In this document: piece by piece, positions 1-64,000 of the stretch
Position numbering within the stretch: the stretch's first letter is position 1
How the letters are laid out: every line of letters begins with the position of its first letter
Origin: Zygnema cylindricum
Lineage: Eukaryota; Streptophyta; Zygnematophyceae; Zygnematales; Zygnemataceae
DNA length: 64,000 nucleotides
Direction: 5' to 3'
Assembly: GCA_037447655.1 (NCBI GenBank)
Contig: JBBHKE010002582.1
Span: 163,312 to 227,311, forward strand
The notes under the pieces: generated by a model
Seen by the model: only the letters and a program-made list of their open reading frames with translations
What the model was told of the DNA's origin: nothing
The model's database searches: none
Made by a program: the position numbers and the translations under genes

Positions 1-212
1 GCAGTTATACTCAAACATACGGAACTTAAGGAAATGTACTCTAAAGCCCTAAAAATCCCTTAAAAAACCTAAACGGTGTGAAAATGTACGAACATTGTCG
101 GGAAATGTACGAAAATGTACTGGTACATAGTCAGGTTCGCATTTTATAACATTTTTTTTATCGTTAAATGCGTATCGTGCGTAGTATTCGCGCGTTCGTT
201 TCGTGCTTATTA

Positions 213-425
213 TGCGCACGGGACAACTATGGTTTTTTGACTCTCTTTAAGCATCTTTTCTCCGTACACGCATGTCGGTCTTTTGATCTGACGGTTGCGA
301 TTGAAAGGTAAGATTTTCAGCTTCCGATTGGCGGTCTCAAACTGAAAATTGGACAAGTGTGTACGGAGAAAATATGTTTTTAGCGGCCAAAAATTTGTAA
401 ACACTAAATAGCGATACACGGTGTA
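213..425. mobile_element. Truncated MITE of the TACACCGTG family
   Basis: The right end reads CTAAATAGCGATACACGGTGTA, the inverse of the terminal sequence of the intact copies at 972-1142, 1324-1815 and 6633-6853. The interior (CCGTACAC...TTGATCTGACGG...GACAAGTGTGTACGG) matches the copy at 6633-6853. The outermost left terminus is missing or diverged. A second, degraded left end of the same family (TACACTATGTATCGCTATCAG) begins at about 429, directly abutting this one. No coding capacity. Confidence 0.55.
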
Positions 426-971
426 CAGTACACTATGTATCGCTATCAGCGTTAAATCGTTCAATGTACTTTTTGGCTTCAAAACATTTTTCTCGGTGCA
501 CACTTGTAGGCTGCGATGTAGCCGGCTCTTTTCAGGTGAAATCAGCAATAAGTACAACCGTACACATGTTACAGTTTCCAAAAAGGTTTCAAACTTAACC
601 ACTCGTGAAATACGTTTACGGCCCAGATTAATTCCTACTTATACCACCCATGAAATACGCTACGTTCCAGATTAAAATCGTATGACCCCCTCTTGTCTTA
701 GAAACCCACCTGTCATCGATCAGCATTGCTTGTGTAAGGGTACGGCCGTACCCTAACATCAATTTTAGTATAGTACACCTCCCATTAGCGCTTCCAAGTG
801 TCACGCTTGAAACGGAATAGCAAATCAATATGAGGATGTGGCTCGCACTAAATTTTTCATTTCAGTGCGATCATGCGCCGGACTCTCTGATATCTATGCT
901 ACATCTGTGCAGTAAAGCGCTGTACTTGTGCTGTACTGTACTTTACTGTAGTTTTCGTGGTCAGCGGAAGG

Positions 972-1142
972 TACACCGTGAATCGTTATTAGCCTTATGT
1001 ACTCTATATCGGCACCCCAAAATTTTGACATTGATACCTTTAATAGAGCAAACTACACTATTTAAGGACGTGGACCATAATCTGCCACGTCTCCTAGAAC
1101 TACTCTAATAATTTCTATAGTCTAATAACGATTCGCGGTGTA
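972..1142. mobile_element. Short MITE, TACACCGTG family
   Basis: A 171-bp element bounded by inverted repeats of about 21 bp: TACACCGTGAATCGTTATTAG on the left and its complement, with one or two changes, on the right. The only possible target duplication is the terminal TA itself, as in Tc1/mariner-type insertions, but superfamily assignment is open. No ORF of interest; mobilised in trans if at all. Confidence 0.65.
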
Positions 1143-1323
1143 CTGTACTCTTGCGCGGGAGCTCTGTTATTTCTATGTGCCAGTTTGAGACTTTGAGGAC
1201 TTTCCGCCGTCAGGAGTTTGAGTACAGTACTGTAATTGTACGAAACGAATCACTGGCAAGCATTAAATGCGATTAATAGCAAAAAAAAAAAAAACTTCCT
1301 GCTATATGATTTTTAACAATAAC

Positions 1324-1815
1324 TACACCGTGAATCGCTATTAGCGTAATAAAATAGATAGCGTAATGAAACAATTAGCGTACTTTACGGAAAATTGGGT
1401 TTTTTAGGGTACACAATGATACTAATTTATCATTAACTCTAATTTGTAAACTGCTTTGTAAAAATTTTCGGCACATAACATGTCCACACTAAAACATATA
1501 GATGTACGAAATTGTTCAAATCGTACGCCGTCGCGTTTTTTTGGCATCCGCGTATGCCGGAAAATATTTACGCAATTACATATTATTATATTTTCTGTAC
1601 TTCTATATTTAAAAATATACGAAATAGTACGGATATGATAATCCGTACACCACACTATTTAAAATGTCTCTAAATTACAGTTATGAACCGTATTGAGCGG
1701 GGTACCTCAAATAACGTTCAGAAACATTTAGCGTACTTTATTCTATTTGAGAATTTGCCGAAAAAAAGAGGTACCCCAATTAGCGTCATGTACGCTAATA
1801 GCGATTCGCGGTGTA
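1324..1815. mobile_element. MITE, TACACCGTG family, 492 bp
   Basis: Terminal inverted repeats TACACCGTGAATCGCTATTA (left) and the matching complement ending GCGATTCGCGGTGTA (right), extended by GCGTAA/ACGC. It shares termini but not length with the 171-bp and 221-bp copies nearby, so several internal-deletion variants are present. Internal sequence is AT-rich with repeated TTAGCGTA motifs. No transposase. Confidence 0.65.
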
Positions 1816-1864
1816 GTGAATCAACGCCCGTTACACGGGCATGGACCGTGTCCTTTACTATCAT

Positions 1865-2021
1865 GCCCGCGTGCCCGGTGATCGTGCCCGCTGATCGTAC
1901 CCGATGATGGTACCCGTTGATCGGGCCCGTTGATTGTACCCGCTGATCGTGCCCGTTGATGGTACCCGCTGATTGTACCCTTCGATCGTGCCCGTTTATC
2001 GTGCCCGTTGATCGTGCCCAT
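1865..2021. repeat. 13-bp minisatellite, CGTGCCCGYTGAT units
   Basis: About twelve head-to-tail 13-bp units alternate between CGTGCCCGTTGAT-like and GGTACCCGCTGAT-like forms. The array is flanked by near-copies of the same sequence (TTACACGGGCATGGACCGTG before it, TTACACGCGCATGGACCGTG after it), so the flank may be duplicated too. It produces a spurious repetitive minus-strand ORF (1821-2021) which I do not treat as coding. Confidence 0.85.
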
Positions 2022-2039
2022 TACACGCGCATGGACCGT

Positions 2040-4139
2040 GTCCTTTTTATCGAATCGTATGAGTACGATTGTACTATTCTAGACGTCCGTACGGGCATTT
2101 GTAGACGCGACCCAAAACAACACAACGATTGACGCAATATCTGACACGTTTGGTGACGTCGGCCGGGGGACACGCCGTTTAGGGTTGCAGACGCCGGAAA
2201 GTGTGCCTATTTAAAGGTTTCCTTACGCATAACCAAAGGTCTATAATTTGAATATAGATACCAAGTCGCCGTGTGGTTCTCGTTGTTCTCATTTCTTCAA
2301 CTTCTCATAGTTCTGGTTGCGCGCCGTAATGGAATCGTTGATTTCAGTTTTGAGTATCGGCAGGGGTCCCCGATTTCCCCGTACTTAAGTAATTTGATGG
2401 ACAAAGGCGATATTGAAAAAAACCCTAAATCGCTTGGGAACACCCTAAATAAACTTCATAAAAGAGTCTAAAGACAATTTTAGGCATAAAAAGTTCGGTC
2501 GCTAATGAGGCGTGTGGAAAAAAACTGTTATAACGTGTCTTTATCCAGAAAAGGAATATTTATACCAAATTTTCCATACTGTGTTAAGAGTATATCGTTG
2601 GACAGCATTATTGTACAATCGAAGGAGTAAAATAGACTTCTTGCAAAAATTCCAATTGCAACGCAAATTTACTTTTCAAAAGCTTAAAACTAAGGTTAAA
2701 AAACACGTCACTGGATTCGTGTTGCGAGTCGGCCCATGTCACATAACGCTATAATGGTTGGCCTATACACTCTCCTTATAAACATTGGCATCACCTGAAT
2801 ACTATTTGTCGATGCGGTAATATGTGATATTCGCATAGCGATGTGACGATAAAATACGAAGAGACTGGTCTTATACGATATGTCACCGAAATTATAAACC
2901 ATCAAGAGATAGAACCAGGAGCAATCAACCATTTGTTTGTCATTTTATTCAAATCGTTCGAGGATAAAAATATAATCATCGCACACACGCGTGAAGTGAG
3001 TGGATCTCTAAAAGCCAAGTCATATGGACTAGCTAATCACTAGGATGATCGTGTTTGTGGAAATTGTAATGAGGGTTGTGTCTCGTGATGTCGTCGCCAC
3101 ATAAGCAAAATAGTTGCACCGTACATGTAAATCGAGGGGGGAAACGAAAAGCATTGCCACATCGCTCGCATTGAGAATTTCAGACATTAGTGAAATCTAA
3201 AAAAAACAAACATTGACACAGAGGCATCACCTTTTTTAACCATTTTTAAAATAGATTTAGGAACATTCTATCAATCAATAGGCTTAGCAACACTTATTTG
3301 TCATTTCACATTAATTTTGAAGTGAAAATGTGTTAAAATGAAAAGCAAACCCTGTCCTTCAACCACTAACGATCCATTTGTCGCTAAAGTGAAGGTGAAA
3401 AAAAAACCACTAGCTAACCAAGACTTACTTTTCAGCGCTTCTGTTAACTTTTTTCTAAAAAATTGAATGTTGTCATTTCATCTTTTTTACTACTTTTGTG
3501 CGTAATGCATGGGCACACAATTTACATCTTGAACAATCCTGTCACCCATACTTCAGTTTCGTGGCTCCACTATGGATATTTCACTCCTTTTTTTCTCAAT
3601 AATATCGATTAACTCAAAATTTCAGATCCCAACATCATATCGGAAGTAAACGGTTGGGCGTAGCAAAACTGTGTTAGTTAACCATTTATCGGATACTATG
3701 TGGTACAATAGTCATTCCTAAGATCGATGCTAATTGTTTACTTACTCTAATAGCCATATTTCGAAGCAATATTAGAAATGCACGCGAAATTGCCAATGTC
3801 ACTTTGTTTTTTGCGATGGTTCTTACAATTTTTTCATCTCTTGATTCGTTTGTTTTAAACCAAGAACTTCTCTTCTTTTCTTAGGCATTCTCGGGTAATG
3901 CCTCTACGCAGAAACAGGATTAAAAACAGACTAAAAACAGATAAAAACAGTTAATTGGACGGTCTAAAAGATGGATAAAACCGGGTTACAGAGCTAAAAA
4001 CTGCAAATAAAAAGATGTTTATCAGTAATACTTCCATTTTTTTAATCATTTTCTAACAAGAAAATAAAAAAAAAATGTTAAAACATTACATCATATTTCA
4101 TGGCAAACCCTTCTCACTTTTTCGAATTCAAGCATTCTT
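2040..4139. other. Intergenic, no gene recognised
   Basis: Short ORFs of 60-80 codons occur on both strands, but none shows a domain, codon bias or splice structure I can support. AT-rich in the second half, with homopolymer A/T runs. I see nothing I can name here. Confidence 0.5.
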
Positions 4140-5326
4140 TCAATCTGAAACATTTTTCACTTCCTACAGTACCTTGAAAAAAACTTTCCAAACACCTTTT
4201 CCAAAAACTTTCCAAAACCAATTTCCAAAAACTTCCAGAAAACTTTTTTCAAACACTTCACAATAACTCTTTCCAAAACCACTTTCCAAAAACTCTTTTC
4301 CAAATATTCTGAAAAACTTAAAAACGCATTATTCGAGTACAAACTGAAAACTCATGCCACAAAATTTACATCCCAAAAAAAAAAAAAAAAACCCAAAAAG
4401 CAGAAAAGAAAAGAAATGAGGATTTTTGTTATAATTTCCACTCCATCACGAAAACAAACTGAGAAGTGAAGAAAAAAAAAAACAAAGTTTTGGATATTGT
4501 TATCCTTTTTCCTATTCTCAATTATACTCGAGTTTTTTTTTCCTAACCTGATTTTCTATCCCCTTTCTTTTTTCCGAATTCCTCAAAGCTTACTTTCCAC
4601 ACTAATTTTAATTCTCTATTTCCCGAAAAAAAAAAAAAAAAAAAAATAGTTTTACACTGGGTGAAAATTTCTCAAGGTTTTTTCCCAAAAAAATTTCCCC
4701 AAAATTCACTCTCCTCTTAAAATTTTAAAAACTCTCCTAAATTTTTTGCACACTAAGTAACCTTAACCATTTTGAAAGCCCTATTTTTTCTTTTTCATTA
4801 AAAAAAAAAAAAAGGAAATTTCAGCTTCTACTATCTTTTACTTTTACTAAGATCTAATTCTTTATATCTATCACAAATGGGTAAAATAGAAATAGATTTT
4901 TTTTTGGTGTCATTCTATTCCCCAAAAACATACAACCACTATAAAAAAAAAAAAAAACTAAAAATTCTTACAGCAACGAGTTCCTAAAATAACTAACCCG
5001 AAGGACTATTTCCATAATCCACACTAATTAAGGTTCCGGACAAAGGGGTCACATTGTAACGTCACATCCGAGCTCTGTATATATTTAAATATATATATAT
5101 ATATATATTCCCACAAAACGACAAAAAAAACTCCTCCCAGATCGCTTCATCTTCCGGCAAAACCCAAAAATCAAAGAAAAATAGAGAGAAAAAAAAAATG
5201 AGAATAAAAAAAAATCCCATTTTTTTTTCTCTTTTTCGGTTTTTCTCCTCTCACTCAAAAAAATTCGAGCCAAAAAAAATCGATTCGAATTTAGTCAAAA
5301 TTCCCTCAAAAATACGCCAATTTTTT
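4140..5326. repeat. Low-complexity AT-rich tract with CCAAAAACTTT repeats
   Basis: From about 4150 to 4310 the sequence is an irregular tandem array of CCAAAAACTTT-like units of about 12-15 bp. It continues with many poly-A/poly-T runs (for example at 4378, 4625, 4800, 4940) and a short (TA)n near 5090. Reading frames here are artefacts of the repeat. CCACACTA motifs occur near 4598 and 5019. Confidence 0.6.
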
Positions 5327-5654
5327 TCAAAAGCTCGTTTTTCTCGACCGTACTTGCTTCCGTACTTTCACCAAATGTGACATCAGTCTCTCGTAACTCG
5401 CTTTTGTCCTTATCCTCTCGTCCTCCCACTCCGCTTCTATTTTGGATCTGATCCATTCTTCTCCCTTCCTCCCGTCTCCATGTACCCCATTTCCGTAATA
5501 CTGCCTCCGTTCAGTTTCTTGCCCAGCTGGCAGAGCTGCTCCCATTCGGCGAACAGCTGAGGGACGTTCTCTCCCTCCACCCCCATAGGGAAACTATTAT
5601 TAGAGTGGATATTGTGGTTTAGGTTCTCCACCTTTTTTAGTGTGGATACGAGCT
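5327..5654 (-). CDS. Candidate exon of an unidentified gene, apparent frameshift
   Basis: Read on the minus strand, a CAG acceptor is followed by an open stretch of mixed composition beginning LVSTLKKVENLNHNIHSNN. It runs through AEWEQLCQLGKKLNGG to about 5480, where the frame must shift by one G to continue as EEWIRSKIEAEWEDERIRTK and KASYERLMSHLVKVRKQV. The two halves look protein-like (hydrophilic, probably helical), unlike the low-complexity surroundings. The rest of the gene is not recognisable. The single-base break may be a sequencing error in a purine run or a true lesion. I do not recognise the family and infer no function. Confidence 0.35.
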
Positions 5655-5658
5655 GCAT

Positions 5659-5890
5659 GGTGGGGGAGAGAGAGGGAGAGAGAGAAAAAGTGTTTGGGTG
5701 AGGGATGAGGGGAGGGGGGGGAGGGAGGGAGGGAGGGAGGGAAGGGGAGGGAGGGAAGCTTGAGATTTGAGGAGAAGTTGAGGAATATAGTGGGTGGGTA
5801 GACGAGGGAGAGAGAGATAACGAGGGAGAGAGAGAGAATTGATAGATGGAAGGGGGGGGGGAGGGAGAGGAATTTATAGAGGGAGAGTTC
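5659..5890. repeat. Purine-rich (GA/GGGA) tract
   Basis: Irregular GAGA/GGGA repeats on the plus strand, resembling those in the LHCB7 introns (35-37 kb) and at the window end. It lies immediately upstream (minus-strand sense) of the candidate exon at 5327-5654, so it could be intronic by analogy. Confidence 0.7.
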
Positions 5891-6632
5891 CGTGACGTCT
5901 TTCTTTAATAGAGGGGTAAAGTTCATGGCGTGACATCGCGTTACTTTTGGATTCTTTTGGATTCTGCGGAAGATGACAAAAGCCTGCAGTGATCGCGGGG
6001 AGATTGTACGGACGTAAGTACTTTTTTGTATTTTTGTGCCGAGGTCGCGAACTTTGTTTCGACGTGGCGGGATCTTGTCACGCCAAATAGGACAAATTTT
6101 GATTGATAAAAAAAAAAAAAAAAATAGGGGAAGTGTCCAGTACAGAACTGTACAGTACAGTGCAGATCGAGACAAAGTCAGAAATTTACACGCGTCGAAT
6201 GGGGAGAGTTTATGCGGAAATGAGATTTGGGAGATCGTGTACGAGATTCGGCTCGATTTGGACTTTTCTGTGACCTTTTTGGCTCGATTTAGCGTGGTGC
6301 GCTGTGATTGGCCGACGGATGGTGCCAGGCGTGCGGCAGAGGCTGGAAACTTGACGGTTCGACTAGCGGAGAACTAAACTTCCGGGAGACGTTTGGAAAA
6401 GGTGTCGAGCTGGATTTTGATTAGTGCAAAACGACAATTTTTTGGGAAAACGACAAGGGAGACAGGCTGTTTATGTACGAATTGCTTCGGCTGAGTGGCA
6501 ATGGTCAGATCTCGAGTATTAATGTTTACGTACGGTCGTTTTGATTTACTTGGAAGGGATCTCTGGCAGTTAGCGGAAGATCCGACAAGGAGGATGAGTT
6601 TGCTGTTTTGTTTTGATCTGAGAAAAGATCTC
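5891..6632. other. Unassigned sequence
   Basis: Contains short GC-richer pieces and a TACAGTAC-rich patch (6138-6168), but no ORF or splice structure that I can support. A minus-strand segment near 5900-5990 beginning after a TGCAG could be an upstream exon or leader of the candidate gene at 5327-5654; this is a guess. Confidence 0.35.
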
Positions 6633-6853
6633 TACACCGTGTATCGCTATTAGTGTTAGTATTTTTTTGCCACTTTAAACAACTTTTCTCCGTACACACT
6701 TGTCCTATTTCTACATGGAGACCGCCAATTGAGTATCTTAGATTTCAATCTCAGCCGTCAGATCTGCAATCCGACAAGTGTGTACGGGGGAAAAGATGTA
6801 TTAAATATTTAAATGGCAAAAAAACATTAACCCTAATTGCGATTCACGGTGTA
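6633..6853. mobile_element. Intact MITE, TACACCGTG family, long TIRs
   Basis: A 221-bp element. The left end TACACCGTGTATCGCTATTA and the right end, ending GCGATTCACGGTGTA, are inverted repeats. Similarity continues inward for about 75 bp (TTTTTTTGCCA...CCGTACACACTTGTC on both arms), so the element can fold back almost completely. It is the best preserved copy of the family also seen at 213-425, and its interior is distantly related to 42350-42500. Confidence 0.7.
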
Positions 6854-8786
6854 GACTCTAGGGTTTCAAATTTTGGAGGTACACACAAAAACGTCTTCAG
6901 TGAAAGTGTGATCCGACGGTGGGAGATGTTGCGGACAAATAAATGGATGGCTGGGGATGATCTAAGACCCTGACAGCAAATAGGACAGGTATTCGCCAGG
7001 TACGCAGGTTGTTGTGATGCTGAAAGGTCGATCGCAGGTTTTGAAAATGAACGGTTAGGATTTCTCAGGTCAACCGTACGTATTCGCTTCTGCAGGCAAT
7101 TTGGCAGGCGGGATCTCCATAGGACGATCTCCATACGGCGTGAAAGTGGAATTGACTTATCACGACAGAACCCTACCGACCAAAAGGACAGTGAAAAAGT
7201 GGTTGTCTCCATTCAATGATGTCAGTATTGGTAGGAACAATAAAGACAAGGTCATGGTTTGTCGTCTAATCCGTATACTTCTACTACATTATTGTCCAGT
7301 TAAACCGCCCACCGCGACAGCATTTAGCATACTAAAAACTGAGACAAATTACTGACACAAACTCATTGACCGGCGCAATTAGCGGAAGTGATTTGTGGAC
7401 TTTGAAGGTCCACGTGGCAGGATTACATTCTGCAAGCAGATAAAATTCAAATAGCCGTCCGATATTTTTTGAATCGACACTTTTGAGGTACGGTACATCC
7501 AGGATGTACGGAAATCACATCCATGCCTAAAACGCGGAAAACACCGCAAAGATATATATCTGAACGGCTAAATTTTTGCGAAGGAATTTGGACGGCTAAG
7601 ATTCGTCTATCGTTTAAGGCGACCGTGTCATAGAGCGGTTTCGATGAAACGAAAGGGTCCAAAACTTTTCTACGCGAATAGGAGACCGTCAATTACGAAT
7701 CCGGTCACACGTGTAAACTTTTTGAGCGGATACGACGAGTGAAGTTTCACTCGCTACAAAATCCTTTTCGGAACATGCGTAAAGAAAAGTCAAGAATGTA
7801 CCTTTTCAAGGTTTTTAGGAATTTGTTTCATCGGCATAAAAAACAAAAAATAATAATCGTTCGAGACAAGAAAGTTCAGAATGTATCTTTTCAGGTTTTT
7901 AGGAAATTGTTTCAGTTGAAGTAAAAAAAATCAATTAGCCAATGACGGAAGGAAAAAAATCCTCGTTCAGCCAATCGCATAATAGTACTGACCGATTCCG
8001 ACTATCTAGAATTCCCGAAATTACGGGAAATTTTTCCATCTCTCATTCTGGATCCACAAAACAAATGGTAAAAATAATCTAAAAAAAAATCCCAAAAAAT
8101 CGCAAATCAGAAGCTGAAAACCATTGTCAGCTACACACCAATAAAAACATTTTTTCGAGTGACCGCAAACGCTGGCCCGTTAGGCAAGTTCCCGACCAAA
8201 AAATGGAAAAACCTAGAAGCACGTCGCGACAAAATACGTCCTTAAGACGCACTAAAAACAAAAAATAACAAAAATTTGATAACATCCCGTCTTCGAAGTC
8301 CTATGCTCCACCGCCCTTCGTTTATAGCGTGGATAACACTAACGCGGCCGGCTTTTTCTGGAATAAATACATTAATAGAGTTGAAAAAAAATAGTGTTAT
8401 TTACTTATTTTCTTATTTACTATATATCTGGGTTCGCGGTTTTAACGCCAACAGAAATTAACGCTGAATTATACATCTGGCACTACAGTACAAGAAAGTA
8501 CAGTAATGTACTTTACTGTAATGTACTGTACTACACAGCACTGTATTGTACTATACTGTAATGTGATTTGGATACATGTTTGCATTTGTAGCCGATATAT
8601 CCCGTGTTCACACACTGTACCTTTGAAGTCTGAACAAGTGAGAACAGATTCGAGGCGCACGATTTTCTCCCGTCTTTACTGCTAGGAATAAAATCTGAGT
8701 GCGATTTACCTTGTCGGTGCCGTCATCTGACACCTATTTTGTAAGTTTGGAGTTTGGACAAAAAAACGAGCAGCTTTAGTTTGGAC
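6854..8786. other. Intergenic, no gene recognised
   Basis: Only short unsupported ORFs. Contains GTAC-rich stretches (notably 8475-8570) and AT-rich runs. No splice-consistent coding segments were found on either strand. Confidence 0.45.
8475..8570. repeat. Palindromic TACAGTAC-rich tract
   Basis: Dense overlapping copies of ACTGTA, TACAGTA and GTAC (for example GTACTTTACTGTAATGTACT), self-complementary in several registers. Similar patches occur at 895-960, 1215-1240 and 6138-6168. Function unknown. Confidence 0.55.
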
Positions 8787-9671
8787 CATAGTTCAAAAGT
8801 AGGTGAAAGTACGCCCATACAATATGCCTATTGTACGCAAAACATACAATACGACCTTAAGACCCATATTGTATTGGTTGCAAAATGAAAAAAAATAGTA
8901 ACAGGGTTGAGTTGCACATCGATCGATAGAGAATTAAACGTCATGTCTAAATTTTGAAAAACCTTCGGACAAAAAAATATTTTTCTGTGAGTTTTGAGGT
9001 ACTTTTTATTTAAACCTTTAGATTTGGACGATCGGACGGTCGCCGATAAAATTAGCGATCTAAGAAGATCACATGAAAAGCCCATAACACAACTTACGAT
9101 AAAGGCGCCTACAAAAGGCCTACAATAGAAACGCCTACTTTTGACTGGACTGTCACATGTCGTACACTGCACTATTTAAAGCAGTCCAAATTAGAGTCAT
9201 TGACGCTGTTTAAACCGTACTAATACTACTGTAGCGTAAAGGAAAAAATAAATTACTAATTATATTTTAGGTTCTAGGCTCGAAATTTACAGTCTCGAGA
9301 CGTCGAATCATAGTTCAAAAGTAGGCGTTTCTATAGTAGGCCTTTTGTCGGCGCCTTTATCGTAAGTTGTGTTATGGGTTTTTCATGTGATCTTCTTAAA
9401 TCGCTACTTTGATCAGCGACCGTCCGATCGTCCAAATCTGACGGTTTAAATAAAAAGTACCTCAAAACTCACAGAAAAATATTTTTTTGTCCAAATGTTT
9501 TTCAAAATTTTGACATGACATTTAATTCTCTATCGATCGATGTGCAACTCAACCCTGTTACTCTTTTATTTCATTTTGCAGCCAATACAATCTGGGTCTT
9601 AAGGTAGTATTGTAAAATTTACGTACAATAGGCATATTGTATTGGCGACATTCACCTACTTTAAAACTATG
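8787..9671. mobile_element. Foldback pair: two inverted copies of one MITE
   Basis: The arms at about 8787-9151 and 9309-9671 are near-complete reverse complements, joined by about 157 bp of unrelated sequence. Each arm is itself bounded by CATAGTTCAAAAGTAGG and its complement, so this is either two insertions of a ~365-bp MITE in opposite orientation or a single foldback element. The right edge coincides with the outer boundary of the 9.7-14.0 kb inverted-repeat arm. No coding capacity. Confidence 0.7.
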
Positions 9672-12600
9672 ATTATTTCCGACAGTTGTTCCGCGAAGAT
9701 GGCTGGAAGATGCAGTACGCCTCTGAGAACCGACAGAAGGTCCAACTGAAAGCGATGCCTTGTCGGCTTCTACCGGTCGTTTGTACTCTGACGGGTGACG
9801 GAAATTGTGAACGGTACGGAAGAACTGCCACCTACGCGCACCTTTTTCGTTACACATGGCGAGCGTAGGAGTGAGAGTAGGTCGCCGAAGTGCACTGTTC
9901 GGTGCTGACTCTATGTTCAACACTGAACTGAGAGTGTAAAATGTCGGTGGCTCAGATTTGTGCGCCAATGTGACGTAGATGGCGCGCTCTTGTGGTCGGC
10001 GGAGTGCGCTGGGGACTCGCTGTCATGTCACGTGTCGCATTTTTGTGGAATGTGTATCGGGCACACCCTATATTCCTATAGTAAGTCATTTGATTGCTAA
10101 AACTCGCTCTTCGTTGTTAAACCGACCATTATTGTACGTCGTTCAGCGTACGGACACACTTTGCCGACCGCATGCGTAAAATAAACTGAAAGAACGTCGG
10201 CCGCAAGGATTTGCCGGCCAACTTTTGACTTCGTCACGTTACGACAGAATGCGAACGAATCTCTGTAGCCAGATTCGCTTCAAAATCATCCTCACATCTT
10301 GTCGGATTTTGGTGAATATTTCTGGCGCGCTACACCAAAGATAAAAGAAAACGAAAAACGAACGCGGGCCGTCTCCTACAAGTTAACATAAAAAGCATTT
10401 TAGTATTGTCCGCGCTATTTATTCGCACGAAGCCAAATACAACCGGCACCAAATAAGTCATTACCAACGATATCGTTAATATCGAAGACAATGCCGATTC
10501 GAGTTGTGGCGCGTGCTGGCGGAAACTTAGAGCGCGCCGCGGAAAGTGTGACGTGCTGTACCTGTCGCAGCTACACAAAAGAAGTACAGATAGAAGAAAA
10601 TGGAAAATGAACGCGTTCGAGACCTAAAAAGCTAAAACGCTGTCGTGTGTCGTGACGTCACAAATTGTCCTTGTAAAATGCCTTTGTTTGGGGAAAAGCG
10701 GTGCGTCGCCGCGTGCGATCGACGACGGAACTTCGCGCGACAAAAACGAATCGCGCAAAAAAAAGGATATGAATAGTTTTGCGTCCGTCACGTCGCGCTG
10801 GCATTCCCAAGTAGTGTTATTGGATTCGAGTAACACGGGAACAATAAACGCGCAGCGCCTGCTGGGATTGCAGAAAAACGAGGCCGACATGGAACATCCC
10901 GTACAGTTAATTTCAATGCCGCTAATTGTACTTCCCGTAACTGCGAACGTCCGGCGGCTTTCAAATGTTTGCCAAAGTACAGTTGACAAAACGACAAATT
11001 ACAGTAGTATATGACAAAAGCCATTCTCATTAGTGTAAAGATTCCAAAAGCGATTCTCACCGTGGCGCGGGCTGGCGGAAGACTCAGAGCGCGCCGAGAG
11101 AAGCGTGACGAGCGTCACTCCCAGGGGAAACGAGCGAAGGTATAAATGTGAGACGAAGACCTTTCGCCGTCACAACACGCCCGCCAGCTTTCCCATTGGC
11201 TCTCTTTTCCGCACCTGCTCTCTTCCGCTATCTTTTCTCTTCCCCTCTCCTCTCCTCCTCCTTTCACTTTCTTCCCCTCATGGCTCTAGTAGTGGCTCTG
11301 GCGGCGGCCATGGCGGTTCTTCTCTCCACCCCCCATGGCTGCCATGGCCGCGGCCTCCCTGCCGCCACCCGAAATAGGTCGCCCGTCCGTACCGTCCCCA
11401 GTAGCCCCTCCGCCCCCACGGGCGCCACAGTTCCTACCTCCCCCACACTCCCCTCCGTCCCCACAGTCCCCGCGGTACCCACCGTCCCCACGGTCCCTAC
11501 CACCGTCCCCACCGTCCCCGCCATGGTTTTTGACGCCGGAGATCCCGCCAGTGTGAAGATCTCAGGCTCCAGTCTCTCCATCACCCTCACGCGGACATCC
11601 AGTAAGACTCAGCCACGTGGCATCGCATCCTTCTGTTCTAATTCCTGAGAAAGATGTGATAAAGACATGATAAAGACATGGTAAAGACAAGAGAAGTATA
11701 TGAGAAAGACTTAAACAAGACCGGAAAAAGAACAATAGAGGTGATTTGTGTTTTGTTGCGGAGAATTTTTTCCATTTCCCCTCTTTGGTTTCCCTTTGAC
11801 AGTGGCATTATATCTTCTTGAATGTTTGACTTGATTTTTTTTCTTTTGCTTATTCTCTTTTATGAGGAGAAACTCTTTCTCCTTTTATTGAACGATCGAC
11901 TGAAGTACATTCTGTCTTTTTGCAATAACTGACTTGGTTTTCCCGCCACATGGCCGTCTGTGGGTCCGCCAGCTGGACGGACGCGAACCAATCTGAGGTA
12001 TCCAGCTGGCACGACTTTCTCCGCACAATTCAAGTGTCCTGCCGGAGACACCAGCGGCCTCGTCTCCTCCCTCTACCTCTCCTCCCTGGAGGGCAGTGGG
12101 ACTCAGGACGAGATCGACTTCGAATGGCTTGGGAACAGCAAAACCTCCGTACAGCTCAACTACTATGTCAATGGGTGTGCACCAGCCCCTGGAAATGCCC
12201 AATAAGACACCATAGTTTCAAAGATACAACGCCTTCAAAATGTGATTTCTTTACAAGATAGATTGCGTTTCATTTGCAGCTTTTCTGGCAATGGGTATTC
12301 AACTATTATTCTTATGAAAAACATTATTATTAATTATTCAATACAGGCTGCTTAATCTGATCCGAGGATCCATTGTGGGTTCGCAGAGTGGGAGGCCATG
12401 AGAAAATTGTCGCACTCGGATTCGACTGCTCGGCCGCCTTTCACACTTACACTGTCTACTACGGCACCAATCAGATCACGTGAGGATTATTCTTACCCGT
12501 TTTTCCCCCTCTGTCACAACTGTCTTCTCCTCCTTGCCGCTGCTTCTGCTGTTATTGTCGAATCCGTCACGGTGCCGATCGTCAGTCCCTATTCTTATGC

Positions 12601-14010
12601 TCCTTGTATGCTGACATGGCATGGTCTGAAAATCTGACTGACAATGACGTGTCACTCTGTCATTGGGTCTCTCTGGCTGGCTGTCGGCCCCTTGCAGCTG
12701 GTGGATCGACAATGTTCAAGTGTACCAGGTGGTGAAAGTTGCCGGACAGCCCTTCCCCGTACAGCCGGTATACTTTTACCAGAGCATTTGGGACGCCTCC
12801 GCCATCAATGGGGGGACATGGGCAGGGACTGCCACGTGGACATTGCCCTCCTACATCGTCCAGTACCAGGGTTTCACCGTATAGTAGGGGAGAGTCCATC
12901 CTAAATTGTGTATCAGAAAGTGGACGGTTCCTGTTCGCTCGAGTTTGAGGTTTCCGTTCGTATGATCCGTACGAAATGCTTTGTAATATTGCAAATAAGA
13001 TGTGGGGAGAAGCCGAAGATGTTAAGACTTGTGAATGGGGGAAAAGGGCGAAATGTGGTCACCGGGAGGCTCTTTTTAGAGGGATTCTAAAAGGTTGTAG
13101 AATAAAATGTTTTGTTTTTTGGTTGGAAAGGTTCTGCGAAATGGGATATGCCCTTGCAGCCGTAGCGCAGATTTCACTGATTTCAGTGATTTATCTATCC
13201 TAAGCGAGAATCCTATTCGAAGAATAGTTGCGATAAGGCATAGAAGGCATGCCTAGGGCCGGATTCAGATTTATTTGTGTCCATGAAATGTCGATTTGCA
13301 GCATGACTGCCATTTGATTAATTCAAATTCTCAAGCTCTTCAATTTCATTTATTTAAAATCATTGAAAATTGTTGTGGTTATGAACCTTTTATGATTTTC
13401 TGATCTGTCTCCTTCATTAGATAGGAATCTATGTGAATTATAGAAGACCCTTCGTTAAGTGTGGGACCTATCGCCTCACAATTTTGATGCCACGATCTCA
13501 CACGTATATCGGAATTTATCCATCTGACTTGGATGCCGTACATTATTTTTTTAAATCTTCGAGTATGCGACAAAGCCTTCTGTTGTATAGTTAACATTTG
13601 AGAACAGATGTACGATAGACAAGTGAAAACTTCGTGATAGCGCCCAATCGCAAATGTAGTTTTTGCGTTTTGTTTTAATAATGTGGTTTACCCTGTATGT
13701 ACCTGAAGTCCTGTGCTTCATTCAATGTGGATGTAGTCAGTGTTTCTTTTTTTCACTAGAGTGTCTAGGTTTTTATTTCATAATGTTAGGGCATACCAGT
13801 CCTCCGCGACTTAGATAAAAAGAGAGAATTGACGTCGCAGCAAATATAGTCCACGTTGGTTAAGACTGTTCAATATTGATGTTTTTATGTACTTTGAATG
13901 AAAACCGGTGTAAAATAACACAAGAAGTATGGCCTGCCAACTATTACTAATAGAAGATATTACAGAGGACAAGGTTTAAAAGATATGCTATGGTGCAGAT
14001 GTGATAAATC
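9672..14010 (+). repeat. Left arm of large inverted duplication
   Basis: This block is repeated in reverse complement at about 15091-19160. Similarity starts at ATTATTTCCGACAGTTGTT and is recognisable to about 14010 (ATTACAGAGGACAAGGTTT). It is uneven: the XTH gene and its introns (11.3-13.1 kb) are almost identical between arms. The outer part (9.7-10.6 kb) has more substitutions and an extra ~115 bp in this arm near 10040-10160. The inner part (13.3-14.0 kb) is much more diverged. ORFs outside the XTH gene (for example 10652-11014) are not conserved in frame between the arms and are not counted as genes. Confidence 0.85.
11280..12884 (+). CDS. GH16 xyloglucan endotransglucosylase/hydrolase-like gene, copy L
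   Basis: Predicted secreted, cell-wall enzyme of glycoside hydrolase family 16 that would cut and/or rejoin xyloglucan or related beta-glucans. Exons: 11280-11601, 11973-12174, 12387-12479, 12698-12884; all junctions are GT-AG and phases agree. The start gives a signal peptide (MALVVALAAAMAVLLS), then a Pro/Thr/Val-rich linker of VPT repeats, then the GH16 fold. Visible motifs are LSITLTRTSS, FKCPAGDTSGLVSSLYLSS, the catalytic DEIDFEWLGN (ExDxE), HEKIVALGFDCSAAFHTY, WWIDNVQVYQV and SIWDASAINGGTWAG. There is no XET_C domain, and about 236 residues are encoded. The stop (TAG 12882) is one codon earlier than in copy R. It faces copy R tail to tail. The enzyme class is well supported; the substrate is inferred from the family. 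Confidence 0.8.
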
Positions 14011-15090
14011 ACGAGTACTTGTCACCTACTCTGTTACGGAACTATGTTTTCACATCGTGCTGGCGATTATACTGCACGGGGACACCTTAAACCCATAGTA
14101 TATTAAGAAATCCCTCGTTTAATGTTTTTATATTTCTTCATTTTCCCAAGTCATATTCAAAAAATTAGTTGGTCAGAAGCGGAAGTCGATTCTTAAACAT
14201 TAGAGCTGACAGGCAAAAAGACATGTCTTTTCTTTAGCCTTCCTGCAATTTTAGCAAGCACTCTGCAGTCATCAAAATGCGAACTCATCATTGTGATAAG
14301 GAGATTTCGCTAAAGCATCCATACTAATGGATTTTAAAAAGTGATTATAGGTAGCTATGTTACATAACATGTTCCTAAATTTTAACTTACACTTTTTCTT
14401 GAAAATGCGGTGTGAAAAAATATCTTCCCCGATGGGGCCGCTCTAGGCTTGCCAAAATCAGTGTGGGCCATTGTAGAATTCGTGCAAAATTGCAATAACC
14501 TGAACTAACGAGTGAAATATCATCCCAACTCTTTTTAAACTAATCTGACACCTATTTCCCCCCTTCTTTTTCTTTAAAGTAATGAATAGTTGACAGGCTG
14601 TCTTTTAATTAGAGGAATTACCCGCTCAAATGTGGCATTTTCTGGTGATAACATTTGGCATGAACATTTTTTTTGGATCAAAATTTGTATGGGTAAAAAC
14701 TTGTACAACCCACAGTGGTAAGACTCCGTTAAGGCAAAAGTCACCTATTGTATTCGGGGCTCCATAATTAGTGTGGTCCATTCTTGTTAGTGCGAAGAGG
14801 TCAACTTTTCAGTCAGCCGAAAGATAGGGGCCCGCACTAATTATTGTCCTCTGGCACGTGTAAGAGAAATTTTCTTTTTGGTAGAAATACAAATCCGGGC
14901 TCACCATAATTTTTTAAACCACACATAATTTCAAATTATTGCAATTTTGAACAAATTGTACAATGGCCCATAACAATTTTGGCCCATAACAATTTTGGCC
15001 AGCCTAAAGTGGACCCAACGGTTAAAAAATTTTGTCACACTACACTCACAAGAACAAGAACAAATACATTTGATTTCCCACACGCGCCTT
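14011..15090. other. Spacer of the inverted duplication
   Basis: AT-rich, non-coding by inspection, and without clear pairing between its halves. It contains TTAGTGTGGTCC near 14765 and CAGTGTGGGCC near 14458, members of the CCACACTA motif group. Transcription of either XTH gene through this spacer would produce a long hairpin RNA (inference). Confidence 0.5.
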
Positions 15091-18000
15091 AGCAAGTCTT
15101 TCAAACCTTGTCCTCTGTAATACCTCCTTGTATAACAGGTAGCAAGCCACACTTCTTGAATTATTTTATCCCCGATTACATTAATATTGTAAATTAATTA
15201 TCAGCATTAACACCGACATTCCACAGTATTACCGAATAGATTCGGTTATTTTTGTTGGGATGTCAAAGTCACCCAAAATAATGAAATGGAAATTAGATAC
15301 TCTAGTGAAGGAAAGAAACACTGACAGCATCCACGTTAAATAAAGCACATGACTTCAGGTATATTCAGGGTAAACCACATTATTAAAACAAAATGCAAAA
15401 ACTAAATATGCAATTGGGCGCTAATATGAAACTTTCGGTTGTCTATTTTCTATCATAGGAAATTATCGCTAGTCAAAATTAGGAGTCGATATACTTATAA
15501 ATTCCACTCTCCATTCTTGCTAAGGCTTCAGTTATTCACACAGATTGCTATCCCATAGAGGAGACAGATCACAAAATCATAAGAAGATCATAAGCGCACA
15601 ACAATTTTCAAAGTAGAAGATTTTAAATTAATCACATGGACGAGTTTGAGAATTTGAATTAATCAAATGGCAGTCATGCTGCAAATCAACATTTCATGGA
15701 CACAAATAAATCTGAATCCGGCCCTAGGTGTTGAAGGTCATGGGCATTAAGACTCGGCTGTGATCCACTCCCACTAGGAGTCACACTTGCACCAGCAGGA
15801 GCAGGTGGAGCACTAGGGCTAATAGGAGCACTTGCAATAGGAGCTGAGCCATTATCGCAGAACCTTTCCAACCAAAAAACAAAACATTTTATTCTACAAC
15901 CTTTTAGAATCCCTCTAAAAAGAGCCTCCCGGTGACCACATTTCGCCCTTTTCCCCCATTCACAAGTCTTAACATCTTCGGCTTCTCCCCACATCTTATT
16001 TGCAATATTACAAAGCATGTCGTACGGATCATACGAACGGAAACCTCAAACTCGAGCGAACAGGAACCGTCCACTTTCTGATACACAATTTAGGATGGAC
16101 TCTCCCCTACTGTACGGTGAAACCCTGGTACTGGACGATGTAGGAGGGCAATGTCCACGTGGCAGTCCCTGCCCATGTCCCCCCATTGATGGCGGAGGCG
16201 TCCCAAATGCTCTGGTAAAAGTATACCGGCTGTACGGGGAAGGGCTGTCCGGCGACTTTCACCACCTGGTACACTTGAACATTGTCGATCCACCAGCTGC
16301 AAGCGGCCGACAGCCAGCCAGAGAGACCCAATGACAGAGTGACACGTCATTGTCAGTCAGGCTTTCAGACCATGCCATGTCAGCATACAAGGAGCATAAG
16401 AATAGGGACTGACGATTGGCACCGTGACGGATTCGACAATAACAGCAGAAGCAGCGGCAAGGAGGAGAAGACAGTTGTGACAGAGGGGGAAAAACGGGTA
16501 AGAATAATCCTCACGTGATCTGATTGGTGCCGTAGTAGACGGTGTAAGTGTGAAAGGCGGCCGAGCAGTCGAATCCGAGTGCGACAATTTTCTCATGGCC
16601 TCCCACTCTGCGAACCCACAATGGATCCTCGGATCAGATTAAGCAGCCTGTATTGAATAATTAATAATAATGTTTTTCATAAGAAAAATAGTTGAATACC
16701 CATTGCCAGAAAAGCTGCAAATGAAACGCAATCTATCTTGTAAAGAAATCACATTTTGAAGGCGTTGTATCTTTGAAACTATGGTGTCTTATTGGGCATT
16801 TCCAGGGGCTGGTGCACACCCATTGACATAGTAGTTGAGCTGTACGGAGGTTTTGCTGTTCCCAAGCCATTCGAAGTCGATCTCGTCCTGAGTGCCACTG
16901 CCCTCTAGGGAGGAGAGGTAGAGGGAGGAGACGAGGCCGCTGGTGTCTCCGGCAGGACACTTGAATTGTGCGGAGAAAGTCGTGCCAGCTGGATACCTCA
17001 GATTGGTTCGCGTCCGTCCAGCTGGCGGACCCACAGACGGCCATGTGGCGGGAAAACCAAGTCAGTTATTGCAAAAAGACAAAATGTACTTCAGTCGTTA
17101 AAGAAAAGGAGAAATAGTTTCTTCTTATAAAAGAAAAGAATAAGCAAAAGGAAAAAAATCAAGTCAAACATTTGAAAAGAGATAATGCAGTTCTCTGTCA
17201 AAGGGAAACCAAAGAGGGGAAATGGAAATATTTCTCCGCAACAAAATACAAATCACCTCCATTGTTCTCTTCCTGGTCTTTCTCATGTCTTTCATGTATT
17301 TCTCTTGTCTTTACCATGTCTTTTGTCACATCTTTCTCAGGAGGTACAACAGAATGATGCGATGCCACGTGGCAGACTCTTACTGGATGTCCGCGTGAGG
17401 GTGATGGAGAGACTGGAGCCCGAGATCTTCACACTGGCGGGATCTCCGGCGTCAAAAACCATGGCGGGGACGGTGGGGACGGTGGTAGGGACCGTGGGGA
17501 CGGTGGGTACCGCGGGGACTGTGGCGCCCGTGGGGGCGGAGGGGCTACTGGGGACGGTACGGACGGGCGACCTATTTCGGGCGGCGGCAGGGAGGCCGCG
17601 GCCATGGCAGCCATGGGGGGTGGAGAGAAGAACCGCCATGGCCGCCGCCAGAGCCACTACTTGAGCCATGAGGGGAAGAAAGTGGAAGGGGAGGAGAGAG
17701 GAGAAAGAGAGTGGAAAATGAGGAGAGCAGGAGAGAGAAGGGAGAATGTTTTAGGCGGGAGGAGGAGATAAGTAGAGAAGTTAGAGTGGAGGAGGAGGAG
17801 TTGCGGGAGAGGTGGCTCGGCCAATGGGAAAGCTGGCGGCCGTGTTGTGACGGCGGAAGGTCTTCGTCGCATATTTATGCCTTCGCCCATTTCCCCTGGG
17901 AGTGACGCCCGTCACGCTTCTCTCGGCGCGCTCTAAGTTTTCCGCCAGCCCGCGCCACGGCGAGAATCGTTTTTGGCCTCTTACCATAGAATGTCGTTTG

Positions 18001-19160
18001 TAATACTCATTTGTCGTTTTGTCAACTGTTAATTCGGCGAACATTTGGAAGCCGCCCGACGTCGCTCTTCCCGTGAACTACAATTAGCGGCACTGCAATT
18101 AACTGAAGGGGTTGTTCCATGTCGGCAGCGTTTATGCAATCCCGGCATGCGGTTTGCGTTTGCAGTTTGTGGTACTCGAATCCATTAACGCTCCTTGGAA
18201 ATGCCAGCGCGACGTGACGGACGCAAACCTCTTCATATCCTTTTTTTTTGCACGATTCTTTTTTGTCGCTCGAAGTTCTGTCGTCGATCGCACGTGGTGA
18301 CGCACCGCCTTTCCCAAACAAAGGCATTTACAAGGACAATTTGTGACGTCACACGTTCATTTTCCATTTTCTTCTATCTGTACTTCTTTAGTGTAGCTGC
18401 AACAGGTACAATACAGTACGTCACACATTCCGCGGCGCGCTCTAAGTTTCCGCCATCACGCGCCGCAACTCGAATCGGTATTGACTTCGATATTAGCGAT
18501 ATTGTTGATAACGACTTATTTGGTGCCGGTTGTATTTGGCCTCGTACGAATAAATAGCGCGGACAATACTAAAATGTTTTTTTTGTTAACTTGTACCGCG
18601 TTCGTTTTATCTTTGGTGTAGCGCGCCAGAAGTCTTTACCAAAATCCGACAAGATATGAGGATGATTTTGAAGCGAATCTGGCTACAGAAATTCGTTCGC
18701 ATTCTGTCGTCACGTGACGAAGTCAAAAATTGGCCGGCGAATCCTTGCGGCCTACTTTCTTTCAGTTTATTTTTCGCATACGGTCGTCGTCGACACGTGA
18801 CATGACAGCGAGTACCCAGCGCACTCCGCCGACCACAAGATCGCGCCATCTACGTCACATTGGCGCACAAATCTGAGCCACCGACATTTTAAGTGCCTCA
18901 CTATCAGTGCAGTGTTGTACATAGAGTCAGCACTAAACAGTGAACTTCGGCGACCTACTCTCACTCCTACGCTCGCCATATGTAACGAAAAAGGTGCGCG
19001 TAGGTGGCAGTTCTTCGTACCGTTCACAATTCCCGTCACCCGACAAAGTACAAACTACCGGTGGAAGCCGACAAGGCATCGCTTTCCGTGGGACCTTCTG
19101 TCGGTTCTCAGAGGCCTTCAGCCTCTTCCCGCCATCTGCGGGTAACAACTGTCGGAAATA
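15091..19160 (-). repeat. Right arm of large inverted duplication
   Basis: Reverse-complement partner of 9672-14010. The outer end is at CAACTGTCGGAAATAATTA. Beyond it this arm continues into sequence that is instead duplicated at 22731-22905. Relative to the left arm it lacks about 115 bp near 18780 and 36 bp of the VPT repeat. In place of left 13135-13250 it has a Pro/Ser-coding segment (15725-15855). Confidence 0.85.
16107..17669 (-). CDS. GH16 xyloglucan endotransglucosylase/hydrolase-like gene, copy R
   Basis: Inverted duplicate of the gene at 11280-12884 with the same product class and the same four exons on the minus strand: 17669-17384, 17021-16820, 16607-16515, 16297-16107. Exon 1 lacks 36 nt (twelve codons) of the VPT linker, in frame. 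The signal peptide starts MAQVVALAAAMAVLL. Catalytic DEIDFEWLGN and the downstream GH16 motifs are intact and almost identical to copy L, so both could be active. The reading frame ends FTVQ then TAG. An alternative is splicing from a GTAGGG donor at that stop to an acceptor near 15836, giving a Ser/Pro/Ala-rich tail (APISPSAPPAPAGASV...) that ends at 15686; that exon is absent from copy L. It converges on copy L. Confidence 0.8.
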
Positions 19161-19330
19161 ATTATGGGATCGGGCGAAGCAACTGAGCGTTGTATGGAAC
19201 TGGCACTTCAAGTTTCGGTTAACAAAGGTTGTTCATTCAGTTTGAGTTAGCAGGACCTATTTGTCTATGTCTTTGTAGTTTCGGATTTGTACGTTTGTAT
19301 TTGGAAGTTGCTTTGTTGGCATCTTAAATG
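19155..19330 (+). repeat. Direct repeat, copy 1 (partner at 22731)
   Basis: The sequence GGAAATAATTATGGGATCGG through GGAAGTTGCTTTGTTGGC is repeated in the same orientation at 22731-22905 with a few differences. The 3.4 kb between the copies is a patchwork of DNA transposons. No ORF. Confidence 0.75.
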
Positions 19331-19402
19331 ACACGTCGTCACGTCCACGGTGGACGGTGGACGGTGGACGTGACAACGAGTTGATTTCATTTTTGCGGCT
19401 AA

Positions 19403-20359
19403 GGGTACGTCCCCATGTAAGCGATACTTTGAAAAAGTATTCTGGACTGTAGTGAAGTGTTCCGTACTACTTTGAAAAGCGTCCCTATGTGCGAAAATGA
19501 AATCGGAACTTTGAAATGTGACGGTTGTAGACGTGGGTATAATTTTGTGACGGTTGACGACGACTACGAAATTGTTGGCGCCAACAAAAACAGCGACAGT
19601 TGTAGACGTCTATATTTTTGTAATTTTGTGACATGGCAGATGTTTAGGGTTTTGTAAGATTGTGACATCACGCTCACTTGTGACGTCACAGATTTTAAAA
19701 CTTTCGGCCATGGATACTCGATTTCGTTTTCTCTATTTTTTTCGCTCTACTTTTCATAAAAATATACATTAAGGTAGTCAAAAGAATTATTTTTCAAATA
19801 TATTTTATTTCATACCAGTTTTGTCGTGCCTCATTATAAAAAGTGTGAGATAAAAGTGATAGTTTGAGAGGGAGAGGGGGAGAGGCGACGACGATGCAAA
19901 ATTATACCGAGGACCCATGAATGAAATAGGAGGTCCGAGACCCCAACAAATTTTTTTCCGTACATCCTCGTCTTTTTCATACATGCACGTGATGGGCAGG
20001 GAGAAAAATAGCGAGTACTCTCCCTCGTCCTAAAATTTTCCCACTCGTGCGGCGCGTCCGTTGGTATTTTTTCATTCATTATTTGGGCGGTACTTTCCCT
20101 GAAATCAGGTTGTGAGGTGATTTTTGATGAAGTTTTTTGACGGGCTGAATTCTCTTGCCCGAGGGTCGAAAAAAGGAATACGCCGAAATGCGTTCACATG
20201 ACGACAAACATGAAGTACATTCAAAGTATCGACTTGAGGCTTGCTTTACTTTTAAAGAATTGATTTTTTTTGTACGGCTAAAGTTTTTCTCGTACAGAAC
20301 TGCGTTTTCGGTGAAAACGACAGATTAAAGTCGATACTTTAATACATGGGGACGTAACC
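19403..20359. mobile_element. PIF/Harbinger-like MITE, family A, copy 1
   Basis: 957-bp element with inverted termini GGGTACGTCCCCATGTA / GGTTACGTCCCCATGTATTA, flanked by the 3-bp duplication TAA (19400-19402 and 20360-20362), the TWA target typical of PIF/Harbinger elements. It shares its whole body with the copy at 40753-41701 (for example CGTCCCTATGTGCGAAAATG and ACAGCGACAGTTGTAGACGT). No transposase ORF, so non-autonomous. Confidence 0.75.
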
Positions 20360-20642
20360 TAACTTGTCACTCAAAAAAGTGACTTACGTAGACGTGTACG
20401 AAACAATGTGACACATGAAGTGGTACACAAAATGAGGCGAAACTTCCACTCGGCTTCAATTTGAGGCTTTTCTCCGCACGCTGTACAATTTCTGTGACTT
20501 CGTAATGTCCGTGCGCCACATTGTCGACGTGTCGAAACCCTAAAATACCTTTAGCTGTCGCACGGAAATGCGGTTTCGTTTTTTGTCTTCCCACTTGCCG
20601 ACAGGTGGCTAATGTTTTTCCTACGCCGTATGTGTGAAGACT

Positions 20643-21510
20643 AGTGTTGTGTATCGGTAAAAAACTTATCGCGATAACACCGATACGGATAGTTATAGGT
20701 TATCGAACGGTCAGAGGTTCCGATATATCGGTCTGGGACCAACAAATTCCATATCGGCGATAACTTAAAAAATATATAGTATGCATACAATAGTACTATA
20801 TAACATACTGTATTATTTTATTGATTTTATATAGCGTGGCATGCCACGCATAAAAATCTGTTCCGTTACGGTTCAACTGCAATTTATCACGGTAAACGCG
20901 GCACATAAACGTTTGCCAGTTAACTGAACAAAGATTTTACGGCGACGTACGAAAATTTACTAAAAAACTGGTGAACATGGAATTGGAAAAGGACGGCGGA
21001 CACAAAAGTACAACGGACGCAAAATAACATCATGCGCGCCGTCGGAATCGAGCGGACGACTTGGAATGAGAAAACACGAGCAGACGGGCCAGCGTGAGCG
21101 CCGACATCCCGGAATGGCTCTTTTGGCAGCTTTTGCCAAAATAGCTGACAGATTGACACGTGGCACGCCCCCAGTGGATCTCAAGGAATTAAGGGACAAA
21201 GCCATGGCGTCGGATGTGAAAGGTACATCGTTTTTACTGGATCCGTATCAAAATCGTACAGTTTCATGGCGGCTACGGTACTTTCTATGCTTGTACACGT
21301 TCGGAGAATAAGACGTACAGTTGAGTGTATAGACCATACATTTATATGTAAGGTCCGTACAGTTATCGCCGATAATTATCGTTATCGACATTATCGCCGA
21401 TAAGTACCCGATATTATCGGCTACTTATCGGCGATAAGACCGATGTCGATATATCGTACCAATATATCGATTATCGGATACCCGAAAAAAGGCCCATATC
21501 GGTTATCGGC
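20643..21510. mobile_element. hAT-like non-autonomous element, subterminal TATCGG repeats
   Basis: The left edge AGTGTTGTGTATCGGTAA and the right part, dense in TATCGGCGATAA and ATATCGGTTATCGG, resemble the subterminal repeat clusters of hAT elements. An exact right terminus and an 8-bp target duplication were not found, so boundaries are approximate. The enclosed ORF (21066-21311) has no recognisable hAT dimerisation motif. Confidence 0.45.
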
Positions 21511-21524
21511 AAATCTTATTTTTT

Positions 21525-22008
21525 GAAAATTTTCAAACGATTACAAGCGACGTGGAAGTGTACACGATTCGCTATGTTTTGTCTGTTTTTGTTTAATACG
21601 ACAAAGAGAAGTACACAGTTTGTTTTGTTTTGTTCGTTTCCATCCGGTTCGATTTTTTTTTTTGCAGGGGTCTCAAGGTTCCGATGCCATTTCACGTCGA
21701 GCCGACAATAGACGCAAAGACAAAACACATCTTCTTCAACAGTGAAATGACACAGGTTGGAGGGCGGTAGGTCTACAATGTCACGAAAAGTCACGCGACG
21801 TCATAAGCGGTTACGAAAAATAACGTGCGTCATCACAGATTGTAGACGTTGACAGCCATCACGAGCTTTGTCGACGTATACAATCGTCACGCTCTTAAGT
21901 GACAATTTCGTTTGGTACACATAGGGACACCCGAAATCCGGGTGCGCCAGATCTGCGCAGAAAAACAAAAAAAAATTCTCTAAGTTTGAAGTACATAGAG
22001 ACGCACCC
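21525..22008. mobile_element. PIF/Harbinger-like family B, 3' part
   Basis: Closely related to 40315-40745 of the larger element at 40029-42346 (shared GGGGTCTCAAG, ATGCCATTTCACGTCGAG and AATAACGTGCGTCATCACAG). It ends GACGCACCC, the inverse of the family B terminus GGGTGCGTC. The left end was not found; it may be truncated by the hAT-like element. Confidence 0.6.
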
Positions 22009-22402
22009 ATAGTCGCAAAATTGAAATTTAATCGTCTAAGGGTTACATTGAACTAAGACGCAAAATAAAATGAAACCTTTTTAAACTAAAGTACTATAAA
22101 TCTTGTACGGAAATATTAAACCGCACGAAACGAAATAAACATTGTACACTATAATAAAACGAACCGGCGTAAAAATATCAATTAAAATTATATGAAAAAA
22201 ATGCGCGTCGTCACGGGCGAAGAAATCGAGCCACACTATCTATGATTGATCATTCTAACAAGCAAAATTTTGTTTCGTGCCTTTAAATATTTCCGTACAA
22301 AACTTACATTAGTTCAGTTTAGTTTAAAGAGGTTGCGTTTCAATTTGCATCTAAGTTCAATGTAACGCTTAGACGATTAAATTTCAATTTTGCAATTATG
22401 TA
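22009..22402. mobile_element. Foldback MITE, ~130-bp arms
   Basis: Arms 22012-22146 and 22262-22398 are reverse complements with moderate divergence (for example GAAATTTAATCGTCTAAG on the left and its complement on the right), separated by about 115 bp. No ORF. It sits immediately next to the family B terminus. Confidence 0.65.
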
Positions 22403-22730
22403 CTCTCACCGTGGAGCTCACGTAAAAACTAAAAGTGACTGTTTGCAACCATTTTATTTACATGTGGTTGCCGTGTTTTGTTACCGTAAACGTTCGCCGA
22501 CCGTGTGAATTGCTTATTTTATTATGACGGTTGACGTCCGCAAGCGTGGCAAAATTTTAAGCGGTTGAAACAATATTTTGAAAGTCAAAGTTGTCCAACC
22601 GGTTGACTGTCAAAATTTTACTCAACGGAAATTTATCTGTACCAATATGTACTTCAAACGTACGATTTTTGACAAAGTGACGTAAGTGACTTTGCGCAAC
22701 CAAAACAGTCACTGTCATGATCAATTCCCG

Positions 22731-22905
22731 GAAATAATTATAGGATCGGGCGAAGCAACTGAGTGTTGTATGGAACTGGCACTTTAAGTTTCGGTTAACT
22801 TAGGTTGTTCATTCAGTTTGAGTTAGCAAGGCCTATTTGTCAATGTCTATGTAGTTTCGGATTTGTAGGTTGGTATTTGGAAGTTGCTTTGTTGGCGTCT
22901 TTTTT
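22731..22905 (+). repeat. Direct repeat, copy 2 (partner at 19155)
   Basis: Second copy of the ~175-bp segment at 19155-19330, same orientation, with scattered substitutions. The following ~240 bp to the copia LTR at 23143 contain nothing I recognise. Confidence 0.75.
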
Positions 22906-23142
22906 AGTGTTAATGTACGGTTGACCGACTTAGCGTTTGAATTGTTTTATGGAAGAGAAGTGGGGGAGTCGAAGGTAAGAAAAATTTCTTAGAAATATAG
23001 TCTTTGGCGGAGTGCTCCCTCATGCTTGTATCTTTTTATTTTGCTTTTGCGTGCTTTGCTTTGTTCTTTGTTTATTTTTCAATCCATCAACAACGACACT
23101 ATTCTTTGTCCGTTTGTCGTGCACACGGTGAACTGTTGTAGC

Positions 23143-23582
23143 TGTTAAAAACATTGTGAAACGGCGTCTCAATTTTGTTAAGCGCCGTAATTTTATGATT
23201 TAGTAGTGTGTGGTTTGGTTTTGTGTTGTGTGTTAGTTTAGTTATAGTTTGTTTTGGTTTGGATTTGCGTGAGTAGGACTTCTATATTTGTACGGCGGTT
23301 CATATTTTGTTTAATATCGCGTACTTTATGTTGCTTCATAGGTATTGCAATTTGATTGGTTCGTTCGCGTACTTTTGTACGACATACGATTATGTAGTAC
23401 TTGTTTGTTTCGTGTGAGGGTATTTAGGACTTAGTCGTTTTCGTGAGAGATTAATCTTTGTAAGAGGAAAAAAATTTCGGTGAAATATATTTGTCTTTTG
23501 CTGGAGTGCTCTCTTCTTTCCATCTTTGCTTCCGCATTCTATTATGTCTTTCCTTCTACCATATTGTGTATCGATCCTTACA
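23143..23582 (+). repeat. 5' LTR of copia 1
   Basis: 440 bp, TGTTAAAAAC...CCTTACA. Matches the 3' LTR at 28576-29016 over its full length. Confidence 0.9.
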
Positions 23583-23584
23583 AG

Positions 23585-23596
23585 TGGTATCAAAGC
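23585..23596 (+). other. Primer-binding site of copia 1
   Basis: TGGTATCAAAGC, close to the complement of the 3' end of initiator tRNA-Met (usual TGGTATCAGAGC), placed where minus-strand DNA synthesis starts. Confidence 0.75.
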
Positions 23597-26500
23597 TAGT
23601 GTGCTCCATTGAGAGTCTTCAAGGTGGCAATTTTGCCGCCATGGGGGGGAAGAAGAAGAAGTCCACTTCCACACATTCTCCTATCGTGGCTCCAAATCCG
23701 GATCCACTGGATTTGCCAGATCTGTACGACTCATCTCTAGATCAGAGTGTTAAAGACTTTGGCGTAAGAGTGGCTACTCTTGATGTGGCTTCTCCCTCCA
23801 ACCCACTTCTACAAGGAGAGGAAGAAAAGAAGGAAGGGGTAGTGTTAACCGAAGATCGCCTCAATGAATTGTTTCATGGCTTTCTAACGCTCGTAGATCA
23901 ACGGATCTAAGATGAGAATCGGAAGGGGAAGTTTAAGGTGGAAGAGGATCTGATATTGGATTCTTTGGAGGTGGCTTCGGATGGAGGGGTCGAGAATGAC
24001 GATGCTTTGAGGGAGATTCTCCGCAAGGGGAAATTTGTGATCGAGAACGACTCAGATCTAGAATATGAATCCGATGATGAGTTACCAATCCCTTTAATGT
24101 TGGGGCATATCGTCCTTTTCAACAGATCTAACTACAAAATATGGAAGAAATACATCAAAGCCCAACTTATCCTTCGTCATCTTTGGAAGATTGTGAATGG
24201 GGAGGAGAAAATGACTATCGATGATCCGAAGGCTTGTCGCCTCTGGAAGAATTTTTTTTTTGCCGCCATCACCTGTCTCATGCAATCATGCACCTCTTTG
24301 GTACACGATCATTTCCTTACTCGAGATAAGGCACACGAATGTTGGAAGGCTCTCAAAGGCCAATTTGAAAAGGGCCTTCAAAACAAGGGGCAATATGCCT
24401 ACACGGATTTTATTCAATTTAAAATAAAATCCAATGAATCGATCGATGATGCAATCAATCGATATAATATCATCATGGAGCAGCTCTCAAATAATGGCCA
24501 GATTATTATCGAGGAGGATAAGGTGATCGGACTCGTCAATGCATTACTTGATAACCTCATCTATCTTAAAGATTTTTTTTGGGCGCAAACAAATCTGAGC
24601 TACGAATTTATCTTGAATTACCCCAAGACCACCGAAAGAAATTGCGAAGATCCTCCTAAGGCTTCTGCCTTGGGTGGATCTCTGAACGCATCATCTCAAG
24701 AACCCACAGATCTAAATTTTCTCCGTGGGACAAGAGGGGTAAGGGGAAGAGGAGGTGGATCAAGAGGAAGGGGGAGGAGCACCGAAAGGAGGGGGGGCTT
24801 TCTTGGCCAACCTCCTTTCTAAGACCAGTCTTCAGCTACATGTTTTAGATGTAACAAGACCGGCTATAGGTGCTCTTTATGCCCGGACAAGAAGAAGCAG
24901 TGTTTACAGGAAATGGGGACATATTAGTCCTCAATGCTATGCGAAATATGACGGAGGCGGCGGCCGCAGCGGCAGCAGCGACAGATTCGGCCGACTCGGC
25001 GGTGGCCGCTTTGGAGGGCGGTGGACGAGGAGGACGTGGCGGCCGATTGGGCAGCCATGGCCACTTGTTGGTGAAAGAGAAAATAATGAAGGGGACGACA
25101 AACCAAAGACATTTTCAATCTTAAGTGTTACGTATGATCTGTCGTCCGTTGACACGCAAAATGACAAAGAGTGGATTATTAACTCTGGCGCTTTGCATCA
25201 TGTTTGTACGGACGCCACATTCTTCGACGAAATGACGTCGTTCACAGTCGCTAGTGGTCAAGTGTTTTCCTTCAGTAAAGTTGGTACCGTACGACTTGAC
25301 ATGATCACGCTGAATCCAAGCGGATCTGAGCGCATTTCCAAAATCCAACTTTTGAACATACTATAAATTCCGGGCGGATTTGCGAATATTTTGAACATAC
25401 TATAAATTCCGGGGGTATTTGCGAATATTTTAAGCGTGCCGCAGATCCACCAAGCTTGCGAAAGTGTGTATGCTTTAGGTGACTCAACGATCAAAATTGT
25501 CGGATGTGATAGCGTAACAATTGGCGAATGCAAAGTATCTAACGCTTTTCGTAGCTGACAGTTATGGAAACGTCCGAAATCTTGTCGTAGAAATGATGGC
25601 ATAATTGGAGAGATCGCCAAAATCAAAGGAGATATGACGATATGGCTCCAAAGAATGGGTCATACGTCAGAAAAGAATTTGAAATGTGTGATAAAAGCCA
25701 GGTCCACGCGCGGTCTAGATCTGATGTCAGGTGAAAAAGTCAACGGTTGTTCCAGTTGCAGTCAACGGCGTCAGATCCATAAACCTCACCTTTCCAAAGA
25801 CACTCAATTTTGCGCAGCGCATCCTTTTGAAAAAGTACAGGTGGATCTATGTGGGGATGTTAAACCTGAGAGTTTGGGGGGGAATAAGTATATTATGGTA
25901 ATTGCAAACGATTCACATAGGTATTCCTCTTTAAAAATGCATCCGCCAAATTTGAGGAGTTGCATGTCATGGCGGAACAACAATGCGAACGAAAATTAAA
26001 GGCAGTCCGATCCGATAATGGTGGGGAAATCATGGCATTTGATTCGTATTGTAAGCAATGGGGGATTCGTCAAGAAATAAGGGCTTCATACTCACCGGAG
26101 TCGTACGGAATCGCCGAACAAAAAATCGATTTTTTCAAGAAATGGTACAATCGATGATTCACGGATTGGGTAGAAAAGATTATTCATGGGGAGATGCGAT
26201 ATTAACGGCGAACTACATTTGCAATTGACAACTTACCTCTATTTTGGGCGATAAGACTCCTCAAGAGCTTTGGTGCGGACGAAAACCCACCTTACATCAC
26301 CTTCTTATTTGGGGAAGTCGGGCAACGGTTTTATCGAATCGTTTTAGCGAAGAGGTAAACTCTCCTCTCGTAGTTGGTTCATTTATTTGTCGTTTATAGC
26401 TCCAAGGGGAGCCTATATCGTGTGTATGATCCGATCCGTCATGTGGTGGAAGAGAGTCGCAATGTCGATTTCCATGAGGATCTCAAATCGGCAATTTCTC

Positions 26501-26926
26501 GATACAAGAAATCGCCATCGAATCATGATTTTCTCAAAGTGATTGAAACTCTTTCTTTCCCACATCTCGATCAGTCGGATTGCGAAAATAAGGCGGATCC
26601 GATCGTCAACATTAAGAAAGGGAGAGCTAATTCCGAAATTCATCCGAAATTAGTTAATATCGTTTAGATCCGAAGTGAAAAATCTCGAATGTCTTCGGAC
26701 ATTCGTTTATTTAAAATCTCTAAATCTCCGAGCGTTTCTTTCCACGAGGAAGAATCCGAATTTGAAAAAATCCGCAAAAGAAAAAATATATGAAATTCCA
26801 TTGAGAAGGAGTCAACGTGAGACAAAGGGGAAGAAACCACATCGCTTGTGTTTTGATAGCAAAGGGGGAAACGTCAAAAATTCTCATTACTTTATTTCGG
26901 CCGCTTTGGAGAAATCTATCCTCTTG

Positions 26927-26935
26927 TAGCAATCA
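26927..26935 (+). promoter_or_regulatory. UAG-CAA-UCA, candidate readthrough stop in copia 1
   Basis: The frame containing the integrase C-terminal region ends ...SILL then TAG, directly followed in the same frame by CAATCA. The frame then stays open through DPQSY.EAR.S.DWE.KW..AWE.E.KS, the entry to the RT domain. UAG followed by CAR-YYA is the leaky context known from tobamoviruses. The same arrangement occurs in copia 2 at 50918. Confidence 0.55.
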
Positions 26936-27930
26936 TCGAGTGAGAACATGCCCGATGATCCCCAATCATACAACGAGGCACGAGGATCTATGGATTGGGA
27001 GGATAAGTGGAAACTGGCGTGGGAGAGAGAATTAAAATCAAATATCAATAACAAATTTTTTGAGGAGGTGAGTCTTCTTGAGGGAAATAAGGCTATTGAT
27101 GCTAAATAAATATCTATGACAAAAACTAGTGCTACAAGGGAAATAATAAAATATAAGGCTAGATTGGTTTGTAAAGGCTTTCAACAAGTAGAGGGGGTTG
27201 ATTATTCGGAAACATATGCACCAGTTATCAAATTCGATTCTTTGAGAATGTTAATTGCTATTGCGGCCGCGAAAAACAAGCATATACATTAGATAGATGT
27301 GGAGACGACCTTTTTGAATAGAGAGTTGGGGGAAGAGGTTTACATAAAGGTCCCCGATGGTGTGCCTTCGAAGGGAGGAAAAGTATGGCATCTACGAAAA
27401 TCCTTGTACGGATTGAAACAGGCACCCAGAACATGGTACCTTCGTCTTCATAAGGTATTTACTGACTTTGGCTTTGTTCGTACAGTCTTAGATTCTTGAG
27501 TGTACGTGAAAGGAGAAGGACATGAGCAAATTATTTTCTTTGAGTACGTCGATGATTTTCTAATGATAAGTGATAAGTTGTCTGTCATCAATGAGTTAAG
27601 AGAGTATCTTAGATAACATTTTAATGTGACAGATTTGGGGGAAGTATGTTACATTTTGGGGATTGAGGTTATACGATCCAACGAGAATGTGATTAAGTTG
27701 AGTCAAGCTCAGTGCTGTAGAGAGGTCTGGACTAGATTTGTTATCATTGGCGCGAAACCTGTCTTGACTCTTTTAGATCCAAAAGTACAGTACAGAAAAT
27801 ACGAAGAAGAAGAGAATGTATTTGTCCCATACCGTGAGGCAGTTGGTAGTTTAATGTACATGAGTGTAGGCACGCGCTCGATATCGCAGCAAGAGTGTCA
27901 GTTGTTAGTCCTTATTGTAATGCTCCAAAA

Positions 27931-28104
27931 AAGAATCATTGGGAGGCACTGAAACAAATAGTTTCCTATCTCGTTAGTACGATGGAGTACGGTTTGGTGT
28001 ACAAGTCTAATCGGGAAAAGAATCATTGGGAGGCACTGAAACGAATAGTTTGCTATCTTGTTAGTACGATGGAGTACGGTTTGGTGTACAAGTCTAATTG
28101 GGAC
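27931..28104 (+). repeat. In-frame 87-bp tandem duplication inside copia 1
   Basis: Two adjacent copies, 27931-28017 and 28018-28104, of a segment starting AAGAATCATTGGGAGGC, differing at a few positions. The period (87 = 29 codons) preserves frame. It lies in the linker between RT and RNase H. Confidence 0.85.
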
Positions 28105-28575
28105 TCTTTTGGAGGAGATTTCGATAGTGGAAAGTCCACATTAAGGTACGCATTTATTTTGGGAGGCGTGGCAGTTTCGTGAAGTTCACGGTTAGAGCCA
28201 ACGACCGCCTTAAGTTCCACGGAGGCCGAATATATGTCGGCGTGTCATACTTCAAAAGCATCTGTGTGGATCATGGAGATGCTTGGTGAGTTGGGGATTT
28301 TGATTGGCTGTCTGAAAATTTTCATTGACAGCATGAGTTCAATGGCGCTCGTGAAAAACCCGGTCTTTCACAAGCGGACAAAACATATTCCCATCCAGTG
28401 GCACTTCGTACGAGATTTTGTGACTGTGAAGGAAATCGAGTTTTTGTACGTGTCGACTTTCGAGGAGGCCACGTATATGTTAACTAAGGCGATGGTCTAC
28501 GATGTCCATTTACGGGGTAGACCTAAACTAGGTTTGTTTTCAGTTTAAGAGGGGGTTTCACAATGAGAGGGGCGT

Positions 28576-29016
28576 TGTTAGAAACATTGTGAAACGGCGT
28601 TTTAGTTTTGTTGAGCGCCGTAATATTATGATTTAGTTAGCGTGTGGTTTGGTTTTGTGTTGTTTGTTAGTTTAGTTATAGTTTGGTTTGGTTTGGATTT
28701 GCGTGCGTAGTACTTTTGTATTTGTACACCGATTCATATTTTGTTTAGTATCGCGTACTTTATCTTGCTTCGTAGGTATTGCAATTTGATTGGTTCGTTG
28801 GCGTACTTTTGTATGACGTACGATTATGTAGTAGTTGTTTGTTTTGTGTGAGGGTATTTAGGACTTAGTCGTTTTCGTGAGAGATTAATCTTTGTAAGAG
28901 GGGAAAACTTATGGTGAAATATATTTATCTTTTGCTGAAGTGCTCTCTTCTTTACATCTTTGCTTCCGCATTCTATTCTGTCTTTCTTTCTACCATACTG
29001 TGTATCAATCGTTACA
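28576..29016 (+). repeat. 3' LTR of copia 1
   Basis: TGTTAGAAAC...GTTACA, preceded by a GAGAGGGG polypurine tract and followed by the GTAGC target duplication. Confidence 0.9.
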
Positions 29017-29021
29017 GTAGC

Positions 29022-32000
29022 TTAGAAGCGCTAAATTTGTATATTCGCAGGCTATTCTATCCTTTTTGTTTTGTGAATCGAAGAAAATACTTGTTATTTA
29101 ACTCCTGTGGCAAGCGCTTTAACGCCATGTGCTCCCAATTAAGCCATTTTTTTATCAACAGAATGGCTCCAACTTTTCTTTATATCTCTCAGATAAAGGA
29201 ATATTAAAGTGCATCCGTTTGTAAGGTTGTTTGGTTTTTTTTTTCTTCCTGCCCATGGTCGCAACACTCGCCAATCTTTCACATTTAAAATGAGCACACA
29301 AGCTTCAATGCCACTCGATGGATCCAGCAACAAAAGAAAATTATCTCACACAAGATAAAGCATAAGCGGAGGCATGAATGAAACAACACTCAAAGAGTAC
29401 ACTCTTACAAAAGCCAATGTATTCCACAAGAATATTTCTCCAAATATTATTTTTTTCCCCGCTCATTACTCTTTTTATACACAAAAGACTCAGTTGTAAA
29501 ATGCCATAATAACATGATTTTGCAAAATAACACAGAAGGCGGGTGCGCGCCAATCACTGGGCGACAATAAAGGTAGAAAAAGTACAAGGTACTATAAAAT
29601 ATTTAAATTGTTGTAAACAAAATATCAGACATCACAAATTGACCAAAATAAAACTCAACAACGAACCAATATAAATGAAGTGTTCATATAAGCGAAACGC
29701 CTATCCCTCAATAAATCTAATAGCCGACATCAATTTATTAACGAAATCCTTTTTGCCTATATAGTATTTGTTTTTTTTTTACTTTCTTCTCTCTCTCCTT
29801 TCTCTTCATCTTCGGTCAAAGTTTGACAAAATAAACGTACTTGATGAACATAAACTAAGCCAATGGAGATATCTTTATACTAATGGGCGATGAAACGCCG
29901 TACCTAAAAATCGAAACCGAATTGGACAACATAGACTGGCGCGAATTAGCATCTATATTAAGGATTTTGTCCTCCAACCGATTTGACCGATGCATCCCAA
30001 AACGCTCTATTTCCTAAGTTGTGTTGTTTAAAGTGATAAATATCGTTGCTTGTCGATGATCATAATTTGCGTGAGGACATTATTTAGTGTTTTTTTTATG
30101 ATACCTTCCTTTTGGGTCGCCATCTATTAGGGAACTAATGAGGTTGTTTATTGGACGTCGAAAATTTTCGTACAATTTTATACCAGTTTTTTGTTTATTT
30201 AGGCGAAACATGTTTACTAGGTACTTGTCATTCATAATTGTATGACGTAAAGCTTGACCGTTGGATTTTTTGTTTTTTCAAATCCGCGGAGCAAACGCGC
30301 ACACCGTCGTGTGTGTGGGCGTTGTCTTTGCGAGGACATTAGCCACACACCGAACGTATACAATTGGATAAACTTGTAAAAGCAAAAAAATAACCCACAA
30401 TTAACATATTATGAAAACCTTACACGTTGTATAGGCCATGTGCCTTCCGCGAGGGTGGATGCAGGTGCACCAAAAGTATCCCCTTATGCTCATTTTGTCG
30501 TCCACTAGCGTTTAAAGTTTGTCGCGCCTTTCTACCATTCCGTTTAGAAATGTTCATTTCCATTTTCAAAATTCTATTTTTGTAGCAAACTTTTTGTCAA
30601 GTCATTAAGTACCTCCATTGGTATAAATATTTTGTTCAAACTTTACGTTTGAAGATTCTTTTTGGATTTTTAAAATCTGACATTAACCTACGTGGTGCTA
30701 AGTAAAATGAGGGAACCATGGTGAGAGAATGAACCCAATGGAGGATTCTATAAGATATCACGACTATAAACATATCCGTACGTTTACTTGCACCGCCTAA
30801 TGGATTCGAGGACTTAGTGCACAGACATAAACGTCTCATGCACATAAAATGCACGCATGAAACGCCTAAAAAGTAGTGAATATGCGCTTGGAAAAAAAAT
30901 CAAATTTTATAAAGTGAGTCGACCGACTTTGACTTTATGATAAAATAAAACATGGAATTTTTTTTAATCAAAAATACTACCACAACTTAATCAAACTTAA
31001 CTCTTTTTTTGTGACGTTAATATAGGTATTTTTTAATTAGTGTTAATTACTCTAATATCGACTGATGTGAAGTAGTGTAATTTACGAAATGTGTCAGTCT
31101 GTACTAAAATACTAATTATTTCGTGTAGAAGTACGGAATAAGTGTCAGATAAAGAAGTTGACCCGTGAAATTGAGTGTGTGGCTATGGAAAAGGGCACTC
31201 ATAGTTGGTTCCTAGTCATGAGATGAGGGAAAATCTAGAGAACCTGTTCTCACATGTTTAAGCGTTGAACAAGTGAACAAGGACTATCACGGCTACAATA
31301 TGCCAATGTGTATCCAAATTAGTGTTAGCTGTATAAATTAACGTTAATTTATGTTGGCATTAGGCTCCTGAACCCAAAATAGAGTTAATAAAACTATTTG
31401 TTTATTTACACTAATTATTTTTTAACTCTTTAAAGAGCAATTTCAGGTGTACTTTTAACCCTTTTTTTTGAAAATTTTTGTGCATTATATCCGTACACTA
31501 AAATTAACGAATTTTCTTATAATAGTCAAAATCCGTACGAATTAGACATCTGTGAAAATACGGTAAGAAAATGTTGTAAATATAGGATGCCAACTTGTGT
31601 AATCTCGAAATATACGGTAGGTCATTGGTCACGCTGTCCATCAAAATATGCTTTCCCGTTACAAACAAGATCCATGGGATTGTCAGATAAGCACGAACCG
31701 ACAAGATTTCCCACGTTTCATTTTGAAACAACAAAAATAAAAGTGTTAATACTGTACTTCTTAGCGATTTCACCGTTTTTAACCGTTGTAGCAGTCGTGC
31801 AGATTTTCTTCGGAAACGCACTTTATAACGGTAAATCCGTACATACGCCCAATCTCTAACAAAGATGCTTGTCGGATGCCGGACATCTACGTAAAGATGA
31901 CGCGTGTTAGCGTAGTCGGAAAGATCGAAGGGTCCAGATTCTACATGGGGAATGACGTTACGAATCGGCTTTTATCTCTTTGCCGCTAACCGTCGATAGG

Positions 32001-32257
32001 TTGACCATCGACGTTTTGGCGTTTAACTTCGCGTTTTTGGGCAACGAACTTAAAATCGATTGCACGCAAACAAAACCAAAACAAACACAAATGAAAGAGC
32101 GGGAAGTACTTATTTTGAACCCACCACATATTCAAAAACATAAAAGGAACAGTAAAACCTATAAACTAAACAAAAAAAAATAGTAGAGGAAAAAGCTACA
32201 AAAGAGTTGGCAATAGCTACATAGAAACAAAAGGATGAGGATGCGCACGCTCGCCTA
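29022..32257. other. AT-rich intergenic DNA
   Basis: No ORF above about 105 codons and none with a recognisable domain. The two overlapping ORFs at 31504-31859 on opposite strands are not supported by any motif. I found no LTR, TIR pair or splice-consistent exons here. Confidence 0.45.
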
Positions 32258-34161
<1,904 letters not shown>

Positions 34162-36186
34162 TTAAAAATCGCTTTTTTGTATATACGAAAATATGTTTTC
34201 GTGAAGTGGGTCGTTCACAAAGTCGATTAAATTCTCTAGGGGCCCTTTTCTCGTGAGAGCCGCCTGGGCAAAGAATCCGAGCCACGCCACCATCGCCAAT
34301 CTCGCATGCTTTATCTCCTTCACCTGTAAACACCACATTTGTCACACTCGTTACGTTTGTCACATTTGTTACATTTGTCCCACTTGCTACATTTTTCCCA
34401 CTTGTTACATTTGTACTTGTTACGTTGGTCACACAATTGTCACTCTTTTGTTGTATGTCACACCACATGTAGACATTCGTCACCATTGTGGCATTTTTCC
34501 CTCACCACGTTGCCTTTGTCACATTTGTGACATCTGTCACACCGAACGTTTACATCTGTCACATTTGTCACACTGAATGTTTGCATTGGTTGCAATTGTG
34601 ACATATGCCAGACTAATGTTTACATTTGTCATAAACCCAACAACTGCAAGTTGCAAACAAAACCCTCTTCCTTTAAACCCTATTATTCACAAAATGCCAA
34701 ATTCTTTTTTACCTTTAAATCTTCGAAATTTTCCGCATTTTTCGATAATCCGAGAGGATCGAACAAAATTCCTCCGGGATAATTTATGTCTCCGGGAAGA
34801 TAAATTCCGAGAGGTTCCAAAGCCCTTATTCCACAATATCGGGCGTATTCGGGCCCAAGCTGCAAAAATAATTAAATAATTGAATAAATAAATAAGTAAA
34901 TAGATAAATATGCAAATAAATAAAGATGAAGATAAATGAAAAAGAAAAAAACATGGATAAAGAAATAAAGGAGTAAAAAAATGAAAAAAGTAAATAAAAT
35001 CCAGCGTACTCGGGTCCAAGCTGCAAAAATAAATAAGGGATACGGAGAGAGGGAGCGAGGGAGAAAGTGAGAGAGAGAGGGAGAGATGGAATGGAAAGAG
35101 GGAGAAAGGGAGAGTTTGAGAGAGGGAGAGAGGGAGAGAGGTAGAGGAGGAAAGAGAGAGGTGGAAAAGGAGAGGGACGGGGAGAGGGAGAGGGAGAGAG
35201 AGAGAGAGTAAGAGAATCACCATAAGGAAAAACTGTGCAATAGCGATAATGATCACTCCCTCCCCCCCCGCCACATAGAGCCCGGGCACTCCCAGGTAGT
35301 CCAAAGTGTCTCCCTGCCCACCCCTCCCTTGACTCCTTGTCAGCCTCTCTTTCTCTCCTCTCCCTCTTCTACCACTCCCCTCTCTCTCTTGTCCTCCCTC
35401 TCTTTTCTGTCCTAACCCACCTCTCTCCTCCCTCTCCCCCCCCTTCCCCCCCTCTCTCCCCCCCCACCTCCTCCCCCCCCCCCCTCCTTCCCCCCCCCCC
35501 ACACCCTCCCCCCCCCCCATCCCCTCCCCCTCCCCCCCCCAACCTGCAGCTTTGCCTCCCCCACCCTCCACCAGACCGGCTCCCTGAGTGCCACGTCAGC
35601 AGATACTGCCAAAAGTTCCGGAAAAAACCGCTCCAAGGGCGCCCAGCATGGCCCACCGACCATGGAGGATTTCAAAGCTGCCCGAAAAAAAAAAGAAAAA
35701 AAAATGAGGCAGCAACAAAAAAGGCTATTGATGTTTCAATAATTTAGAGGGAGGGAGGGGGAGGGGGAGGGGGAGGGAGAGGGAGAGGGAGAGGGAGAGG
35801 GAGAGGGAGAGGGAGAGGGAGAGGGAGAGGGAGAGGGAGAGGGAGAGGGAGAGAGAGAGGGAGAGGGAGAGGGAGAGGGAGAGGGAGAGGGAGAGGGAGA
35901 GGGAGAGGGAGAGGGAGAGGGAGAGGGAGAGGGAGAGGGAGAGGGAGAGGGAGAGGGAGAGGGAGAGGGAGAGGGAGAGGGAGAGGGAGAGGGAGAGGGA
36001 GAGGGAGAGGGAGAGGGAGAGGGAGAGGGAGAGGGAGAGGGAGAGGGAGAGGGAGAGGGAGAGGGAGAGGGAGAGGGAGAGGGAGAGGGAGAGGGAGAGG
36101 GAGAGGGAGAGGGAGAGGAAGAGGGAGAGGGAGAGGGAGAGGGAGAGGGAGAGGGAGAGGGAGAGGGAGAGGGAGAGGGAGAGGGA

Positions 36187-36284
<98 letters not shown>

Positions 36285-39200
36285 GAGTACTTGAAATTCT
36301 TGTAAAAATCTTCAGTTTCTCTCCCTAGCCCCAGAACATCGAAGCCGTAGTCTCCCGCCACCCCCCCCTCCAAATACTGCGGATATTCGAAGGCAAGGGG
36401 ACCCAAAAATTTTGGCCGGGAAGGTCCGTACCACGGGCTGCCCGAAAAAAAAAAAAAAAAAAGAAAGAAAGAAAGGGGAGGGCGGTGGGGTATGGGAGGG
36501 GGAGGGAATTAGGTTTGACAAGGGGGTGGGAAAGGAGACGTGGAGGAGGGAGGAACGGAGAGAGAGGGGGAAGAGAGAGGGAGAGTGAGAGAGAGGGAGA
36601 ACACAGTGGGAGAGAGGGAGAAAGAGAGGGAGAAAGAGAGGGAGGAAAGGAAAGAGATGGCGAGGGAGAGAGAAAGGGGGTGGGAGCGAGAGAGAGAGAG
36701 GGTGAGGTCGCCACAGGCTCCCCCAAAGAAGAATGGGAGTATGAAAACGAGACAAACATGGGAGGAGGGGAGGAGAAAAAAAAGACAGGAGTGAGGAGAA
36801 AGAGATGAAGAAGGAAAATGGAAGAGGAGAGGTAAAGGGATGGTAGAGGAAGGTGAAGTAGAGGAAAAGGGAGGGTAGATTGGGAGAGAAAAAAGAGTGT
36901 GTGAGAGAGGGATCAAAGTGGGAGAGAGAGAGTGAGAAGGAGATAGAGAAAAAGATGACCAATCTCCCTCTCCCTCTCTGCACTCCAAACAAACCCCCTT
37001 CCCTCTCTCCCCCAATAATCTTACCTACTCTCTCTTGCTTTTCTCCGCTTCTCTTCCTCTCCCTCTCCCCTCCTTTCCTCCTCTTCCGCCCTCTCCCTCT
37101 CCCTCTCCGCCCTCTCCCTCAGCCCCCCCCCCCAGGGAGACTCCGCCAGAGCCTTCACTGCAGTGAAGGGAATCGCAGAAACCACCAAAACCTCAATACT
37201 CTGGAAACCAGGGAGGGAGAGTGAGAGAGAGAGAGGAAGAGAGAGAGAGAGAGAGGGAGGGAGAGGAAGAGAGAGGGAGGAGAGAGAGAGAGAGAAAGAG
37301 TGAGAGAGAGGGAGAGAGAGATAAAGTGTGAGAGAGAGGGAGAGAGGAAGAGGGAGAGAGGAGGGGAAGAGAGGAGATAAGGGGAGTTTTCAATTTTCAA
37401 TCATGGATGGTTACCATTTTTAGTGTGGTTTTGAAAGTGGATGGAATAACAAACTATTTCGTGATGATAGTTTGAATTATTTTTGTTATTTTAGTTTTTA
37501 TTTCATTTTATTTACTTATTTGTTTGACTTTCTAGTGAGGGTAAGCCACTTTTTTTACATTCTATACTTGGTAATATTTTCATCCACTCTAAAATAAAAA
37601 AAAAAAAAAAAAAACATTGGAACACATGGTAATTAACCTCACAGTTGCGATTTTTCATTATAATTTAAAATTGAAAACAAATGGATTTAGACCACAAATT
37701 AAAAGTCAACCTCGAGTAGTAGTAGCCACAAATGGGTCTTATTTACAAGGTTAAGTTAAATTTCAAATCGATGTTAAATTTCAAATCGATGTTAAATTCA
37801 TTAAATTGAATTGAATAAATTAACTTAAATTAAGTTAAATTAAGTTAAGTCAATGTTGAACACAAGTAATTGTTGAAGAAAACAACAAAGTTTACAAACA
37901 TTAGTTAACCACACTACAAAATGTAAACAAAATGTTTAATAAACGATAAATTAAAAGTACAACTTTCATCGCTATTAATATTAACGACTCGAATTGGACT
38001 TAGGGTTTTTTGACTCAAAATCATATACTGTAAATTATACTATTTGGTCAAAGTGGCCCATGATGAGCCACGTGGCAAACATTATTTAGTGTGGTTAAAA
38101 ATACTAAATTCGTTTCAGCGTTTGTAATTGTTCACTAAATCTTACATCGATAAAAGGTGTATACGACTCAAATTTGAAAGGGATATAATATCCGCTCTAA
38201 ACCACACTATATTCCATGTAAAGATTTACTTCGACAAATAAATGGCAACAATGAAAAAAATCCACACTATGTTATATGCACAACTTTTTGACAATTATAT
38301 ATCAAACGCACACACACAAAAGAAAAAACCATACTGTATCTCAAGTAATTGACTATTAGGAGAAGAAATAAGACACTATAATGAAAGTAATGTTTTTATT
38401 ATAAACACTATTAATAATAAATAAATAAGAACACATAATAAGAACATCGTATTAGGTGTGCACGTACGTTGATTCTAGATGGTAGAAAGAAAACAACCAC
38501 ACTATTACGTGGTAAAAATAATATAAATAAAACACCCAAATATTACATAATATATATATATATACATATATAAATATAAAATTATATTATATTCTATTAA
38601 TATTATATTATGTTATTATTGGGACTAGTTGGACTCCCAAATGAACGTAGAAAAATAATTTGCACACTATTTTGACAACTTACACGATAGTTGATAAATA
38701 GTGTGGATCCCAAAAAAAGTAGTTATGTAAACAAACCACATTGACGTAGTAGACAGGACTAACCCAAAAAAAGAAAAAAAAATAAAAAAAAAAATTAAAA
38801 AAAAAAAAAAACTAAATTTGTGTTAACGAATTAATATGTTAATATTTTTTTGTATTAGAAAGAGACGTAAATTAATGAGAATAAATTTGGGATTTGTGAA
38901 TAAATTTGTTGGATTGGTTTAAAATAAAAGTGTTCAGAGGTAGCAGTTTCATGGTTTCTAAAAATATTTTATTTATGACAAAATTTTAGGATGTCACAAA
39001 AATGAAGCGAAAATATATCTGAGGGTGAAATAGAAGTTGACAATAATGGGAAAAAAAAAAAAAAAGCAAAAGAGAACCTATTCAAAAAAAATAGAAGGAA
39101 TCTTTTCAAACTAAACTAAATAAATAATTAGATAACATAAAATGATAAATATTATTATTAATAATAATAATAATAAAAATAAAAATAAAAATAAAATAAA

Positions 39201-39340
39201 AATCCGACTTCAAAACGGCGTACCTCCTGCCACGTGGCGACTGTACAGCTCTGTTTCCCCTTCCGTACTATTTCGGAACTGTACGGCCGATCACGTACGG
39301 AGAGCGGTGGAGCAAGAAACGGATTGGTGAGAGACGCCAT
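34162..39340 (-). CDS. LHCB7: LHCB7-type chlorophyll a/b-binding protein (one apparent frameshift)
   Basis: Light-harvesting protein of the thylakoid membrane (photosystem II antenna type by family) that binds chlorophyll a/b and carotenoids. Seven GT-AG exons with matching phases: 39340-39224, 37200-37025, 36437-36291, 35677-35544, 35313-35221, 34859-34713, 34323-34162; 324 residues, a usual LHCB7 length. Exon 1 is transit-peptide-like ([16 protein letters not shown]). Then come [30 protein letters not shown], the first helix [63 protein letters not shown], the third helix [20 protein letters not shown], and a TAA stop. The ExxxxR chlorophyll motifs are visible in helices 1 and 3. In exon 4 a run of six T (35622-35627) must be read as five to keep frame. 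Introns are full of GA-rich repeats. The first exon is less certain than the others. Confidence 0.88.
34330..34640. repeat. Minisatellite of CACATTTGT-like 9-bp units
   Basis: Irregular tandem array (CACATTTGT, CACTTGCTA, CACATTTGT and so on) filling most of the last LHCB7 intron. It creates artefactual His/Ser/Leu and Thr/Asn/Val ORFs. Confidence 0.85.
34997..35039 (-). repeat. Duplicated 3' splice site and exon start in LHCB7 intron
   Basis: On the minus strand TTTTTGCAGCTTGGACCCGA at 35015-35034 repeats the true acceptor and exon start at 34848-34867 (TTTTTGCAGCTTGGGCCCGA) and continues the match for a few codons (GPEYA) before diverging into AT-rich DNA. It would act as a decoy acceptor about 160 nt upstream of the real exon. 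Confidence 0.75.
35040..35520. repeat. Purine/pyrimidine-rich intronic tracts
   Basis: GAGAGG-rich DNA (35040-35210) and C-rich CCCTCCCC DNA (35400-35535) on the plus strand surround LHCB7 exon 35313-35221. They generate long low-complexity ORFs that I reject. Confidence 0.8.
35748..36287. repeat. (GGGAGA)n then (GA)n microsatellite, ~540 bp
   Basis: Nearly perfect GGGAGA hexamers to about 36195, then a pure GA run to 36287. It fills the LHCB7 intron between exons 36437-36291 and 35677-35544, ending only a few bases from the donor. The transcript carries it as a CU-rich tract. Confidence 0.95.
36450..37020. repeat. GA-rich intron of LHCB7
   Basis: Irregular GAGAGG/GGGAGA DNA, plus strand, forming the intron between exons 37200-37025 and 36437-36291. 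No coding content. Confidence 0.8.
37201..39223. other. First LHCB7 intron, AT-rich, with CCACACTA motifs
   Basis: The proximal ~180 bp is GA-rich; the rest is strongly AT-rich. Copies of CCACACTA or its complement TAGTGTGG occur near 37418, 37907, 38083, 38204, 38261, 38500 and 38701, with variants near 38660 and 38330. The intron assignment depends on exon 1 at 39340-39224. Confidence 0.55.
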
Positions 39341-39445
39341 CCCGCACGTACGGACGGACGATGGGACTGCCACGTCAGCTCAGCCAAGTCCAAAAACGTA
39401 GTAGACACGTGGCACGTGCACCCACGCTGACAATAGTGTGGACCG
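39341..39445 (-). promoter_or_regulatory. Putative LHCB7 promoter with ACGT/G-box elements
   Basis: Just upstream of the proposed ATG lie GCCACGTCA, CACGTGGC and GCACGTGC, ACGT-core elements of the kind bound by plant bZIP/bHLH light-response factors. Another CACGTG lies inside exon 1. GC content is clearly above the surroundings. No unambiguous TATA box identified. Confidence 0.45.
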
Positions 39446-40028
39446 CAGTATTTCACGACAAAAGTTAAAAAGTTGTACTTTAGTATTTAAGTTTTTTTGG
39501 ACGCATTCGCGTTGATGACGTATACTTGTGTACGGTAATAATTGAGTTGGCACTAGGAAGCTGAAAAAAAAATTTGGTACAACACTGTAAAAAAGCAGTA
39601 CGGCCTTCAGTCATTTTTTCCCTAATGGAACTTCCCTTACTCTACAGCACTGTAGTTTCTTAATTTTTCGGTGTTCGTAGATTAGTGTTGTACCGACGTT
39701 TAATCGCTTGATCGTAGCCGTCGATCATTATTTGTGACTGCTTCAGTTCGTCGTTTATGCTTGTGACGTTGCATTTGTTTGTCGTCTTAGGGAATAGTAT
39801 AATTTCTCCGTACCATATTCGTGGACCAATAAATTTTTTTGTTGTGCTCCACATCTTGGCAAAAAATATGCTTGCAGTACAGCTGTACATTTACGTACTT
39901 TACCGTACGTGGTTGAGAATCGCAACTGCTTGTCCAAAATAGGCGCCACGTAGATATACAAAGAATTTAAATTTAGGTCTCCATGAGTACACGTCGTCTT
40001 GTGAAACAACCACCGCGAATCTTTGTTA

Positions 40029-42346
40029 GGGTGCGTCTCCATGTGCTTAAGTAAGGGTTTTTTTCTGTCGTTTTCTTGTAAAACTTAGAGCCGTACCGCG
40101 TAAGTTTCAACCGTACAAAAAAATAAAAAGTACATTTTGCGTCATCATCGAATTTAAGATGTACTACATGTTGTCGTTTTGTATTCTTCGACCACGGCCA
40201 CGCCAAAAAACGTCATTTTCAAACTTTTCTTCAAAACACAGGGAAGATGTGATTTAAAACAAAGAATTTTCGAAAAACAAATAGAAACACGTAATCGCAC
40301 GTGTAAACTTTTTTCAAGAAATTTCAAATAATTCAAGCCACGACGAAAAGTGCACGATCCGCTATGTTTTGTCCGTTTGCGTTCAGGTACGACAAAGCAA
40401 AGTACACAATTTGTTTGGTTTTGTCTGTTTGCGCCTGGTACGGATTTAATTTCGCCAGGGGTCTCAAGATCCGATGCCATTTCACGTCGAGCGGACAAGA
40501 GACGCAAAGGCAAAGTGCATCTTCTTCAACCGTGAAACGACACAGGCTGGATGGCGGTACGTCTACAATGTCACGAAAAATCATGCGACGTCACAAGCAG
40601 TTACAAAAAATAACGTGCGTCATCACAGATTGTACACTATCGACAGCCGTCATGGGCATTGTCGACGTATACAATCGTCACGCACTTAAGTGACAACTTC
40701 GTTTGGTACACATAGAAACACCCGAAATCCGGGTCCGCCTGATCTGCTCTAAGGGTACGTCCCCATGTAATCGGTACTTTGATAAAGTATTTTGGACTGT
40801 AGTAAGGATTCTCCGTACTACTTTGAAGAGCGTCCCTATGTGCGAAAATGAAATCGGAACTTTGGAATGTGACGGTTGTAGACGTAGGTACAACTTGTGA
40901 CGATTGAAGGCGACTACGAAACTTCCGACGATTGGCGACGCCAACAAAAACAGCGACAGTTGTAGACGTCTAGATTTTTGTGAAATCGTAGACGTTTAGG
41001 GTTTGGTGATATTGTGACGTCACGCTCACTTATGACAACGTCGACGTCACTGATTCAATAACTTTTCTGCCATGGTTTTATGATTTCGTTTTTTCTACTT
41101 TTCTCGCTCGACTTGCCATTAAAAAAAAACCTAAAAATTGTCAAAAATAATATTTTTAAAATATCTTTCATTTTATACCAATATTGTCGTCTCTCATTCT
41201 AAAAAGTGTGGAGATATAAGCGATGGTGTGAGAGGGAGAGGGGAGAGGCGACGACGGCGCAAAATTTTGCAAAGGACCCCGTGAATGAAAGTAGAGGTCC
41301 GAGACCCCTACAGATTTTTTTCCGTACATGCGCGTGACGGCACGGAGAAAAATAGCGAGGACTCTCCCTCGTCCTAAATTTTTCACACTCTTGTGGCGCG
41401 TCCGTGGGTCATTTCTCATTCGCTGTTTGGGCGGTACTTTAACTAAAATCACCCCCTCGAGGTGATTTTGGATGAAGTTTTTTTTGGGATGGATTCTCTT
41501 GGCCGGGGGTCGAAAAGGGGAAAACGCCAAAATGCGTTCACATGACGACAAACACGCCGTACATCCACAGTATGGATTGACGATTACATTACTTTGGTAA
41601 AAATGATTTTTTCGTACGGCTAAAGTTTTTGTCAAAGTTCCCTGAATTTTAGGGCAAAAAGATTGAGAAAAGTAGATACTTTAATACATGGGGACTTACC
41701 CTATGGCAATCGTTACTAACACCTTCATTACTTCGAATATGTGACATTTGTAGACGTCGTCAATATCTTGCGAAAACTGCGGACAGTTGTAGACACCAAC
41801 GAGCTCCGGACACACTGCGGACATTTGTACACTACAACGAGCTCTTGACATACTGCGGACATTTGTCGACGCCAACGAGCTCCCGACATTTGTAGACGTC
41901 CACACGTGGGATACACAAGGGAAGAGATAACGTGAAGCTCCTATTTGGAATATAATCTCCACAGACCTTTGTTGGAGGGAAATTTCGTACAACCAAACAA
42001 ACAAACGAATTGTTTGAAAACAGACAAACAACGTTTTTTTCGTGTACTCTCCCTACTGCGAAAAAAAAATCGAAAATGTTTGACGCGTGTAATCCAGGTT
42101 TTTTATTCGTCAATAGGGTTGTATTTCCATTAAAATCAGGTCGCGATTTGATTTGAGTGCAAGTGTGAAGATGAGCTGGAAGTGAGTCGCGATGATAATT
42201 GCCGAACCTTCCAAGTTCCAAGATGCTGCAAAATGTCCTTGTGTTTTTGCCCAATTTTTGTACGACATAATATTTTCTCGTTAGAAGTCCCATTTTCTAT
42301 GAAAACGACGGAAAAAACCCTTACTTGAACACATGGGAACACACCC
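40029..42346. mobile_element. PIF/Harbinger-like element, family B, with nested insertion
   Basis: Inverted termini GGGTGCGTCTCCATGTGCTT / GGGTGTGTTCCCATGTGTTC, followed on both sides by AAGTAAGGGTTTTTT, and flanked by the 3-bp duplication TTA (40026-40028 and 42347-42349). The family A element at 40753-41701 is inserted in it, leaving about 1.37 kb of its own sequence. A 3' piece of a relative is at 21525-22008. No transposase recognised. Confidence 0.75.
40753..41701. mobile_element. PIF/Harbinger-like MITE, family A, copy 2 (nested)
   Basis: 949 bp, same termini and body as 19403-20359. Flanks are TAA on the left (40750-40752) and TAT on the right (41702-41704), a TWA duplication with one change. 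It lies within the family B element, so it inserted later. Confidence 0.75.
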
Positions 42347-42349
42347 TTA

Positions 42350-42500
42350 GTGTACACTAGTCGGATTGTAAATTGGAGATTGCCAATAGGAAGGTGAGGA
42401 TCTTGCTTTCGGATAGCAAGCATCGAATCGACAATCTGACAAGTGTGCACGACAAAAAGTCTTTTTAAGTGGCAAAAAAATATTTAACACTAATAAAAAT
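42350..42500. mobile_element. Degraded relative of the TACACCGTG MITE
   Basis: Contains GACAAGTGTGCACGACAAAA and TGGCAAAAAAATATTTAACACTAAT in the arrangement seen at 6760-6840, but the terminal TACACCGTG sequences are not preserved. Confidence 0.4.
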
Positions 42501-42756
42501 TAGTGGTGAACTAATTCGAAGTAATCTCCTCTGCTTGAAAGATAAGTCTTATATGCAAAAATTGCGATGGCAAAACCATCTGAGTACAAAAAATGTAAAA
42601 CTGAAAAATAACATTTGGAGACTATAAGTGTCACAAGAAAGTAATCTACGCAAATAAACTAAAATGAAATAGAGCAATACTAATAAGAGAAAAGAACTAA
42701 AACAAAACAATAACAGACATAGACCACCGACAAAATGAAAAAACCTAGACTAGACT

Positions 42757-45700
42757 ACCCCTAGACAAACTAAGGTCCACAACCTCTGAGATCATGGATG
42801 TGAACCGGGTCCCTTGGCGGAAGGTCTGGAAGACCTCGCCGGTCCTCAGGTAGTGTGCTACGTCAAAGGAGGGCCGCAGTTTGCGCCTGTTGAAGTGCAA
42901 TTGAGACACGTTGTCGCTACAACACAACCAAAAGACTCGGTGGAGGACTCCTTGGACCCGAAGATTCAAACGTTTTTTGGGCACAGTGGCAAAAGAAGTC
43001 ATCGAAGGACTTGTCCAAAGATCCAAAATCGCCACTAGAAAAGATGAGAAGTGTGCCCCAGTCGGATTCGTGAGTACCACATCACCAAGCGCCCTCCCAG
43101 CACCATGATGAAAAACTAGGTCAACCCGAGGGCTCCGAGAACCCTTAGATTCGGGCCGAGGTTGTAGTAAAATAGAAACCTCACGTTTGACGGTATAGCC
43201 TGCCTGGACACCAATCGCAGCAATGGCATCTCGCACCAAATCACGTGCGACAGTTCGTTCCCCCCCCATGCAAGCAACGAAACAATTGGATTCCCTCAAC
43301 ATCAATGGGTTGGTTACAAACGCACCGAGCCCTCCCCAAAAGCGGAGGGTGAGGCAAACCCAACCGCAAGCGTAGAGCATAAGTAAATTCGTCGGACGAA
43401 AGACCGAGCGTCAAAAAGTTGGTGTTGCTTGTAGCCACACACCAGCCCCAGGCCCAAAACACAAACGTAAACGATCACGCGCTTGAGCAGAAGGTAGGGC
43501 CTCCAAGAGGTTCGCAAAATCAGCGGCGACCACTTGCTCTGATATGCGTTGTTAAAGTTGGAATTTAGTGTCGGCCATGAGAGAATGAAAAGGTGGAACT
43601 TGGTTTCAAGCGTCCAAGGGAAGTAGAGCACGAGTGGAAAGGGGAGCTTGGTGAAATGGAAATAACCCGTCTTCCACCTTAGAGACAAATTGCGCCAGAA
43701 TGGGGACATCGTATGACCTCAATTGGTCCTCAAAGTAGGGAGCACACTAGAATCCCCTAGGATAGCCCTTACCCCTTTGAGTTCGACCAAGACCTACTGT
43801 CACCCTGACAAACACCAGACTGAACTAATTTCACCCTGATAAAGACAAGACTCCCTTGAGTCTGCTGCAAAAAGAATTAGTGAATTTGCTTCCCTGAGCA
43901 GTGAGTTATAGATGGTCAAAGTTGACCTTTTGTACAGATGCGCTCTAAGAGAAAGGTGTCTACCTAAGAATTGTCTAAGTCCTAATCCGCTCTCTGAACA
44001 CCCTACTACTGAAGTACGACACCAATCAAATGACCGTGTGGTACAAAAAGGTATTGGTGCCGGAGTACTTTCTGTACGGTCACAGTACGATATGGCCAGA
44101 AAGTGGACGCGCGTCATATCTTGACTCGTTGTGGTGCGCTCCGGAAATGTCGCGAGCCAATACGGTATCACCACGTGTTAGTTGGTGAGGCGGAAACCGA
44201 AAGATCTCAAAACAACCATTCTGTGATGTGGGCTCCTACCATGGCCGTCCGATCTAATCGGCTTTTAATATAAGTTGTTAAAACAAATGTTCCCATAATT
44301 TGTTTCGTGCGGTATTTAACATACAACTGAATACATGCTTCTAGAAGTAAATTCCGCTATGTATACATGTTTAAATAGTTATCGCACACTATATATCTTA
44401 GCACTAGTCCTAGACTATAAGACAAAGCTAACGACTACCGGCTACTCTGACGGACAGTAGGTACCAAGATCAAATCCTAGTTTTAGTAGCCCTCTTGGTA
44501 AGTCTGACCTGATCTGCTCCGCTTCTCGGGAAGCTTAGACAGCCATGGCTCTAACTCCCGCTGTAGTCTCCAGTGATTGCGACAAGTGTGGGGACTTGAG
44601 AGTGGAGTAAGAGGCAGGCTACCTTTGCTTCTTTACTATTTTGTTTTTACACTAATTAGACCTAGAAAATACCGAACATAAACCATTAATTTCTACAACT
44701 TTGGCCACATAAATCAAACTTAAACTGCCGCTAGAAATAGGGAGGCGAGCTTGTTGACGAGCGAGTGGCCCCTTCGGACGATCAAATATCCCATGACCAA
44801 CAAGGTGATGAAGCACACTCAAAAGTTTGTCGTCAAAATATTTAAGGGAAGACAAAAAATAAGTCGTAGGTGATTTAATCTGCGCATGATAGAGAGGGCA
44901 CTTTGAGCGTTCGATAGTTTAGGGAGATTGTCGCTATGAGAAAGATCATCATATAATGCATCTTTAACCACCTGGATGATAAAAGAAGTACCACCAACAG
45001 GGCAACCTAAAGCCTTGATACCCTCATCGTGAGATGCAAGACGGAAACCGTTGGGGAGCACGTAGTCCGACGGCAAACCCTGTGGGCACAAAGCAACACA
45101 ACCTGATCTGATGAAGTTTGTCCGCAAAATGAGAGAAATCAGAAAAAATTTGCTTGCGCGGATCCACGATATGCGTGTCATCTGCGATTGAAGGAAATAA
45201 GCAACCTGGGAAGGCTGTGGTTGACGCTCGTAATGCTTGAAGATGGGCAAGAGAAGAAAGAGGTGCCTATAAAGGATCACCTTGGCGAGTGCTGGTTGCG
45301 GACTCTAAAGTGGCAACATCACCCAAAGGACCCCCGAGAGGAAAGAGTAGCGGGCTAGGCCGAGCATAAAAAGATAGAACAAAATGGAACAATTGATTGA
45401 TAGGCGAAAGTGCATGTTGTAGTTCTCGAAAAATAGCATTGAGATCAATTGTATTGAAGGTGTTAGCCACATCTACTCGAAGGACCACCCAATCAGGATG
45501 CAGATCCAAAACAGTTCGTAGGCCATGGATAACCGCCTCGCAACCCCTTTTTGTAGCAACACCAAATTGATGCGGCAAAAAATGGTCATGATCGATCCCT
45601 AGAGTTGGATGCAAATAGCACGAGACACCAAGCGGTAGAAAATTTCACGAATGGCGATTGGATGAATCCCCCTAGCAGGCTTAGAAACAACCACAAGTCG

Positions 45701-47046
45701 AGTGGCAGAAAGAAGCGGGACTCATTATGCAAAATGTGACCACGAGCCATCTCACAGGCTACCTTTAAGAGGAGGTCGAATCCTTGGGATGGGGTCTCAG
45801 GGGGAAAGATATCATGAAGTAATTCATAAACCATCCCAGAGGGGCCTCTAGACGAAAGGTGCGGGGACTTGATAAGAGCGTTGGGAAAGGCTTTATGATC
45901 CAAATCAAACGTTTCAAGAGGATCATGCCTTTCAACAAATGAGAGGATGTCGCTAGGTGCAAGAGGATGCAATAAACGCAAGGCGTCAACAGTTACCTGT
46001 GAAGATGGAGAGGGTGTGAAAGGCCGAAGAGCTCGCACAGCCCGAGAAAATTCACCCAAACGACCAAGGAGGACAGCTCGGTGCAGTCTCGCGGTAGAAC
46101 TTGGTAACGGGGCTCGACGACGAGGAGGTGAGACTGAAAGGCTAATTAATCGATTTGTGTGCTCTTGTTGCAAAGAATCCCAATCGTCACGCAGAAAGTG
46201 TTGACATCAAGCCCTAGTCTCACGAGCTCCACTAGCTCCCCATCGAGGTGGCAAAATTAGAACCCAAAGCAGAAACATGAATAGTAGATCCCATGCTACT
46301 TCATTTGAAACATCATTAACCAATAAATCCAAAGGAAGACGCAAAGCTGTTTGGATAGGTTCCCAAAGATGATGGGGAATACGAGTGTAGAGACGCGGAC
46401 GCGGGTAGCCCTAGTGATAACACCTAAGAACATCAAGGCGTCGAAAAAATTGCCGATCAGACGGAGATGGTTGACAACAAACAGGAGGGTTTGTAGGATG
46501 TTTAGGGGAACATAAGGGATGTTAGCCTTGGTCTTCAAACAAGATTTCGAATGTCTTGAGACACCCGCCCGTGCGGCATAAAACTTGCCACACCTAGGAG
46601 ATGAAACTCGAGAAGGCCCTGCGTTGGGTACGGGAGTTGATGTTGTCTCTAAAACTAGAGGGATCGGGGATAAAGAGGCCGAAGATGGAGGATGTGATGT
46701 TTGGCTTGATGGACCCACATCCGATTTTAATGAACTACCTAGAGAAGTTGGGGGTCGTGATGGAGGTAGTGGTGAAAGAGAGGTAGAGAGTTGAAGGTGT
46801 GATTGTTCTCGACGATGAGGAGGGCGATAAAGGCTAGTATGGGGAAGTGAATGAGGAAGCTGTACCGAAGGGGATGGAATAGGGTTATGAATGGGTGCGG
46901 GTTGTGGGTCGACGCACATGGTTGAGGTCGTGGAGGCGGACACGGTTATAAGAGGGTGTTGTTGCACGTGCAAGGTTGACAAATGACCCAATGGAAGGGA
47001 TTGCAAATGAGAGAGAGATTCACTTAGGGGGTTCGGAAGGAGAGGG
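42757..47046 (-). pseudogene. Decayed non-LTR retrotransposon with RT and C-terminal endonuclease-like domain
   Basis: Minus-strand coding pieces in order: a Ser/Pro-rich N-terminus with a finger CGKFYAARAGVSRHSKSC (46.6 kb); an RT entry region (RALRPFTPSPSSQVTVDALR, 45.6-46.17 kb); RT core motifs VVLRVDVANTF, RQGDPL and SIADDTHIV (45.17-45.6 kb); RT thumb to 44.65 kb; and a C-terminal part (42.75-43.7 kb) with a Cys/His cluster (CVCNQPIDVEG...FRCLHGG) followed by RVDLVF...ALGDVVLTNPT. That last pattern fits a restriction-like endonuclease fold as in R2/CRE-type elements (inference). At least five frame breaks and about 900 bp of unrelated sequence (43.74-44.65 kb) interrupt it. Copia 2 is inserted at its 5' side. 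Confidence 0.7.
44276..44651. other. Unidentified insertion segment within the non-LTR element
   Basis: Part of the ~900 bp (43.74-44.65 kb) that interrupts the non-LTR coding region. This piece starts TGTTAAAAC and ends TTTTACA like an LTR, but no flanking duplication was found, so I leave it unclassified. Confidence 0.25.
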
Positions 47047-47611
47047 TGTTACGATTCATTGAAAGAATCGTACGCGCGCGAAATCAGTTCGATTTCGCGA
47101 AGTACCGTACCTTCCAGAATTTACCGAAAGTACTCATACGTACGTTTCGATAAAGTTCTATTCGTTTCGCGAAATATATTCTTCGTTTCGTTTCGCGTCT
47201 AGAATTTTGTTACGTTTAATTTAGTACGATAGTAATTTGTGTAGTACTTTCGTCTTAGCTTGTCGTTTTGCTATGTTTCAGCCCTTAGTGAGAATTAGAG
47301 TTTTCTAGTCTAATCTGCGGACAGGTGGCAGATTTCTGGAGGCTTTTTGGCGGCGCACGCTCACACGTGTCACGCCATGGCTGGTATTGTATTTAAGGGA
47401 TACCATGACTGTGTGTTAATCAATCAATGAGAAATTGGAGGATTATATGGAGTAATAGAAGAGATAGAGAAGAAATTGTAATTTCAGTTTTATATTAATG
47501 TGAGAATTTTCTGAAATGTCTATTCAATGTTGATTTAATGTTCTATATTCTGAATTTTTCTCTGCTATAAGTGTTTATAAATGAGCTCAGAGTTTATTAT
47601 CGATCCTTTCA
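47047..47611 (+). repeat. 5' LTR of copia 2
   Basis: 565 bp. Differs from the 3' LTR by roughly twenty substitutions and small insertions by eye, including a shorter TAAGTGTTTGTAAG repeat near its end. Confidence 0.9.
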
Positions 47612-47613
47612 TT

Positions 47614-47624
47614 TGGTATCAGAG
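47614..47624 (+). other. Primer-binding site of copia 2
   Basis: TGGTATCAGAG, matching the complement of the initiator tRNA-Met 3' end. Confidence 0.8.
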
Positions 47625-47668
47625 AAGGTAGAGCTCCATTGTGGTATCTCTTTGTCTAGTGTTGGCGA

Positions 47669-48958
47669 ATGGGGGGAAAGAACAAAAAGAAGTCCCCTTT
47701 CACTCCCTCCTTTTCCGCTACCCCCGTTTCTAACTTTTGGGAAAATATGCCGACTCCCGAGGATCCTCCTAAAGAAGAGAAAGAGTTCAGTTTTACCGGA
47801 GCCGCATTTGAGTCATCATTCCCCACGGATTCATTTGACCAAAATAGAGGTGTCGGAGGCTCGATGTCCGAAAATCAAATGCGAGAGTATTTGGAGAATT
47901 TTATGCGTCGGATTGATGAAAAGTTCTCGGCCGTGGATAGGAGGTTTGATGAATTAGCTCACGGTGAGCCGGATCCCGAGCCGGATGGAGGAGATTCCGA
48001 TGATAGTGATGGGGAGGTAAAGAAAGTGAAAGATAAGAGGGGGAAACTTAAGCTTGATGACGATTCGGATTTAGAAGAAGATAGTCAAGGAGGAGTGGAA
48101 ATATTTCAGATGCCTGGAAAGACCGTCGTATTCAATGGATCGAATTACCCTTCGTGGAAGAAATATATTCGAGCTCAATTGATTTTGAGAGGCCTTTGGA
48201 AGGTCGTCAATGGAGAAGAGAAAATGCCGGTTGGAGATGTGAAGGCTCGTCGGTTGTGGAAGCGAAAGAATCTTGCGGCCATCACCGGATTAATGCAAAC
48301 TTGTTCGGTGTCCGTTTATGATTATTTCCTCACGCATAGCACCGCACAAGGATGTTGGAAGGCGTTGGAATCCCAATTTGAGAGGGGAATCCAAAACAAG
48401 GGCCAATATATGTTCTCCGATTTCATGCAATTTAAAATGAAATCCAATGAATCTTTTGACGATGCCGTGAAGAGATTCAATATTATTGTGGAGCAACTTC
48501 TCAACAATGGGAGAGTGATCACGGAGGAGGACAAAGTAACCGGTTTTTCGAATGCATTACTGGATAAGTGGATCCATCTCAAGGAGATTTTACTTGCGAG
48601 GGAAAATAACACCTACGAGTTTATTGTGAATTATTTAAATATGGCGGAGAGTAATTGTGTTAGCTCTTCAAAGGGCTCTTTGGACACGGGATCCTTGAAT
48701 GTGATTGCTCCCAAATTCGCGGACTTACATTATTTCCGTGGAAGAGGGGGTGGAAAAGGAGGAGGTCCGAGAGGTCGTGGAAAATGGTTTGATAGGAGCG
48801 GAAATTCGAGACCTCGGTCCGTCCAGAATGATAATAGCAACATCTTGTGTTTCCGTTGCAACCGGCCAGGTCATTTTTCGGCTTCTTGTCCGGAAAAAGG
48901 ACAGAGAATGCTTCAATTGTGGGAAACTAGGCCATACGATCCAGCAATGCTACTCTAA
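47669..48958 (+). CDS. Copia 2 gag
   Basis: Capsid-like protein of 429 codons starting MGGKNKKKSPF. An acidic, Ser/Asp-rich N-terminal third (PEPDGGDSDDSDGE) is followed by a UBN2-type gag (FNGSNYPSWKKYIRAQLI, AITGLMQTC) and a Gly/Arg-rich region with a first zinc knuckle CFRCNRPGHFSASC. The true gag continues in another frame with a second knuckle (CFNCGKLGHTIQQC, about 48.91 kb). A one-base change in the GGAAAAAGG run near 48895 therefore truncates this ORF artificially at 48958. A compensating change restores the original frame near 49020. Confidence 0.85.
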   Translation: MGGKNKKKSPFTPSFSATPVSNFWENMPTPEDPPKEEKEFSFTGAAFESSFPTDSFDQNRGVGGSMSENQMREYLENFMRRIDEKFSAVDRRFDELAHGEPDPEPDGGDSDDSDGEVKKVKDKRGKLKLDDDSDLEEDSQGGVEIFQMPGKTVVFNGSNYPSWKKYIRAQLILRGLWKVVNGEEKMPVGDVKARRLWKRKNLAAITGLMQTCSVSVYDYFLTHSTAQGCWKALESQFERGIQNKGQYMFSDFMQFKMKSNESFDDAVKRFNIIVEQLLNNGRVITEEDKVTGFSNALLDKWIHLKEILLARENNTYEFIVNYLNMAESNCVSSSKGSLDTGSLNVIAPKFADLHYFRGRGGGKGGGPRGRGKWFDRSGNSRPRSVQNDNSNILCFRCNRPGHFSASCPEKGQRMLQLWETRPYDPAMLL

Positions 48959-50920
48959 ATTTAGTAGCGAAGGAGTAAGAGGCGGTCCCATTTTTAGAGG
49001 TCGCGGTCGCGGACGTGATAGTGGTGTGGTCGTGGACGCTATGGCGGTCATGGCGGAAGCCATGGAAATTTTGTTGACTTGGGAAATTTTGAAGGAGACG
49101 AAGGAGGACAAACGTTCACTTGTCTCCACCTCACTATTGATTCTTTATGTGACGCACGCGATGACGCACACGAAAAGGAATGGATTATTGACACAGGAGC
49201 GTCTCACCACGTGTGTACGGACGCTACACTTTTTGACGACATGCGTTCACTTACCGTACCAAAGCTAATTGCGGTCGCAAGTGGACAAACGATTACGGTT
49301 GGTAAAGTGGGTACCGTTTGTTTAAATCTACCCACGTGGGACCGTTTTGGAAATGAAACTATTTCGGAGGCGCGTCTATTGAATGTCCTATATATTCCGG
49401 ATGGTTCAGTGAATCTATTAAACGTACCTCAAATTCAGCGTGCCGGTGGAAGTGTAGTCGCTAGAGGTGATTCGGCGATTCGTATATATCGCGCCGACGA
49501 CAAATTAATCGGCGAAGGCGAAGTAACCAATTCAATGCATAGCCGACTTTTATGGAGGCGACCTAGGAAAAATGCTTCTTCCACGGGCATTCTAAACCAA
49601 ATCTCGGAATTAAAGGGAGATTTAACGTTATGGCACCATCGGATGTGTCACACATCCAAAGGAAATTTGAGGAAAATGATAAAAACGGCATTTGTGAGAG
49701 GATTAGGTCTTGCTACCGGCGAAAAAGTAAATGGGTGTGATGGATGTAGTCAAGGACGACAAATTCGAAAACCACATCCTACGAAAGATGTGAAATTTCG
49801 GGCTCAACATCCTTTGGAGCTTGTCCACGTCAATCTATGTGGACAAATTAAGCCGGAGAGTTTTAGAGGAAATAGATATATTATGGTCATCGTTGATGAT
49901 TATTCGAGATTTTTGTGGGTTCGATTATTGAAGAGGAAATCGGATGCTCTTCAAACTTTTATTGAGTGGCATGCATTTGCCGAAAGACAATGCGAACGGA
50001 AGTTGAAAGCCATTCGTTCGGATAATGGAGGCGAATTTATCGCATTTGAGGGGTATTGTAAAGAGAAAGGTATTACACAACAATTTACTTCACCTTATTC
50101 TCCGGAATCAAATGGAGTAGCCGAAAGGAAAAATAGGACTTTACAAGAAATGGTGAGGGCGATGGTGCATTCGGCCGGTCAAAGTATCTCATTATGGGGA
50201 GATGCCATCCTCACGGCAAATTACATTTGTAATCGGAGACTTACTTCGGTTTCCGGTGACAAAACACCATTCGAATTACTTTATGGGCGAAAACCGGCCC
50301 TCCATCATCTCCGAATTTGGGGATGTCGTGCTACTGTGTATGTGGATCAAGTGAAAAGGAAAGGGAAATTTGCGGCGAGAAGTTGGCCCGAAATTTTCGT
50401 GGGCTATAGTACGAAAGGAAATCTTTATCGTGTATTTGATCCTGTTCGTCGCATTGTGGAAGAATCTAGAAATGTCAATTTTCACGAAGACTTAAAATCG
50501 GTTATCGAAAAATCGGCGGAATTGAAGAAGAATCTTGATTTTTATGAGGTAGACGATGTTACCAATTTCCCAGAAATTGAGGACTCGGATTCGGATGAGG
50601 AGCCAGAATCCATTATCAACATCAAGAAGGGAAAATTAAATGTTAATTCGAGTTTGGAGAAATTGGACATCGAAATTGATGTTCAGAGTAATGCAAGCCG
50701 AAATTCCAAAATGTCGACGGAAAGTCAAAAATCTTCGAGTTCAAAATCGAATGTGGACGAGGAGGAGAAGATTGTGGAAAAAGTTCCGGTTTTTAGACGG
50801 AGTACTCGAGAGAATCGAGGAAAGAAACCAAATCGGCTTTCTTATGACAAAATTGGTGGAGAGAATTCCAATTCCCATTATTTCGTCTCCGATGCGAAGG
50901 AGACGGAATTCCTTTTATAG
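48905..50920 (+). CDS. Copia 2 protease-integrase
   Basis: After the frame breaks near 48895 and 49020, the frame from 49079 encodes the protease (WIIDTGASHHVCTD, intact DTGA), the integrase zinc domain (LWHHRMCHTSKGNLRK...CDGCSQ), and the catalytic core with IRSDNGGEF and SPESNGVAERKNRT. The first catalytic Asp, expected in the D-LCG motif, is Asn here (HVNLCGQIKPES), while copia 1 keeps Asp. The frame ends ...AKETEFLL then UAG at 50918, before RT. It is likely a polyprotein segment rather than a free enzyme. Confidence 0.85.
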
Positions 50921-50926
50921 CAATTA
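50918..50926 (+). promoter_or_regulatory. UAG-CAA-UUA, candidate readthrough stop in copia 2
   Basis: The pol frame stops at TAG followed by CAATTA, exactly the tobamovirus leaky-termination context. The same frame then remains open to 51094, encoding QLMCENLAGDPQSYAEAR and DWETKWKPAWEKEYKS, homologous to the post-stop peptide of copia 1. The position (between integrase and RT) is identical in both elements. Confidence 0.6.
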
Positions 50927-51094
50927 ATGTGCGAGAATTTGGCCGGCGATCCTCAATCATACGCGGAGGCGAGAAATTCGTGTGATTGGGAAACGAAGTG
51001 GAAGCCGGCATGGGAGAAGGAGTATAAGTCAGTTGTGGAAATCGGGCATTTGAGTTTACATGAACCGATCATATGGCGACGTGCCATGTGGTGA
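50921..51094 (+). pseudogene. RT-entry remnant after the stop, copia 2
   Basis: 57 codons in frame with the preceding ORF. The DPQSYAEAR...DWE.KWKPAWEKE motif is what normally opens the copia RT region. After about codon 38 homology ends (IGHLSLHEPI...), marking the deletion junction that removed RT and RNase H. Confidence 0.7.
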
Positions 51095-51322
51095 AGGCAT
51101 GAATATTTCACGAGAAAGAGTTTTCAGTTTGAGGAATGTTTAAATTGAAATCGGCGGTAACCTTTATGTTTAAGAGGGGGCGACCACGGAAAGAGTTTGT
51201 TACGCCTTGTGACGATTCTCCCAATACGAGGGGGATGTTGGATATTGAAAGAATCGGCCAAGAGTTTAGGAGTTTATTTTGGTTCTAGTGGGATTTGACG
51301 ATTCTTCAATGAAGAGGGGGAA

Positions 51323-51905
51323 TGTTACGATTCATTGAAAGAATCGTACGCGGGCGGAATCAGTTCGATTTCGCGAAGTACCGTACATTCCAGAATTTAC
51401 CAAAATTACTCATACGTACGTTTCGATAAAGTTCTATTCGTTTCGTGAAATATATTCTTTGTTTCGTTTCGCGTCTAGAATTGTGTTACATTTAATTTAG
51501 TACGATAGTACTTCTAGTTTTGTGTAGTACTTTCGTCTTAGCTTGTCGTTTTGCTATGTTTCAGCCCTTAGTGAGAATTAGAGTTTTCTAGTCTAATCTG
51601 CGGACAGGTGGCAGATTTCGGGAGGCTTTTTGGCAGCGCACGCTCACACGTGTCACGCCATGGCTGGTATTATAATTAAGGGATACCATGACTGTGTGTT
51701 AATCAATTAATGAGAAATTGGAGGATTATATGGAGTAATAGAAGAGATAGAGAAGAAATTGTAATTTCAGTTTTATATTAATGTGAGAATTTTCTGAAAT
51801 GTCTCTTCAATGTTGATTTAATGTTTTATATTCTGAATGCTTCTGCTGCTATAAGTGTTTGTAAGTGTTTGTAAGTGAGCTCAGAGTTTATAATCGATCC
51901 TTTCA
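51323..51905 (+). repeat. 3' LTR of copia 2
   Basis: 583 bp, TGTTACGATTC...CCTTTCA, preceded by GAAGAGGGGGAA. An additional TTGAAAGAATCG-like segment near 51240-51260 resembles the LTR start and may reflect the deletion process. Confidence 0.9.
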
Positions 51906-52442
51906 AAGGGGTAGGGGGCTCAACTGAGGTGCCTAATCGAGGCCGCACGTGATCGCAAAAAGATGGAGACGGGGATCAGGACGCCTGCCGCTTTTGAGGA
52001 GCCATAAAGAACGTGATACTGAGTCGTAGAAGATACAAGATACAAAACTGAAAACTCCAACAGGAGACCACTCCATAGAAAGCGGGTAGTAACTAAGGGA
52101 CAAGCCAAATCCGGTTTGGGATTGGGCTCGCTGGGTGGAAGGGTAAAATCCGCCCGGAAAGCTCTCCTTGGTGGGCTCGAGTAAGCAAAATAAAAAGTGA
52201 AATAAAACAGGCTCCTTGGGTGATAGATGAAAGATAGTCAAAAAAACTTGCGGCCGACTGCACGTCAAATTCGGCGCCGGAGACACAAAGAGAAGGCCGG
52301 AAAAAGTTAGTAGGAAACCATGGCCGAGGCGTCCATGCCGTCAGCAAAAAAAAATTTCTTCGAAATACTCGCAAATGGCACGGCAATTTGAGTGGTAAAT
52401 TTGGTAAGAGACGTCCACGAAAAGGAAAATGTAAATTGGCTG
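51906..52442 (-). pseudogene. 5' remainder of the non-LTR element
   Basis: Continuation, on the minus strand, of the element interrupted by copia 2. It holds ORF pieces without recognisable domains. Its outer end is the target site (GGCTG at 52438-52442) of the TRIM. Assignment rests on position and orientation, not on motifs. Confidence 0.35.
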
Positions 52443-52670
52443 TGTTGGATTGGCACGTGAAGCCGGTCTAATACGGGGTAGAATATGGAAATATCCATAC
52501 TCGAGCCGCCCGTAATAAATGGGTACGGACCCGCCAGTCTCAACATCGAGCTGGTGGCACAGTGGTAGTGCGTTCGCAGCTGAAGTGAAAGGTCCCGGTT
52601 CGAACCCTGGCCGGCTCAATTTTCCCAAGTGTGGGACATGCCGAATCCCGGATTTCTAGGAAAACTAACA
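52443..52670 (+). repeat. 5' LTR of the TRIM
   Basis: 228 bp, TGTTGGATTGG...AAACTAACA. Contains a small palindrome TATGGAAATATCCATA about 60 bp upstream of the tRNA-like sequence. Confidence 0.92.
52548..52618 (+). tRNA. tRNA-like sequence in TRIM 5' LTR (probably not a translating tRNA)
   Basis: Folds as a cloverleaf: acceptor GAGCTGG/CCGGCTC (7 bp), D stem GCAC/GTGC with loop AGTGGTA, anticodon stem TTCGC/GTGAA, T arm with TTCGAAC loop, discriminator A. Box A TGGCACAGTGG and box B GGTTCGAACCC match the Pol III consensus, and TTTT follows at 52620-52623. The anticodon loop AGCTGAA lacks U33. This copy has a 1-nt deletion and one mismatch in the variable/T-stem region relative to the 3' LTR copy. 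Confidence 0.7.
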
Positions 52671-52682
52671 TGGTATCGGAGG
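52671..52682 (+). other. TRIM primer-binding site, interrupted by chromovirus insertion
   Basis: TGGTATCGGAGG directly follows the LTR; the original sequence, judged from the other side of the insertion (GGAGCC at 59693), was TGGTATCGGAGCC. The last five bases are the chromovirus target duplication (GGAGG versus GGAGC, one mismatch). Confidence 0.8.
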
Positions 52683-53200
52683 TGTAACAGGGTTACAGAA
52701 TTGGGTACTTAGTAGTTAGGGCTAGGCTGCTATAGTTGCGATTTCAGAGCAGCGCAGTTGCGATGCCAGAGCAGCGCACCTGCGATTCTAGACCAGTGCA
52801 GCATAGCAGCATAGCAACTTAGCGGCGTAGCAACTAGTAGCGCAGCGGCGTAGCAGCGCAGCATAGCAACGCCGCAATTGGGTAGATTGAACTGTATAGT
52901 TCTAGAAGGAAGTTTGGATAGATCTTGGATTGGCCGCGAAGGTCCACGTGTACAGCCGTATAGTACTAAGTTGACCAGCAGTTAGCTAGTTTAAATAGTC
53001 AGGTAGACCTAGTGAATAGGACACCGGAAGTAGACCTGAAATAGACTTACGCAGCTAGCGCAACCTTGTACTCTCTTTCAAGTAACAAAGCCCAACTTTG
53101 TCTGTGAGTTCTGTGTGCTCTTGCTGTTGCTACGGGGAGATCCTTGGTATTTTCCGCTGTGCATTGTGACGTATTGTGGGGTGTTGTTACCTCTTTTACA
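52683..53200 (+). repeat. 5' LTR of chromovirus
   Basis: 518 bp, TGTAACAGGGTTACAG...CTCTTTTACA. The first ~190 bp are rich in GCAGCGCAG/GCATAGCA words also found in the 3' part of pol. Confidence 0.93.
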
Positions 53201-53201
53201 C

Positions 53202-53214
53202 TGGTATCGGAGCC
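53202..53214 (+). other. Primer-binding site of chromovirus
   Basis: TGGTATCGGAGCC, one base inside the LTR; complementary, with one mismatch, to the initiator tRNA-Met 3' end and identical to the reconstructed PBS of the host TRIM. Confidence 0.8.
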
Positions 53215-53234
53215 CTTACCCGTGACTCGACAGC

Positions 53235-53927
53235 ATGGATGAACACGGTGTATCTACTACAGAAATGTTGGCGCAAGTTCTCAGGGAGTTGGAAAGTGTG
53301 AGATTACAGAATGCGCAGCTAAGTAACACCGTCAAAGCCTTAGAGACGCGTCTAGGGGAGCGACCTCATGGAGGCATCGAGAGAGATTCCCGGAGACCGA
53401 AATTACGGCTTCCCGACGAGTTTGACCCTGCAAGACACAAGAACCTTGACTCATGGCTATTCTCCGTGGCGAACTATCTCGAGAATTTTCTTAGCATATC
53501 GGATCGTGAGAAGATTCACTACGCGGGTGGTCTTCTTAAAGGGGCAGCGGGGGCTTGGTGGAGAACGTTGGTAGAGGACGATGAGACACCGACCGTCTGG
53601 GCGCTCTTCGTTCAACTCCTCCGCGACACTTGGCAGCCTGTCAACACGGTGAAGGCAGCGAGAGATAAGATCGCAGTATTGAAGCAACGAACTTCAGTGA
53701 TGGAGTTTACGCAGAGGTTCTTGGAGTGCAAGGTTCAAATATCTACGATGACGGAGGATGAAACCGTGGATCGTTTCGTGAAGGGGCTTAAGTCGTCTAT
53801 TCGTAGAGATGTGGAGCAATGGCTTGCTCGGGAAAGCACAACTCCCCCTCTCTCAGCAATCATCCAGTTTGCGGAGCGGACCGATTCGGTCGACGTTAGC
53901 CTCCGGAAACCTTATCACTACGGGTAG
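53235..53927 (+). CDS. Chromovirus gag, N-terminal part (ends at premature TAG)
   Basis: 230 codons starting MDEHGVSTTEMLAQV. An N-terminal coiled-coil-like segment (LRELESVRLQNAQLSNTV) is followed by the retrotransposon gag fold (LDSWLFSVANYLENF, GGLLKGAAGAWWRTLV, VMEFTQRFLECKVQIS). The TAG at 53925 is followed in the same frame by SSSGGNRRDEG...MELGAIN and the zinc knuckle, which belong to gag, so this stop most simply reflects a CAG to TAG change. The following bases (AGC) do not fit a known readthrough context. Confidence 0.88.
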   Translation: MDEHGVSTTEMLAQVLRELESVRLQNAQLSNTVKALETRLGERPHGGIERDSRRPKLRLPDEFDPARHKNLDSWLFSVANYLENFLSISDREKIHYAGGLLKGAAGAWWRTLVEDDETPTVWALFVQLLRDTWQPVNTVKAARDKIAVLKQRTSVMEFTQRFLECKVQISTMTEDETVDRFVKGLKSSIRRDVEQWLARESTTPPLSAIIQFAERTDSVDVSLRKPYHYG

Positions 53928-55067
53928 AGCAGTAGCGGAGGAAACCGACGAGACGAAGGTCCAACCCCCATGGAGCTCGGCGCAATTAATGAAGATAAGG
54001 AGGCGGTCAACGTCCTGCGGAAAAAGAAGAATACCACCAAGACCAAGACCAATGACTTGTCCCCCGAGGAAATCCAACGGAGGAGGCAAAATGGCCTATG
54101 CTTCCAGTGCGGTTCTCCGGATCACATGGCTCGGGAGTGTCTAAAGCGGAAAGACCCCAAAAAGGGAAAACTTACTGTTATGAGGTTAGCCGGAGAAGGA
54201 GGTGACCCTTTGATATTTCGGGGTCAAATTGGAGTGAGTGCAGCTGATTTCATGGTGGACTCCGGAGCGTCGGGAAACTTCATTAACGAGGCGACGGTGA
54301 AAAGGTTGAAACTTCCTCTTGTGGTACTACATAATCCTCAGTCGGTGCAATTGGCCGACGGCACTTCCCTATCAATCACCCATCGTACCCCGAGGTTGCG
54401 CGTCGGCATTGGGAAATTCCGATGGTACGACACGCTTCATGTATTACCTCTTGGGGATCATGAGGTAATATTGGGGAAGCCGTGGCTGCAAAAATGGAAT
54501 CCGATGATTGACTGGAGAAGTGGCACCATGAGAGTGAAGAAAGGTGAAGAAGAGTTTGAGGTAACAGCGGGAGCGGCTGGTAAGGGAACTGAAGAGGGAC
54601 GCCTGCTTTCGGCCTTACAACTTAAAAGGGCACTTAAGAAAGGGGAAATGATTTATATGGCGGTCGTCCAGCCAATGGAGGAGGCGAAGGAGGAGATCCC
54701 GGAAGAATGGAAAAAGAAGGACCCCGACTTCGACTCCAAAGAAAGTGACGACATTGGAAAGACTTCCGAAGAGGCCCCGGAAGTCGTGTCAAAACTTCTC
54801 GAGGAGTACGCAGATGTATTTCCCCCGAAGCTCCCCGAAGGATTACCTCCGAAGCGCGAAGTGGATCATAAAATAGAGCTTGTTCCTGGAGCGGTACCTC
54901 CGGCTAATCGGATGTACAAGATGAGCTACACCGAGTTGGACGAATTGAAAAAGCAACTCGCGGAGTTGGTCGAAGCCGGAGCAATCGAACCAAGCAAGTC
55001 ACCGTATGGAGCCCCTGTTCTCTTTGTGAACAAGAAAGAGGGAGGGTTCCGTATGTGTATAGATTAG
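53928..55067 (+). CDS. Chromovirus gag end, protease and RT entry
   Basis: Same frame as gag. Contains the zinc knuckle CFQCGSPDHMAREC (54.1 kb), the aspartic protease motif FMVDSGASGNFI (54.25 kb) with the distal VILGKPWL, then the RT fingers (MYKMSYTELDELKKQLAE, SPYGAPVLFVNKKEGGFRM). It stops at TAG 55065 in CID-stop-RALN, where RTs have a conserved Tyr, so a single-base nonsense mutation separates it from the rest of RT. Confidence 0.88.
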   Translation, partial: SSSGGNRRDEGPTPMELGAINEDKEAVNVLRKKKNTTKTKTNDLSPEEIQRRRQNGLCFQCGSPDHMARECLKRKDPKKGKLTVMRLAGEGGDPLIFRGQIGVSAADFMVDSGASGNFINEATVKRLKLPLVVLHNPQSVQLADGTSLSITHRTPRLRVGIGKFRWYDTLHVLPLGDHEVILGKPWLQKWNPMIDWRSGTMRVKKGEEEFEVTAGAAGKGTEEGRLLSALQLKRALKKGEMIYMAVVQPMEEAKEEIPEEWKKKDPDFDSKESDDIGKTSEEAPEVVSKLLEEYADVFPPKLPEGLPPKREVDHKIELVPGAVPPANRMYKMSYTELDELKKQLAELVEAGAIEPSKSPYGAPVLFVNKKEGGFRMCID

Positions 55068-58058
55068 CGAGCGCTGAACAAGTTAACGGTGAAGAATGCG
55101 TACCCCCTACCGAGGATAGACGAATTGTTGGATCGACTTCGAGGTGCCAAATATTTTTCGAAAATAGACTTGCGGAGCGGCTACCACCAGATCAGAATTG
55201 CCGAGGAGGATGTGGAAAAGACGGCGTTCAGAACTCGATACGGTCATTTCCAGTTTCGGGTAATGCCGTTCGGGTTGACTAACGCACCGGCGACCTTTAT
55301 GCATTTAATGAATTCCATCTTTCGACAATATCTGGACGCATTCGTGATCGTCTTCTTAGATGACATATTGGTGTATAGCCGAACGCAGGAGGAGCATGTG
55401 AAGCACTTACGGACGGTCCTCCAAGTCCTTCGGGAGCATAAGTTATACGCAAAAAGAAGTAAATGTGACTTCTTTAAGGAGAAAATTGACTTTCTAGGCC
55501 ATGTGGTGAGCCGGGACGGGATCGCAGTGGATCCCAACAAGACTAGAGCAGTAAAGGAGTGGCCGCAGCCGGCGAATATTACGGAGTTACGAAGCTTTCT
55601 CGGACTATGCTCCTATTATCGACGTTTTGTCGAAGGTTTCGCAAAAATCGCTGCACCGCTCACGGAATTGCTCAAGAATGATGCGCCCTATGATTGGAAA
55701 GCGGCGCAAGAAACAGCCTTTAACACGCTAAAGGAGCGGTTGGTTACCGCCCCTGTGTTAGCTGTTCCCGATCCGGATTTACCTTGGACGGTAATTACTG
55801 ACGCTAGCGATATGGCTATTGGAGCGATCCTTATGCAGGATCAAGGAAAAGGCCTTCAACCCATCGCCTACGACAGTCGCAAACTAAAGGCAGCAGAGTT
55901 GAACTGGGCTACCCATGAGAAGGAAACAATAGCTATTATCAATGCGCTGGAGGTTTGGAAGTGTTACGTTCAGGGAAAACGGATCACGGTTATCACGGAT
56001 CACCACGCCTTACAATATCTCCAAACCCAGCCGAAGTTGTCCAAGAAACAAGTGCGCTGGATGACGTTCCTGCAAACCTTCGGTCCGGAACTTGTTATTG
56101 AATATAAGCCGGGCAAAACGAACCCGGCGGATGCGCTGTCAAGAAGACCTGACGTCGCTGCGCCGGCAGCGGAGCAACAACCGCAAGCACCGCAGCAGAG
56201 GAACGGAGACTCTGTGAAAGAGAAAAGCGCAGCGTTGACCGAAGCGCAAAATCAGAAGCTCAGCGCAGTCACCAGTACGGTGCAAGTGGACGAACAGTGG
56301 TTAAGTCGGATAAAGGCCGCCTACGGCGATGATGGTTCACTAAAGGAACTTGTCAAACGGAAAGTACTCGTTCGAACTGCCAATGATATGTGGCGGTATA
56401 GACCGAGTAAGACAACACGGCTATATGTGCCGACAAATACGGCACTTCGTCACGCAATTCTTCAAATGAGTCATGACGAGCCGCTCAGTGGACATTTTGG
56501 ACGAGATAAAACAACCGCACGTGTCGCTGAAGCGTATTACTGGCCAAACATGACTCGAGACATTGCAGAATATGTCCGGACGTGTGACTCGTGTAATAGA
56601 AACAAATCTGATTCAGGGCAACAAGGTCTGTTACAACCCCTCCCAATACCATCTGTTCCTTGGGAGGCGATCTCGATGGATTTTATCGTGGCCCTTCCCC
56701 GGACGAAGGAGGGCTACGACTCAATCTTCGTCGTCGTGGATTACCTAACGAAAATGGCACATTTTCTACCCACGACCACTACGGCTACTGCACGAGATAT
56801 TGCGGACTTATTCTTTCGGGAAATATTCCGCCATCACGGTCTTCCAAAAAGGATCGTCAGCGACCGCGATCGAAAATTCGTGAGCCACTTTTGGCAAAAT
56901 CTATTTGCGTTATGCGGAACGCAGCTTGCCATGTCCACAGCCTACCACCCTCAAACTGATGGTCAAACTGAACGGGTGAATCGGACTTTGGAGGAAGCAT
57001 TGCGGGCTTATGTCTCGGTGCACCAAACGGATTGGGTGGACCATTTAACGGCAATCGAAGTAGCATACAACAGTGCAGTCCACTCGTCAACAAATGCTAC
57101 GCCTTTCTCCCTCAATGGACGACAACCCACTCTTCCCCACACTTTATTGGTAGCGGACTGCGAAACACCGGCTGCTTTAGACTTTGCCAAGACGTTGCAA
57201 GGCAACCTGGAAAAGGCGGCAAAGGCGCTCCAACTGGCAAAGGATCGCCAAAAGTCGCAGGCGGACGCTCACCGGAAGGAAATAGTCTTCTGTGTGGGGG
57301 ACAAGGTTCGCCTTAATATGGCAAACCTCTCCTTGCCGGGAGCCCTCTCTAAAAAGTTAGCCCCAAAGTTCACGCGCCCGTTCACAATTCTGTCCCGTGT
57401 GGGCAACGTCGCTTACAGGTTGGATATCCCGACGGACTGGCATATCCACAATGTTTTCCATGTTTCCCTCCTTAAACCATTCCGTGATCCTGATTCGGTG
57501 TTCCCTAACCGACGACGGCATACTCCTCTACAACCCGTTCAAGGTACCTCAGACGAGTATGAGGTGGAAGAGATCCTTAAGTCACGTCGCTCTCGGAATT
57601 CTAACTCCACGCAATACTTGGTGCGTTGGAAGGGTTACGGTGCTGAGGACGACTCTTGGGTGGACGAGGGGGATCTGCATTCCCCGGAGTTGCTGCGCCG
57701 GTTTCTGCAGAGTGAGGACACTCAGCTTTACCCGAGGGGCAATTGCAGCGGCCGCAACAAAGGGGCGAATCGCAGTGGCGCAACCATCGCAATAATATTG
57801 GGGACGCGGCAAAGGACCGCAGCGGCGATGTTACCACACTGCAGCGCTGTAGCAGCGCAACCACCGCAGCGCAACATGGTCATGATGACGTCAGAGGATC
57901 GCAGTATCACCACTGCGCTGACAGGAAAGCGCAACGGCGCAATTGTGTTTCACTATGTAGGTAACGACGAACCCTCGGTTCCGCCGCAGCAACGCAGTTT
58001 TAGACATGTTGGATACTGCGATACCCTCGCACGCTGCGACGCTGCGCACAGCCCATAA
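55068..58058 (+). CDS. Chromovirus RT, RNase H, integrase, chromodomain
   Basis: In frame with the upstream part. RT motifs are [15 protein letters not shown] and FLDDILVYS (about 15 kDa in from the start at 55089). RNase H shows [11 protein letters not shown] and [19 protein letters not shown]. The integrase has HFGRDK...CDSCNRNK and the D, D, E residues in [18 protein letters not shown] and [15 protein letters not shown]. The GPF/Y region is [19 protein letters not shown]-terminal chromodomain ([11 protein letters not shown]...YLVRWKGY...DDSWV) would direct integration to methylated-histone chromatin by family analogy. It is followed by a ~130-residue low-complexity tail rich in R, S, A and T. 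Confidence 0.92.
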
Positions 58059-58202
58059 GTGAAACCCTCAACCCCCGGGAATACAACCATCATTCGTCCT
58101 CACAACTAACTCAGTCTCGGCAGCTTGGAAACGGCTTCCCTCCGCACAATTACTTTACCTCCGCTTCTGGAGCTACCGGAATTGTCTGGTTCAGCAGTGT
58201 CT

Positions 58203-59128
58203 ATGGCGTCGTCGTCCTCTCCACCCTCGAAAAGGAGGAGACTGGTACGGGTGGGACAAGGAGACCGAGCCGTCCCGAGAGATTGCTAAGGGCGGCGGAA
58301 GCCATGGTGGAAGCTAGCAATCGAAGAGAGGTAGAAGTGGAGCCGGAACCGGAGGATAGTGTCAGTTGCGAGGCAAGACCGGCGGAGACCACTGGAGGGG
58401 AGGGGTCAGAGAACTCACAGGACCCTGAATACACCCCAACCCGGGAAGGCGATCAGGAACTTTAAGCAGATCATGAGCTGTCGGAGGCGGAGGAGTCGGA
58501 ACGCGAACAAACACCTCCGCCAATTGAGGAGCGCGCCTCAGATCTGGAGGTGACGCGGGACCCAACCAAGGAGAGCACTCCAGACGATCAATCGTCTGAA
58601 AGCGCGGAGAAGCTAGCGGAGGAAAACTACAGGTACAGAATTGACGTTCCCGGGTTACTTCGCCATTATCACCCGTGGGATGTTCGCCTCCACGACATCA
58701 TCTCTCGAGCGGAAGTCACCCCTGAAGTTCGAGAACTCAAGCTGGCTCGAAGGAATGCTCTGCAGCGGGCCCGAGCTGCAAGAAAACACGTGTCCTTCAA
58801 ATTACGAAAGGTACCTCGGTGGGAACCGGCGGACGAGGAACCAGAGGAAGCTACCCCAGGGGCTGAACCCGGAGGACCCAGGATTCCGGCACCCGAGGAG
58901 CCTGCACCTGCGGACGTTCCGCAGCAAACCGCAGTACCCATGGAGGAAGCGGAGAATCAGGTTCGGGAACGAATTACTCGGCGGCGGTTGGCAGCTGCAG
59001 ATCGTCACATCGCGTTACTGGAGACCCGATGTGAACAGCTCCAACATCAACTCGACGTCCTTCGCCAGGAGTTCGAAGAGTATCGTGAAGAAACATACGA
59101 CATACTCCGGCAACTGCAGTTTCCCTGA
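58203..59128 (+). pseudogene. Extra ORF (ORF3) of the chromovirus, broken
   Basis: Between the pol stop and the 3' LTR. A start at 58203 encodes MASSSSPPSKRRRLVRVG, a basic, nuclear-signal-like N-terminus. After a frame change near 58250 it continues (RRPSRPERLLRAAEAMVEAS) through an acidic Glu/Pro-rich region, crosses one TAA (58463), and runs from 58466 to 59128. The last part has a basic, folded-looking block (YRIDVPGLLRHYHPWDVRLH, ARAARKHVSFKLRKVPRWEP) and a heptad-like coiled coil (LAAADRHIALLETRCEQLQH). There are no membrane segments, so it is not an envelope. I do not recognise the family. Confidence 0.65.
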
Positions 59129-59174
59129 CTCCATCAAAGTTCAGCGGGACGCTGAATCCTTAGTGGGAGGCCAC

Positions 59175-59692
59175 TGTAACAGGGTTACAGAATTGGGTAC
59201 TTAGTAGTTAGGGCTAGGCTGCTATAGTTGCGATTTCAGAGCAGCGCAGTTGCGATGCCAGAGCAGCGCAGCTGCGATTCTAGACCAGCGCAGCATAGCA
59301 GCATAGCAACTTAGCGGCGTAGCAACTAGTAGCGCAGCGACGTAGCAGCGCAGCATAGCAACGCCGCAATTGTGTAGATTGAACTGTATAGTTCTAGAAG
59401 GAAGTTTGGATAGATCTTGGATTGGCCGCGAAGGTCCACGTGTACAGCTGTATAGTACTAAGTTGACCAGCAGTTAGCTAGTTTAAATAGTCAGGTAGAC
59501 CTAGTGAATAGGACACCGGAAGTAGACCTGAAATAGACTTACGCAGCTAGCGCAACCTTGTACTCTCTTTCAAGTAACAAAGCCCAACTTTGTCTGTGAG
59601 TTCTGTGTGCTCTTGCTGTTGCTACGGGGAGATCCTTCGTATTTTCCGCTGTGCATTGTGACGTATTGTGGGGTGTTGTTACCTCTTTTACA
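59175..59692 (+). repeat. 3' LTR of chromovirus
   Basis: 518 bp, nearly identical to the 5' LTR. The preceding sequence (TTAGTGGGAGGCCAC) is only a weak polypurine tract. Confidence 0.93.
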
Positions 59693-59742
59693 GGAGCCAG
59701 CGGGATTGCGGATGGTTTGACCAGCTTTCCCGTGAGGGGGGG

Positions 59743-59971
59743 TGTTGGATTGGCACGTGAAGCCGGTCCAATACGGGGTAGAATATGGAAATATCCATAC
59801 TCGAGCCGCCCGTAATAAATGGGTACGGACCCGCCAGTCTCAACATCGAGCTGGTGGCACAGTGGTAGTGCGTTCGCAGGTGAAGTGAAAGGTCCTAGGT
59901 TCGAACCCTGGCCGGCTCAATTTTCCCAAGTGTGGGATATGCCGAATCCCGGATTTCTAGGAAATCTAACA
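59743..59971 (+). repeat. 3' LTR of the TRIM
   Basis: 229 bp, preceded by GTGAGGGGGGG (polypurine tract) and followed by the GGCTG target duplication. Confidence 0.92.
59848..59919 (+). tRNA. tRNA-like sequence in TRIM 3' LTR (probably not a translating tRNA)
   Basis: 72 nt forming a full cloverleaf: acceptor GAGCTGG/CCGGCTC, D stem GCAC/GTGC, anticodon stem TTCGC/GTGAA, 5-nt variable loop, T stem CTAGG/CCTGG with loop TTCGAAC, discriminator A. Boxes A and B are intact, and TTTT at 59921-59924 is a Pol III terminator. The anticodon loop AGGTGAA lacks U33, so a decoding role is unlikely. This copy keeps the more canonical variable loop. Confidence 0.72.
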
Positions 59972-60029
59972 GGCTGAAATTGGCAAAGCCGATTATGAAA
60001 AAACCAGGGAACGGATGGATCCGATTCGC

Positions 60030-60470
60030 CACGAATAGAAAGGTTTTTGAAAATAATTTTTGTAAAGTACCTTCACGCCAAATTTCGCGCCTGATACTCG
60101 AAGAGAATGTGAAAAAACCCTAAGAGGAAACTATGGGTGAAGCTTCTGAAACGGTGTCATCTAAAAATAATTCCCTCCAATACGAGCTGATCTTACGTAA
60201 TCTTGATGCACGACTAATGTCACGCCAAATTGGGCGGCCAAGATGGCAGAAGATGGCCACAAACGGAAAGAAGAAAGTCGGCCGAAACTGGCAGACTCGA
60301 TTAATAGAAAACGAGAGAGCGGATGGAGGTGATTTTCTCATCAATAGAAATATTTTTGAAAATACGTTCTTTTAAGTACCCGTACTCCAAATTTGACGGC
60401 GGGTACACGTAGAGACGGTCAAAAAACCCTAGCTGCAAGCCATGGCCGAAGCTTTTGGAAGGCCGCCGGT
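60030..60470 (+). repeat. Diverged direct repeat
   Basis: Two related blocks (about 60030-60160 and 60343-60470) share AATAGAAA.GTTTTTGAAAATA, AAGTACC..CGCCAAATTT and AAAAAACCCTA...ATGG. The units are about 310 bp apart. No coding content recognised. Confidence 0.5.
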
Positions 60471-60659
60471 GAAGCAGAAGAGAGCGAGTAAACAAAATGT
60501 GATTTCTGCTTGAAGGGTTTTGGAACGTGATGACAACTCGCCATTGGATCGTCAGAATATGATGGAAAAAACCAATGTCCGTACGGAAGAGATTGAGGGG
60601 ACGGTACGGCACACATGCGACAACACCGCACAGCTAACTTATATTTCAGCGCGTGAACT

Positions 60660-60860
60660 CACCCTAATTAAAATTAAGCTTTGATGTGATGTGACGTGAC
60701 GAGTTCTGAACTTCTGATGTGACGAGGACGAGATTCGATGTGACGTCAGTGAAAACACGACATATCAAGACATGACATTATGTGACGTAATGTGACGTGA
60801 CTTTGAATTCCGTGATATGACATGACGTGACATGGCGTGTCGCGAAGTGGCTTAGGAAAC
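60660..60860. repeat. Irregular TGACGTGACATG repeats
   Basis: Tandem-like array of TGATGTGACGTGACG, GATGTGACGTCAG, GTGACGTAATGTGACGTGAC and similar words. Non-coding. Confidence 0.7.
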
Positions 60861-61047
60861 TGTTCCCATGCACAATTTTTTTCTGTTGAAGCCTGTGTAA
60901 ATTTGTAAATGTCAAATGTTCGAAACCTAAAAAAAAAACTTTTCACGAAAATTGATTCTTTTTAAAGAAAATGACATTTTACGGTAGTATTATCAACGTT
61001 TCGAGTTGTTAAACATTGAAGTCAAAATGTTAAACTTTAGAATATTA

Positions 61048-61784
61048 GGGTGAAGTTCCATCATACGTTTCTGTAATTGTACGACAAACTCTACAAACCG
61101 GGTTGATTGAGCCGAAGTTCCATCACGTAGAGTTTGTAAGCCACGTGTTTTAAATTGATTGGCGCCACGCAAGCTACGATCCGATATTGAATATCTTTCA
61201 GATTTTTAGCACCGACAAACTTAACTTCAAATCTTGACGTGCGTACCGTGTACCTGCGTACGAAGTAATAATACGACAAAACTTTTGCAGACGCCAGTCT
61301 GCACCCCAGCTCATTTTTTAGGGTTTTAGCTTTCGAACAAAACGAAAGTCCTTTGAGAGAAATAGTGTGACGAACAAAAGTTACCGAAAATAGCGTGACG
61401 AGGGAGTGTTACGACATTTCGTTTTTATTTTCGGTTATATTTTGGAACCGCGTGTCATGTGCAAATCTTTAGATTTTTCGTTGGTTTTCCATCATGACAC
61501 GTAGCTTAATTGTCCACCGTGTCACAATTTTTTTTTTTCTGTGTATGCCAACCCACCTCGTCGAGGGGGTTAAGTCTAACAGAGAAAATTGAAGCGAACT
61601 CATCGCAGATGAACATCCAACGGCCGGTATTACCTCCAAGACCTCCGGAGAGTCTCGGCGAGTCTCGGCAAGATTCTCTGTAATGTTGGTTTTCGTATAA
61701 AAACAAAATAGGCGGTACGATCTGGTACGGAGAGTCGCGGATTTCTGTTAGAAACGCCACTTTTCGCTTGATGGAACTTCACCC
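61048..61784. mobile_element. PIF/Harbinger-like MITE, family C
   Basis: 737 bp with inverted termini GGGTGAAGTTCCATCA / complement of GGGTGAAGTTCCATCAAGCG and a TTA duplication on both sides (61045-61047, 61785-61787). A second copy of the motif (GAAGTTCCATCACGTAGAG) lies inside near 61113. No transposase ORF. Confidence 0.75.
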
Positions 61785-61879
61785 TTAGAAGCTAGATTTT
61801 AAGCTAACCACGACATTTAAAATAACAAAGTATTGAAATGTTGCACAAACACACGGCAAATTTAATTCAAACACCGAAA

Positions 61880-62060
61880 AGTGAAATTTCAAACATCCAA
61901 ACATCTAAATGTCAAAATATCAAAAACCAAAACAGCCAAAATTGCTCACCTGCTAAAAATCAAAATGTGCGAACCTCTTCTATTGTTAAGCATCGCAATG
62001 TCAAAAATCAAATTGTCAAAATGTCAAAATATCAAAATATCAAAATTTCGAAGGTTAAAA
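61880..62060. repeat. Irregular CAAAATRTC repeats
   Basis: Repeats of CAAAATGT, CAAAATATC and CATCCAAACATCTAAATG. The flanking 62060-62400 is AT-rich with no gene. Confidence 0.65.
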
Positions 62061-62407
62061 AGTGGAGCATTGGGCAAGCTAACAAAAAAGCACACGTGTC
62101 AACCACATTGACTAAATTTTTTAATCATTCTAACAAATTCCGTACAAGCAACGAAACATAAAAACCGTGCGAAGGATTCACATTTCAAAAATTGCAAATT
62201 CAAAAATAGAACCTAAACAAGCCTTCGTTTTCAAACCGTAAACTTAACAACTAAAAACAAAAAAACAAACAATACCAACCAGAATACATAAAAAAAACCT
62301 AAAACCTAAGTACAAACCTCAAAACAAACGACTAATATAACGAATCATACAAATAAGTGAATTTACGATCCAAAAAGCAAATTGAATAAAAAAATAAGTC
62401 GCGAGTC

Positions 62408-63878
62408 TCAAAAATAAGTCGCCACTCGCGTCCACAAAGCCCCTTTATCCAAAACCGTATCCTTCGTATATTGTATTTGGTACGTCGCCGGTTTAAAAAC
62501 GTAATCCGCGGGAATCTCGGAATTGTTTCGGAAATAACATTGACTTATCGGAAACGACAAAGACGCTTGCAATGGTAAATCTCCGGGTACATCTTTGTCG
62601 TTTTTTAAACCGTACGAATCTAGCGAACGAATAGAATTTAAATCGTAAACAGATCCCACGGTTCCCGAGGCTACAGCCATTTGTATCCCTTTAAATCCCC
62701 CGACCGATACACTTCTAACATTTGCGAATTCCTGCAAAATACGAACATGCGAACAAACAAAATTATAAGGGAAGTGAGAAATTTTAAAAATGTTCAAATG
62801 AGAATAAAAAAGAAAAATAAAGCGGTAAAGGGAAACAAAAAAAAAGAAGAGGACATTTTACCTCCATTCGATAGACAAAATCTGCGCAAGCCGAATAACA
62901 ATTTCCATTGGTCAGAACAAGAATATTTTTGGGCTCAAAAAGGGGTAAAACATTTGGATCCATATCAGAAATAAATTTTAAAGAGCTTAATTTTGCCAAA
63001 CTCGAATAATTGCCTTTTACCCCTCCGAAGGTTTTAGAAACAGTCGGGAAAAAAAAATCTTTCGGGTCGTCGAAAGGAACACTATTTAGGGTTTGGTAAC
63101 CCGCGGGAGAAAACATAGAATCATAATTATTTGAAGAAATTGCTTTTTTGACCATTTTTTGAATAATTGAGGTCGCTCGAAACTCGATATTATAAGTCCC
63201 ATTTTTCAAAGAAGGGAAAAGAGTTTCAATAAATTTGTCGGGGAGATAAGCGTATCCTCCGGGATTATCTTGAAGGTCAATGATAAGGCGGTTTATACCC
63301 GATCGCCTGGAGAAAAGAATTAATATAGTTGATTATTAAAGAGAGAAATGAACAAAAAATAAAGAAAAAGTGGAAAGGATGAACGAAAGGCAGGTCTTAA
63401 GTTGAGGAGTTGAGGGTTTTTTAGGGTTTTTGAAGGTTTGTCAGGGTGAAGCTTTGCACCATTTACTTAGTTTTATGGTTTTTTTAGGGTTTTCTTAAGG
63501 CATTTTCCAAGTTTTCTTCTAGGTTCTCTAAACAATTTTGAATTTTCTCAATGTTTTCACAGTCTTCTAAACTATTTTCAAGTTTGTTTGTCAGGTTGTT
63601 TGAGGGTTTTAAGGTTTCTTAACCTTTTTTTTTAGTTTTTGACTTTTTTCCCAAGGTCAGGGTTCTTAAGGTTTTGAAGCTTCTTTTAAGGTTTTTTTTA
63701 GAGGAAAAAGGTTTGCTAAAAAGTAATAAAGGTAATTAGAGAGGAAATTAGAGTCCTACTTGAGAAGAAAAAGTCCAACAAAAAAATCTTCTACCATGGC
63801 GGACGGATACATCGAATAAGACGGGTAAAAACTGGGAACTATAATAACGCCGGTTTTGTTGTCGGGTAGTACCCACGT
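62408..63878 (-). CDS. S41-family peptidase (CPAF-like), 3' part of gene
   Basis: Partial gene continuing beyond the window. Exons: 63878-63795 (TWVLPDNKTGVIIVPSFY...), 63306-62862 and 62731-62408 (stop TGA). The last two join in phase 0. The first two do not match in phase, so a small exon between them is unresolved or the gene is damaged. The middle exon has the S41 motif NRLIIDLQDNPGGY and the nucleophile region NILVLTNGNCYSACADFVYR with Ser in CYSAC. The last exon has SVGGFKGIQMAVASGTVG and ends PADYVFKPATYQIQY...DKGALWTRVA. The pattern resembles the CPAF-like S41 peptidases; substrate and location are unknown. Confidence 0.75.
63307..63794 (-). other. Intron of the S41 gene, TTAGGGTTTT-rich
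   Basis: AT-rich, with many AGGGTTTT/AAGGTTTT words on the plus strand. It may hide a short exon, since flanking exon phases disagree; none could be identified with confidence. Confidence 0.5.
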
Positions 63879-63889
63879 CTGACAAAAAA

Positions 63890-64000
63890 AGAAGGGCAGG
63901 GAGGGGAAGAGCGACGGAGAGAGGGGGAGGGGAGAAGGGAGGAAGGGAAAGAGGGAGAGAGGGAGGGAGGGAGAGAGAGGGAGAGGGAGAGGGAGAGGGA
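63890..64000. repeat. GGGAGA-rich tract at window end
   Basis: Purine-rich simple repeat, same type as in the LHCB7 introns, lying upstream (minus-strand sense) of the S41 exon at 63878-63795, hence probably intronic. Confidence 0.8.

Follow-up and report, generated by a model that had tools for sequence, protein, structure and literature searches.

A 64,000-nucleotide stretch of the Zygnema cylindricum genome (here called the window) carries an element that is very probably a Helenus-type TRIM (Kojima's TRIMp3), 514 bp long, with a tRNA-derived Pol III promoter in its LTRs, later split by a Gypsy retrotransposon. The assignment to Helenus, made on sequence anatomy, is a match to the published definition and not to published Helenus sequences.

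Borders of the TRIM and its interruption by a Gypsy element

The features of the element and its immediate surroundings are listed below in window coordinates.

52438..52442, no strand: left target site duplication (TSD), GGCTG
52443..52670, plus strand: 5' LTR, 228 bp, TGTT...AACA
52443..52473, plus strand: predicted hairpin of 12 bp with a 7-nt loop, at the start of the LTR
52548..52618, plus strand: tRNA-like sequence of the 5' LTR, with a single T-stem mismatch and G33
52555..52565, plus strand: A-box-like motif TGGCACAGTGG
52597..52606, plus strand: B box GGTTCGAACC
52620..52623, plus strand: TTTT, putative Pol III terminator, one base past the tRNA-like sequence
52671..52682, plus strand: PBS TGGTATCGGAG, of initiator-Met type, with the first part of the TRIM interior, interrupted by the Gypsy
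52683..59692, plus strand: nested chromodomain Gypsy, outside the TRIM proper
59693..59733, plus strand: remainder of the TRIM interior, its first five bases being the second Gypsy target copy
59734..59742, plus strand: polypurine tract GAGGGGGGG, adjoining the 3' LTR
59743..59971, plus strand: 3' LTR, 229 bp
59848..59919, plus strand: tRNA-like sequence of the 3' LTR, with every stem paired in the Rfam alignment and G33
59921..59924, plus strand: TTTT of the 3' LTR, putative terminator and proposed R/U5 border
59972..59976, no strand: right TSD, GGCTG
60216..60460, plus strand: neighbouring repeat unit, the paralogous empty site, outside the element

BLASTN and alignment showed that the 5' LTR (52443-52670) and the 3' LTR (59743-59971) are 97.38% identical over 229 columns, differing by five substitutions and one 1-base indel, and that both begin with TGTT and end with AACA. 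An exact 5-bp TSD, GGCTG, stands on either side of the element. The first base of the PBS TGGTATCGGAG directly follows the end of the 5' LTR, and the final base of the polypurine tract (PPT) GAGGGGGGG directly precedes the 3' LTR. When the nested Gypsy was subtracted together with one of its two near-duplicate target copies, the interior, made up of the PBS, a spacer and the PPT, came to 57 bp, giving an unsplit length of 514 bp (228 + 57 + 229). The element thus has the features of a TRIM: short direct LTRs with TG...CA ends, a total length below 1000 bp, a PBS after the 5' LTR, a PPT before the 3' LTR and a 57-bp interior that leaves no space for a protein. An initial annotation of this DNA had proposed two TG...CA direct repeats of about 228 bp, exact GGCTG target duplications, a PBS, a polypurine tract and an interior of about 57 bp, all of which were borne out. 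It had also treated 52443..59971 as a single miniature element; the ends of that region are those of the TRIM, and most of it is the nested Gypsy, which the annotation did not name.

Almost all of the 7 kb between the TRIM LTRs belongs to this later Gypsy. Its own LTRs (52683-53200 and 59175-59692, 518 bp each) differ at 6 of 518 positions, Pfam identified gag, protease, RT, RNase H, integrase and chromo domains, and its target copies, GGAGG (52678-52682) and GGAGC (59693-59697), are alike at 4 of 5 bases. The LTR divergence of the two elements (5/228 for the TRIM versus 6/518 for the Gypsy) fits an order in which the TRIM came first and the Gypsy later, the counts being too small for proof. 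Within the Gypsy (52683-59692), two in-frame TAG stops separate the gag, protease and RT frames, and an extra frame of 220 aa lies 3' of pol (58466-59128), acidic and coiled-coil-like by eye and with no Pfam match. Searched at the protein level with the Gypsy pol frame, viral_contigs yielded three pattern stretches and no relative.

The host sequence of the TRIM (52374-52442 and 59977-60460) consists of diverged repeat units with a spacing of about 309 bp. We joined the flanks 52374-52442 and 59977-60151 at a single TSD copy and compared them with the repeat unit at 60216-60460, to which they were 71% identical over 246 columns. In a global alignment to the same unit, 48 of the 70 columns before the join and 127 of the 176 after it agreed, and the join itself was ungapped. 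Because the joined flanks align unbroken to the neighbouring repeat unit, we regard the insertion of the TRIM and its borders as established.

BLASTN found no further TRIM copy or LTR sequence elsewhere in the 64-kb window, and exact 25- and 30-base patterns matched 0 stretches in viral_contigs and genome_contigs, neither of which is a eukaryote collection. After a first Pfam scan of ten frames, which gave the Gypsy domains, a second covered 108 of the 187 complexity-filtered open frames of at least 75 residues (the 79 left out lie mostly in known elements or overlap) and returned five families with one member each, namely four Copia gag/pol families and Peptidase_S41. Two Copia elements (47047-51905 and 23143-29016) have LTR pairs that are 93% and 91% identical and Met-type PBS variants. 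The Peptidase_S41-like exons (62411-63332, minus strand; 23.2 bits, slightly below the Pfam cut-off of 24), with pyrimidine-rich stretches between them by eye, are the sole candidate for a host gene in the set of frames scanned, and comparison of the S41 exon with solved structures gave no useful match. The window also holds an inverted duplication of about 3.3 kb (10165-13446 and 15526-18786, 86% identical) and TA-rich and GA/CT-rich simple repeats (32568-33205 and 35725-37118) that are open in several frames on both strands.

The tRNA-like sequence in each LTR

ARAGORN called two tRNA genes in the entire 64-kb window, with the anticodons CTG and GTG; they lie in the two LTRs, at 52548-52618 and 59848-59919. 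Both matched Rfam RF00005 (gathering score 29), the 5' copy at 46.3 bits (E 1e-6) and the 3' copy at 51.8 bits (E 3.3e-8), with E values for 64 kb, which confirms the initial annotation in placing a tRNA-like sequence in each LTR. The complete cloverleaf proposed there holds for the 3' copy, which pairs in all stems in the Rfam alignment, and is imperfect in the 5' copy, where one T-stem pair is mismatched and the variable loop is a base shorter. In the same alignment position 33 is G in both copies, and the U33 of a working tRNA is missing. Because decoding tRNAs carry U33, we take the unit for a promoter; a nearly intact cloverleaf without U33 is more likely to be a promoter than a working tRNA.

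The A-box-like motif TGGCACAGTGG and the B box GGTTCGAACC are the same in both LTR copies. The strict A-box pattern, TRGCNNAGYNGG, which ends in GG, matched neither copy and a looser pattern matched both. When both strands were searched, the loose A..B pair occurred twice in the window, at the two LTR copies, compared with three occurrences in total over 200 mononucleotide shuffles. The sole run of four or more T in each LTR is a TTTT one base beyond the tRNA-like sequence (52620-52623 and 59921-59924), at the position where a terminator had been predicted. On structural grounds there is good support for the TRIM anatomy and for a tRNA-like promoter, probably of Pol III, in each LTR.

The Pol III-driven Helenus reading is slightly weakened by the failure of the strict A-box pattern and by the weak folding of the isolated unit. 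On their own (71-72 nt), the tRNA-like parts do not fold more stably than shuffled sequences (z -0.94 and -0.36). The cloverleaf is the minimum-energy fold in the 3' copy only, not in the 5' copy, and the centroid fold of the 3' copy is without the T arm. For the complete LTRs, z was -4.6 and -4.3 in two runs for the 3' LTR and -3.4 for the 5' LTR, with two Copia LTRs at -2.6 and -0.5 and the Gypsy LTR at -0.7; among random 229-nt pieces of the window, 1 of 40 reached -4.0, the lowest value being -4.64. The reverse complement of the 3' LTR scored -4.5. Because it scores equally, the folding signal reflects inverted-repeat DNA content as much as RNA signal, and LTR folding was set aside as a sign of selected RNA.

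Self-priming by the tRNA-like sequence was rejected, since its 3' end pairs with the PBS at best at 7 of 13 positions. Retrozymes carry a hammerhead ribozyme in the LTR. An Rfam search of 52400-60000 at E up to 1 returned the two tRNA matches only, with no ribozyme family and no 5S rRNA.

A model of transcription and its alternatives

From the arrangement of these features we infer Pol III use, its start and stop points, the R region, the identity of the primer and a helper element. In the 5' LTR, TFIIIC and TFIIIB bound at the A and B boxes would position Pol III near 52548. From such a start, Pol III would need to get past the T run of the 5' LTR and terminate at its counterpart in the 3' LTR. 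Four T form a leaky Pol III terminator, and the polymerase would at times read through the first TTTT and halt at the second. If initiated near 52548 and terminated in the TTTT of the 3' LTR, the genomic RNA of an unsplit copy would measure about 362 nt, and its R region would comprise the tRNA-like unit plus the terminator, about 76 nt. An initiator-Met-type tRNA would prime at the PBS and the PPT would prime the plus strand, and the proteins of an autonomous LTR element would provide reverse transcription and integration, making the 5-bp duplication.

As to the helper, the PBS variant TGGTATCGGAGCC is common to the nested Gypsy and the TRIM, and the two Copia elements have the variants TGGTATCAGAG and TGGTATCAAAG. 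This sharing gives only a hint that the nested Gypsy type may serve the TRIM; the pointer is weak because BLASTN of the window finds no TRIM LTR elsewhere and because fungal Helenus elements are tied to Copia (PMC10886601). We also put forward, tentatively and as a doubtful extension, that the element may represent a Helenus-type family that arose on its own in a lineage without prior report. R would then consist of the complete tRNA-like gene including its leaky TTTT, and a single promoter would make two RNAs, one tRNA-like (about 76 nt) and one genomic (about 362 nt), with terminator read-through setting the transposition rate.

We weighed the Pol III-driven Helenus reading against a conventional TRIM transcribed by Pol II, into whose LTR a tRNA gene or a tRNA-derived SINE was taken up as a non-promoter passenger; this alternative we consider unlikely. 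The U3 region contains AATAAA, CACGTG and ATTGG, and the first two make a Pol II start in U3 possible, whereas neither LTR contains TATAAA or TATATA. Three of the six LTR differences, counted in one element with two LTRs, fall within the tRNA-like part, as a passenger would allow; the two boxes (21 bases) have 0 differences compared with about 0.6 expected. The lack of a second copy within the window also favors a passenger, but the entire tRNA-like sequence, both boxes and the adjoining TTTT are kept in both LTRs, and this double presence means that the tRNA-like sequence has been reverse-transcribed at least once.

It is highly improbable that the LTRs bear a working tRNA gene, with the element spreading functional tRNAs and being retained for that: ARAGORN and Rfam both recognise a tRNA in either copy, but the anticodons would differ within one element (CTG versus GTG), both copies have G33, and a T-stem pair is lost in the 5' copy. 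An origin of the repeats by chance or through assembly, with no mobile element, for which the sighting of a single element might speak, is just as improbable, since the TSD is exact, a PBS and a PPT directly adjoin the LTRs and there is a paralogous empty site.

Relation to Helenus and other known elements

The Helenus-type TRIM that we favor is of a kind already described in 2024 and is a further example, not the first. Helenus was defined by Kojima as TRIMs with a tRNA-derived sequence in their LTRs, and the hosts listed are fungi, members of six animal phyla and a single plant, Selaginella moellendorffii (PMC10886601). The remark of the initial annotation that it knew of no described example in plants is overtaken by a published Selaginella moellendorffii family. 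Like the present element, Helenus has the LTR tRNA-derived sequence, a PBS, a PPT and, in fungi and plants, a 5-bp TSD (4 bp in animals); its lengths of 311-1263 bp include the 514 bp found here, and its tRNA-like sequence has no complementarity to the PBS (PMC10886601), so that both are without such pairing. Compared by description, Helenus-1_SMo from Selaginella moellendorffii has an LTR of 120 bp and an interior of 85 bp, whereas those of the present element are 228-229 and 57 bp. The description of Helenus itself states that Pol III use is not validated (PMC10886601). Among the literature matches listed, in which subscription papers are thinly covered, no other description of tRNA-bearing TRIMs was found; a 2026 meeting report mentions Helenus in one sentence.

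Cassandra, from plants, is likewise a TRIM with the Pol III promoter of a small RNA gene in its LTRs and a Met-type PBS, and the PBS given in PMC7215508, TGGTATCAGAGC, is one base apart from TGGTATCGGAGC of the present element. The Cassandra LTR carries 5S rRNA sequence, whereas the LTR described here carries a tRNA-like sequence and has no 5S match. Cassandra transcripts are described as running from the 5S sequence in the 5' LTR to the 5S sequence in the 3' LTR (PMC10886601); Cassandra is also treated in PMC10853983. The Ajax TRIMs of nemerteans share the TRIMp3 plan and the 5-bp TSD, but carry a partial 5S rRNA sequence that the present element does not have (PMC10886601). tRNA-headed SINEs have tRNA-derived A and B boxes in common with the present element but move differently, the present element having LTRs, a PBS, a PPT and an LTR-type TSD.

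The element is a clean tRNA-promoter TRIM, with exact borders, a later Gypsy split and a near-complete tRNA-like unit with an adjoining T run. The nearly intact cloverleaf, the TTTT directly behind it and the abundance of self-complementary sequence in the LTR suggest a model in which R is the tRNA-like unit. Such a structure makes the Helenus question, namely whether Pol III transcribes these elements and where R lies, easy to test. Inflation of tRNA gene counts by LTRs has been reported for rust fungi (PMC10886601), and the tRNA gene counts of this genome may be inflated by LTRs in the same way.
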